NCBI GenBank assembly: GCA_964017155.1
Contig: OZ024860.1
Coordinates: forward strand, 50,900,858-50,964,857
Source of the DNA: Oasisia sp. SBJ-2009
Lineage: Eukaryota; Annelida; Polychaeta; Sabellida; Siboglinidae
Reading direction: 5' to 3'
DNA length: 64,000 bases
Shown here one piece after another: positions 1 to 64,000 of the stretch. A program made the translations under genes and the position numbers. Each line of letters opens with the position of its first letter. Position 1 is the stretch's first letter. The notes beneath the pieces were generated by a model. The model did not search any database. It was given only the letters and a program-made list of their open reading frames with translations, and was not told the origin of the DNA.

Positions 1-86
1 GGGCATCTACATGACTCACCTCACTGAGGGCATCTACATGACTCACCTCACTGAGGGCATCTACATGACTCACCTCTCTCATCTTG
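1..86 (-). repeat. 27-bp minisatellite made of the CNOT7 exon 5 splice donor
   Basis: About 2.7 copies of a 27-bp unit, running off the left edge. On the minus strand exon 5 ends KMRE then GTGAGT at 73-68; each further unit again ends CAGTGAG and is followed by GTGAGT. The donor is therefore present three times in 73 bases. The unit is 9 codons long, has no stop (VSHVDALSE) and is in phase with exon 5, so use of a downstream donor would insert multiples of nine residues without a frameshift. The true copy number is unknown because the array is cut by the window edge. Confidence 0.85.
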
Positions 87-3000
87 AAGAAGGTGCAGCC
101 TGTGAGGAGACTGTCACTGCCAGCCTGGTGCTGGGGCCCAACTCGCTTTATCTGAATCACAACAGTGGTTGATGCACTCGGACCATTCAGCATGAAACCT
201 GCCAGTCTACTCCTTCTTGTTATAATGTTCTTGTGGCACTGAACTTATGGAACACCCTACCCAAAGTATGCACAGTTGTAAACTTGTAACAGTGTCAGAC
301 AGTGTTTGTAAGAGCAAACTAATGACTTACTATTTTTCTATAATACAAAAGTAATTAAAAAAAATTACTGATATAAATAGTTTTAACCTGTCATATAAAT
401 ACTTAACTGATGCCTGAAATTGTTAACTTTACTCTAAGCAGATTTTTCCAATATAAGGTTTTTCATTTAAAATTGTTTTTCCTAGTTGCACGGACAACAT
501 TCCGTGCCACAGAGCTGGGTGATAAAGTGCTACGGAGGTGGGGTGATAAAGTGCTACAGAGGTGGGGTGATAAAGTGCTACGGAGGTGGGGTGATAAAGT
601 GCCACAGAGATGGGGTGATAAAGTGCTACGGAGGTGGGGTGATAAAGTGCTACAGAGGTGGGGTGATAAAGTGCTACAGAGGTGGGGTGATAAAGTGCTA
701 CAGAGGTGGGGTGATAAAGTGCCACAGAGGTGGGGTGATAAAGTGCTACAGAGGTGGGGTGATAAAGTGCCACAGAGGTGGGGTGATAAAGTGCTACTGA
801 GGTGGGGTGATAAAGTGCTACAGAGCTGGGTGATAAAGTGCTACTGAGGTGGGGTGATAAAGTGCCACAGAGGTGGGGTGATAAAGTGCTACTGAGGTGG
901 GGTGATAAAGTGCTACAGAGGTGGGGTGATAAAGTGCCACAGAGGTGGGGTGATAAAGTGCTACAGAGGTGGGGTGATAAAGTGCCACAGAGGTGGGGTG
1001 ATAAAGTGCTACAGAGGTGGGGTGATAAAGTGCTACAGAGGTGGGGTGATAAAGTGCTACAGAGGTGGGGTGATAAAGTGCCACAGAGGTGGGGTGATAA
1101 AGTGCTACAGAGGTGGGGTGATAAAGTGCTACAGAGCTGGGTGATAAAGTGCTACTGAGGTGGGGTGATAAAGTGCCACAGAGGTGGGGTGATAAAGTGC
1201 TACTGAGGTGGGGTGATAAAGTGCTACAGAGCTGGGTGATAAAGTGCTACTGAGGTGGGGTGATAAAGTGCCACAGAGGTGGGGTGATAAAGTGCTACTG
1301 AGGTGGGGTGATAAAGTGCCACAGAGGTGGGGTGATAAAGTGTTACTGAGGTGGGGTGATAAAGTGCCACAGAGGTGGGTGATAAAGTGCCACAGAGGTG
1401 GGGTGATAAAGTGCTACAGAGGTGGGGTGATAAAGTGCTACTGAGGTGGGGTGATAAAGTGCTACAGAGGTGGGGTGATAAAGTGCTACAGAGGTGGGGT
1501 GATAAAGTGCCACAGAGGTGGGGTGATAAAGTGCTACAGAGGTGGGGTGATAAAGTGCTACAGAGGTGGGGTGATAAAGTGCTACTGAGGTGGGGTGATA
1601 AAGTGCCACAGAGGTGGGGTGATAAAGTGCCACAGAGGTGGGGTGATAAAGTGCTACAGAGGTGGGGTGATAAAGTGCTACTGAGGTGGGGTGATAAAGT
1701 GCTACAGAGCTGGGTGATAAAGTGCTACTGAGGTGGGGTGATAAAGTGCCACAGAGGTGGGGTGATAAAGTGCTACTGAGGTGGGGTGATAAAGTGCTAC
1801 TGAGGTGGGGTGATAAAGTGCCACAGAGGTGGGGTGATAAAGTGCTACTGAGGTGGGGTGATAAAGTGCTACAGAGCTGGGTGATAAAGTGCTACTGAGG
1901 TGGGGTGATAAAGTGCCACAGAGGTGGGGTGATAAAGTGCCACAGAGGTGGGGTGATAAAGTGCCACAGAGGTGGGGTGATAAAGTGCTACAGAGGTGGG
2001 GTGATAAAGTGCTACTGAGGTGGGGTGATAAAGTGCTACAGAGCTGGGTGATAAAGTGCTACTGAGGTGGGGTGATAAAGTGCCACAGAGGTGGGGTGAT
2101 AAAGTGCTACTGAGGTGGGGTGATAAAGTGCTACTGAGGTGGGGTGATAAAGTGCCACAGAGGTGGGGTGATAAAGTGCTACTGAGGTGGGGTGATAAAG
2201 TGCTACAGAGCTGGGTGATAAAGTGCTACTGAGGTGGGGTGATAAAGTGCCACAGAGGTGGGTGATAAAGTGCTACAGAGGTGGGGTGATAAAGTGCCAC
2301 AGAGGTGGGGTGATAAAGTGCTACAGAGGTGGGGTGATAAAGTGCTACAGAGGTGGGTGATAAAGTGCTACTGAGGTGGGGTGATAAAGTGCCACAGAGG
2401 TGGGCTGATAAAGTGCCACAGAGGTGGGGTGATAAAGTGCTACAGAGGTGGGGTGATAAAGTGCTACAGAGGTGGGGTGATAAAGTGCTACAGAGGTGGG
2501 GTGATAAAGTGCCACAGAGGTGGGGTGATAAAGTGCTACAGAGGTGGGGTGATAAAGTGCTACAGAGGTGGGGTGATAAAGTGCTACAGAGGTGGGGTGA
2601 TAAAGTGCCACAGAGGTGGGGTGATAAAGTGCCACAGAGGTGGGGTGATAAAGTGCTACAGAGGTGGGGTGATAAAGTGCTACAGAGGTGGGGTGATAAA
2701 GTGCCACAGAGGTGGGGTGATAAAGTGCTACAGAGGTGGGGTGATAAAGTGCTACAGAGGTGGGGTGATAAAGTGCTACTGAGGTGGGGTGATAAAGTGC
2801 CACAGAGGTGGGGTGATAAAGTGCTACTGAGGTGGGGTGATAAAGTGCCACAGAGGTGGGGTGATAAAGTGCCACAGAGGTGGGGTGATAAAGTGCTACA
2901 GAGGTGGGGTGATAAAGTGCCACAGAGGTGGGGTGATAAAGTGCTACAGAGGTGGGGTGATAAAGTGCTACAGAGGTGGGGTGATAAAGTGCTACAGAGG

Positions 3001-6000
3001 TGGGGTGATAAAGTGCCACAGAGGTGGGGTGATAAAGTGCTACAGAGGTGGGGTGATAAAGTGCCACAGAGGTGGGGTGATAAAGTGCTACTGAGGTGGG
3101 GTGATAAAGTGCTACAGAGGTGGGGTGATCAAGTGCTACAGAGGTGGGGTGATAAAGTGCCACAGAGGTGGGGTGATAAAGTGCCACAGAGGTGGGGTGA
3201 TAAAGTGCCACAGAGGTGGGGTGATAAAGTGCTACAGAGGTGGGGTGATAAAGTGCTACAGAGGTGGGGTGATAAAGTGCTACAGAGCTGGGTGATAAAG
3301 TGCTACTGAGGTGGGGTGATAAAGTGCTACTGAGGTGGGGTGATAAAGTGCTACGGAGGTGGGGTGATAAAGTGCTACGGAGGTGGGGTGATAAAGTGCT
3401 ACTGAGGTGGGGTGATAAAGTGCTACAGAGGTGGGGTAATAAAGTGCTACAGAGGTGGGGTGATAAAGTGCTACTGAGGTGGGGTGATAAAGTGCTACTG
3501 AGGTGGGGTGATAAAGTGCCACAGAGGTGGGGTGATAAAGTGCTACAGAGGTGGGGTGATAAAGTGCTACAGAGGTGGGGTGATAAAGTGCTACAGAGGT
3601 GGGGTGATAAAGTGCTACAGAGGTGGGGTGATAAAGTGCCACAGAGGTGGGGTGATAAAGTGCTACAGAGGTGGGGTGATAAAGTGCTACTGAGGTGGGG
3701 TGATAAAGTGCCACAGAGGTGGGGTGATAAAGTGCCACAGAGGTGGGGTGATAAAGTGCTACTGAGGTGGGGTGATAAAGTGCTACAGAGGTGGGGTGAT
3801 AAAGTGCTACTGAGGTGGGGTGATAAAGTGCCACAGAGGTGGGGTGATAAAGTGCCACAGAGGTGGGGTGATAAAGTGCTACAGAGGTGGGGTGATAAAG
3901 TGCTACTGAGGTGGGGTGATAAAGTGCTACAGAGCTGGGTGATAAAGTGCTACTGAGGTGGGGTGATAAAGTGCCACAGAGGTGGGGTGATAAAGTGCTA
4001 CTGAGGTGGGGTGATAAAGTGCTACTGAGGTGGGGTGATAAAGTGCCACAGAGGTGGGGTGATAAAGTGCTACTGAGGTGGGGTGATAAAGTGCTACAGA
4101 GCTGGGTGATAAAGTGCTACTGAGGTGGGGTGATAAAGTGCCACAGAGGTGGGGTGATAAAGTGCCACAGAGGTGGGGTGATAAAGTGCCACAGAGGTGG
4201 GGTGATAAAGTGCTACAGAGGTGGGGTGATAAAGTGCTACTGAGGTGGGGTGATAAAGTGCTACAGAGCTGGGCGATAAAGTGCTACTGAGGTGGGGTGA
4301 TAAAGTGCCACAGAGGTGGGGTGATAAAGTGCTACTGAGGTGGGGTGATAAAGTGCTACTGAGGTGGGGTGATAAAGTGCCACAGAGGTGGGGTGATAAA
4401 GTGCTACTGAGGTGGGGTGATAAAGTGCTACAGAGCTGGGTGATAAAGTGCTACTGAGGTGGGGTGATAAAGTGCCACAGAGGTGGGTGATAAAGTGCTA
4501 CAGAGGTGGGGTGATAAAGTGCCACAGAGGTGGGGTGATAAAGTGCTACAGAGGTGGGGTGATAAAGTGCTACAGAGGTGGGTGATAAAGTGCTACTGAG
4601 GTGGGGTGATAAAGTGCCACAGAGGTGGGGTGATAAAGTGCCACAGAGGTGGGGTGATAAAGTGCTACAGAGGTGGGGTGATAAAGTGCTACAGAGGTGG
4701 GGTGATAAAGTGCTACAGAGGTGGGGTGATAAAGTGCCACAGAGGTGGGGTGATAAAGTGCTACAGAGGTGGGGTGATAAAGTGCTACAGAGGTGGGGTG
4801 ATAAAGTGCTACAGAGGTGGGGTGATAAAGTGCCACAGAGGTGGGGTGATAAAGTGCCACAGAGGTGGGGTGATAAAGTGCTACAGAGGTGGGGTGATAA
4901 AGTGCTACAGAGGTGGGGTGATAAAGTGCCACAGAGGTGGGGTGATAAAGTGCTACAGAGGTGGGGTGATAAAGTGCTACAGAGGTGGGGTGATAAAGTG
5001 CTACTGAGGTGGGGTGATAAAGTGCCACAGAGGTGGGGTGATAAAGTGCTACTGAGGTGGGGTGATAAAGTGCCACAGAGGTGGGGTGATAAAGTGCTAC
5101 AGAGGTGGGGTGATAAAGTGCCACAGAGGTGGGGTGATAAAGTGCTACAGAGGTGGGGTGATAAAGTGCCACAGAGGTGGGGTGATAAAGTGCTACAGAG
5201 GTGGGGTGATAAAGTGCCACAGAGGTGGGGTGATAAAGTGCTACAGAGGTGGGGTGATAAAGTGCCACAGAGGTGGGGTGATAAAGTGCTACTGAGGTGG
5301 GGTGATAAAGTGCTACAGAGGTGGGGTGATCAAGTGCTACAGAGGTGGGGTGATAAAGTGCCACAGAGGTGGGGTGATAAAGTGCCACAGAGGTGGGGTG
5401 ATAAAGTGCCACAGAGGTGGGGTGATAAAGTGCTACAGAGGTGGGGTGATAAAGTGCTACAGAGGTGGGGTGATAAAGTGCTACAGAGCTGGGTGATAAA
5501 GTGCTACTGAGGTGGGGTGATAAAGTGCTACTGAGGTGGGGTGATAAAGTGCTACGGAGGTGGGGTGATAAAGTGCTACGGAGGTGGGGTGATAAAGTGC
5601 TACTGAGGTGGGGTGATAAAGTGCTACAGAGGTGGGGTGATAAAGTGCTACAGAGGTGGGGTGATAAAGTGCTACTGAGGTGGGGTGATAAAGTGCTACT
5701 GAGGTGGGGTGATAAAGTGCCACAGAGGTGGGGTGATAAAGTGCTACAGAGGTGGGGTGATAAAGTGCTACAGAGGTGGGGTGATAAAGTGCTACAGAGG
5801 TGGGGTGATAAAGTGCTACAGAGGTGGGGTGATAAAGTGCCACAGAGGTGGGGTGATAAAGTGCTACAGAGGTGGGGTGATAAAGTGCTACAGAGGTGGG
5901 GTGATAAAGTGCTACTGAGGTGGGGTGATAAAGTGCCACAGAGGTGGGGTGATAAAGTGCCACAGAGGTGGGGTGATAAAGTGCTACTGAGGTGGGGTGA

Positions 6001-9000
6001 TAAAGTGCTACAGAGGTGGGGTGATAAAGTGTTACTGAGGTGGGGTGATAAAGTGCTACAGAGGTGGGGTGATAAAGTGCTACTGAGGTGGGGTGATAAA
6101 GTGCCACAGAGGTGGGGTGATAAAGTGTTACTGAGGTGGGGTGATAAAGTGTTACTGAGGTGGGGTGATAAAGTGCTACTGAGGTGGGGTGATAAAGTGC
6201 TACAGAGGTGGGGTGATAAAGTGCTACTGAGGTGGGGTGATAAAGTGCCACAGAGGTGGGGTGATATAGTGTTACTGAGGTGGGGTGATAAAGTGCCACA
6301 GAGGTGGGGTGATAAAGTGCTACAGAGGTGGGGTGATAAAGTGCTACAGAGGTGGGGTGATAAAGTGCCACAGAGGTGGGGTGATAAAGTGCTACAGAGC
6401 TGGGGTGATAAAGTGCTACAGAGGTGGGGTGATAAAGTGCCACAGAGGTGGGGTGATAAAGTGTTACTGAGGTGGGGTGATAAAGTGCCACAGAGGTGGG
6501 GTGATAAAGTGCTACAGAGGTGGGGTGATAAAGTGCTACAGAGGTGGGGTGATAAAGTGCTACAGAGGTGGGGTGATAAAGTGCTACTGAGGTGGGGTGA
6601 TAAAGTGCTACAGAGGTGGGGTGATAAAGTGTTACTGAGGTGGGGTGATAAAGTGCTACTGAGGTGGGGTGATAAAGTGCCACAGAGGTGGGGTGATAAA
6701 GTGTTACTGAGGTGGGGTGATAAAGTGCTACAGAGGTGGGGTGATAAAGTGTTACTGAGGTGGGGTGATAAAGTGCTACTGAGGTGGGGTGATAAAGTGC
6801 CACAGAGGTGGGGTGATAAAGTGCCACAGAGGTGGGGTGATAAAGTGCTACATAGGTGGGGTGATAAAGTGCTACAGAGGTGGGGTGATAAAGTGTTACT
6901 GAGGTGGGGTGATAAAGTGCTACAGAGGTGGGGTGATAAAGTGCTACTGAGGTGGGGTGTTAAAGTGCCACAGAGGTGGGGTGATAAAGTGTTACTGAGG
7001 TGGGGTGATAAAGTGTTACTGAGGTGGGGTGATAAAGTGCCACAGAGGTGGGTGATAAAGTGCTACAGAGGTGGGGTGATAAAGTGCTACTGAGGTGGGG
7101 TGATAAAGTGCTACTGAGGTGGGGTGATAAAGTGCCACAGAGGTGGGTGATAAAGTGCTACAGAGGTGGGTGATAAAGTGCTACTGAGGTGGGGTGATAA
7201 AGTGCCACAGAGGTGGGTGATAAAGTGCCACAGAGGTGGGGTGATAAAGTGCTACAGAGGTGGGGTGATAAAGTGCTACAGAGCTGGGTGATAAAGTGCC
7301 ACAGAGGTGGGGTGATAAAGTGCTACAGAGGTGGGTGATAAAGTGCTACTGAGGTGGGGTGATAAAGTGCTACAGAGGTGGGGTGATAAAGTGCTACGGA
7401 GGTGGGGTGATAAAGTGCTACTGAGGTGGGGTGATAAAGTGCTACTGAGGTGGGGTGATAAAGTGCTACAGAGGTGGGGTGATAAAGTGCTACAGAGGTG
7501 GGGTGATAAAGTGCTACGGAGGTGGGGTGATAAAGTGCCACGGAGGTGGGGTGATAAAGTGCTGCCAGTAATCAAGGTCACTCAGTGACCTTCTGGCAGT
7601 GGCACTGACCTCCAGCTGGTCCGCGACCTCCTGTAGGCCCCCCTTTAGGTTCTTGCAACTCTTCATGAGGTACTTGACGTCGTAGATGTTGGGGAAGAAG
7701 ATCTTGAGCAGCTCGAAGAAGTCCTGCTCCTCTGGTGGCAGTCTCACACACGTCAGTAGCTTGAGCATGTAGCCAAAGTCATAACCACTGCAAATGACGC
7801 CATCATCTCTCATCACACGGCTAATTACTGTGGTCTTACACAGCAAATGTCACAAAAACTGTTGTTATCAGGAAAGAACTATTTGAGCAAAATTGGCACC
7901 AAGATATAATTATACAATTTTTAACAGATTATAAAATAAAAAACAGACAGTTCAAATAAAAAACTTGGCAAGAGTGCAAATGACATATTTAGCACAATTG
8001 AGTTAACATCACAATCACACATTCTGGACCATGTTCCACCATGTCACACGTTTAGTGGTTAGTCGCTAGAAATGACAAGGCAGAAGGGGCAAGTGACAAC
8101 GGAATGGCATTTTACATTGATAAAATGAGGTAAGTGAAATGTTCAATGGCATTACGTGTTTTACAACAAAATATCCAGTCATTGCGCATAATAAAATGAC
8201 AAAAGGAAGTAAGTGACAGTAAGTCCACAAATACTGCATAGAACCCGGAATACTGACTATTCACATAAATATATATAGAGAAGTAGTAGTTTATGCAGAT
8301 GTATACAATTGCCGAGTCATAATATGCAAATGAAAAACACTTTTCGTCCGATACCTCAAAAGCACCTGGTTCTCACTCGCACCATTTAGACCCTGCACAA
8401 CAGTGTAGCACATCAACATAATTAACTGCAACTTTTTTAATGGAAACATTAAAATAACCCGATCAAATTAGTGACATCTCAAGAAGATTAAATAAAATAA
8501 TATTTATAAGTCACCACTCCCATCGTTGTTGCACCTGGCAGGCAATTAATACTACTGTCACACAGCTCTAACAGCCAACTGTAGACCTCCAAGCTAACCT
8601 ATGGAATGAAATCCACTTGACGTTTTCGCTGAGAACAATCCCAGAAGTCATCAGCAGCTCGGCGAAGTCGTTCACCTCAATCCCGTCCTCCTCATGTCGA
8701 TGAAACTGAATGCCACATTTTGTGAGCATGTTGATGGAGTCCTGTGCATACATGTCATTCCTGCAACAGACGTATTCACTATTAGAAACACTCAATCGTT
8801 TCACAAGCAAAATGAGACATCTAATATATTTTTCACAATGCAATCCATGCTGAACATACCAAGTTGACTTCTTTGAACAGAGTGACAGAAACTAAAATGA
8901 TGTCCAGTAATCATAAACTAGGATTTATAAATAATATTAGTAATAGCTTGGGTTATCATGTCACAGGTGGTACAAATAATTGTTAGTCTCGAAAGACGCC

Positions 9001-12000
9001 GGCAAAAACAACAATGTACAGTGTAGTGCCATATCTAGATATTATAACTGATCAAAGCCCTTTACATGTTCAATCGAATACTATCTTAGCTTCTCTGGGA
9101 AACATCCAGCCTGGCAGCAATTAATGTGTGAAGACTACTCAAACACAAATATCCACCACTGTCTATGGATTGTTCATACGTCTGAGTGAATTCACCCAAC
9201 TGCAGGATTCGAACCTGGGTTCTCTCAGTTGAGAGTGCAATGTTTACTCACTGCGCTAGAGCACATTGCAATCAAACAACACAGCTTTCTGAATGACATT
9301 GAGCAGGTGTTATTACGTAGTCATGTTGTTGTTGATTTCTCACTTGGACAAATTTCATTTGGAATGTTAACTGAGGGTCTACTTAACCTGATACATTTAG
9401 CCAAGGTGATCATTATGATACATATTCTTACCCTAGACTGAAGCGAAAGTTGAACTGCCAGGTGGACACGGGGCGTGCCAGTTTCCCATTCTCATCAGAG
9501 AAAGTGAAACCAATCTGGATGATCTTCAACAGGTCGACGTTACAGCGCAGTAGTTGGTACTGAAAGTCTGTCGTACTACGAAACTCTCCAATTGGCCGTG
9601 CAACGACACCGGGGAACTCTGTGTCCTGTAATCAATGTAGCCGTAGTTACAACATTGAAGAAACTGACTATTATTTATTTTAAAATCACAGACAGTACAA
9701 TAACTGCTGGAAAAATGGTAAATTTATATATTATATTTTAAATACATAACATTGCATACCATTAAAATGACAATATTGGCATGCTTCAGGTATGCTCGAT
9801 ATACAAGTAAATGAGAATACATAAGCACAATGACATCATTTCCATAAGCACAATGCCACTGACATTACCCAAAACTGGTTAATTTGTTCATAATAGTTTT
9901 TCCTGTCACAATGTTCTTTTGTCTCTTATTTTAAAATAACAACTATAGAGTAAAACACACACATATTCAAGCAGATGAAACAATAATATAATTTGTTCAA
10001 GTCCTCTACAGAATATTAGTGACCGTTTGCACAGGTTTTGTTTCATAGGTTGTCACATATTTGCTGCTCAATTGCCAGGTAAAAGCTTTGGCCAGTGAAG
10101 TTTGCCTGAAAGGCTGTATCCAATATGGACTTTATTCATTGTGCTTTTGTCCATGAATTTTTTTTTCAACAGGATTGTTTGTCAGGCATTCAGAAGAAAA
10201 GACTAATTCAGGCCACGTTCGACCCAGTCGTTCATGAGTTGTTGATGACTCGGCTTGAACAGTCATTTGGTATCACCAATAAGGTGCATACGTGGTTGAG
10301 ATCTTACATCAGTGAGTGGAATCAGATGGTGGTAGTGGGAAGTGTCGAGTCGGGTGGTTCACTCTTGGCATGTGGCGTCCCACAGGGGTTGGTGCTAGGG
10401 TCTATCTTATACTCTATGTACAAAGCCGATTGGAGGAATTGTTGCTAGACATGGCATGAACAATCACTGTTATGCTGACGACCTTCAGATATACCTGACT
10501 GTTGATTGAGATTAATCACTTGTGGCGCCACCTGCTGGGGTAGAATTGTATTTTGCTGAAGTGGCAGCCTGGCTGACAAAAGAACAAGTTAACATGGAGA
10601 AATCTGAGGTGATAATTATATACCATGCTATACATTTTTAGATATATTTCGTATGATTCTATGTACATTTTACTGTAATGTGTGTACGCGCCTATGAACG
10701 GGCTGGTCCCGGAGATATGGCGCTTTATAAATGCTTGTAATAATAATAATAATAATAAATTTTTTCCTTGGCAAAAAATCACAACAGCTTGCTGAGTTGT
10801 ACATTACAGTAGCCAGCCATCAAATTCAATCTTCATCGTGTATGTGCAGTCAGGGTGTGATATTTGAGGATGAGCTGCAGATTGCTAACATTGTGAAGGT
10901 AGATTAGAAACGTTGGGCGAATTTGCCCACATCTGACAAATGAATCGTGTGAAATACTTCTTCTTGCACTAGTGAATCCTGCTTAGACTATGACAACCCA
11001 CTCTCTATGGCCTACCAAACAACACGATGCAACGCCTGCAAAGAGTGCAGAATTGTGTCGCTTGTATATTACGTGTACGAGGATATACGATCATATCACA
11101 CCTGGATTGCAGCGGTTACACTGGCTCCAGTTCATCCAGACCGACCTATTTACCTACTGTGCATTGAATGGGCTAGCTCCGGACTACTACTGAGTTAATC
11201 AGCTACGGACACATAAACACAACTCTAGGATCTGTCTCGCAGCCTCCCCTCTTGTTTGTACTGGACTCACAAACTGTCACACAATGTGATCACCGTTTCG
11301 CGGTCTGCTCGGCAGTTCTGTGGAACAGTCTACCTCCTACACTCGGGACAGCCGCAACAGTGCAAAGGTTTTAAGTACTCTTTTCAAGACCCATCTCTTC
11401 AAGCAAGCTTTTTTGTTATTTAACTGATGAGGACACTTAACTTTTTATCAATTGATTTTGTGTTTCATTTGATTGCATTTAACTATATGTAAAGTACTTT
11501 TACTTTACTTTTAATTTGTTTTTCTATTTATCAATAATTTTATCTGAACATTTTTAGAGACTGTATTTTAGGTATATTTTATGCATCGTTTTAGTGTTTT
11601 TTTTTTATTTATTGCAATTTGTATCGGGCACTATATAAGTATTTTATTATTATTATTATCATTAAAAAACGAAAGCATGGCTTTATTAAAATTGTGCAAA
11701 TAAAAATACAGGGGAATAGTAGGGAGGACTCAAAAGATGACACATAATGTTAGGTAGGAAATCAAACTGTGTTATTTGACCCCAGAAGTGGCAAAAAAAT
11801 GATATTGAAAACTGATTCATACTGAAGTGGAGAGGTCACTAAGTTAAAAAAATTGTCAAGTAGGAAAATTCTCAGGTGAGAGTTTGGTCTGACGGTGGTT
11901 TGTCCATTCTGAATTGTGAGCATCATTTGTGGAGGCTTTGTTGTGAATTCACATTTCACACTCCATAAGCATCAGCCTGAACCATGTACCATAGCGACAT

Positions 12001-12640
12001 ATGGGTACTTGAGGACAACCACGTACCATAGCGACATATGGGTACTTGAGGACAACCACGTACCATAGCGACATATGGGTACTTGAGGACAACCACGTAC
12101 CACGGCGACATATGGGTACTTGAGGACAATATGTTGTACGTACCATGGCGACATATGGGTACTTGAGGACAATATGTTGTACATACCATAGCGACATATG
12201 GATACTTGAGGACAATATGTTGTACATACTATAGCGACATATGGGTACTTGAGGACGTGGGGTGTTGTACATACCATAGCGACATATGGGTACTTGAGGA
12301 CAATATGTTGTACGTACCATGGCTACATATGGGTACTTGAGGACAATATGTTGTACATACCATGGCGACATATGGGTACTTGAGGACAACATGTTGTACG
12401 TACCATAGCGACATATGGGTACTTGAGGACAATATGTTGTACATACCATAGCGACATATGGGTACTTGAGGACAATATGTTGTACATACCATAGCGACAT
12501 ATGGGTACTTGAGGACGATGTGTCGTATCTTCTTGAACTCCTGCTCCATGTTGGAACACCAGATGTCCTGGATCCCGTACTCGGGCACGGACGTTGCCCC
12601 CGGCATGGCGAGTCACTGCTGGTGACGTCCTCAGGTGTGT
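74..12640 (-). CDS. CNOT7: CCR4-NOT deadenylase subunit 7/8 (CAF1), partial: last exon off left edge
   Basis: Catalytic CAF1 subunit of the CCR4-NOT complex, a DEDD-type 3'-5' exoribonuclease that shortens mRNA poly(A) tails. Five coding exons are visible on the minus strand: 12606-12490 (start ATG; acceptor before a short 5'UTR part at 12640), 9625-9432, 8760-8599, 7787-7610 and 151-74. All junctions are GT-AG and the phases join without a break, giving 243 codons; vertebrate CNOT7 is about 285, so a final exon lies left of base 1. The catalytic residues fall at the family positions: D40 and E42 (start of exon 2, DTEFPG), D161 (SGYDFGY), H225 and D230 (QHQAGSD, exon 5). Further hallmarks are NDMYAQDSI and FFPNIYDVKYLMKSCKNLKG. 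Exon 1 and exon 5 each end in a minisatellite that repeats the splice donor. CNOT7 and CNOT8 cannot be told apart here; synteny with VPS37A favours CNOT7. Confidence 0.95.
154..505. other. 3' part of CNOT7 intron 4, unique sequence
   Basis: Single-copy AT-rich intron sequence between the exon 5 acceptor (CAG at 154-152 on the minus strand) and the start of the 24-bp array. I see no other gene or element in it. Confidence 0.6.
506..7563. repeat. 7-kb 24-bp minisatellite in CNOT7 intron 4
   Basis: About 290 head-to-tail copies of a 24-bp unit with core GGGGTGATAAAGTGC. Most differences are at two sites (GCTACAGA, GCCACAGA, GCTACTGA, GCTACGGA). A 23-bp variant (GAGCTGGGTGATAAAG, one G missing) recurs at irregular spacing and shows a higher-order structure, including a roughly 2.2-kb duplicated block. 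The array stops about 45 bp into the intron from the CNOT7 exon 4 donor (GTCAGT at 7609-7604). Long open frames on both strands are by-products of the stop-free 24-bp unit and are not called as genes. Confidence 0.95.
7563..7604. promoter_or_regulatory. Imperfect hairpin with inverted AGGTCA half-sites
   Basis: Between the 24-bp array and the exon 4 donor lies AAGGTCACTCAGTGACCTT, a near-perfect palindrome, flanked by GCCAG and CTGGC that can also pair. AGGTCA-5-TGACCT is the half-site arrangement of some nuclear-receptor elements. On RNA it would form a stem right behind the 5' splice site. Whether it acts as a protein site, an RNA hairpin or neither is unknown. Confidence 0.3.
7788..8598. 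other. CNOT7 intron 3, no further feature
   Basis: AT-rich single-copy intron between exon 4 (7787) and exon 3 (8599). No repeat array, RNA gene or second reading frame recognised. Confidence 0.6.
9080..9265 (-). mobile_element. tRNA-derived SINE in CNOT7 intron 2
   Basis: On the minus strand, CTAGCGCAGTGAGTAAAC resembles an RNA polymerase III A box and GGTTCGAATCC is a perfect B box, spaced as in a tRNA head. A non-tRNA body follows. There is no cloverleaf good enough for a functional tRNA. SINE family not assigned. Confidence 0.65.
10125..11670 (+). mobile_element. Decayed CR1/L2-like LINE with a nested second LINE/SINE tail
   Basis: Broken pieces of a non-LTR reverse transcriptase in CNOT7 intron 1, opposite to the gene. 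Fragments in order: KVHTWLRSYISEWNQ and CGVPQGLVLGSILYSMY (10,290-10,430), then after a frameshift HCYADDLQIYLTVD (YADD catalytic box, about 10,466-10,505), AAWLTKEQVNMEKSEV, GVIFEDELQI (about 10,860), and HITPGLQRLHWL with NGLAPDYY near the C-terminus. The 3' end is ACTATATAAGTATTTT followed by an ATT microsatellite at 11,631-11,665, typical of CR1/L2 elements. At about 10,620-10,760 a separate tail ending in (ATA)n interrupts the frame, so another truncated element inserted into this copy. Multiple stops make it inactive. Confidence 0.8.
11980..12515 (-). repeat. 37/43-bp minisatellite spanning the CNOT7 exon 1/intron 1 junction
   Basis: Thirteen copies, the first being the coding end of exon 1 (HIVLKYPYVAM, matching the conserved CNOT7 sequence). 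The real donor is GTATGT at 12489-12484. Each copy repeats about 30 bases of exon (TACCCATATGTCGCTATG) plus a donor: GTATGTAC or GTACGTAC in the 43-bp units, GTACGTGG in the 37-bp units near 11,990-12,100. Copy starts on the plus strand are about 12489, 12446, 12403, 12360, 12317, 12274, 12229, 12186, 12143, 12100, 12063, 12026 and 11990. Both unit lengths are 1 mod 3, so only every third downstream donor restores frame. Confidence 0.9.
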
Positions 12641-14522
12641 CTGGAACCAGAAACAACAACTTTAATGACGACTTGTGTCTGGACTTAATTATAAGATACA
12701 CTGTGTTTAAAAGAAGGCGTGACCCATTTCAGGGTAATAGTTGATACTAGTTTTCTCCAGAAACCAGCATCCACTCGCAATGTTCAGACCAGCTCTGGCT
12801 GGAGCAAACAACGGAGGCGCACAAGAGGTCATCCACAAACAGGTGGCGAAGTGACCTCCAGAAACTGTGGCGACTGTTGTTGACGGCCCATGCCCCAGGA
12901 GGGACGGTGGGTGTAAGTAACTAAGTAGGGCACTGTTGTTGAATCTGGATCAGTCATTGCAACTATGTTATTACATAAATTTGATACCTCAGTACATTAG
13001 TTCCGTTACACACGGTCATCTCATGCATATTTACATGGAAACATTGTGTCTCAGCGCATGTCTGAGGATCAGAGAGTGACCTGATTTGCATCAACTTACT
13101 GCGCACAACAAACACTGCCATATCTCCCACTGATGCTGATTTAGCACGGACTAGTGCAAGTTGAGCCTCTCTTTGGGCTTTAAAAAGGCGCCAAGATGCA
13201 ATGTTTTTTCATAACTTAAATATGGAGCCCTCGGGGTTTATGCTGAATGACGGAACTAATGCACTGAGACAATCAAATCTATGCAAAAGTAATTATAATG
13301 GCCCTGCTTTAAATTACTGTAAGATACTCAACAAACAGTGGGCTAAAGACTGGTTCATCCTCCCATAAAAAAATGACCAAAATACACTCTCAAGATTGGA
13401 AACAAAATTCAGTTACACAGCAACAGTTCAGACTTGGAAAACAATAAGCACTTGCCTAAAATTCCCATAACAACAGTAACATGATGGTGATGAAATTGAG
13501 ATGGATCCAGATTCAACAAATGTATTGAAGGGTATTCAGTTCTATTAAAAAAAATTCACTTCAACAATAACAAGAACGGTTGGCATTTGTGTAGAATCCG
13601 GACTCACCTCAATTTTGCTGTTATGTCTGTACAAGTGTCTACTTTTTATACTTCATTGCGTTAATTCAATCATTAATATTCTTAGGTATATTTATATTTT
13701 ACAAATATTGCGCCTTAGACATATTTGGAGACCCAAATAGCAGTCAGATCTGTGCCAGCTGCAACTCAAGTACAGCAGCCATGCATTACAGCATTGTGCA
13801 TTTGGAATGAACATTAGCGAGTTTGTCTTGCAGAGTTGCCGACTGAATTGTCTTTTCGGTCTAAAAAGTGCACTAATACGCATTATCTATAAACGAAGGC
13901 CATGGGCATTTGTTTTTTAAACAACATGTGTGGCCGTGGGTGGGATGATGTTGAATGATTGAATTACGGAGGCCATTGAAATAACGAAATGAGGTATCAA
14001 ATGTAGGCAAAGACTGTCATAACACCAAAATTGAGGTGGGTTCGAATTTTACGCAACTGCAGAACAATGTTTGTGGTACCCGGCTTCGCCTAGGAATATT
14101 ATTAGGCTTCACACCAGACCCGAGACCGTCGTTCACGGTTCAGTCCCTTGTTCTTGCCTTCTTGTTTAGAATTTGAAGTACATTTCAATCAGATTCTTTG
14201 TCATCAACCCTCGTTCAAATGTCAAGTAATAAGTGTCATATTTAACTACCGCTACGTATATGTAACGACGCTAGTTACCTGATTACACGATCAATTCTAC
14301 GAATTTATAAAACATAAAACGCCTTTTCTTGCGGGCAAGAAGCACTTGCTGATTTGGCTTCCGGGACATTGCTCGAATGTACGCAAAATTGTATGACGTC
14401 ACATGCACAAGGATCGATTACGTTCAGCACATTTCCTGTTTTAGATCGTCACTGTGTCTATAAACTGTTGGGGTATATTTCCTTTTTACTGATTAATGTG
14501 TTTTTAAAATATGTTTTCATGG
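12641..14522. promoter_or_regulatory. CNOT7/VPS37A head-to-head upstream region
   Basis: Space between the CNOT7 5'UTR acceptor (12640, minus) and the VPS37A start (14523, plus). It must hold the CNOT7 first exon and the shared promoter. The likely core is 14,000-14,400, which is less AT-rich and has CpG-containing stretches, but I see no definite TATA box or start site. A MITE occupies 13,583-14,056. Head-to-head arrangement of these two genes is also known in vertebrates. Confidence 0.6.
13583..14056. mobile_element. MITE copy 1, terminal inverted repeats of about 40 bp
   Basis: Left end GTAGAATCCGGACTCACCTC (from about 13,590) is the inverse of right end GAGGTGGGTTCGAATTTTAC (to about 14,052); both arms continue through CAATTTTG and a TGTTATG motif. 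It is about 470 bp and encodes no protein. A second, shorter copy with the same ends lies at 32,227-32,522, and a shared internal block (GAGACCCAAATAG, TGTGCCAGC) is present in opposite orientation. Superfamily not assigned; target duplication not clear. Confidence 0.7.
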
Positions 14523-17500
14523 ATGTCAGGACGTTCAGCGGAAAGTAATCTTCCGCCGCCAACTGCTTTACAAGCCCAGAGGGAAGCTCAAATTCAGCAA
14601 TTGAAAATATTTAACCAAAAGTGAGTAAAACGAAAGATGTGACAGCGACTGACAGAACTTCTGACAGGTCTGTAGTGGAAACCGTTTGACTCGTACATTA
14701 TTGACATCTTATGACGTGAGTCATTACCCGAATTGTGTGTCATGCGATTCTATATACGATTGTCACTGTCCACAGATGTGCTTTGCTAATAGTGTCACAT
14801 TTTATTAAGCAACCCAAATGAATGATCGAGAACCGTTTTATTAGCTCTTACAGACTTACTCTTAGACTTAGTCTCTTAGAAATTATATCTAGGCATTCTA
14901 GCTACTTACAGTTACAGTTACATACGTGTCTTAAAAAAGACTTAATTACTTTCCATCATATTCATAAATGACATTAATAATGACATGTTGCACTTGTAAG
15001 TAAACCGTTGGCGTTGAGTGAATTTGTCATTAATTGTGTACAGTTATTTGTTTACTAACTGCAGTAGCATAAATCTCCCAAACTCTGCCTATTTTACAAG
15101 TCCAAAACTGGCCAAAGCTGAGCACCAATGATATATTAAACTAACAGCTAGTGGCTACTGCTGTTGTTATTGCATCATGAGCATTGCTTGTAGTGTTTCA
15201 GAAATACAGAGAGATGTTGAATACTTGGTCAAATGTACAATCAATGCAACAACCATTTCACTGCACATGTAAGTACACTCTATAGTCTGTAGTATGTTGG
15301 ACACAGATTGTTTGATTCCCTCTACTTCGTAATTGTTACTAATTTATTATTGTAGTCGTTGTGTGCGTGGAATTGTTTTAGGATATCTAATAACAAGACA
15401 TGTTTTATTGACTATAAATGAAAGGCTGGAACAAATCAAATTGGACTTAATAACCTATTGCATTTCCCATTGACTTGCAAATGTGTAATGCATTGATCTG
15501 CTCTGGAAGACAATCTTCTTCGGTCCTGTTAATATTAGAATACTGTTTGTTGCTGTTTGCAGAACATTACCCCCGGACTTTCCTCAGGAGAAGCCGACGG
15601 TGACAGTGACACCCCCTCTCACCCACCCCTGGGTCAACGACCACATGCATGTCACGGGATGTCCAGGAGTCAACAATGTATGTTTCTTTCACGGGATGTT
15701 ACTGTATGTTAATGTGCTCCAGCAAGTATCTAGACAGATGTTACTTGTCAACTTATCAAAATTCTGAGTGAAATTAATATACTATTGATTACTTTGGACT
15801 GGTATTAAGCAGATTTTTATAGGTTTCTTTATGGTATGATGATAATTTAAAGATAATGTTTTTTTTTGTTTATCTAATTAGTTAATTTATTATTTTTAAA
15901 GCAAAGCATATTGAATATTTGTAATGTGATTTGGTGCTGTATAAGTATATTCATTTAAGTTTTATTTATGATGATATTCTACTTTATATGCGCAATTATG
16001 TTGCTTACTTTTGCTGAAATCATTGGGAATATTACTATTAAGTAACATTAGATTAATTTTTTTCTGACCAAATTAAAAATGAGAAGAAATGGAGATGAAT
16101 AACCTACCTATATATATATCATAACATAAAGTATTCAAACTTTGCAGGTTAGTACTCAAAGTAAATAGTTGATGATTTCTGCAGATGTGTGCATTGTTTT
16201 AATAAACTGTGTATGCCTAGTTGCCCAAAACCTGTTTTCAAGTGGGACAGAGTATGAACTATTTGCTGTGAATGGTTTGTAGTTCATGGTTCATTCAGAC
16301 CTTGGTAAAGTGATAAGGGAAATTGTGGAAGAGTTTCGCAGGATATCACCTGTCTTACACGCTCAACACACTATGTGAGTACCTTCTGATATCTCCTGTC
16401 TTACACGCTCAACACACTATGTGAGTACCTTCTGATATCACCTGTCTTACACGCTCAACACAATATGTGAGTACCTTCTGATATCACCTGTCTTACACGC
16501 TCAACACACTATGTGAGTACCTTCTGATATCACCTGTCTTACATGCTCAACACACTATGTGAGTACCTTCTGATATCACCTGTCTTACACGCTCAACACA
16601 CTATGTGAGTACCTTCTGATATCACCTGTCTTACATGCTCAACACACTATGTGAGTACCTTCTGATATCACCTGTCTTACACGCTCAACACACTATGTGA
16701 GTACCTTCTGATATCACCTGTCTTACATGCTCAACACACTATGTGAGTACCTTCTGATATCACCTGTCTTACACGCTCAACACACTATGTGAGTACCTTC
16801 TGATATCACCTGTCTTACACGCTCAACACACTATGTGAGTACCTTCTGATATCACCTGTCTTACACGCTCAACACACTATGTGAGTACCTTCTGATATCA
16901 CCTATCTTAAACACTCAACACACTATGTGAGTACCTTCTGATATCACCTGTCTTACACGCTCAACACACTATGTGAGTACCTTCTGATATCACCTATCTT
17001 AAACACTCAACACACTATGTGAGTACCTTCTGATATCACCTGTCTTACACGCTCAACACACTATGTGAGTACCTTCTGATATCACCTATCTTAAACACTC
17101 AACACACTATGTGAGTACCTTCTGATATCACCTGTCTTACATGCTCAACACACTAAGTGAGTACCTTCTGATATCACCTGTCTTACATGCTCAACACACT
17201 AAGTGAGTACCTTCTGATATCACCTGTCTTACACGCTCAACACACTATGTGAGTACCTTCTGATATCACCTGTCTTACACACTCAACACACTATGTGAGT
17301 ACCTTCTGATATCACCTGTCTTACACGCTCAACACACTATGTGAGTAGACTGAGTACCTTCTGATATCACCTGTCTTACAAGCTCAGCACACTATGTGAG
17401 TAGACTGAGTACCTGTGATATCACCTGTCTTACATGCTCAGCACACTATGTGAGTACCTTCTGATATCACCTGTCTTACACGCTCAGCACATTATGTGAG

Positions 17501-20500
17501 TACCCTCTGTTACTTCCAACACTTCTTCAGGTACACATCGTCTTTTCACTGTCCTGCTAACACTCACCCATTGTACGTAGTAATAAAGTAATTTATATAA
17601 AACTTGAATCAATTTCACAGAGGTTCCATATTCAATCTATGAAGCGCACTTGCCCTAATAAGCATACACCCCATTTTAACACCTGACACTGTGACAAGGA
17701 TCTCCAAAGCCAACAAGATTGTCTGGTGATTCATCAACAATTACAATTTAATTTCTACCAATGTCACACTGGATTCAAAGCTCAGTTTTGACAGAAGATG
17801 AAACATTCCACTTAAATATTATACAAATATGAGTAGCTATTTCTCATATCAACTGCTTGTCAATCATGTGTCTTCTGAGGACTGTAAATGTGCACTGCCG
17901 TCTGCTGGCCTGTGTCATGCGTCATCACATTTTGACACATTTTTGCATCTCAAATGTCTTGTAAGCTTTCTGTATGATTTATAGAACTAATACGACGTGT
18001 ATGATATTGTGACATGTTTCTTTCTAGATGCTTTTCATCTCAGATGTGACATCTACTTCTTACAAGTTCATTACAAGCTGACACCTGAAATGCAATGTCC
18101 TCTCAATGATTGGTCCCACACACAGCTTTCATATTATAATAAGATGTTATGATAATATATGGTAATATAGTTCTATAAGGTAATATAGTTTCATTCCGCC
18201 GGCATCTAAAAACCTATCTCTTTAATGCTGCCTATCCTCCTTAGCCTCCTAGCTTCTTCATCCATCCGTTGACGACTCACGCATTGCTTTCGATTATGAG
18301 ATTGATTAATCCCCTGGTTTTGTCGCGCCACTGAGCTTGATTTTCGAGGATATTGGCGCAAAAGAAGTTACTATTATTATTATAACCAAAAGCCATACAA
18401 TTCTTCTGCCGCCGAAAACTGCAGCATACTAAAAGTAACTGCATTAAACAAAAGTGCAGTTTCTGTTCAACTGCATCTTCTTGTTCCTTTGTTTACAGCC
18501 CCGTCAGTAGATATGCTTCGCCGTCACGCCTGGCCGACTTCCCAATTACAGGTGTTCCTTCAGGGTACCAGGGGTTCACGAAGCCTAGCCAGGTAATTCT
18601 TCTGTCAGGCCAGGTTACCAGCCCTGGTGTCTTTATTAAGGGATCATGGCCTTCAATCTCCCACTTGTTTTGGGGCCAGTCTGCTATCCATTTTGGATGT
18701 CCATTTTGGACACCATTTTTTTCTGGTCTGTTTTAGGTGCAAACACCCCATATTTCATGGGTCACCCTGCCATCTCCCACCCACTTGTCAGCCCCCACTC
18801 CCACCTATTCTGGGCTACACTTGTCTTGGTCTCCAAGGAAATAGGCAAAAAAGAAAGTACCTCAATTGTGTTTATCTCCCACTATATCTAAACCTACTAT
18901 CTCCACTCATTCCCATAATTTTTTTTGCGTTTCTAACTAATTGTTGGAAAAAGTGAAGCTATCCAGTATAGAATATAATATCCTAATTCATTGGTGGATA
19001 TGTGCTAGTTCGTTTTGTAGAAATGAATAGCATCAGTGGACAGTGGTTCTGGGCAACTAATTGTATGTGCAACTATATGTAATCAGGTGTCTGTCACATG
19101 ACTTGACAAAACGAACTGGTAATAAGTTGCAAACGTATCAAATAAAGTTTTGTATCTTCTCGAATTTCACAGATCGTTAGCTTTGAAATGTTACCTCATT
19201 GGTTGAAATATCGTGAGTATATAGTTTTAGAATTATTGCTGAAATTAAAGCAGATTTGTCAAAGAAACTTAAGAAAGAAAGTCATATGAACTCAAATTGA
19301 TCATTGATCTTATGAGTTCATAGGTGCATGGATTTTGGTAGTTTGGGATTGTTGTTAAAATGACAACATTGATCAGACATGACCTGGACAGTTATGTTTG
19401 GCTCGTGTACAGAACAGACCTGACCACTTTAATACCTTAATGCTGTGCCAGGTCTGATGTGTCTCAGTGACTGTGATTGGTTGCCTGTTTGTCTAGTTGG
19501 CGGGGCCGTCAGACAGCACACACAGCGCCCTCTATGGACTCAATGTTGCCGCAGAGTTCCCGCAACTGCACAATATGAGGTAATTTCCTGTTTTCGAACC
19601 AACCACTTCTCCCTTTTCCTGGAGCTTGTCGTCTGATGCCCTGTGGACATGTGACGCTTGGACACAGGGCAGTAAAGACAGGTCTGGCAGAAGGCTTTTA
19701 GATATTGACCAAGTACGAAAATATTGACACAAGTATTTGTTGTCAATTAAAAAAATCAATGTTATCATGGACCTTTAGCAAATGCAGTGTTTTCAACAAC
19801 AAAAAAGACGCAAGTATAAGAGGGAGATTTATTGCAAACTTTAATTCTTGTTGGACCGTTGCTACATGTTGGACCGTTGCTACATGTTGGACCGTTGCTA
19901 CGTGTTGAACTGTTGCTACGTGTTGAACTGTTGCTACATGTTGAACTGTTGCTACGTGTTGAACTGTTGCTACGTGTTGAACTGTTGCTACATGTTGAAC
20001 TGTTGCTACGTGTTGAACTGTTGCTACGTGTTGAACTGTTGCTACGTGTTGAACTGTTGCTACGTGTTGAACTGTTGCTACGTGTTGAACTGTTGCTACG
20101 TGTTGAACTGTTGCTACGTGTTGAACTGTTGCTACGTGTTGAACCGTTGCTACGTGTTGGACCGTTGCTACGTGTTGAACTGTTGCTACGTGTTGAACTG
20201 TTGCTACGTGTTGAACTGTTGCTACGTGTTGAACTGTTGCTACGTGTTGAACTGTTGCTACGTGTTGAACTGTTGCTACGTGTTGAACTGTTGCTACGTG
20301 TTGGACCGTTGCTACGTGTTGAACTGTTGCTACGTGTTGAACTGTTGCTACATGTTGAACTGTTGCTACATGTTGCAGTGTGCAGGAGCTGAGAGATCTG
20401 TCAGAGGACGAACACGGACAACTGGACCTTGTGAGCCACCTGCCAGACATAATGCAACTAACTGCAACTAGGGCTGACCTCATTGGGAGGAATGAAGAAC

Positions 20501-23500
20501 TAGCAAGTGAGTGCTGTGAGGCGTAGTGGAGATTATGCAACTCACATTGACTCGCTCTTTTGGCATTTTAAAACATTTGCTTTACCAACTAGTTATTTTT
20601 AAAGACATTCAGTGCTATAGATGTTGAAATACAATGTTACCACATGGGTGCTGTCGAAATGAAACTGCCATTGGCTTTCATGGTAACTGTACAAAATTAA
20701 AGGACAAAAAGTTAACTGTTTCGTGGCATACACCTAATAGAGTTAATATAAAGTAACAATTTCCACATATACTCAATTTTTTAACGCCAGCGGTTTACCA
20801 GAAAAACACCCAGCCATCCAAATACTATGCGCTACCCCATCTTAGACGAAGAATGACGTCACGACGGTGATCGAGGCGCTCTCCACGTAGATTCCCTGCA
20901 TGGGGTTTGGCTGTTGTCATGAAATGGCTGCAACTCGGCAACGCGCGTAACATGCTGATGACTTTAAATATAACGTTATCTATTATTGTTATCGCTGAAA
21001 TCATCCCATCAACTGATGATACATGTCTACATCAAAGCATTTCTCCTCAAAATGGACCGAGCAAAGTGAACTGTACTTGGACTGGAGGGATTCCAAACAG
21101 TACGCCCGCAAATCACCAATGTGAATCCATTGCTTCAATACTACCGGTTATTTCAACTATTATTGCAACCGTATGCTGAACACGAAGGCATAATTACTAA
21201 AGTTTACCATAGATTTAACCACAGATTTAGATATACGTCTATAAGCAGCTGCTAGATGTCACGCCAACTGAACGAACTGTCGAAGATTCGAAGTTGTTGA
21301 CCCTTAACAACGTCGCAGGAAGCTGACCGGCTTCAGCAGAGATATAGAATGCCGCGCGCTGAATGGCCAAGCCAAGTTAATCCTTCACCTATGGCGGCGT
21401 CTAGACCATCGTGGATTTTGTTAGAATTTTAGACTTTAAAGTCACATTCTGAGTAAACGGCTGATGTTAAAAAAATTTGTATATGTGGAAATTGTTACTT
21501 TGTATAAACTCTATTAGGTGTATGACACGAAACCGTAGCCTGTTTTGTCCTTTAAGTACATGAGGTACATGTCGTACATGTAGTACAGCTGTAGCCTGTT
21601 TTCATGGAATTATGAACTTATTAAGTAGTCCATTCTCCCACCCAGCATATCATCAATTCATGAATATTTGCAGATAATTACTGCTTTGTGTTGAAATTTG
21701 GGCTGGTAGAGGCTTACCCATGTAGCTATAGCCTGACAATGGGTTCTAGAGTACACACACACACGCACACACGCACGCACACACACGCCTGTGTTAGTAT
21801 GTTGTTGTGTGTCAGTTAGAGCTCTGGTGTAGCAGGTCTGTCATAGGAAGTCACTACAATGTATGACCAGATTTCAGGAGAGACAATTACTAATATGTAG
21901 TTGTGTGTTGTTGTTTTTTTTTTTCAGGAGAAAATCTCTCAAAGAAACCCATTTTTGAGGAAAGAAAGAAATGTGTGTTAGAAAAGGTATTTGCTCTGTT
22001 TTATTGACAGACTTTTCTGATGTAAAATTCTAAACTTTCTGGCAGCTGCTAATCACAGGCTCTGTATGTTCCACTTCATGGACTGAACACATTTTGATGG
22101 CTGGATAACTGTAGTAAAGTTTATCTTATATTTTTATTAATTAAATGTATTCTTACATTTGTGATTTTTATATGTACATTAGTTGTAACCTGACTGAAGT
22201 CTTCCATTTGTAGCTGGGGAGTCTACGTGTTTTGAATGAGTGAACCACTCTGTAGCTCTAAACTTGACTACATCATGTATAGTCATCACATATATATATG
22301 TACATATATATTTTTTGGTAGCTGGTAGTTTATAATTATTACCTATTTACACATACAATAGTTTTTTTATGTATTTTACTTGTTATAATTGCAGGTTTAA
22401 CATTAACAGTTGAACTGTGCACACAGATGTGACGACATGACACAGGGTTCTGTGATGACATGACACAGGGTTCTGTGGTGACATGACACAGGGTTCTGTG
22501 GTGACATGACACAGGGTTCTGTGGTGACATGACACAGGGTTCTGTGGTGACATGACACAGGGTTATGTGATGACATGACACAGGGTTCTGTGGTGACATG
22601 ACACAGGGTTCTGTGGTGACATGACACAGGGTTCTGTGGTGACATGACACAGGGTTCTGTGGTGACATGACACAGGGTTATGTGATGACATGACACAGGG
22701 TTCTGTGGTGACATGACACAGGGTTCCGTGGCGACATGACACAGGGTTCTGTGATGACATGACACAGGGTTCTGTGGTGACATGACACAGGGTTCTGTGA
22801 TGACATGACACAGGGTTCTGTGACGACATGACACAGGGTTCTGTGATGACATGACACAGGGTTCTGTGACGACATGACACAGGGTTCTGTGGTGACATGA
22901 CACAGGGTTCTGTGACGACATGACACAGGGTTCTGTGGTGACATGACACAGGGTTCTGTGGTGACATGACACAGGGTTCTGTGGTGACATGACACATGGT
23001 TCTGTGGTGACGCTGCCGTCATTGACGCGTGGTTGTGAATGGTTTCAGTTTGAGGCCCTCAACGACCTCCGGCGTCAGTTTGACGAGCACTCGCGGAGAC
23101 AGGAGGCGTTGAGGAGGGAGCTGGGTGTGGGGCACCTTGAGGACGTCCTGCGCGTGGGGACAGTGGAGGCCGACGAGGCAGCGGAGGCCGTCGCAGAGTC
23201 CTTCCTGGACAGTGAGTGCGGTCACTGTCAACAGACGGCCTCAGGGCTGTCACATGTGGTCATCTCTTATCAGGGTTTTCAAGTGTCTGTGAGCTACCAG
23301 GCTGGCTGCCAAGACCTGCTGTTGTGTCAAAGCTGATAGGACGTATTTAGTTTCTGTGTGCTGAGGGGAAGGTGGGAGGTCGTAACCAACATAAGGTAGG
23401 GGGTCCTACCCAAGATATGGTAGGGGGTCCTAACCAACATAAGGTAGGGGGTCCTAACCAACATAAGGTAGGGGGTCCTACCCAAGATATGGTAGGGGGT

Positions 23501-26500
23501 CCTACCCAAGATATGGTAGGGAGTCCTAACCAACATAAGGTAGGGGGTCCAAACCAACATAAGGTAGGGGGTCCTAACCAACAAGGTAGGAATCCTAATC
23601 AACATAAGGTAGGGGGTCCTACCCAAGATATGGTAGGGGGTCCTAACCAACATAAGGTAGGGGGTCATAACCAACATAAGGTAGGGGGTCCTACCCAAGA
23701 TATGGTAGGGGGTCCTACCCAAGATATGGTAGGGGGTCCTAACCAACATATGGTAGGGGGTTCTAACCAAGATATGGTAGGGGGTCCTAATCAAGATATG
23801 GTAGGGGGTCCTAACCAAGATAATGTAGGGGGTCCTAACCAAGATATGGTAGGGGGTCCTAACCAAGATAAGGTGGGGGTCTTAACCATAATAAAGTAGG
23901 GGGTCCTAACCAAGATATGGTAGGATGGCATCATACCAGACCCAGTCTATAAGCAATATGGTTGCACAACCTTAACGTCCACGAGTACCACAGGTATATC
24001 TGTATATGGTGTTAAACAATTTAAATAATGCAACCTACTACAGCGAAACTACTACAGCGTTCAAAACTACAGCGAAAATTCAGAACCCAGAACACAGGAA
24101 TTAATGATATGTAAATATGTATGAAATTTACAAATGTGAAAGATATTACTTTCTAAAGATGTATTTTAAATGTTGTTAAAGGTTTTTATTACACAAGTTA
24201 GGAGAAGTGACTGATAAGTATGGAACTTCCATCTTCTGTTCACTTGGAAATAAACTTGATTTATTCATTCATTCAACATCTCATCCACCCAACAATGTTA
24301 TAGCACAACAATGCATTAATCAAAATCCATCTATGCTATGGGCCTGAAATATCACAACAATGTGCTACCCAAAAATCAACTACTGTTATGCTATGGGTCA
24401 TATATAGCTCCTATAGAAATACATATAAATTATATTATAAAATAAATACAAATGTGTTTTTGCCATTATAGGGAAACTTCCCTTGAATGATTTCTTGAAG
24501 AAATTCATGGAAACCAAAACGGTACGTGCACTGATGTCTCCTGTAGACGTATGTTGCCAGAGCAGAAGTTGATGTGCTGGAACATGCATGCACGTCCAGT
24601 TGGAGATATATTTAGCAAACACCCGTTGACATAGTAATTACGTCTGATAAATATGATGCTCTGATATAGTTTTTTTGAGTGATTTAGACTATCTTGGCAT
24701 GGAAATTGAGAACAAATTTACATACATGGCAGCTCTGGAAATAAGCCAAAATCTCAGCATGATTTTCAGAACAGCAGCTGGTGTACTCCACATCCAAATA
24801 TATCCACATGATTCATCATTGAGAATGATGAACAAAAATGTTATGTGATCTTGGATTTATTTCTTTGTATGAAGGCAATTTTTATATCCTGGTGCGGTTT
24901 TGTTCAGGTGGTCTGTGTATTTTTTCAGGTGGTTTACGTCTGCCTCGTAGTTTTTCCAGTGTTTTTTCCTGGTAGGTTTATGTCCCCGTATTTTAGTGGT
25001 GTTGTGTGTTTACTCCGTGAGATGGAGGACTTATTACCTGTGAGATCATAACATTGTAAACAAGTCCTACGGCCACTCACAGAAGTAGCTGCTGTCCTAA
25101 GCTGATTGTCTCAATTTCTCTGCCGAAATCCTCTGTATCACTCAAAACACTATATCAGAGCATCACATTTATCTGAAGTAATTAATTGTTCGTGGCATAT
25201 ATCACCTACAGGACGTGCATGCATGTCCCCATTCATCAACTTCTGATTTGGCAAAAAGGGCGACTTGCACGCTTATTGCCAGAGCTGCTCTGCGAGTATT
25301 TCTGGTCTGAATTTCCCCACCAAGATTGTCTAAATCACTCTAAAAACTATATCAGAACATCATGTTGCAGGTCTCCTTGATCTTAATTGCCAAGATCATC
25401 TAAATCAGTCAAAAAGCTATATCAGTGATATAGTAATTACCATGTCCCCGTTCATTAACTTCTGCTCTGGCAATAAGGATGACTTCCACACATATTGCCT
25501 TTTCCTATAATGCTCTTCATTTATTATGAACTGTGCTCAAGTTTTGGTTAGTTGTGGGTGAATAATTGTCTTGTAATATTACCATTATTAATATTATATC
25601 ATCTCAGCCTGCCAGTTGATATAATTGGTGAAGTGTGGAGTAAAGTAATTCTCTTTCATGGCTGTTGCATACACAACTTCCAAGTTGAACATACTTCAGT
25701 AGCATTTTCAACTTATAAATTATTATGAATGGTTTCCTGATTCATAGAACCAGCATTAAAATACTTTGAGGACCAGATTCTGAATTAATGACTGCTGATG
25801 ATAGTGCTTTAACCTAACAACATGCAGCGACATAATGACTGTTGATGACAGGGCTTTAACCCGACAACATGCAGTGACATAATGACTGCTGATGATAGTG
25901 CTTTAACCTAACAACATGCAGTGACATAATGACTGTTGATGACAGGGCTTTAACCTGACAACATGCAGTGACATAATGACTGTTGATGACAGGGCTTTAA
26001 CCTGACAACATGCAGTGACATAATGACTGCTGATGATAGTGCTTTAACCTAACAACATGCAGTGACATAATGACTGTTGATGACAGGGCTTTAACCTGAC
26101 AACATGCAGTGACATAATGACTGTTGATGACAGGGCTTTAACCTGACAACATGCAGTGACATGATGACTGTTGATGACAGGGCTTTAACTTGACAACATG
26201 CAGTGACATAATGACTGTTGATGACAGGGCTTTAACATGAAAAAATGCATGCAGTGATATAATTTTGCAGTACCAATCTAAATCAAAAGCAGTAGTCATT
26301 AAAATGGTAATGAAAGATGTTGTTGAACTGGGCAGTACATTTGTTGCAGTTGGCTCATCTAAGGAGGGTGAAGGCAGAGAAACTGTCACAGAACGCCGTC
26401 ACAAATCACCAACCTTCCTGAACTTCCATTCATTAGATCTTGTGGGATACGCAATCAAGACTGGTTTATACTGTGATTGCATTTATATAAGATGCTGCCA

Positions 26501-26616
26501 ATGTTTGTAGGGCCCATGTCATGATTTGTGCTCATTAATTTATGCAGATCACAAAGTCAATTATCACAGGATGTATGTTGTTATAAGTTTATGTAAATAA
26601 TGAATTATGTAATAAA
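14523..26616 (+). CDS. VPS37A: ESCRT-I subunit VPS37A
   Basis: Component of ESCRT-I, which sorts ubiquitinated membrane proteins into multivesicular bodies. Exons: 14523-14620, 15202-15268, 15563-15677, 16283-16374, 18499-18592, 19497-19579, 20379-20506, 21928-21986, 23049-23211, 24472-24521 and probably 26271-26510, with AATAAA at 26611. Exons 2-4 give a UEV-like N-terminal part (EIQRDVEY, LPPDFPQEKP, VNNFMVHSDLGKVI). Exon 6 has AAEFPQLHNM. Exons 7-10 form the Mod(r) coiled-coil domain (LRDLSEDEHGQL, IGRNEELARENLSKKP, AESFLDRKLPLNDFLKKFME). Phases join cleanly from exon 2 to exon 10. The exon 1 frame (MSGRSAESNLPPP) does not join exon 2 directly, so a microexon or another donor is missing. 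The last exon diverges from the vertebrate C-terminus. Arrays sit at the exon 4 donor and at the exon 7, 9 and 11 acceptors. Confidence 0.92.
15678..16282. other. VPS37A intron 3, no further feature
   Basis: AT-rich single-copy intron with GTATGT donor and TTTGTAG acceptor. Nothing else recognised. Confidence 0.6.
16338..17510 (+). repeat. 46-bp minisatellite spanning the VPS37A exon 4/intron 4 junction
   Basis: About 25 copies of a 46-bp unit. The first copy is coding: exon 4 ends ISPVLHAQHT with donor GTGAGT at 16375. Each unit repeats the last 34 exon bases (from GATATCACCTGTCTTACA) plus GTGAGTACCTTCT. The GTGAGT donor is kept in essentially every copy, including variants with ACTAAGTGAG near 17,150 and 17,200. 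Near 17,345-17,415 two copies gain a 10-bp GTAGACTGAG insertion. Read through the first donor in the exon 4 frame, the next codon is TGA, so retention of the array truncates the protein at once. Confidence 0.93.
17511..18180. other. VPS37A intron 4, unique part
   Basis: Single-copy intron sequence after the 46-bp array. No exon or element recognised before the LINE tail at 18,185. Confidence 0.6.
18185..18385 (+). mobile_element. 3' end of a truncated CR1/L2-like LINE
   Basis: TTCCGCCGGCATCTAAAAAC reads FRRHLKTYLFNAAYPP, a typical C-terminal motif of these reverse transcriptases. It is followed by a GGATATTGGCGCAAAAG 3'UTR end and a (TTA)n tail at about 18,371-18,383. Only the last 200 bp are present, as expected from 5'-truncated retrotransposition. 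Confidence 0.6.
18593..19496. other. VPS37A intron 5
   Basis: Single-copy intron between exon 5 (donor GTAATT) and exon 6 (acceptor TTTGTCTAG). The open frames here show no family resemblance. Confidence 0.55.
19848..20378. repeat. 18-bp minisatellite ending at the VPS37A exon 7 acceptor
   Basis: About 29 copies of an 18-bp unit with core GTTGCTACGTGTTGAAC. The last unit reads GTTGCTACATGTTGCAG, and its final CAG is the 3' splice site of exon 7 (coding starts at 20379). The array therefore supplies the whole region where the polypyrimidine tract and branch point should be. A few units carry GGACC instead of GAACT. Confidence 0.92.
20697..21555 (-). mobile_element. THAP-containing DNA transposon remnant, Kolobok-like
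   Basis: Inverted termini AGGACAAAA...TACACCTAATAGAGTT (20,701 onward) and the reverse complement ending TTTTGTCCT at 21,551 match for about 75-80 bp, flanked on both sides by TTAA (20,697-20,700 and 21,552-21,555). On the minus strand inside, YSSLCSVHFEEKCFD (about 21,050) is the second half of a THAP zinc finger (C-x2-H pair), ended by a stop. TTAA duplication plus a THAP domain fits the Kolobok superfamily. The element is far too short for a transposase and is inactive. Confidence 0.7.
21748..21788. repeat. (AC)n microsatellite
   Basis: Imperfect AC/CG dinucleotide run in VPS37A intron 7, of no evident function. Confidence 0.8.
22425..23012. repeat. 23-bp minisatellite upstream of the VPS37A exon 9 acceptor
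   Basis: About 25 copies of a unit with core GACATGACACAGGGTTCTG; variants differ at GTGG/GTGA/GTGAC. It ends 37 bp before the exon 9 start at 23,049. Each unit contains ACACAG|GG, which resembles a weak 3' splice site, and it lies where the branch point region would be. Confidence 0.9.
23375..23930. repeat. 24-bp minisatellite in VPS37A intron 9
   Basis: About 22 copies of a 24-bp unit with core GGTAGGGGGTCCTAACC, alternating CAACATAA and CAAGATAT endings. It begins about 165 bp downstream of the exon 9 donor (GTGAGT at 23,212). The unit has a GTAGGGGG run and a CTAAC branch-point-like string. Confidence 0.9.
24535..25275. repeat. Long imperfect inverted repeat in VPS37A intron 10
   Basis: The left arm (about 24,535-24,720) contains GTTGATGTGCTGG and GCATGCACGTCC. 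The right arm (about 25,120-25,275) carries the reverse complement (GGACGTGCATGCATGT, CATCAACTTCTG). A third, direct partial copy of the right arm follows at about 25,370-25,470. The loop is about 400 bp. Probably a foldback element or an inverted pair of one interspersed repeat; there is no coding content. Confidence 0.55.
25790..26250. repeat. 47-bp minisatellite just upstream of VPS37A exon 11
   Basis: About 9-10 copies with core CATGCAGTGACATAATGACT, alternating GATGACAGGGCTTTAACC and GATGATAGTGCTTTAACC versions. The last degenerate copy (ATGCAGTGATATAATTTTGC) runs into the proposed acceptor at 26,269-26,270. Confidence 0.88.
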
Positions 26617-27080
26617 TGTACAGCTTTTTAAAATGTTGTCAGTGTCATTTGTGGTCATACTGTCACAAACTGACACCACTCAATAATACAATTGACATAA
26701 CCAATGACATAGGACTTGAGTCTTACTTTAGCTGTGCCTGAGAACCAAGTCATACTTGGCGATTTGCTTAAATAAAAAATGCCCACTAGTCATACTTAAA
26801 AAAAAAAGTTTGTTACCAGAGTTGCTGTGTGGGCTATCAAGTGAATTTTTTTCTAGAAACTGATGGGTCCAAATCAACAACAAAATTCATAGGATAAAAT
26901 AGTTCTAGGCCTGCCCAAAATGGATTTGTCTATGATGTCACCTCAGTCATTAGTTTCTCACCCAACCTCACCTTTCAGCCCATATGATATGCACTGTAGA
27001 TTGAAACAATTATGATCTCACGAGTTAAAATGTTGCCACTCTAATCCACAACAAGAACAAGTACTGGTTCATTTTACACA
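26617..27080. other. VPS37A-RPL9 tail-to-tail intergenic gap
   Basis: About 465 bp between the VPS37A poly(A) signal (AATAAA at 26,611) and the RPL9 poly(A) signal (TTTATT at 27,081-27,086, read on the minus strand). No gene or repeat seen. Confidence 0.7.
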
Positions 27081-30000
27081 TTTATTTGTCCTCGTCACAT
27101 CGCCATGCCACATGTCCCTATGCTTTTGGGTCCTCAACGTTGCCCTTCTCGCTCACGTAGATTCCATCGAGGAACTTCCGGATGTCCTTGTCCCTCACCT
27201 TGGTCGACTGCTGGATGAGGGCGGCTGGAAGAGGAAATGATATTCACTCCATTAACAGGAGGTTGTTTTTATTTTGTATTACTATAATGTTCCTGGGACT
27301 GCTACTATTCTTAAATATGTTTGTCAGTTTCTACACAGCAACAGGCCCAAATGGGAAACAAAATGTTGCATTAAAATAAGCTTTTTTGGCCATAATACTG
27401 AGGCAATACCCTTTGAACTACACTTACTAATTGATTACAGGAAGAGACATCCTCTTTTAAGTACATGCTCTATTATACCAGCTGTTATAAAGAACCCACC
27501 CACAACAGACCACCATATGGACATAGTTTACTGTAACTCCATGTCAACCACTGAAAACATGACAATAATTTCACATGCATCGACAGACTTTAATTTGATC
27601 AAACCTTAGTAACATTCTTAAAGTTGAAAGAAAAAAAACAATTACCGGAGAATACCTCAACAAGGCACAATATAAATACATTTTTATTCAATAAATCTTA
27701 CAAAGTAAATCTATAATTACTACTTGACGCTATTGAACATAATAATTACTTAACCCTGCAGGTGACCAAGAAAACTCCTCTGTAGCATACTGTTTCTATA
27801 AAAATCATAACTTTGCTAATATTGGTCATAAAAATATGAATGATGCATCACTTTAATGTTAAAGAATGATTTATTATAATAAAGCATTATTTTAGCATTA
27901 AAGTGATGCAAATTATAATATCTATATAACATACTAAAATCAGGGGGATATTTCTTTGATATTGTACTAAAAACATTTCACCCTACTGCCAGATAATGAT
28001 GGATGAATAAACTTCGCCGTTTAGACAAATGTAGCACCTAGTATTAGCTGCCAAATAAAATAAAACGAATCCATTGAGAACTACTATTTTTATTATCTTT
28101 TCCTACATTAAAAATATGTTGATTTGAACCAGCCAATTGCGACCATGGTTGTTACCGGTGCAACCCACGCGATCAGCCCGAGAAATGTTGCGCTGCTAAT
28201 TTGTTGATTTTTTATACTAAAAACACCCCCAAAGTTAATCTAACTACATGAACTAATGTAATAACCTTGTTTATGGAGACTGCCAAGCTTTTTGTCAAAA
28301 TATGAATGCAGGTAATCCAAACAAAAGTTGCAAAGTGGATCAACTGTTGTTTACTGCTGTGCCAGTTTGTCTCCAACTTTGGTTTCACGGGGTCTATTTG
28401 AAATCGTGGTTCTGATTAGCTGAATCGACTGAACCCATGTGGCCAGTAACAGCTTTCTTTTGATGCCGCATGTGTGGACTTTATAAATGAATGGCAGGTC
28501 TAGGGACACATTTTGTGACGTTATCTCCTGTTCCTGGTCAATCTGGCAGAACTGGAAATAGGTGAGAGGGTCCTCTAAGTAGGCAGACTTGACCACTTGT
28601 GGATAAATTGCCCATAAAAAAGACATTAGTTTAAGTTTCGGCATTTCTTTGATGTGTATACTAGTCTGAAATGCTTATTTCAGTAATACAGTAGCAGTTT
28701 ATGTACTACCGTAATCTGACGTCTATTTCCATAATGATTGTGGAAAATCCGTAATGGTAGGCAGCCCTGCTGGCATAGTAAAATATCCCAAATATGGGCT
28801 GCGCCAACATCACATGCTTTGTAAATTCGACTGTGAAAATTCTGTTACTGAATCTGCGTAAGGAACAATCTACATGATCTAGAAAAATCTATCAGCTATG
28901 CAATGATACCAAAATTAAAATTGTTACAACAGAGGCAGATGCTGCTGGGCCGATTGTTCAGCCCTGGTCACATGCAGGGCTAAATATGATCAATTATTGA
29001 TTCATAAGACGCCACAATGTTCATGAAATAATACAACTGAACCAACCTGACTGTGATACAAGCTCAATGTCATTTCCCTCCAGAATCAACTCGTCCTTCA
29101 GTTTTGTAGACTGTTGACATGTGACACCTGGTCGCATGATCACCTGACGCGTGTACTTCTCTCCGAGGAAGTTGCGGATCTCTACACACGTATTTGACTC
29201 GGTGATTGTAATGTTGATGGGGAAATGAGCGTACACAGACCTCATTTTGTACCGGAAACCCTGTCAATACACACAGATAATTAATAAAAATGCACTTGGG
29301 GGTCATATCTTTTATATAGAGATATACATATCTCATTCTACTAATTAAGCTGAAGGGGTCAGGTCTCAGGTGGTTTCCTCCAAACAGCTAACGCAGGAGT
29401 TGTCCTCTAGAATTAGTGAGTCCACTACAGGTTACACATTTACCCTGTGTGGGATCTTTTACTTCCCCTGGTATAGACACCAGACAGAAAGGACCAGCGG
29501 CTTTTAGTGCCTCTTCCGAAAGACACATGCAAACGTGGGATAATGAAATTGCCTAAGTTTCGAACCGGCGGTAGGCGGGATTGAACCACTGTCCCCTCGA
29601 TTGACAGCCTGGCACTCTACCACGCGACCACCGCTCCCCAACATTAACATTACACTCACATTACCAGGTCCAGTTTATAGCAACTTTACACTGGCACAAG
29701 AGTTTCACACAATATTTAGTCCTGCATTTATCTGACAATACGGTCAGAGTAACAGTGCTTGGTTGCATCTGGGGAGCCGTACCCATACATGGGTTGTTGT
29801 CAAGAACCCAATTCTGTCAACCTATTCTAGCGCTGTCGATCGCCAATTGCGACACAGGCGAAATGGTTTGCTATTTGGTGAACATAAATAAGTCTTCGCC
29901 AAATTGGCGAAACATTATTTCTGTTGTTATTATTGATGTTATTAGCAGTAGATGACTGCATTATTCGCCACCCGGCACTGTTGAAATTGCCTAAACACTG

Positions 30001-31658
30001 CACACCAACATAACCAGTCAGTGTGATGTGCCCCGCTGGGTAAACATTACGTCGCCAATCCTTCCATTTAGCCACACTTACAGACAATAAAAGAACTTAC
30101 CTAAATCAAGAATTGTGTTTACTGGACAATGGGGTAGCACTAGTTCCAAGTTTGAGACAAGTATAACACTATCTGACATGTTCTCTATTATTGCTCAGTA
30201 TCGTCTCAGAATAACCAATACCAAATGGGAATAAAATAGACACATACTAAGAAATTGAATCCACCAAATTCACTAACATGTAGTCTGTCATTTTCACTCA
30301 TTTACCCAAGCTGTGTTAACATAGTTATAAAAAAAATCGACATATCTCTAAGACGGGTGGGGTATACTTAGATCGATAGGTTGGACTCTCGATAAGCCAA
30401 ACGGCTTCCTTGTCCACCTGCCAACTAGAGTTGATTCTCTTGGTGGCAATCTTGTTAAGCAATGGTTGCTACTTACATACTGGGTGCCTTTGATCATGTT
30501 TTCAATGTGTGAGCAGATGGTGCGGACGGCTGCGAGCTCCTTGCGGATGCCCATCCACTTCTCCACCTGCAGCTTGTTCTTGCCAATCATCTTCATGTCA
30601 ACTGCCATGTGACGGAAGTTGCGTCGCAGTGTGCCGCGTGGTCCCTTCACGGTCACCGCACGCGACTTCACTGTCAAAGTCACTGAAACACATGACGATA
30701 CATACACTCAAGCTGTATTCTCAATTAAACTGCACTATTTTTAATTGTTATTCGAATAATTACACTAACGAGTCGTTGCATTTTAAGACACATAACCATT
30801 GGCATGTGTCTGTTAGGTGTTGAAAATGTAATACATTTGCCTGTGATGATTTCAAAATATATATATATATTATATATAATAATATAATACACTTACCATT
30901 CTTCGGAATGGTCACGACTTGATTAACCTTGATGGTCTTCATCGTGAACGCTTTAAAATCAAATATAACAATTAGTTTCATATACCATAGATAATACTAA
31001 ACATTTAAACAACATAGTGATAGTCAACATTGCATATGCGAACATCAGCATGGTTAACTTTAACAAATGCGTAACTTATGTCCTATGGACACATCAAGCC
31101 AGTGTGCATGGTGGCTTGTTTGATTAGTTACTAAATGTTTAACTTATTTTGGAATGAGTTCAGTGATTTACTTGATGAACGGCTTGGAAGTAGAGAATGC
31201 TATTCTTATTGTGGTTGGAAAAAAGACGTTTCCAAATATCTTGATAGTTGATTTGGGTAACCCTGATTTGTATGAACTGAATGTCATATATATATTTACA
31301 TTATCATCTAGTGTTGCATTTGATATACTATGGGATATCTATATGCTCCATATGTTATGCTGTCTTAGTATATATTCTTGTTTGGAGGGATTAGTATGAT
31401 TGTCACATTGCAAAACACGACATTATCTGCTGGTGAATGTAAAACCGGTTGAAGCTCCAGCAGTTAACCGCCACATAAAGATATAAAATGTAGTACATTT
31501 ATTAAAATAGCACACGGAGTTGGTGTAGCTAATATTCTACTTTTTATATTTTAGTAATATATATCAGATTATTTCAGCTACGCGACTGATTATACAGATT
31601 TTTATAACACAACATGCGAGGATATAAACGCTCTTACGATGGCAGCCGGAAAAGGAAG
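27081..31658 (-). CDS. RPL9: 60S ribosomal protein L9 (uL6), complete
   Basis: Large-subunit ribosomal protein near the GTPase-associated centre. Exons on the minus strand: 31658-31638 (noncoding, 5'TOP), 30950-30897 (ATG at 30942), 30682-30477, 29260-29047 and 27224-27118 (stop TAG at 27120-27118). AATAAA is at 27086-27081. All junctions are GT-AG and phases match, giving 190 residues against 192 in vertebrates. Motifs: [115 protein letters not shown]. It is transcribed divergently from YIPF5 through a very short shared promoter. Confidence 0.97.
27837..27915. repeat. Inverted repeat / hairpin in RPL9 intron 4
   Basis: TGCATCACTTTAATG at about 27,844 and CATTAAAGTGATGCA at about 27,896 are exact reverse complements; weaker pairing extends inward (TTAAA/TTTTA). 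The loop is about 35 nt. It could be a MITE remnant or a structured intronic RNA. No C/D or H/ACA box snoRNA features were recognised. Confidence 0.5.
29350..29641 (-). mobile_element. tRNA-derived SINE in RPL9 intron 3-4 region
   Basis: Located in RPL9 intron 3 (between exons at 29,260 and 30,477). On the minus strand the head is GGGGAGCGGTGGTCGCGTGG followed by TAGAGTG (A-box-like), and a B box GGTTCAATCCC lies about 35 bp on. An unrelated body extends to about 29,350. There is no valid mature-tRNA fold, so this is a SINE, not a tRNA gene. Confidence 0.7.
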
Positions 31659-31740
31659 TTACAGTGCATTGTGGGAATACAGCGCCATCTAGGTTCTACA
31701 CAAGTTTCGTTCTAAATGTAAACAGAACAACGTTGTAAGT
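31632..31740. promoter_or_regulatory. RPL9/YIPF5 bidirectional promoter with 5'TOP start
   Basis: On the minus strand, CTTCCTTTTCC at 31658-31648 is a terminal oligopyrimidine tract, the expected RPL9 start site for growth-regulated translation; exon 1 ends 21 nt later at GCCATC|GTAAGA. Just upstream, TTCCCACAATGCA (31677-31665, minus) resembles the ZNF143/Staf site. On the plus strand the YIPF5 5'UTR exon ends at 31,734 with donor GTAAGT. The two genes therefore share well under 100 bp of promoter. GCGCCATCT at 31,682 resembles a YY1 core. Confidence 0.7.
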
Positions 31741-34700
31741 GCCTAGTTTTTCCATGATTCTTATGTTGCGATTAATAAAATGTCAGAAAAAATATGTGTT
31801 AATGTGTCCATTATAAATAGAGTAAACACGTAGCTGACATAACCAGACGTGCTTCAATCTGCTCACCATTTTAAGAAAAACGTCATCACCTGGGCTGTCA
31901 CTGGTCGTCAGTTCGCATAATATCGCCCTCCTCCTGTTCACCATTTCTTCTAATAAACGTTTTGAAATTAGATGATGGATTTTTCAAATTAGGGATAGCT
32001 GAAAGTTTGGGCAATTGTGTATAATTCAAACTCTTAATTCGAACACCTTTCTATACATTTTTCTTCTCGTTCTGTAGTGTAGTACTCTGAAGACACACTG
32101 CACCAGTCCGTCCAAGTATAATTGTGAACAGCTGTAAACAGTAAAGGGATCAACACATCAAATATTTATTTGGTCATTAGAAATAGAAGTTTATCTAGAT
32201 TTTACATATGCATGTAATAAGCTTTTTGGCACTTATGTAAAATTCGGACCCACGTCAATGTTGTCATTATAACTGTATCTTTGCCAACATTTGATGCTTC
32301 ACTTTGAGGTAGAAAAGACGGTGCGGTTGGCATAAAGAAACGGCTGCTGCGCTTGCGGCTGGCACAAATTGGAGCACTATTTGGGTCTCAAAACGCAATA
32401 TTTATAAAACATAAATACACAGGGAATGCTTTAGGATTAGAGTTAGTGTGATTTGCCAATGTAGGCAAATATGTACAGTTATAATGGCACACTTGAGGTG
32501 GGTCTGAATTCTACAAGTGTCAGTTATTCCACGATATTTCAGGGAATTCAGGCAGTCAATGAGCCAGAATGTTATAAACAATATTATAATGCTTCACCCT
32601 AACAGTTGCGATCATGTCAGCTTTGGGGCTCACTGCCTATCCAGACCAGTTCACTATTATAAAATAGTGGTCTAATAATGTTGCATTATGCAATACACAC
32701 ACCCTAACCCTAACCACTATTTTATTATAGTAGAGACAGCAAAACGTAGCATGCAGCATTATGCAATACACAAACCCTAACCCCTATTTTATAATAGTGG
32801 ACTGGTCTGGATAGGCTGTATGCCCCAAAGCTGACATGATCCAGCAGTTGTGGCTTATGTTCACTTTTGAAGAGTGGATGGCACCAATGTATGCTGTAAA
32901 TATGTTCACTTTAAATATGTAATAACGTATCCATTTCTTGACAGTTGGCTGCCAAAATGAGTGATCAGGATTTTCAAAACCAGTTCTACAGTCCACAGGG
33001 CCAGGAGTCCGGCTACGACATGTCTTCCATGACAATGGACCAGTGAGTTCCATCACTTTATTTCTCCATGAATCTCATGGTGACTTATCATCACCACAGG
33101 TTGTCTGGGGTTGGAGCGTGTGTGAGCATTGAGTCAAACTTTCCATCTTGGTCGTAGCACATGGTTAATCACGACATGTTATCAGTTCCCCTGCCACAAT
33201 CCCAGCTCCATGTTCAGCATCATGGCCAGAGGGCAGTAACAAATATGGTGAAATTTAAATCTTGAATTGGCCTGTAATGAGTTCAATGTTCATGTTCATG
33301 TACAAATCAATGACTATTTGTCTGAATGGTTTGAATCATCCTCGTATATCAGAGGTTATGGCTGATTACACCAGTACTGTATCAGGCTGTGATGTGCTGA
33401 AATTAAGCTTGGTGTTTAACTCAACTTTGTGAGATATTACTTGAATACACAACAACTCTCAGGCGCTGATTGAAATGTTAAGATTCCCCAAATATGCCAG
33501 ATTCATCTTAGAATTGCTAAATAACAATACATACCTATAGGTTTCGTTACTTTGGTTATTTTATGAAATAAGTGGTTTACGCACATTCCTTTGTAGACAA
33601 TTTGGACAGTTTGACTACTCACAGACGGGCTCGTATGACGCGTCATTTGTGCCAGAGCCAGCGGCCCAGCCACAGCAGAACCCGTACGCTGGCTCCATCC
33701 TCACCCCGCCCGCCCCCGCCGACACATTCAACACATACACACCTCCCACTGGGGACAGTTTCGAAGATGAGCCGCCACTGATGGAAGGTTGGTTGCTGGG
33801 GTGTGACAACTGACAATACATCAAACTGTCGATTCAATTCACCATGGTAGTCAATGTCACAATGTAATAATATCAATTATAATTTAACTTTGATAGGTAT
33901 CAGTGATTTCACAGTAAACTGTCGGTAGAAACAGTAGTTGGCCAGTCACACCAGTATGGTTTATCTGTGTTGCTGTCTTACAATTCTTCAACTTTATTGC
34001 TTAATGTTTGCTCGTTTGCTGAGTCCACTGATCAAATCCTTTGCTGATCAAATCAGCATCACTTGCATGTTGCCATTATGAAGCAGTATAATCCAACTCT
34101 AAGTAAGCATTAGTGTGACACTATCATTTTGGGTCTGAGATTGTTGTGCTGAAGAACTCACAGTTGTTAACCCTGTTGTAAAGAGGATGTGCCCACTGCC
34201 CACATCACTCTCGCACACATAAGCGTCCGATTCACAACTGACCAAAGATGGTAAAACTGGCATTACACGTGGTCTTTCTCCCTCCCTGTCTTTCTCTGTA
34301 ACTCCCATAATCCAAGGTGGCAGCTTTTACATTAGTTGCGAGAGTAGCTGTCATGTGCCTAGCCGAATATTTCATTATATACACAATTATTTTGACTTCT
34401 GTTCATTTATAAATGCAGGACAGTCAGCTTTGCTTAGTAACATTGATTTCTTTAAAACAATTCACAGTTTAATTTATGTAACCATAATTACAGTACATAA
34501 ATTTAAACGGAAGTGTATCTGCCCACTCAACTCTAAATACTTTTTACAAGCCATGCGAATGTGGTGTTTTTACCATTCATAAATCTGATTAAAATAATAG
34601 TTCATGCTGAAGTTATTTGTTGGTGTCTTTCTAATCAAAGTATCTAAAATTAGAAAAAAATATCTTTCAAACAAAAGCGAGAATGTTAGATTGAGGGAAC

Positions 34701-36524
34701 TGTATTTCACTCTCAAAAGCTGAAATGTTAATCAGATTTCTTTGTAGCCGTTTATTCATGTTCTTATCTAATGGTGGTTTTACACTGCATGGTTTTACCA
34801 AGATGCCTGTTAATAAATATGTTCCTTCTTTATCTTATGAGAAACATACACATGTTGTGGAATAAATATGTAATAATAATATTCAGATATCCTTCCCGTT
34901 GACTTATAGTAGTGTCTTTACCCTAATCCGGGGAGCCTAATTTAGATGCAAATAGAATAGGTTTGGGTTCAACAAATTTAATATTATTGCTGCCATCTGG
35001 TGAACGAAATTATAATCAAAAGTGTTGTTGGTGCTGCCACCAAGTGAATGATCTATTATCATTATACTACTGCATAACTTGCAAGTTTTACATGTTGTGG
35101 AAAACAATGGACGGACGGACGGGCGGGTGGATGTGTCGGTGGATGTGTGGATGTGTGGTTGTGTCGGTGGATGTGTGGATGTGTCGGTGGATGTGTGGAT
35201 GTGTGGTTGGATGTGTGGTTGTGTCGGTGGATGTGTCGGTGGATGTGTGGATGGGTCGGTGGATGTGTGGATGTGTCGGTGAATGTGTGGATGGGTTCGT
35301 GGCTATGTGGATGGGTCGGTGGATATGTGGATGTGTGGTTGGATGTGTGGTTGTGTCGGTGGATGTGTGGATGGGTCGGTGGATGTGTGGATGGGTCGGT
35401 GAATGTGTGGATGGGTTCGTGGCTATGTGGATGGGTCGGTGGATATGTGGATGGGTTCGTGGATGTGTGGAGGGGTCGTTGGATTTGTGGATGGGTTCGT
35501 GGATGTGTGGATGGGTTCGTGGAAGTGTGGATGGGTTCGTGGATGTGTGGATGGGACAGTGGATGTGTGGATGGGTTGGTGGATGTGTGGATGGGGCAGT
35601 GGATGTGTGGATGGGGCAGTGGATATGTGGATGGGTCGGTGGATGGGTTGGTGGATGTGTGGATGGGTCGGTGGATGTGTGGATGGGTTCGTGGATGTGT
35701 GGATGGGGCAGTGGATGGGTCGATGGATGTGTGGATGGGTTTGTGGATGTGTGGATGGGTCGGTGGATGTGTTGATGGGTTTGTGGATGTGTGGATGGGT
35801 TCGTGGATGTGTGGATGGGTCGGTGAATGGGTTCGTGGATGTGTGGATGGGTCGGTGGATGTGTGGATGGGTTCGTGGATGTGTGGATGGGTTCGTGGAT
35901 GTGTGGATGGGTCGGTGGATGTGTGGAGGGTTTTGTGGATGTGTGGATGGGTTCGTGAATGGGTCGGTTGATGTGTGGATGGGTTCGTGGATGTGTGGAT
36001 GGGTCGGTTGATGTGTGGATGGGTTCGTGGATGTGTGGATGGGTTCGTGGATGTGTGGATGGGTCGGTGGATGAATGAATGGATGGATGAAGCATTATTC
36101 AATATTAACAAACACAGTGTAAGACATTTTGAAGGAAATGCAAGAAGTTATAAACTGATAAGTATTTATAATATAATACACTATACTAGATATAATTAGA
36201 GGCAACATTTCTAGTGATCTCTACATGTCACTGTACAGTTATTCTATGTTAGTTATACAAACCACCAGGTAGATACATTTGGCTTTCGTCAGATTTAAAT
36301 TACCTGATGATATGGAATAATGGAAATAGATACATAATAACAAACGTAGAATAATGATATAATGACATGAAGTAATTACTAGAAATGCTACCTCTAATTA
36401 TCTGATATCCGATATAATATTCATTTATAAATGAACTAAATAATGATGAAGTAAATTACGGCTGCCATTTATTGTGTTATTGTTTTCAGAGCTTGGTATC
36501 AATTTTGATCACATCATGAATAAG
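31700..36524 (+). CDS. YIPF5: YIPF5/YIPF7-type Yip1 family protein, 5' part only
   Basis: Yip1-domain membrane protein of ER exit sites and early Golgi. Visible exons: a noncoding exon ending at 31734, then 32945-33042 (ATG at 32957), 33597-33787 and 36490-36524, with phases joining cleanly. The product so far (about 103 residues) is the acidic, Gln/Tyr/Pro-rich cytosolic N-terminus (MSDQDFQNQFYSPQG, GQFDYSQTGSY, QQNPYAGSI) followed by the conserved DSFEDEPPLMEELGINFDHI. The next exon should begin the conserved TLTVL segment and the five membrane spans, but I cannot find it before base 64,000. Either intron 4 exceeds 27 kb or the locus is broken. YIPF5 versus YIPF7 is not resolvable. Confidence 0.88.
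32227..32522. mobile_element. MITE copy 2, in YIPF5 intron 1
   Basis: Ends GTAAAATTCGGACCCACG (left) and GGTGGGTCTGAATTCTAC (right) are inverted copies, continuing through a TATAACTGTA arm. It shares the terminal motif and the internal block TTTGGGTCTC / GGCTGGCACA with the element at 13,583-14,056, in opposite orientation. About 296 bp, non-coding. Confidence 0.7.
32610..32842. mobile_element. Foldback element with internal telomere-like repeats
   Basis: The left arm (32,610-32,671: GATCATGTCAGCTTTGGGGC, then CTATCCAGACCAG and CTATTATAAAATAGTGG) is the reverse complement of the right arm (32,792-32,842). The 120-bp centre holds two diverged copies of GCATTATGCAATACACA, each followed by CCCTAACCC (one as ACCCTAACCCTAACC at 32,701). 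No coding capacity. Confidence 0.65.
33788..35100. other. YIPF5 intron 3, 5' half
   Basis: Single-copy AT-rich intron sequence. No exon, RNA gene or element recognised. Confidence 0.55.
35104..36078. repeat. 20-bp minisatellite in YIPF5 intron 3
   Basis: About 48 copies of an imperfect 20-bp unit with consensus GGATGTGTGGATGGGTCGGT. Frequent variants are TTCGT for TCGGT and a shorter GGATGTGT half unit in the first 250 bp. It ends about 410 bp before exon 4. The long His/Thr/Pro-rich open frames on the minus strand are repeat artefacts. Confidence 0.93.
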
Positions 36525-36607
36525 GTATTGTGAAAAATTTGTTTGTATACTTTTTAGTATTTATGTCATGAATTTGTCTATTTGTATCTTCGCATAATTG
36601 TATATGT

Positions 36608-37747
36608 ATACATATTAGACATGGGGTCGAATACATTGAAATGTATACAAATACTCTTGAGGGATTCAAATGCAAATACAATTACAAATACTTTTCAATG
36701 CAAAAGTATTTAAATACAAATATAAATACATTGGAAAGTATTTCAAATACATTTTTTAGAACAAGATGTGTAGTTTATAGACATAACTAGTGTTTTGCTC
36801 ATACAATGACAGCAGACAGTGCTAGGGAGTCTTGTTATTGCCAACTACCCCTGGGGTACATCAGTGACAACTGACGTAGACACATCTACCTACAGAGGCA
36901 AAAGCCATAATGTGTTGTTTGTTAAGTTAAGCCAGAACCTGAGGTTCATAATAAAATGTCTACTTTGGCCTCAGAAGAGACAAAGCTAATGATTGCTAGG
37001 ATCTTGTGAGGAAGTGTGACAGCTCAACTTGAAAGACAGTCTGGAGACCAGAATTATCTGGTGCCAGCTTGGAGCCTGACTAAAGAACAAAGGGGATATT
37101 GACCAAAGGTCACTATATCAAGTGCTAATCCATCCTCTGGCTCTGACTCTGAGCAAACAAAAGTTGTGGTCACTGCCAATGTGACAGGGACACCTGCTGT
37201 CTAGTGGCACTTCTGTCATTAGCACTGATGTGTGAGACACACATTCAAGTGGCAGACAATAGGTAAATCACACTGTTTGAAGGTTGAAAACAATTTGTTT
37301 GGTGAAAGGTCATTTGCAGTGACCGCAATCTGTTTGACAGGCATTACATGTGATCATGAAACTGAAGTGTTGATACTGATAATATATTTGAAAAAGTATT
37401 TGAAAGTATGTGAACATTTCAAATACTTTAGGAAAGTATTTAAGTACAAATACTTTGAAAGTTGAAAACAATTGGGTTGGTGAAAGGTGACTTGCAACGA
37501 AGGCAATCAATATGGCAGGCATTACATGTGATCGTGAAACTGAAATGTTTATACTGACAATGTATTTGAAAAAGTATTTGAAATTGAAATTTGAAAGTAT
37601 GTGACAATTTCAAATACTTTAGGAAAGTATTTAAATACAAATACTTTTAATTCCTAAATGGTTAATACAATTATAAATACTTTTTTTTAATAAAGTATTT
37701 AAATACTTTCAAATGCAAATGTATTTGACTCCATGTCTGATACATAT
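36608..37747. mobile_element. Complete non-autonomous hAT element with 8-bp target duplication
   Basis: The element spans 36,616-37,739. Left terminus TAGACATGGGGTCGAATACA and right terminus (reverse complement) CAGACATGGAGTCAAATACA are inverted copies. The host sequence ATACATAT is duplicated exactly on both sides (36,608-36,615 and 37,740-37,747), the 8-bp signature of the hAT superfamily. Subterminal regions are dense in AAGTATTTGAAA/AAATACAAATAC motifs, as in hAT elements with repeated transposase-binding sites. A roughly 180-bp internal segment (37,280-37,455) is tandemly duplicated (37,456-37,640). No transposase frame. Confidence 0.85.
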
Positions 37748-38219
37748 ATAGTCTCTCATATGTATGTAGGCTCTCAAACATATTTAGGCTCTCATTTAAT
37801 CTCAACCAATCATGTTGGAACAAGTATTATAAAAAAGTACATAAATGTGCCTCAGGTTTATGCATTTTTAAAGAACCTGTTTTTATTTATGCCTGTGTCT
37901 ATTTTATATGGACATAATTGGTTAGAAATAAAATAATTACAGTTGTCATTATAGCCAAGGTCATTACTGTATGGAGTGGACTTACATTCCAACCCAACAA
38001 AGAAGGCACAGACATATTGGCGGATTCTAATTATGGGCACAGAATATGTACTGTGCTTTTAGAGAACTGTTAGAAACCAACTACACTGGTTATTGTTACT
38101 ACTATACTTATACTGTGGTCATGCCTTTAGTAAATTGCATTTTATATATGGTATACACTATACTGGGTGTTCGGTATGCAGCCTGAACTACATGTATTAG
38201 CATTTGCTGGGGTTCATTG

Positions 38220-39035
38220 AATACAGACCATGCCACAAGCAAGAACATGGATCATGATGTCATTAGCAGAGGGCACAGAATATGTACCATGCTACTATCA
38301 GTAGAGTGCACCAAAACTAGACCATGCTGTTGTTTGTAGAGTGCACCAAAATAGACCATGCTATTATTGGTAGACTGCACCAACAATAGACCATGCTATT
38401 ATTGGTAGAGTGCACCAACAATAGACCATGCTGTTATTGGTAGAGTGCACCAACAATAAACCATGCTGTTATTGGTAGAGTGCACCAACAATAGACCATG
38501 CTATTATTGGTAGAGTGCACCAACAATAGACCATGCTATTATTGGTAGAGTGCACCAACAATAGACCATGCTATTATTGGTAGAGTGCACCAACAATAGA
38601 CCATGCTGTTATTGGTAGAGTGCACCAACAATAGACCATGCTGTTATTGGTAGAGTACACCAACAATAGACCATGCTGTTATTGGTAGAGTGCACCAACA
38701 ATAGACCATGCTATTATTGGTAGAGTGCACCAACAATAGACCATGCTGTTATTGGTAGAGTGCACCAACAATAGACCATGCTGTTATTGGTAGAGTGCAC
38801 CAACAATAGACCATGCTGTTATTGGTAGAGTGTGTAGAAAATGGATTATGTTATTATTAGCGCAGTGCTTAGAAAGTGGACCATGTTGTTATTAATATAG
38901 TGCTTAGAAAACGAATCATTTTGTTATTAGCAAGATACATAAAAATGGACCATGCAGGCTGCACAGAGAGCAGACCATGCTAGTATTAGCAAAGTGTAAG
39001 TGGTCCGTGCTATTAAGACAGTGCACAGGAAATAG
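38220..39035. repeat. 35-bp minisatellite
   Basis: About 15 nearly identical copies (38,360-38,830) with core TTATTGGTAGAGTGCACC and ACAATAGACCATG, flanked by increasingly diverged copies to about 39,035. The decay from centre to edge fits ongoing homogenisation in the middle. Confidence 0.9.
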
Positions 39036-40490
39036 ACCATGACTTTACAGTATAATGACTACGCTGTCACATTAGAAAACACAAGAGTGTGTTTAAAACA
39101 GTCAATGCATTTTCTATCGTCTCAACTGTTCAATCGATACCTTTCAATAGTTGTTTATAACAGCCTTTATATCTGTCTCAATATTTCCTTCTTTTTCGTC
39201 TGCCCAGACGTGTTGACATGCGTGCATGCACATTCGTGCACGCCCCTGTGTGTGTGTTTGTTGGTTCTGTCTCGGAGACGTTCAGACGTCATTTATACTT
39301 TATTCAATAATTCTTGACTGCTGATAAATAAATCAATTCCCACGGAGCCGCTGTGGCACAATGAATGGTCCCTGTTGGCCAGTTTTTCCCGTGTGAACAT
39401 AGCCTCGTCACATGTTGCGGTGTTTTTGACGTTGCTAATACATCAAGCGTACAATGGCGCCATGACACGGCACCAGTGATAGATGTGCTGTCAAAGACGT
39501 CATTGTGCGGCGGACACACACCGCATACAGATGGTTTCCCTCTCGGCCACCACAGATGTAATCACTCACACCTGCCGCCAGGGGTCAGCACTGTAGAATG
39601 AGTTGCGGGAATAAATGCTCCCTACCATATAGTCATGTTCACTTTAACAGTACGTACAGTCAAACCCTGCCTTGTGGTAACCTTGATACTGCAACCACCT
39701 GGCCATTAGGGCCATGCCAGGATGGTCAACAGCTGGATATGTAAGTGTAATTAGTCTATTGTATGCAATGTGTTAGTCCACAATAAAATAGTTGTTCTTA
39801 ATTTTCAACAAATCAAATAATAACTTAAACTATTTGAAGCAGGATAATTGTGTTGCACTTCTTCTGCCAGTCAGTTACTTAACTGTTCTCTACCAGTCAA
39901 GTACATTAACAGATTAGTCATATTTAGTCATGAGTCCCTCTGTGTAGCCCGTAGCTTGCAGCCACTGTGACCCGTTGTGAACATTGTGACTGTTGTGACC
40001 ATCGTAACCCATTGTGATCAGTTGTGACCATTGCGATCAGTTATGACCATTGTGACCCGTTGTGACAATTGTGACCTTGACTTTCAAATTATGAACACTG
40101 TTTCAGAGTTATGAAGTGTATTTTATAAAACAAAATTTTCAGACAATAGACCCTCATTCCAGTTTAAAATATCTGAGAACAATAATTAATAAACAAATGT
40201 TAATAATTTTAAAAGGAGTGACTTGAACCTTAAGTCTGATTGTTAACTTAGATTATTTACAGATAGTATGAAATAGTGGTAGTTAGGTAGGGCCCATTGC
40301 CTGCATTACATATGTAGCCTGCTATCACATGGTTAATGCTGCATTTTGAACTTGAATGTGAAAATTACCTTAACCAGTAGACATGTTTAGACATCTAACT
40401 AAACTACAGGTAGCTACTTTTATTAAGGATGTTATGTTGGCTTGGCCTTGTGTTTTGCTGATTTCAACATTTCAAATGGTTTTGCAAGAT
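39036..40490. other. Non-repetitive stretch, no gene recognised
   Basis: Single-copy DNA. 39,190-39,600 is richer in G+C than its surroundings and could be an exon or regulatory element, but no frame matches a family I know. At 39,960-40,080 there is a short diverged TGTGACC/ATTGTGAC repeat. Confidence 0.5.
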
Positions 40491-40491
40491 G

Positions 40492-41012
40492 AGTGTGTGA
40501 CACCAGCTAACTCAGTGATGTGTGTGACACCAGCTAACTCAGTGATGTGTGTGACACCAGCTAACTCAGTGATGTGTGTGACACCAGCTAACTCAGTGAT
40601 GTGTGTGTTTGACACCAGCTAACTCAGTGATGTGTTTGACACCAGCTAACTCAGTGATGTGTGTGACACCAGCTAACTCAGTGATGTGTTTGACACCAGC
40701 TAACTCAGTGATGTGTTTGACACCAGCTAACTCAGTGATGTGTGTGACACCAGCTAACTCAGTGATGTGTTTGACACCAGCTAACTCAGTGATGTGTGTG
40801 ACACCAGCTAACTCAGTGATGTGTTTGACACCAGCTAACTCAGTGATGTGTTTGACACCAGCTAACTCAGTGATGTGTTTGACACCAGCTAACTCAGTGA
40901 TGTGTGTGACACCAGCTAACTCAGTGATGTGTGTGACACCAGCTAACTCAGTGATGTGTGTGACACCAGCTAACTCAGTGATGTGTGTGACACCAGCTAA
41001 CTCAGTGATGAC
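40492..41012. repeat. 27-bp minisatellite
   Basis: About 19 copies with core GACACCAGCTAACTCAGTGA. The unit is nine codons (TPANSVMCV/L), so an open frame runs through it, but it lacks gene context. Two forms alternate, GTGTGTGAC and GTGTTTGAC. CTAACTCAG in each unit resembles a branch point plus acceptor. Confidence 0.92.
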
Positions 41013-41510
41013 GTCGCGTCTCAGCTGCGATTCTGTGAACCATTTTCAAGTTGAAGTACAGGAGACTCAGTCCGCATCAGTTTAACTTGGTTACCCTGTC
41101 GTTGTTCCTGCTCATATTCGACCTATCAAACAGGACGAGTCTCTGTGTGAGTGGCTCGTGGTAACGCAATTGTGTCCTTGTTTTATCCAATCACACAATC
41201 ACATTTGCCGCAGCCGCGAGGAATGCACAATTGGTGTGTTTTAAGTAGGCAGTGGAAGGACAATTGTCTAAGTGGCCCGGCCCGCTGTGTTTGATTAGAG
41301 CAGTGCCAGCTGCAACAACCTCATGTACAGATCTACACGGGCACAAGTCAAGATTACCACAGTGACAGAAGACCACGGTTGATATGAATCCACATTTACT
41401 ATGAAGACAGAATGCAGGCGTCCGTAGACATCCATCTCGCTGGACGTTTGGTGGAGCCCAAATTTAACAAGATTTCATACAGTTGCTAATTTTGGTCTCC
41501 ATTGCAGTAA
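41013..41510. other. Non-repetitive stretch between two arrays
   Basis: Moderately GC-rich single-copy sequence (41,010-41,400) with no recognised exon. A CCATTGCAG acceptor-like string lies at about 41,500, immediately before the 36-bp array. Confidence 0.45.
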
Positions 41511-41529
41511 CTCAGTGTGACGAGTTTAC

Positions 41530-44500
41530 AAGGGATGTGGGAGGCAGTCTTACTGTTCCACCTGAGAGGGATGTGGGAGGCAGTCTTACTGTTCCACCTG
41601 AGAGGGATGTGGGAGGCAGTCTTACTGTTCCACCTAAGAAGGATGTGGGAGGCAGTCTTACTGTTCCACATGACAGGGATGTGGGAGGCAGTCTTACTGT
41701 TCCACCTAAGAAGGATGTGGGAGGCAGTCTTACTGTTCCACCTGAGAGGGATGTGGGAGGCAGTCTTACTGTTCCACCTGAGAGGGATGTGGGAGGCAGT
41801 CTTACTGTTCCACCTGAGAAGGATGTGGGAGGCAGTCTTACTGTTCCACCTAAGAAGGATGTGGGAGGCAGTCTTACTGTTCCACATGAGAGGGATGTGG
41901 GAGGCAGTCTTAGTGTTCCACTTGAGAGGGATGTGGGAGGCAGTCTTACTGTTCCACCTAAGAAGGATGTGGGAGGCAGTCTTACTGTTCCACCTAAGAA
42001 GGATGTGGGAGGCAGTCTTACTGTTCCACATGAGAGGGATGTGGAAGGCAGTCTTACTGTTCCACATGAGAGGGATGTGGAAGGCAGTCTTAGTGTTCCA
42101 CCTAAGAAGGATGTGGGAGGCAGTCTTACTGTTCCACCTGAGAAGGATGTGGGAGGCAGTCTTACTGTTCCACATGAGAGGGATGTGGGAGGCAGTCTTA
42201 CTGTTCCACATGAGAAGGATGTGGGAGGCAGTCTTACTGTTCCACCTGAGAAGGATGTGGGAGGCAGTCTTACTGTTCCACGTGAGAGGGATGTGGGAGG
42301 CAGTCTTACTGTTCCACCTGAGAACGATGTGGGAGGCAGTCTTACTGTTCCACATGAGAGGGATGTGGGAGGCAGTCTTACTGTTCCACATGAGAGGGAT
42401 GTGGGAGGCAGTCTTACTGTTCCACGTGAGAGGGATGTGGGAGGCAGTCTTACTGTTCCACCTGAGAACGATGTGGGAGGCAGTCTTACTGTTCCACCTA
42501 AGAAGGATGTGGGAGGCAGTCTTACTGTTCTACCTGAGAAGGATGTGGGAGGCAGTCTTACTGTTCCATATGACAGGGATGTGGGAGGCAGTCTTACTGT
42601 TCCACCTGAGAGGGATGTGGGAGGCAGTCTTACTGTTCCACCTGAGAAGGATGTGGGAGGCAGTCTTACTGTTCCACATGAGAGGGATGTGGGAGGCAGT
42701 CTTACTGTTCCACATGAGAAGGATGTGGGAGGCAGTCTTACTGTTCCACCTGAGAGGGATGTGGGAGGCAGTCTTACTGTTCCACCTGAGAAGGATGTGG
42801 GAGGCAGTCTTACTACTCCACCTCAGAGGGATGTGGGAGGCAGTCTTACTGTTCCACCTGAGAGGGATGTGGGAGGCAGTCTTACTGTTCCACATGAGAA
42901 GGATGTGGGAGGCAGTCTTACTGTTCCACGTGAGAGGGATGTGGGAGGCAGTCTTACTGTTCCACATGAGAAGGATGTGGGAGGCAGTCTTACTGTTCCA
43001 CATGAGAAGGATGTGGGAGGCAGTCTTACTGTTCCACCTAAGAAGGATGTGGGAGGCAGTCTTACTGTTCCACCTGAGAAGGATGTGGGAGGCAGTCTTA
43101 CTGTTCCACGTGAGAGGGATGTGGGAGGCAGTCTTACTGTTCCACATGAGAAGGATGTGGGAGGCAGTCTTACTGTTCCACATGAGAAGGATGTGGGAGG
43201 CAGTCTTACTGTTCCACATGAGAAGGATGTGGGAGGCAGTCTTACTGTTCCACGTGAGAGGGATGTGGGAGGCAGTCTTACTGTTCCACATGAGAAGGAT
43301 GTGGGAGGCAGTCTTACTGTTCCACATGAGAAGGATGTGGGAGGCAGTCTTACTGTTCCACATGAGAAGGATGTGGGAGGCAGTCTTACTGTTCCACGTG
43401 AGAGGGATGTGGGAGGCAGTCTTACTGTTCCACATGAGAAGGATGTGGGAGGCAGTCTTACTGTTCCACATGAGAAGGATGTGGGAGGCAGTCTTACTGT
43501 TCCACCTAAGAAGGATGTGGAAGGCAGTCTTACTGTTCCACCTGAGAAGGATGTGGGAGGCAGTCTTACTGTTCCACCTAAGAAGGATGTGGGAGGCAGT
43601 CTTACTGTTCCACATGAGAAGGATGTGGGAGGCAGTCTTACTGTTCCACGTGAGAGGGATGTGGGAGGCAGTCTTACTGTTCCACATGAGAAGGATGTGG
43701 GAGGCAGTCTTACTGTTCCACCTGAGAAGGATGTGGGAGGCAGTCTTACTGTTCCACCTAAGAAGGATGTGGGAGGCAGTCTTACTGTTCCACCTAAGAA
43801 GGATGTGGGAGGCAGTCTTACTGTTCCACATGAGAAGGATGTGGGAGGCAGTCTTACTGTTCCACCTAAGAAGGATGTGGGAGGCAGTCTTACTGTTCCA
43901 CCTGAGAGGGATGTGGAAGGCAGTCTTACTGTTCCACCTAAGAAGGATGTGGGAGGCAGTCTTACTGTTCCACCTGAGAAGGATGTGGGAGGCAGTCTTA
44001 CTGTTCCACCTAAGAAGGATGTGGGAGGCAGTCTTACTGTTCCACCTGAGAAGGATGTGGGAGGCAGTCTTACTGTTCCACCTAAGAAGGATGTGGGAGG
44101 CAGTCTTACTGTTCCACCTAAGAAGGATGTGGGAGGCAGTCTTACTGTTCCACATGAGAAGGATGTGGGAGGCAGTCTTACTGTTCCACCTGAGAGGGAT
44201 GTGGGAGGCAGTCTTACTGTTCCACCTAAGAAGGATGTGGGAGGCAGTCTTACTGTTCCACCTGAGAAGGATGTGGGAGGCAGTCTTACTGTTCCACCTA
44301 AGAAGGATGTGGGTGGCAGTCTTACTGTTCCACCTAAGAAGGATGTGGGAGGCAGTCTTACTGTTCCACATGAGAGGGATGTGGGAGGCAGTCTTACTGT
44401 TCCACCTGAGAAGGATGTGGGAGGCAGTCTTACTGTTCCATATGACAGGGATGTGGGAGGCAGTCTTACTGTTCCACATGAGAGGGATGTGGGAGGCAGT

Positions 44501-47133
44501 CTTACTGTTCCACGTGAGAGGGATGTGGGAGGCAGTCTTACTGTTCCACCTGAGAAGGATGTGGGAGGCAGTCTTACTGTTCCACCTAAGAAGGATGTGG
44601 GAGGCAGTCTTACTGTTCCACCTGAGAAGGATGTGGGAGGCAGTCTTACTGTTCCACATGAGAGGGATGTGGGAGGCAGTCTTACTGTTCCACATGAGAA
44701 GGATGTGGGAGGCAGTCTTACTGTTCCACATGAGAAGGATGTGGGAGGCAGTCTTACTGTTCCACCTGAGAAGGATGTGGGAGGCAGTCTTACTGTTCCA
44801 CCTAAGAAGGATGTGGGTGGCAGTCTTACTGTTCCACCTAAGAAGGATGTGGGAGGCAGTCTTACTGTTCCACATGAGAGGGATGTGGGAGGCAGTCTTA
44901 CTGTTCCACATGAGAAGGATGTGGGAGGCAGTCTTACTGTTCCACATGAGAGGGATGTGGGAGGCAGTCTTACTGTTCCACCTAAGAAGGATGTGGGAGG
45001 CAGTCTTACTGTTCCACCTAAGAAGGATGTGGGTGGCAGTCTTACTGTTCCACCTAAGAAGGATGTGGGAGGCAGTCTTACTGTTCCACCTAAGAAGGAT
45101 GTGGGAGGCAGTCTTACTGTTCCACCTAAGAAGGATGTGGGAGGCAGTCTTACTGTTCCACCTGAGAAGGATGTGGGAGGCAGTCTTACTGTTCCACCTA
45201 AGAAGGATGTGGGAGGCAGTCTTACTGTTCCACCTAAGAAGGATGTGGGAGGCAGTCTTACTGTTCCACATGAGAAGGATGTGGGAGGCAGTCTTACTGT
45301 TCCACCTGAGAGGGATGTGGGAGGCAGTCTTACTGTTCCACCTAAGAAGGATGTGGGAGGCAGTCTTACTGTTCCACCTAAGAAGGATGTGGGTGGCAGT
45401 CTTACTGTTCCACCTAAGAAGGATGTGGGAGGCAGTCTTACTGTTCCACATGAGAGGGATGTGGGAGGCAGTCTTACTGTTCCACATGACAGGGATGTGG
45501 GAGGCAGTCTTACTGTTCCACCTCAGAGGGATGTGGGAGGCAGTCTTACTGTTCCACCTGAGAAGGATGTGGGAGGCAGTCTTACTGTTCCACATGAGAG
45601 GGATGTGGGAGGCAGTCTTACTGTTCCACCTAAGAAGGATGTGGGAGGCAGTCTTACTGTTCCACATGAGAGGGATGTGGGAGGCAGTCTTACTGTTCCA
45701 CATGAGAGGGATGTGGGAGGCAGTCTTACTGTTCCACATGAGAGGGATGTGGGAGGCAGTCTTACTGTTCCACATGAGAGGGATGTGGGAGGCAGTCTTA
45801 CTGTTCCACATGAGAGGGATGTGGGAGGCAGTCTTACTGTTCCACCTGAGAGGGATGTGGGAGGCAGTCTTACTGTTCCACCTGAGAGGGATGTGGAAGG
45901 CAGTCTTACTGTTCCACATGAGAGGGATGTGGAAGGCAGTCTTACTGTTCCACATGAGAAGGATGTGGAAGGCAGTCTTACTGTTCCACATGAGAAGGAT
46001 GTGGGAGGCAGTCTTACTGTTCCACATGAGAGGGATGTGGAAGGCAGTCTTACTGTTCCACCTGAGAAGGATGTGGGAGGCAGTCTTACTGTTCCACATG
46101 AGAGGGATGTGGAAGGCAGTCTTACTGTTCCACATGAGAGGGATGTGGAAGGCAGTCTTACTGTTCCACATGAGAGGGATGTGGAAGGCAGTCTTACTGT
46201 TCCACATGAGAAGGATGTGGAAGGCAGTCTTACTGTTCCACATGAGAAGGATGTGGGAGGCAGTCTTACTGTTCCACATGAGAGGGATGTGGAAGGCAGT
46301 CTTACTGTTCCACCTGAGAAGGATGTGGGAGGCAGTCTTACTGTTCCACATGAGAGGGATGTGGAAGGCAGTCTTACTGTTCCACATGAGAAGGATGTGG
46401 GAGGCAGTCTTACTGTTCCACATGAGAGGGATGTGGAAGGCAGTCTTACTGTTCCACCTGAGAAGGATGTGGGAGGCAGTCTTACTGTTCCACATGAGAG
46501 GGATGTGGAAGGCAGTCTTACTGTTCCACATGAGAAGGATGTGGGAGGCAGTCTTACTGTTCCACGTGAGAGGGATGTGGAAGGCAGTCTTACTGTTCCA
46601 CGTGAGAGGGATGTGGGAGGCAGTCTTACTGTTCCACATGAGAGGGATGTGGAAGGCAGTCTTACTGTTCCACGTGAGAGGGATGTGGGAGGCAGTCTTA
46701 CTGTTCCACATGAGAGGGATGTGGGAGGCAGTCTTACTGTTCCACATGAGAGGGATGTGGGAGGCAGTCTTACTGTTCCACATGAGAGGGATGTGGGAGG
46801 CAGTCTTACTGTTCCACATGAGAGGGATGTGGGAGGCAGTCTTACTGTTCCACATGAGAGGGATGTGGGAGGCAGTCTTACTGTTCCACATGAGAGGGAT
46901 GTGGGAGGCAGTCTTACTGTTCCACATGAGAGGGATGTGGGAGGCAGTCTTACTGTTCCACATGAGAGGGATGTGGGAGGCAGTCTTACTGTTCCACATG
47001 AGAGGGATGTGGAAGGCAGTCTTAGTGTTCCACGTGAGAGGGATGTGGGAGGCAGTCTTACTGTTCCACATGAGAGGGATGTGGGAGGCAGTCTTACTGT
47101 TCCACATGACAGGGATGTGGGAGGCAGTTATTG
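41530..47133. repeat. 5.6-kb 36-bp minisatellite
   Basis: About 155 copies with core GATGTGGGAGGCAGTCTTAC and a variable CCACCTGAGA/CCACATGAGA/CCACCTAAGA end. The unit is 12 codons and stop-free in two plus-strand frames and one minus-strand frame, giving open frames of 1,883-1,890 codons on the plus strand (DVGGSLTVPPER; GMWEAVLLFHLR) and 1,525 on the minus strand. Such simultaneous openness, with no signal peptide or flanking exon, argues against a protein. On the minus strand each unit contains GGAACA|GTAAGA, a good 5' splice-site match. Confidence 0.95.
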
Positions 47134-47690
47134 CTGTGTTGGACTTGTTCTATGAACTCCCCTGGTGATGTGACCCTGGCACCACCCTTGTCTCACACCT
47201 GTCACAGTGTCATCACTGCCTGGTCATGTGACCCCACCATTAGCAGGACACAATGTCATATATATAATAGCTAGAAATGGATGTGACCACACCAGAGTCA
47301 GACTGACCTCACAGTCAGACTGACCTCACAGTCAGGTCAGCAGATGCAGATTCCACACCACATTAGATCTCAGTGCAAATTAGTTCAGTGTTGATTGCAC
47401 CATGAATGGGATTGTGCGAGAGTATTGAATGCATCTCGCTGAATACTTCCCCCGAGAGTCTGAGACTGTGTATGATTGAGAGGGTGGGTGAGTGCGTGAC
47501 TCGCTACAGGTCACTGTGGGGTTGTTCTGTACTGAGACAATGAACTGACCACATCTGCCCCAGGCAACTGTCTCTGGTCAGTGCAGTGTGAATACGTACT
47601 CACAGTTGGACGATGGTCAAAACAACACAGTGGCCGGCTGGACAGGCAGCTCATAGTTGCAACGTGAAACTGGTGATGTAAATGAAACAT
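47134..47690. other. Non-repetitive stretch, no gene recognised
   Basis: Single-copy sequence with a short CAGTCAGACTGACCTCA duplication at about 47,300-47,335. No exon recognised. Confidence 0.5.
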
Positions 47691-47693
47691 GTC

Positions 47694-47745
47694 GGTGGGT
47701 GGGTGGGTGGGTGGGTGGGTGGGTGGGTGGGTGGGTGGGTGGGTG
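47694..47745. repeat. (GGGT)n tract, G-quadruplex capable
   Basis: About twelve perfect GGTG/GGGT tetramers with runs of three G every four bases on the plus strand. This is an ideal sequence for a parallel G-quadruplex. Confidence 0.9.
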
Positions 47746-47811
47746 CAATGTGTAAAATGTACATTGATTTGTTCACATATGTAAGTTATGTAGTTTAACA
47801 TACAGTAAAAT

Positions 47812-49735
47812 GTGTCCACAATGACCACCATTATGACAACATCCTGTCCACAATGACCACCATTATGACAACATCCTGTCCACAATGACCACCGTTGTGA
47901 CAACATCCTGTCCACAATGACCACCATTATGACAACATCCTGTCCACAATGACCACCGTTGTGACAACATCCTGTCCACAATGACCACCATCGTGACAAC
48001 ATCCTGTCCACAATGACCACCACCGTGACAACATCCTGTCCACAATGACCACCATCGTGACAACATCCTGTCCACAATGACCACCACCGTGACAACATCC
48101 TGTCCACAATGACCACCATTATGACAACATCCTGTCCACAATGACCACCATTATGACAACATCCTGTCCACAATGACCACCATTATGACAACATCCTGTC
48201 CACAATGACCACCATCGTGACAACATCCTGTCCACAATGACCACCACCGTGACAACATCCTGTCCACAATGACCACCACCGTGACAACATCCTGTCCACA
48301 ATGACCACCATTATGACAACATCCTGTCCACAATGACCACCATTATGACAACATCCTGTCCACAATGACCACCGTTGTGACAACATCCTGTCCACAATGA
48401 CCACCATCGTGACAACATCCTGTCCACAATGACCACCACCGTGACAACATCCTGTCCACAATGACCACCACCGTGACAACATCCTGTCCACAATGACCAC
48501 CATCGTGACAACATCCTGTCCACAATGACCACCATTATGACAACATCCTGTCCACAATGACCACCATTATGACAACATCCTGTCCACAATGACCACCGTT
48601 GTGACAACATCCTGTCCACAATGACCACCATCGTGACAACATCCTGTCCACAATGACCACCACCGTGACAACATCCTGTCCACAATGACCACCATCGTGA
48701 CAACATCCTGTCCACAATGACCACCATTATGACAACATCCTGTCCACAATGACCACCATTATGACAACATCCTGTCCACAATGACCACCGTTGTGACAAC
48801 ATCCTGTCCACAATGACCACCATCGTGACAACATCCTGTCCACAATGACCACCGTTGTGACAACATCCTGTCCACAATGACCACCGTTGTGACAACATCC
48901 TGTCCACAATGACCACCGTTGTGACAACATCCTGTCCACAATGACCACCATTATGACAACATCCTGTCCACAATGACCACCATTATGACAACATCATGTC
49001 CACAATGACCACCATTATGACAACATCCTGTCCACAATGACCACCATCGTGACAACATCCTGTCCACAATGACCACCACCGTGACAACATCCTGTCCACA
49101 ATGACCACCATTATGACAACATCCTGTCCACAATGACCACCATTATGACAACATCATGTCCACAATGACCACCATTATGACAACATCCTGTCCACAATGA
49201 CCACCATCGTGACAACATCCTGTCCACAATGACCACCATCGTGACAACATCCTGTCCACAATGACCACCATTATGACAACATCCTGTCCACAATGACCAC
49301 CATTATGACAACATCCTGTCCACAATGACCACCGTTGTGACAACATCCTGTCCACAATGACCACCATCGTGACAACATCCTGTCCACAATGACCACCATT
49401 ATGACAACATCCTGTCCACAATGACCACCATCGTGACAACATCCTGTCCACAATGACCACCATTATGACAACAACCTGTCCACAATGACCACCATCGTGA
49501 CAACATCCTGTCCACAATGACCACCATTATGACAACATCCTGTCCACAATGACCACCATCGTGACAAAATCCTGTCCACAATGACCACCATTATGACAAT
49601 ATCCTGTCCACAATGACCACCATTATGACAACATCCTGTCCACAATGACCACCATTGTGACAACAACCCGTCTGCAATGACCACCATTGTGACAACAACC
49701 TGTCTGCAATGACCACCATCATGACAACATCATGT
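47812..49735. repeat. 32-bp minisatellite
   Basis: About 60 copies with core CCACAATGACCACCATTATG and ACAACATCCTG. Variation is concentrated at one site (CATTATG, CATCGTG, CACCGTG, CGTTGTG). Edge copies near 49,660-49,735 are more diverged (CTGTCTGCAATG). The unit is not a multiple of three, yet minus-strand frames of 60-220 codons occur because all three phases lack stops. Confidence 0.95.
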
Positions 49736-52290
49736 TTTCAGGTTGTGATTCCTTCCTGCCATATTACAGAGGTCTGGCTACTTTCCAGGGGTCATGTTGC
49801 TAATTCAACCATGCTATTCAAGTTCGAAACAATTTGATCAGTGCCAAATAGCACCAATGTCCAAATGCTGTGTTTTATATATTTTTAGCATTGCAACATA
49901 AGCAGTGCATGTTGGTGGATAAATGTCTCTTATTGTTCTCTAGTGTAGTTTGAAATATTCCCCCAACAATTGTTGCATCATGAGAAAGTCAAAGAAATAA
50001 ACTAATTAGAGATAAAAAATGTAAATACATTTTCTGAAGTTGTAGGGTTGTGTTCTAGGCCTATCACAGATGTATAAACAAATATACACATAAGACATCT
50101 ACATCACCTTTATGGTGACCAGTTCCCACACCTAACTGGAATTGTGGCAGAATTTGAAACCAGATTTACTCAAAATGGTACCAAGATGTCATTCTGAGCT
50201 GACAGTTTCAGTGGTAAGGAAAGAAATCCAAATATGAAAATATTTTCAGACAAATATTTTTGAGCACATAGGTAGCAAACTGTGTGGTTTTTAACTGTGC
50301 TTGGAGTGTTGATGTTATTGACAGGACCTCGCTGTGGGCACTTGTACCCATGTGGTGTGGCACACACACATTGAAATAGTAGGTACATCTAAACAGTGTT
50401 AAAACCAATTTCGTTAGAACTGTTGCCACAACGAATGGTGACCGTGGTTGAGTGAGGGATGCTGGTGATGTCATTATAAATGGTTTCATTGTATTTTCTA
50501 TCACTTGAGGGATTTCTGTTCGATTTGAGTGCATTTAATGTTGTTTGTTTTGTTTCTGGGAATTTCCAGGCTGTGGTTAGGACCTGGAGTAATTCTCTGT
50601 TGGTTAATTACTTAGCTCAGTGACCTTTTGTTTTTAATGGGGATACGTAATTCATCCCTTTCAGCTAATCGAATGTTCGTCTTTCAATCACTTGCATGAG
50701 GCACTGTCACCAGAAGACTTACAGTATACGAGGAGTTTGTATTGTGTGGCACAACCACAACCATGTTCAACTAATTTAACTCTTCATAAATCAGGTTTGT
50801 TGATAGCAAATAATTTAACTACCATATCAGTTTTAAATTCCTTCCTTAATAACTTGTTTTGCCTCGCTGGTTGCTGATTTATACTTGTGACAGTAACAAG
50901 ACGCATGGTGTGTGTGGATCTCTATTGTTAGACGGGATCATGAATATACATCATGTATTTATTTGTGTAGCAATCTTTCAACTGGATGTTTTTGTCTATT
51001 AATGAACACTAAATATGACCAGTGCATGAACAGTTACAGTCCTGGCCTCTGATTCCAGCCTCATGTAGTCCTAGTCAGCCCCCGTTCAGCTCTGTCTGTG
51101 AGTTACTGCTTCATAGATCAACATTTTACGTCTCAACTCAGCACCATCCTCCGTCCCTCCCCGCCTACTCATGTTAGAAGCTGTTCCTGTTTTTGCGTTA
51201 GACATGCACCTGTAATTCATTGGTTGTTTCTTGTATTGGCTGAGTGTGGATTTATCACCAAGTCTGGCAGTGGAAGGTACAGTGTGATTGAAAACATAAC
51301 CACCATCAGCGCTTGATCATAAATGATGCAGCAATAAGCATAATAATGGATCCCCTTTGTAGGGTTTTTTAAGGAATGCCATTTTCTCATTTGGTAACAA
51401 TGTTTTCATAAATCACATGGATGAAGTTTTTGCAAGTAATTAGCATATATTGAAACTATGCTTCATTGAGTTCACTTACACACTACCTTGTCAATTATGT
51501 CATGCAGTCATAGATTAATCAAATTGGGCATGACAATTCTGAAAATAAACATACTTTTTGGACAGTTACATTGTTAAAATCACAATAAAAACAGGAAATC
51601 TTCCTTCCACCGTGTCTGGAAACTTGTCCTAGTTGTGTTTTTAGATGAATTGTATATATTGTGGCAAGATGTTGTTATACAGGTAATTAGAAGAAGAAAA
51701 AAGTTTTCCAATAATAAATATTTAAAGGAACATAAATGAATGTGATATTTTGCCATGAATATTGTATATTTTATTATATATTTTGTGAATTCCAACATCA
51801 TAAAGTAAATATTAATTCCTTCTTTGTACTTTTACTTTCATCTCAGTTCGCAACATATCTAAAAATATATTTTCCTGTTCACAATAGTTTATAGCGTTTC
51901 ATAATGATTCATCAAGATGTTACGATTTTCACCACCTATCACAACATAAGTATACCTTTTATTTTTAATACATTTTTAATACATAATATATATTTTAAAA
52001 CAATGTGTTACTTTTGCTCATAGAATCATAGCAATAGTCCCGTGTGAGAAGTTGCCCTGTCTATGGGGGAGTGTTTGACATTGTACTTCCCCTGACTGGG
52101 ACTGCAGAAGGCGGACCAACAACTGCCCCCTCTAAGTGACCTGTCCCAGTAGCTGTGTGACTCACACGGTGCTAATTGCTTTAGCCCTTTGTGTGTAACT
52201 TGTCTTCAACTGCCAACTGCCAGGAAGTGCCAGGAAGTGCCAGGAAGTGCCAGCCCTGCCTGACTGTTGCCAACAACACAGTCACACTTC
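49736..52290. other. Non-repetitive stretch, no gene recognised
   Basis: About 2.5 kb of mostly AT-rich single-copy DNA. 50,440-50,720 and 51,060-51,300 are less AT-rich and may be conserved noncoding elements or unrecognised exons. A four-copy GCCAGGAAGT repeat lies at 52,218-52,255. Confidence 0.45.
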
Positions 52291-52291
52291 C

Positions 52292-52572
52292 TACTAAGAC
52301 GTCACATCACACCTGACGTCACATCACACGTGACGTCACATCACACCTGACGTCACATCACACCTGACGTCACATCACACCTGACGTCACATCACACCTG
52401 ACGTCACATCACACCTGACGTCACATCACACCTGACGTCACATCACACCTGACGTCACATCACACCTGACGTCACATCACACCTGACGTCACATCACACC
52501 TGACGTCACATCACACCTGACGTCACATCACATGTGACGTCACATCACACCTGACGTCACATCACACGTGAC
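52292..52572. repeat. 17-bp minisatellite carrying a CRE palindrome in every unit
   Basis: About 16 copies of a 17-bp unit (CACCTGACGTCACATCA). Each contains the full palindrome TGACGTCA, the consensus CREB/ATF site, except edge copies (AAGACGTCA at the left; GTGACTTACA at the right). Some units have CACGTGACGTCA, adding an E-box. Confidence 0.92.
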
Positions 52573-52847
52573 TTACAACGTTTGAGTCATCTGGCACAGA
52601 AGTATGCACTTTAGTATTTTAATAAATTATGCATATTTATGGCCAATAATTTGTGTACTTAGTTTGTGTTATTTGGACACATTATGAGTCACTGCTCAGA
52701 TTTTGTAGGTTTTACTCATATGAAATAAAAATGTTGTTTTTGTATTGTTTCTTGAAGTTAAGAGAGGACTGTCATTGAAAATGAACCTTTTTTGTTTTTA
52801 CTGTTGCAAATACATCCTTCAAAACATATGTTTGTAACTTTGCATAT

Positions 52848-54566
52848 CCACTTTACGTACCTCAGTGTCATCATGTCTGTTGACAACTGTAATACTTTAC
52901 GTACCTCAGTGTCATCATGTCTGTTGACAACTGTAATACTTTACGTACCTCAGTGTCATCATGTCTGTTGACAACTGTAATACTTTACGTACCTCAGTGT
53001 CATCATGTCTGTTGACAACTGTAATACTTTACGTACCTCAGTGTCATCATGTCTGTTGACAACTGTAATACTTTACGTACCTCAGTGTCATCATGTCTGT
53101 TGACAACTGTAATACTTTACGTACCTCAGTGTCATCATGTCTGTTGACAACTGTAATACTTTACGTACCTCAGTGTCACCATGTCTGTTGACAACTGTAA
53201 TACTTTACGTACCTCAGTGTCATCATGTCTGTTGACAACTGTAATACTTTACGTACCTCAGTGTCATCATGTCTGTTGACAACTGTAATACTTTACGTAC
53301 CTCAGTGTCATCATGTCTGTTGACAACTGTAATACTTTACGTACCTCAGTGTCATCATGTCTGTTGACAACTGTAATACTTTACGTACCTCAGTGTCATC
53401 ATGTCTGTTGACAACTGTAATACTTTACGTACCTCAGTGTCATCATGTCTGTTGACAACTGTAATACTTTACGTACCTCAGTGTCATCATGTCTGTTGAC
53501 AACTGTAATACTTTACGTACCTCAGTGTCATCATGTCTGTTGACAACTGTAATACTTTACGTACCTCAGTGTCATCATGTCTGTTGACAACTGTAATACT
53601 TTACGTACCTCAGTGTCATCATGTCTGTTGACAACTGTAATACTTTACGTACCTCAGTGTCATCATGTCTGTTGACAGCTGTAATACTTTACGTACCTCA
53701 GTGTCATCATGTCTGTTGACAGCTGTAATACTTTACGTACCTCAGTGTCATCATGTCTGTTGACAGCTGTAATACTTTACCTCCCTCAGTGTCATCATGT
53801 CTGTTGACAACTGTAATACTTTACGTACCTCAGTGTCATCATGTCTGTTGACAACTGTAATACTTTACGTACCTCAGTGTCATCATGTCTGTTGACAACT
53901 GTAATACTTTACGTACCTCAGTGTCATCATGTCTGTTGACAACTGTAATACTTTACGTACCTCAGTGTCATCAAGTCTGTTGACAACTGTAATACTTTAC
54001 GTACCTCAGTGTCATCAAGTCTGTTGACAACCGTAATACTTTACGTACCTCAGTGTCATCATGTCTGTTGACAACTGTAATACTTTACGTACCTCAGTGT
54101 CACCATGTCTGTTGACAACTGTAATACTTTACGTACCTCAGTGTCATCATGTCTGTTGACAACTGTAATACTTTACCTCCCTCAGTGTCATCATGTCTGT
54201 TGACAACTGTAATACTTTACCTCCCTCAGTGTCATCAAGTCTGTTGACAACTGTAATACTTTACGTACCTCAGTGTCATCATGTCTGTTGACAACTGTAA
54301 TACTTTACGTACCTCAGTGTCACCATGTCTGTTGACAACTGTAATACTTTACGTACCTCAGTGTCATCATGTCTGTTGACAACTGTAATACTTTACCTCC
54401 CTCAGTGTCACCATGTCTGTTGACAACTGTAATACTTTACCTCCCTCAGTGTCACCATGTTTGTTGACAACTGTAATACTTTACCTCCCTCAGTGTCATC
54501 AAGTCTGTTGACAGCTGTAATACTTTACATACCTCAGTGTCATCATGTCTGTTGACAGCTGTAACA
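52848..54566. repeat. 44-bp minisatellite with splice-site-like motifs on the minus strand
   Basis: About 39 copies with core CTTTACGTACCTCAGTGTCA and TGTCTGTTGACAACTGTAATA. On the minus strand each unit reads TATTACAG|TTGTCAAC...ACTGAG|GTACGT: an acceptor-like and a donor-like site 26 nt apart. Copies near 54,170-54,490 have ACCTCC (donor lost: GAGGGAGGT). The right-most minus-strand copy is GTTACAG|CTGTCAAC...CTGAG|GTATGT. Confidence 0.93.
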
Positions 54567-56030
54567 ATGCGTCAAGTCTGAGAGTGACCAACCATTTTAC
54601 CTGCCAGCCTGTGAGCTTTGTTTCAGGATTTATATGTGAAAATAGTTAATTTGGTATAATTATTAACATCACTTCCTGGGCTTTTAATTAAATGCTGGGT
54701 AAACCTTTTGCCAGTCACACATGTGTATGTTAACTGACAACACAAGCCAGTCCAGAAGTGAATTACAAACTACAAATGCACCCATTCTGAAAGCATCATA
54801 CTGATACTATCTATGATTTGGGAAGATCTTTTTAGCTCCTTATTTTTCCCATCCAGTGACAATTCTTACCATCCAAAACACATTGTTCCCGTCCAAATGA
54901 TGGGTGGATCTGTCTCTCCCTACAGCTGTGGTGTCCAACGTCCATCTCCATTCCTCGCCTCCTCGTGCCATTCCCAACTCCCTCCCTAAACCTGCCCATT
55001 CTTCCTTCCCAGATTCATCCCAGCTCAGTCACGGTGTGTCTCTTCTGCTTCCAATGCACTCAGAAGGTGCCCCTTTGTTAGGTTCCTGAGGTCTTTATTC
55101 CACATGCAATAATCAAATATGTCGTTCATGGTCGGGTGTGGTTGTGTGCTCAAACCAGCATCTTCCAGTTTGCCATATTGTTACATCATTAACCACGCGC
55201 ACCAACATTTTGCATGTCAGTGTTATTAGTAATCATTTGTATGCATTCGTATAAGCAGAGTGCAAGTGATATCCTTTCATTATCACATGTAAAACATGTT
55301 CCTTTCACTGTCGGGAAGGTCAAGGTCAAGCACTCCAGTGGTGTGTACGTGGAACACATTGTGTGTGTGATTGACAGCTGTCACCCGTGGCTGTGATTGT
55401 TCAAATCAAGTGTGGATTATCCGGCACTGTTCTAATGCCATTGATTGACCATTGATTAACACAGGCACTGTGGGTGCGTGCGACATGCGTTGTGTGCACG
55501 GTGTGTTCTGTGTTCGCACACATTGCACCCAGCCACCCCGCCTGGCGTGCCAACACCAACACCAACAGTGACACATGCACCAAGTCTTACTCATTTTTCA
55601 ACTCCTGTTCCTGTCTATTTCAGTCAATCATTTCAGACAGTTACTCAGTGCGGTGACTGAGGTGATTAAGTGTGAAACTGACATTACTTACTCGGCTGCG
55701 TGTGAGAAATTGATTACAAATTGACAACGATTGAACCATGCCGTGCTGGACTCCACGGCGATCGTTGTGAATACATCTAAATAAATAAGTAGCCTAACTA
55801 AATGCGCGACATAATTAGTCATATTATGTAAGAAGTGTGATTTCCAGTGATTGGAAGGCGATGATAGAGTAGAGCAGTGAGTAGGGACTGTATTCACTGG
55901 GGAGTTGGTTGAGGTGTTGTTAAATACATGTCATCAGGACGGGTCAGTGAACGATTTCCTTCTGCCTACAGTGGCTCATGCAGAGATCGGTGGAATTTAG
56001 CGTAATTGTTTGTGAAATTGGAATAGTATC
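54567..56030. other. Non-repetitive stretch, no gene recognised
   Basis: Single-copy sequence. 54,925-55,050 (after CCCTACAG) is Pro/Ser-rich in one frame and 55,310-55,640 is GC-richer, but neither matches a family I know. Confidence 0.45.
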
Positions 56031-56039
56031 ACTCAGACT

Positions 56040-56240
56040 GCCATTGTGAATGGAGAAGTGGATAGACTATTTGGCTGACAGCCTAAATGTCAGGGTTCAT
56101 ATCCTCATCCTGCCCTGACAAGTGCTGGGCAGGTGTGTTCATCCTACTGTGCCGTATTATATTCAGCTGTACAATGGGGTACCTGGCTATATGCATTGGT
56201 GGACACATGTTAAGAGGAGTGTTGAGATGGGTGGCAGAAT
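56040..56240 (+). mobile_element. SINE fragment
   Basis: GGCTGACAGCCTAAATGTCAG with GGTTCATATCC (B-box-like), followed by CTGTACAATGGGGTACCTGG, a body motif common in tRNA-derived SINEs. The head is degenerate. Confidence 0.45.
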
Positions 56241-56467
56241 ATTTCCCTGTGAAATAGTTTTAATATCAGATTTCTTTAGATCACATTTTTTAAAATTAGA
56301 AATGAATATCACTTTTAAAATCGTAATTTATTTAAATATTGGTATAATTCATTCAGACTATTGGTTCTAACAAAAGAAAATTAATTGTTAACTTCCTTTA
56401 AAGATTACCTAATTTTTTTAGTTCACATTTTATTTTTGGTTGTCGTCACCTTTACAGGGGCATGTGA

Positions 56468-56573
56468 GAGTGTCACTGTGTCACTGTGTCACTGTGTCAC
56501 TGTGTCACTGTGTCACTGTGTCACTGTGTCACTGTGTCACTGTGTCACTGTGTCACTGTGTCACTGTGTCAAT
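56468..56573. repeat. 8-bp tandem repeat (TGTCACTG)n
   Basis: About 13 perfect copies of TGTCACTG. An acceptor-like TTTACAG at 56,450-56,456 precedes it, but no exon is recognised. Confidence 0.92.
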
Positions 56574-56784
56574 GAAACTGTCACGCTCCGACCCCTGGTT
56601 GTACCGCGGCGGTCGTACTGGTGTTTCAAGGCACCTTTGGGCTGTGGGTGCCTGTAAAGTTTACTGTTTTACTCCATGTGGTAAACAATTTAACAAATAT
56701 AGTTTAATATAAAAAGCTGAAATGAAAATATTCAGTTGTTGAAATCATTCTTTTAGCCTGAGTTTAAAATTCAAAAATTATATA

Positions 56785-57148
56785 AAATGGTTACTACAGT
56801 GTACAGTAACACATGGTTACTAGTGTACACAAACAGTTACTACAGTGTACATACACACAATTACTACAGTGTACATACACACAATTACTACAGTGTACAT
56901 ACAGTTACTATAATGTACTACAGTGTACATACACACAATTACTACAGTGTACATACAGTTACTATAATGTACTACAGTGTACATAGTACTACATACACAC
57001 AATTACTACAGTGTACATACACACAATTACTACAGTGTACATACAGTTACTATAATGTACTACAGTGTACATAGTACTACATACACACAATTACTACAGT
57101 GTACATACACACAATTACTACAGTGTACATACAGTTACTATAATGCAT
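56785..57148. repeat. Compound repeat of ACTACAGTGTACATAC units
   Basis: Units of 24 bp (TACTACAGTGTACATACACA) mixed with longer units that add GTTACTATAATG. GTGTAC and GTACAT palindromes recur, so the strand can fold on itself. Confidence 0.88.
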
Positions 57149-57607
57149 CTATACACTGATCAGATCCCATGGTATTTATCAGTGGTTCATCCATTAAAAC
57201 AACAGTAATCCTTATAGAGCCTTTGATGTGAAGATGATCAATATTTCACTGGACCCCAGAATTCTTCACAGGCAGTGCCAGGTGGTAGCTGAGTCTCCCG
57301 TGTCTACTTCATATGCTGTGTGTTTGATGCACAGGGAGTGTTAAGCCATTTTTGCTGCAGTTGTTGTAAACAATTGTGTTAGTGTTTCATTTAGTTTTCA
57401 TTTTGCACCTTTAGGAGAGGTTATAGACACATAACGTCTTTAGCATGGCAAAGTCAATGACCCTGAGAATGCATGAACTATGACCATGCGAGAAGACTAT
57501 TTTTTGTGTCATAGTAAATTAGATTTCAGATCTGTCTGCGCCAAAAAGATTAAGTTTTTTTGTGGAAGTGATATATTAGTGTTGGAATGTGCACATATAT
57601 GTTGTGT

Positions 57608-57772
57608 ATACGTGAAAGTGATAATGCACACTCACAACTGAAAGTGATAATGCACACTCACAAGTGAAAGTGATAATGCACACTCACAAGTGAAAGGGAT
57701 AATGCACACTCACACGTGAAAGTGATAATGCACACTCACACGTGAAAGTGATAATGCACACTCACAAGTGCC
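57608..57772. repeat. 26-bp minisatellite
   Basis: About six copies with core GAAAGTGATAATGCACACTC and ACAAGT/ACACGT ends. Confidence 0.9.
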
Positions 57773-58257
57773 TCCTTTATGATTATGAAAAGTTATAAAA
57801 TGTATTCTGATTCAAAAAAGTTATACATTCAAGCAAATATATTGTAAATATATTTTTAAATTAAAGTTCCGATGAGTTAAAAGTAAGTCAGTTTTGTATT
57901 GTGTTTATGTGTAGAATGCATGTGTGTTTCTTTATGTGTGTATGCTGTGTATTGTGTGTATGCATGTGTACATTTGTGTGTGTCCTGCCTGTGTACAGGC
58001 AAGATGTTTTTGTGTCTGTAATAAATAAAAACATGTATACAAGCATTGTGTATACATTTACATCTTCTGTGCAAGTACGCAGGCCTGCTTCAGGCATGTG
58101 TGCATGCGTGATGCTTGTGTCATGCCAATTGCAGCTTATCACCTCAACCAATGATGTGATTGTATTGAGATTTCTCTTTTAAAAAAACAGCCTAAATTAA
58201 ATTATGAAATATTCAACACATTCCAGTTACCACGCCTGAGACATCTGACAAAGACAC

Positions 58258-59006
58258 GGCCTATTCATTCTAAGCTCCCTCACACGGCCCATTCATAGCT
58301 CCCTCACACAGCCCATTCATAGCTCCCTCACACGGCCCATTCATAGCTCCCTCACACAGCCCATTCATAGCTCCCTCACACGGCCCATTCATAGCTCCCT
58401 CACACAGCCCATTCATAGCTCCCTCACACGGCCCATTCATAGCTCCCTCACACAGCCCATTCATAGCTCCCTCACACGGCCCATTCATAGCTCCCTCACA
58501 CGGCCCATTCATAGCTCCCTCACACGGCCCATTCATAGCTCCCTCACACAGCCCATTCATAGCTCCCTCACACGGCCCATTCATAGCTCCCTCACACGGC
58601 CCATTCATAGCTCCCTCACACGGCCCATTCATAGCTCCCTCACACGGCCCATTCATAGCTCCCTCACACAGCCCATTCATAGGTCCCTCACATGGCCCAT
58701 TCATAGCTCCCTCACACGGCCCATTCATAGGTCCCTCATACGGCCCATTCATAGCTCCCTCACACGGCCCATTCATAGGTCCCTCACACAGCCCATTCAT
58801 AGGTCCCTCACACGGCCCATTCATAGCTCCCTCACACGGCCCATTCATAGGTCCCTCACACGGCCCATTCATAGCTCCCTCACACGGCCCATTCATAGGT
58901 CCCTCACACGGCCCATTCATAGCTCCCTCACACGGCCCATTCATAGCTCCCTCACACGGCCCATTCATAGGTCCCTCACACGGCCCATTCATAGGTCCCT
59001 CACATG
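58258..59006. repeat. 24-bp minisatellite
   Basis: About 31 copies with core GCTCCCTCACACGGCCCATT. Variants are GGTCCC for GCTCCC and ACAGCCC for ACGGCCC; the latter is confined to the left half and the former to the right half, a gradient of unit types. Minus-strand frame MNGPCEGA is an artefact. Confidence 0.93.
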
Positions 59007-59264
59007 TCAACACTCACAGGGAGACTGGAGATTTATTGCTGGAGGGGACAGTTAGACCAGCCATTGAGTGAAGCCCTCGCAGTCTTTGTAGTCACAGGGA
59101 GTAGTCAGCTAATGATATCTACACTCGGCTCAGTGTGGCACACAGACATACACTGTAATCTGTCAGGCGCATCATATTTAATTTAGACCTACGTGTCGTG
59201 TCTGTCAGTAGTTGGTGGTGCATTGGTGGTGGTTGGAGACTGGTGGTGGCTGGTTGTACAGATG

Positions 59265-59390
59265 TGAGAGGGTTTAACTTGCGGTATGGGACCTGTTGGT
59301 TTGACGTGGGGTATGGGACCTGTTGGTTTAACTTGGGGTATGGGACCTGTTGGTTTAACGTGGGGTATGGGACCTGTTGGTTTGGTTGGT
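59265..59390. repeat. 27-bp short tandem array
   Basis: Four to five copies with core GGTATGGGACCTGTTGGTTT, varying GACGTGG/AACTTGG/AACGTGG. Confidence 0.88.
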
Positions 59391-59980
59391 TCAAATCCTG
59401 GGTCTTGAGATCTGACTTGTTTGTTCTGCTACCTGGATTTATCTAATTCTAGTTATTTCCACTGCTGACAAATTGTTCTGTTAACTAATTAGTCAGCTGT
59501 CATGTAGCTACTGTGTAAGTGAGTCCTGTCTCAGTCAGTCACTCAGCCCTTTTTAGAACATTACCACCAAACCAAGCTCTCTGTGCGGTCAGTGTGGATG
59601 GTCACTGCCAGTGGTCACTGTCGTCCTCAGTGGGTCATTTATGCCCCAGGCTGAGCCAACAACAACAGTGACCTGATCTCACAGTCACTAGGAATACAGA
59701 GTCCCCAATATTTAGAGCTAGGTTGTTATGCCAAGTAGACCTTACATGCCCTGTCTGAGTGTTGCACCAGGTACCAGCTGCGTTAAATAATCGCGCCCTC
59801 CCAATCTTCCAGAGTCAGAAATGATAATAAGATTATTCTACCCGTTGTGTTTCCAAAAACAAATGTGTGGAATCATTAAATGTTGTACCTCAGCACACTT
59901 TCTGACTTGTGCCAGTCTTGAGTGTGGAAACCAGACACATGTATTCAGCTTAAAAACTCATACTTCAGGAACTTGCTGAT
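59391..59980. other. Non-repetitive stretch, no gene recognised
   Basis: Single-copy DNA, GC-richer at 59,560-59,830. No exon recognised. Confidence 0.45.
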
Positions 59981-59981
59981 A

Positions 59982-61236
59982 GCTCTGCCTGCCTCTGTTA
60001 GCTGTGTCTGCCTCTGTTAGCGTTGCCTGCCTCTGTTAGCTGTGCCTGCCTCTGTTAGCCGTGCCTGCCTCTGTTAGCGATGCCTGCCTCTGTTAGCCGT
60101 GCCTGCCTCTGTTAGCCATGCCTGCCTCTGTTAGCCGTGCCTGCCTCTATTAGCCATGCCTGCCTCTGTTAGCCATGCCTGCCTCTGTTAGCCATGCCTG
60201 CCTCTGTTAGCCGTGCCTGCCTCTGTTAGCCATGTCTGCCTCTGTTAGCCGTGCCTGCCTCTGTTAACGTTGCCTGCCTCTGTTAGCCGTGCCTGCCTCT
60301 GTTAGCCGTGCCTGCCTCTGTTAGCCATGCCTACCTCTGTTAGCCATGCCTACCTCTGTTAGTCGTGCCTGCCTCTGTTAACGTTGCCTGCCTCTGTTAG
60401 CCGTGCCTTCCTCTGTTAGCCGTGCCTGCCTCTGTTAGCTGTGCCTACCTCTGTTAGCCGTGCCAGCCTCTGTTAGCCATGCCTGCCTCTGTTAGCCGTG
60501 CCAGCCTCTGTTAGCCGTGCCTGCCTCTGTTAGCCGTGCCTGCCTCTGTTAGCCGTTCCTGCCTCTGTCAGCCATGCCTGCCTCTGTCAGCCATGCCTGC
60601 CTCTGTTAGCCATGCCTGCTTCTGTTAGCAGTGCCTGCCTCTGTTAGCCGTGCCTGCCTATGTTAGCATTGCTTGCCTCTGTTAGCCGTGCCTGCCTCTG
60701 TTAGCCGTGCCTGCCTCTGTTAGCCGTTCCTGCCTCTGTCAGCCATGCCTGCCTCTGTCAGCCATGCCTACCTCTGTTAGCCATGCCTACCTCTGTTAGC
60801 CGTGCCTGCCTCTGTTAGCCGTGCCTACCTCTGTTAGCCGTGCCAGCCTCTGTTAGCCGTGCCTGCCTCTGTTAGCCGTGCCTGCCTCTGTTAGCCGTTC
60901 CTGCCTCTGTCAGCCATGCCTGCCTCTGTCAGCCATGCCTGCCTCTGTTAGCCATGCCTGCTTCTGTTAGCAGTGCCTGCCTCTGTTAGCCGTGCCTGCC
61001 TATGTTAGCATTGCTTGCCTCTGTTAGCCGTGCCTGCCTCTGTTAGCCGTGCCTGCCTCTGTTAGCCGTTCCTGCCTCTGTCAGCCATGCCTGCCTCTGT
61101 CAGCCATGCCTGCCTCTGTTAGCCATGCCTGCTTCTGTTAGCAGTGCCTGCCTCTGTTAGCCGTGCCTGCCTATGTTAGCATTGCTTGCCTCTGTTAGCC
61201 GTGCCTGCCTCTGTTAGCCGTGCCTGCCTCTGCTGT
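59982..61236. repeat. 19-bp minisatellite with 171-bp higher-order repeat
   Basis: About 65 copies of TGCCTGCCTCTGTTAGCCG. The variant TTCCTGCCTCTGTCAGCCA occurs at 60,556, 60,727, 60,898 and 61,069, exactly 171 bp (nine units) apart. Blocks starting at 60,556, 60,898 and 61,069 share the same internal variants (GCTTCTGTTAGCAG, GCCTATGTTAGCAT), while that at 60,727 differs. Confidence 0.93.
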
Positions 61237-62060
61237 TCAGTCTACAGTCTTACTATTCTGAAAGATATGTAAATAATTTGGACATTTTGTGTGTGAAATA
61301 TTTGCCTTGTGTCAGGTCAACCGTTAGGATTAGAACTGTGGTAATAATTTTATGTTTTGATTATGAATATTTGTGTTGAGTACAGATTTATAAATGAGAG
61401 CTGTCTTGTGTTGGTAATTTAATAAAAGTAATTATAGCACTGCTAATTAGTTGTGTGTGCCTGTGATAGCATGTGGGTGTATGAAGGTAGACAGGGAAGC
61501 ATGCATGCACATGTAGTAGTATCTGCCTGCACAAGTACAGGCATGTATTCATGCTCACATGTATCTAGGCAAGTAAACAGTGTTTGTATAAAATTGTATA
61601 AAATATGTCGCACACAAATGCAAACAACTCAATTGTTTGTCACATAAAGGCAACTTGTGGCATTTGAGACTGTCAGACGATTGGCTGTTCCACTTAGTAC
61701 CACAGACACAGCAGACAACGATCGGTATTCGCCACCTGACAGATGGCGCTGGCGGTACCATGGGGCTCATTCCTCGATCACAAACGGAGCTATGTAAATA
61801 CAGCCGTGGGACTGAAACAGTCGACATCTTGCAATGTCCCGAATATAAATACAGCATTGAAGAACTAGCTACTTACTTAAGAGTTCATTTTCTCTCGTGA
61901 GTGTATAGACATGTGCGAGTGTGTGCATGCTGCCTTGGATGTTATTTTCAGCAGCAGAATGTAGAACGGAAATAAATAGAAGAACTGCTCTGAATAAATC
62001 AGCCGATGTTATTTTAGCAATGCATAGTTTTTTTTGCATAGTTAGGAAACAGATGAGCAT
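61237..62060. other. Non-repetitive stretch, no gene recognised
   Basis: AT-rich single-copy DNA. 61,640-61,860 is moderately GC-rich, without a recognisable exon. Confidence 0.45.
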
Positions 62061-62080
62061 GACTGCCCCATCCCCACAGG

Positions 62081-62167
62081 CCTGGAGCATCTTCATCTTC
62101 CTCTTCCAGGGAGACAGGCACTTGGACCGAGTCCATGAGTGCAGACTACATCGACCCAGCTCAATCA
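62081..62167 (+). CDS. Candidate internal exon of an unidentified gene
   Basis: CATCCCCACAG at 62,070-62,080 is a good acceptor. It is followed by an open stretch reading PGASSSSSSRETGTWTESMS and then ADYIDPAQSRA, ending GTGCCAG|GTCACA at 62,168. The Ser-rich, low-complexity-then-polar composition looks like real coding sequence of a disordered protein region. I do not recognise the family, and the donor is weak. The 39-bp array starts at this point. Confidence 0.35.
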
Positions 62168-63140
62168 CGTGCCAGGTCACAGTGGTCTTGTTGACACTGT
62201 TTGTTCTATGCCGGATCAAAGGGGTGTTGTTGACACTGTTTGTTCTATGCCGGATCAAAGGGATGTTGTTGGCACTGTTTGTTCTATGCCGGATCAAAGG
62301 GGTGTTGTTGACACTGTTTGTTCTATGCCGGATCAAAGGGGTGTTGTTGACACTGTTTGTTCTATGCCGGATCAAAGGGATGTTGTTGACACTGTTTGTT
62401 CTATGCCGGATCAAAGGGATGTTGTTGACACTGTTTGTTCTATGCCGGATCAAAGGGATGTTGTTGACACTGTTTGTTCTATGCCAGATCAAAGGGATGT
62501 TGTTGACACTGTTTGTTCTATGCCAGATCAAAGGGATGTTGTTGACACTGTTTGTTCTATGCCAGATCAAAGGGATGTTGTTGACACTGTTTGTTCTATG
62601 CCAGATCAAAGGGATGTTGTTGACACTGTTTGTTCTATGCCAGATCAAAGGGGTGTTGGTGACACTGTTTGTTCTATGCCAGATCAAAGGGGTGTTGTTG
62701 ACACTGTTTGTTCTATGCCAGATCAAAGGGGTGTTGTTGACACTGTTTGTTCTATGCCAGATCAAAGGGATGTTGTTGACACTGTTTGTTCTATGCCGGA
62801 TCAAAGGGATGTTGTTGACACTGTTTGTTTTATGCCGGATTAAAGGGATGTTGTTGACACTGTTTGTTCTATGCCGGATCAAAGGGGTGTTGCTGGCACT
62901 GTTTGTTTTATGCCGGATCAAAGGGATGTTGTTGACACTGTTTGTTTTATGCTGGATCAAAGGGATGTTGTTGGCACTGTTTGTTCTATGCCGGATCAAA
63001 GGGGTCTTGTTGACACTGTTTGTTCTATGCCAGGTCAAAGAGGTGTTGTTGACACTATTTGTTCTACGCCGGGTCAAAGGGGTGTTGTTGCCACTATTTG
63101 TTCTATGTCAAGTCAAAGGGGGTGTTGTTGACACTATTTG
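62160..63140. repeat. 39-bp minisatellite
   Basis: About 25 copies with core GTTGTTGACACTGTTTGTTC and TATGCCGGATCAAAGGG. The unit is 13 codons and stop-free, giving open frames on both strands. The first copy (GTGCCAGGTCACAGTGGTC) overlaps the end of the candidate exon at 62,081; edge copies on the right again read GCCAGGTCAAAG (about 63,030). Confidence 0.93.
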
Positions 63141-63329
63141 CTGTATGCCACCACATTCTGAAAGAACAACTGCTGTAGTAGAATAATTAATTTGCTGAGA
63201 CATATCTAAATATCTCAGATGCTGTAACATATGTTCCTGTTCTTGCTAATGCAACATTTTCCAATCAGCCAAACTAAAAGTGCTACATTGTTCATTGCAG
63301 TAGCTAGACACAGTTAGTTGTTCCCAAAG

Positions 63330-63505
63330 CAGAACCCAATACTTCCATGGGACCGTCCTGGGTCTACTGTATATTTTTCCATAAGGACCATCCTGGGTCC
63401 TTTGGGCATACTTTCATGGGGACCATATTGGGTCCACTGGATATACTTCCATGGGGATCATCCTGAGTCCTTTGGGCATACTTCCATGGGACCATCTGGG
63501 TGAGC
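63330..63505. repeat. Diverged 35-bp tandem repeat
   Basis: About five imperfect copies with core CCATCCTGGGTCC and CATACTTCCATGGG. Confidence 0.8.
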
Positions 63506-63915
63506 TGTGTATAATTATTTTGATTGGGTCCTGTTAGATCTTCTGGAAATATTTAGACTGGAATTGTCACTGAAGACACAACAAATAACATATATACTCT
63601 ATAAGTGCTGCATTAATAGTTGTGTCATCATAAATATGTATGTACAGGTGTAGATGTTTGCTAAGCACTTTCTGAAGTATTTCTTACATCGTGCAAAATA
63701 GCAACAACGAAACTTCCTCGTTTCCTTTAATAGCTTGCCTTGTCATGGCAGACATTTTATTTAATACTTCATGGACATTCAAACATTGGTCTACGGAAAC
63801 TTAACCTAGACTACATGTAACATGTGTAATAACTTAATAAATAGATTCATTTAATAAATCAACAACAAACATAATTAATGATTTCCGAAAGTGCAACTGT
63901 GTTTGTACAAGATAA
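63506..63915. other. Non-repetitive stretch, no gene recognised
   Basis: AT-rich single-copy sequence. Confidence 0.5.
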
Positions 63916-63919
63916 ACTT

Positions 63920-64000
63920 GTAGTAGGAATGAGGGTGAGATAACTTGACCTTGTGGAGGATGAGGTAACTTGACCTTGTGGAGGATGAGGATGAGGTAAC
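63920..64000. repeat. Start of a tandem array at the right edge
   Basis: About three copies of GAGGTAACTTGACCTTGTGG with GAGGAT spacers; continues beyond the window. Confidence 0.75.

Follow-up and report, generated by a model that had tools for sequence, protein, structure and literature searches.

The tandem arrays found at splice sites of CNOT7 and VPS37A in the window (a stretch of 64,000 nucleotides from Oasisia sp. SBJ-2009) are probably minisatellites of the type called mirages, which were born by tandem duplication across an intron boundary and were then expanded and homogenized (a probability of roughly 0.75). A segment over the intron boundary, sometimes with 30–40 nt of exon, would have been duplicated in tandem, and the duplicate would then have been expanded and homogenized, presumably via slippage or unequal exchange of the ordinary kind. 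The copy attached to the complete exon would remain a functional splice site, and the remaining copies, which sit within the intron, would leave with it on splicing. We infer that splicing uses the first donor; judging from the spliced gene models, this would yield conserved proteins. Donor-spanning minisatellites as a class are already known from amphioxus, in which tandem repeats over the exon/intron boundaries of Adh3, the globins BflGb6 and BflGb9, troponin C (TnC) and PGBD5 were named mirages in the available text of two papers (PMC3087553, PMC3902484). The earlier note on this DNA had correctly pointed to such repeats; its description of the arrays as the strongest candidate for an unusual system was too strong, because the class has been published since 2002.

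CNOT7 is encoded on the reverse strand. In its spliced model, coding exon 1 was placed at 12490–12606 (first base of the donor, 12489), exon 2 at 9432–9625, exon 3 at 8599–8760, exon 4 at 7610–7787 and exon 5 at 74–151 (first intron base, 73). The joined protein aligned with human CNOT7 (4gmj_B) at an E of 1.4e-133, free of gaps at the junctions of the array-bearing exons. At the exon 1 donor, TRF found a 43-bp array of 13 copies on the same strand (11986–12527), whose edge was 38 nt into the exon and whose left end contained 37-bp variant units identified by eye. Alignment of the first six copies in register gave an exon-side homology of 30–34 nt, and 9 copies were donor-like by motif. The donor of exon 5 is itself copy 1 of a 27-bp array on the reverse strand, which covers positions 1–76 and, with flanking DNA, spans -633 to 76 with 26.3 copies. 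The exact GAG|GTGAGT occurred 25 times across this whole array, including the part left of the window, and 25 copies were also counted as donor-like by motif. The exon-side homology of its first six copies was just 0–8 nt, and the unit is therefore almost wholly intronic. In addition, most of CNOT7 intron 4 consisted of a 24-bp array of 295 copies (504–7563, no strand assigned), with 46 nt between its edge and the donor of exon 4.

VPS37A is on the forward strand and aligned with a human relative (8e22_X) from residues 18 to 145 with an E of 2.5e-26; the alignment extends beyond the junction of exons 4 and 5, at about residue 135, although weakly there. The donor of exon 4 (16283–16374; donor at 16375) was spanned by a 46-bp array of 25 copies at 16342–17509, whose edge was 33 nt into the exon. 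The exon-side homology of its first six copies was 35 nt, and the array contained 25 donor-like copies by motif. The unit is of local origin, and it is the only one for which this was tested: a 92-nt query from VPS37A had 12 matches in the 764-Mb genome, every one within its own array, in a word search that passes over very common words. A dispersed element as the source of this unit was thus rejected. Downstream, three further forward-strand arrays ended close to acceptors. An 18-bp array (19849–20375) stopped 3 nt short of exon 7 (20379–20506), a 23-bp array (22434–23011) 37 nt short of exon 9 (23049–23211) and a 47-bp array (25786–26249) 21 nt short of the last modelled exon, which starts at 26271, lacks homology support and enters only the counts at ≤25 and ≤50 nt given below.

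Thus, as had been claimed, separate arrays of like architecture, with units of 43, 27 and 46 bp in register with the donors, are found in two genes, and the exon ends named for them agree with the alignments to human proteins. The further claim that each unit joins the end of a coding exon to its donor holds for CNOT7 exon 1 and VPS37A exon 4 and is marginal for CNOT7 exon 5. Similar observations were made in the second region analyzed (the C1 block), which includes a MYO1D-like gene, PSMD11 and an ADAM-like gene. In all six donor-touching arrays of the two regions, alignment of the first six copies showed copies with a donor in register with the real one. Three of them carried 30–40 exonic nt in their units, namely those of CNOT7 exon 1, VPS37A exon 4 and an ADAM-like exon of the C1 block (36–40 nt). 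Those at two MYO1 donors and at CNOT7 exon 5 carried scant exon sequence or none. The register of the MYO1 arrays was poor in copy 1 (15 and 13 of 22 positions) and was lost in some copies.

The repeated donors might themselves be used, which would generate protein variants such as a growing (VSHVDALSE)n insert at CNOT7 exon 5. In the frame shared with that exon, the 26 unit lengths that were read contain no stop, and read-through of the CNOT7 exon 1 array is open for 86 codons. However, an open frame is not improbable for a unit of 27 bp, and CNOT7 is strongly conserved. Moreover, read-through past the first donor of VPS37A ends at a stop after a single codon, and at the ADAM-like exon it ends within 17 codons in any phase. 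A coding use of array copies is therefore very improbable, despite the length over which both CNOT7 arrays stay open.

Array placement was compared with a null model in which each array is placed uniformly inside its own intron. The sample comprised 24 arrays from two regions, of which one had been picked by the author of the earlier note and the C1 block was taken without prior inspection. Arrays of the window region were retained at a period of 14–100, ≥3.5 copies and a score ≥150, and those of C1 at a period of 10–200, ≥2.8 copies and a score ≥120. Among the 25 arrays of C1, the test covered the 15 (14 once two neighbours were merged) whose introns had a model for each end; the other 10 were excluded, including the donor array of the ADAM-like exon (173981–176274), one intron end of which was lacking. 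Exons were called by hand; those of YIPF5, like the distal ends of the ADAM introns, were placed by eye. In PSMD11 one exon was not found, and that intron end is provisional. Intron 3 of YIPF5 extends past the DNA analyzed, with no later exon of this gene found, and its many arrays were outside the placement test.

An array edge was ≤12 nt from a splice site for 4 of 10 arrays in the window region (0.41 expected) and for 5 of 14 in the blind block (0.63 expected, P = 1.6e-4). Pooled, these were 9 of 24 arrays (1.03 expected, P = 1.4e-7), with the thresholds of 12, 25 and 50 nt set after the distances were known. Without the three arrays named earlier, the pooled count was 6 of 21 (P = 1.8e-4), and that of the window alone was 1 of 7, which was not significant (P = 0.28). 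When a MYO1 exon at 41646, which had been spotted while reading an array flank, was ignored, C1 still gave 4 of 14 (P = 1.7e-3). These results suggest that repeats often adjoin either intron end in this small sample, and the expectation that arrays would be found near splice sites more often than under uniform placement was borne out to that extent.

Uniform duplication followed by selection for arrays that splicing tolerates, with the link to splice sites arising from chance and hand-picked examples, would account for some of these contacts. Since arrays occupied 39,374 bases, roughly one third of the 119-kb region, some of them should touch exon ends in any case; the choice of the window rested on this very feature; and two CCT genes serving as a control (L035, L036) contained no array with ≥3 copies and a period ≥10 bp. 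Under this explanation, however, about one array in 24 should come within 12 nt, well below the count observed, and it is at odds with the result from the blind block. Furthermore, selection against exonic arrays would not crowd arrays at intron ends. We therefore regard it as unlikely.

The earlier note had also proposed a mechanism that targets 5' splice sites, such as replication- or R-loop-associated slippage at exon ends. Donors were indeed adjoined at ≤12 nt by 5 of 24 arrays (0.51 expected, P = 1.1e-4), and the donor is in register within the units of all six donor cases. However, acceptors were adjoined at ≤12 nt by 4 of 24 arrays (P = 1.4e-3), and the counts for acceptors and donors were 6 and 5 at ≤25 nt and 7 and 7 at ≤50 nt. 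That acceptors are matched about as often as donors is evidence against such a mechanism. Array units in general also lacked enrichment of donor words: compared with shuffles, p was below 0.05 in just 2 of 42 arrays, one of them that of CNOT7 exon 5, which is about what chance would give, and a general enrichment was rejected. A mechanism specific to 5' splice sites is thus quite improbable, and we prefer a bias that acts locally on the birth or survival of arrays at the two intron ends to one directed at the donor.

Alternatively, arrays could be born anywhere in an intron and be drawn to the splice signals by deletion of the unique spacer, further deletion being lethal. Such a process would treat both intron ends alike, as was observed, and would explain why the acceptor-side arrays stop 3, 4, 10, 10, 20, 21 and 37 nt short of the junction. 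It cannot, however, yield units in which 30–40 exonic nt are aligned in register with the real donor, and we consider it doubtful. Absence of AG from the units was also considered as a rule for acceptor-side arrays. The 150 nt preceding VPS37A exon 7 contain no AG apart from that of the acceptor itself, but the last 150 nt were free of AG in only 3 of 7 cases and the rule was dropped.

Duplication across the intron boundary remains the preferred reading for the arrays described. It is conceivable, although we hold it only tentatively, that birth or survival of minisatellites is tied to intron ends generally, both 5' and 3', and that a large part of those in introns is anchored at splice sites. 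If so, a genome-wide mutational or survival bias would be at work rather than an oddity of a few genes, and the spliceosome would routinely have to pick one donor among dozens of near-identical copies.

Introner elements are dispersed related copies in which, as in the arrays described here, repeat DNA is associated with splice sites at multiple loci. Different from introners, however, the units of these arrays differ between genes, and that of VPS37A, the only one searched for, is confined to its own array. Intron gain via tandem duplication of AG|GT proto-splice sites (Rogers; Zhuo 2007; Gao and Lynch 2009; all via the available text of PMC3087553) is similar in that the duplicated segment holds splice signals. 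It differs in that no new intron is seen here; the arrays are inside introns between conserved exons.

Similar to mirages, the arrays of CNOT7 exon 1, VPS37A exon 4 and the ADAM-like exon, and marginally that of CNOT7 exon 5, span an exon/intron boundary, and their copies bear splice signals. The units of 43, 27 and 46 bp are within the range given in the available text for mirages, which is 10–72 bp in Adh3 and about 150–160 bp in the globins (PMC3087553). Regular mRNA was reported for amphioxus Adh3, a globin and TnC despite their mirages (PMC3087553, PMC3902484). For CNOT7 and VPS37A, conservation of the proteins over the junctions would be in indirect agreement with a normal mRNA. Different from mirages, arrays here have as many as 46 copies (within C1; 13–26 in the three named arrays of the window), and acceptor-side arrays stop 3–37 nt before the junction, whereas the BflGb6 repeat, as published, takes in exon 2 sequence. 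Further traits of mirages are length polymorphism and somatic instability; a single assembly was read here. In the introns of amphioxus VCBP3, adjacent exons recur as complete or partial copies, some of which have canonical splice sites; in the part of that source available, they are not termed mirages, their repeat structure is not given, and TRF on the amphioxus genome gave repeat density per scaffold and not relative to splice sites (PMC2632668).

In the available literature, mirages have so far been described gene by gene (PMC3087553, PMC3902484). If arrays crowd at both intron ends, minisatellite birth could be measured in an annotated genome with RNA reads. It would also be measurable how the spliceosome takes the first of 25–46 near-identical donors that can share 30–40 nt of exon context, and the crowding would matter for hypotheses in which such repeats contribute to intron gain. 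Moreover, gene models in such genomes may mistake array copies for exons.

Finally, amphioxus carries the GFP family. A search of the genome for this family (PF01353) gave two first-look candidates and no match at E ≤ 0.001, a weak negative result; the control had no match. The GC content of two stretches was 40–43%, near the cephalochordate values given in the available text of PMC9956151.

The three arrays that the earlier note had named, at exons 1 and 5 of CNOT7 and exon 4 of VPS37A, were all recovered by Tandem Repeats Finder (TRF), which was run on the window and its flanks (20 kb on the left, 40 kb on the right; 5,001 N bases in total). Exons of the window genes were spliced by hand and then translated. 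CNOT7 (minus strand) had six coding exons, the last of them beyond the window's left end. Its exon 1 (12490-12606) and exon 5 (74-151), as well as VPS37A exon 4 (16283-16374, plus strand), were placed by hand-spliced models and protein alignment. RPL9 was at 27118-30942 (minus strand), and the first exons of YIPF5, read by eye, started from about 32957 (plus strand). The model protein of CNOT7 aligned with human CNOT7 with ungapped junctions. The N-terminus of the VPS37A model aligned with human VPS37A to residue 145, with the exon 4/5 junction (at about residue 135) covered; past this junction, in its last part, the alignment was weak. The exon ends predicted in the earlier note are therefore supported by homology.

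The units had been described as an exon end plus its donor. In-register alignment of copies 1-6 of every array with the real donor bore this out for CNOT7 exon 1, whose 43-bp unit comprised 30-34 nt of exon end followed by GTATGT or GTACGT, and for VPS37A exon 4, whose 46-bp unit comprised 35 nt of exon end followed by GTGAGT. The description fitted CNOT7 exon 5 only marginally, whose 27-bp unit carried GAG|GTGAGT and matched the exon over 0-8 nt; this unit is intronic and starts at the donor. Motif counts over the whole arrays gave 9, 25 and 25 donor-like copies for CNOT7 exon 1, CNOT7 exon 5 and VPS37A exon 4, respectively. All 12 matches of a 92-nt VPS37A query in the assembly (764 Mb, 33 contigs) were within its own array, in a search that skips very common words. 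Donor-like words were not enriched in the array units of the window region (p < 0.05 in 2 of 42 arrays). The CNOT7 exon 5 array (window 1-76 and 9224-9933 of the fetched stretch L010) was in frame with the exon and open over the 26 unit lengths read, as (VSHVDALSE)n.

The 20 modelled introns of CNOT7, VPS37A, RPL9 and YIPF5 contained 10 arrays, in 9 introns. Three of them spanned a donor, one began 46 nt past a donor, four ended 3, 20, 21 and 37 nt upstream of an acceptor, and two were free of splice sites, at 157 and 417 nt. The exon behind the 21-nt case was modelled without homology support.

To escape selection by the earlier note, 20.0-20.2 Mb of another contig of the same genome (C1 block; 20 kb of N) was picked without prior inspection, in which TRF found 25 arrays. 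Exons were identified by a codon log-odds scan and joined into models, whose names (a MYO1D-like myosin I gene, here MYO1, PSMD11 and ADAM) are our reading. Myosin_head of Pfam matched the first two MYO1 pieces, including the 54361 junction, while PCI matched the PSMD11 model and Disintegrin the ADAM model. An alignment with myosin Ib was unbroken over the first five modelled MYO1 exons, across the 41646 junction. The MYO1 tail match (26.9 bits, below the Pfam cut-off of 31.1) starts past the 63103 junction, so that this junction is supported by reading frame only. Arrays touched the donors of MYO1 54361 and 63103 and of an ADAM-like exon at 176239, with 46 copies of CAG|GTGAGT. In the two MYO1 arrays, the first copy matched the real donor region at only 15/22 and 13/22 positions, respectively. 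No Pfam family matched the ADAM-like exon (array of 50-bp units), whose support is its reading frame and our own reading of it as a prodomain. On the acceptor side, arrays were 4 nt from MYO1 41646 and 10 nt from both PSMD11 7432 and ADAM 160213. The MYO1 exon 4 nt past its array is 54 nt long (41646-41699 of the C1 block, stretch L019), and its own donor is of the GC type (GCAAGT).

Array positions, whose comparison with random placement the earlier note had proposed, were non-uniform in a small sample of 24 arrays (10 from the window, 14 from C1) with hand-made gene models. Under a null model in which every array was set uniformly within its own intron, and with distance thresholds fixed after the distances had been seen, 9 of 24 arrays were within 12 nt of a splice site (1.03 expected, P 1.4e-7). 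The window contributed 4/10 (0.41 expected, P 3.7e-4) and C1 5/14 (0.63 expected, P 1.6e-4); C1 alone was weaker within 50 nt (6/14, 2.49 expected, P 1.5e-2). Without the three named arrays, 6/21 were still within 12 nt (P 1.8e-4). The window remainder was not significant within 12 nt (1/7, P 0.28) and significant within 50 nt (5/7, P 1.7e-3, or 9.4e-3 if, of the two arrays in CNOT7 intron 5, the second could fall only where the first left room). Without the MYO1 exon that was noticed while an array flank was read, C1 gave 4/14 within 12 nt (P 1.7e-3). Two CCT genes, a control chosen by family, had the opposite outcome, with no array of at least 3 copies and a period of at least 10 bp. One of them (4589-4663 of stretch L036) had a 26-bp repeat of 2.8 copies at an apparent acceptor, which may be an acceptor-side array that has arisen very recently.

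The mechanism targeting 5' splice sites that had been proposed was not supported, as acceptors were reached about as often as donors (4/24 vs. 5/24 arrays within 12 nt; 7/24 vs. 7/24 within 50 nt). Donor-side arrays may take in exon, whereas the 7 acceptor-side arrays within 50 nt ended 3-37 nt short of the junction. This spacing agrees with the hypothesis that splicing would use an AG copied upstream of an acceptor, with selection against such copies. The published repeat of the amphioxus globin gene BflGb6 is an exception.

These arrays are mirage-type minisatellites, i.e., minisatellites across exon/intron boundaries. Two papers describe such repeats in amphioxus Adh3, two globin genes, TnC and PGBD5. 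Both 5' and 3' boundaries are represented, and regular splicing was, as far as reported, undisturbed (PMC3087553, PMC3902484); the earlier note's reference to amphioxus Adh mirages was correct. In amphioxus, VCBP3 introns are also reported to contain partial copies of exons, with splice sites, and TRF has been applied to the genome to measure repeat density (PMC2632668). A search of open-licence papers on amphioxus minisatellites, at the level of listings and selected passages, turned up no survey that relates repeats to splice sites. The mirage class was already known; this analysis adds the placement test and the donor/acceptor symmetry. A host from outside the cephalochordates would make these mirages a larger finding. 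Only two GFP-family genes are known in Asymmetron. A GFP family search of the present genome scored 2 first-look candidates, 0 of them at E <= 0.001, which does not imply absence. The GC content was 43.0% for the window and 40.4% for C1; published values are about 40% (Asymmetron lucayanum) and 42% (Branchiostoma floridae) (PMC9956151).

Other repeats were also found in the window. A 24-bp array of 7 kb (504-7563) occupies most of CNOT7 intron 4, and a stretch of ~2.2 kb may recur within it, as a rare GATC variant was seen by eye near 3128 and again near 5330. Since the 40 kb beyond the right end of the window yielded no further YIPF5 exon, YIPF5 intron 3 (36525-64000 and rightward) seems to exceed 60 kb; it houses many of the window's arrays. 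Among the repeats in the long YIPF5 intron, the 44-bp unit at 52850-54564 (minus strand), ATTACAG ... CTGAG|GTACGT, combines an acceptor-like and a donor-like signal. Finally, tRNA-like stretches with a B-box-like GGTTCGAATCC were seen by eye at 9180-9260 and 29340-29640 and may be SINEs, and CNOT7 intron 1 (10160-11640) contained, also by eye, broken reverse-transcriptase-like reading frames, as in a decayed LINE.
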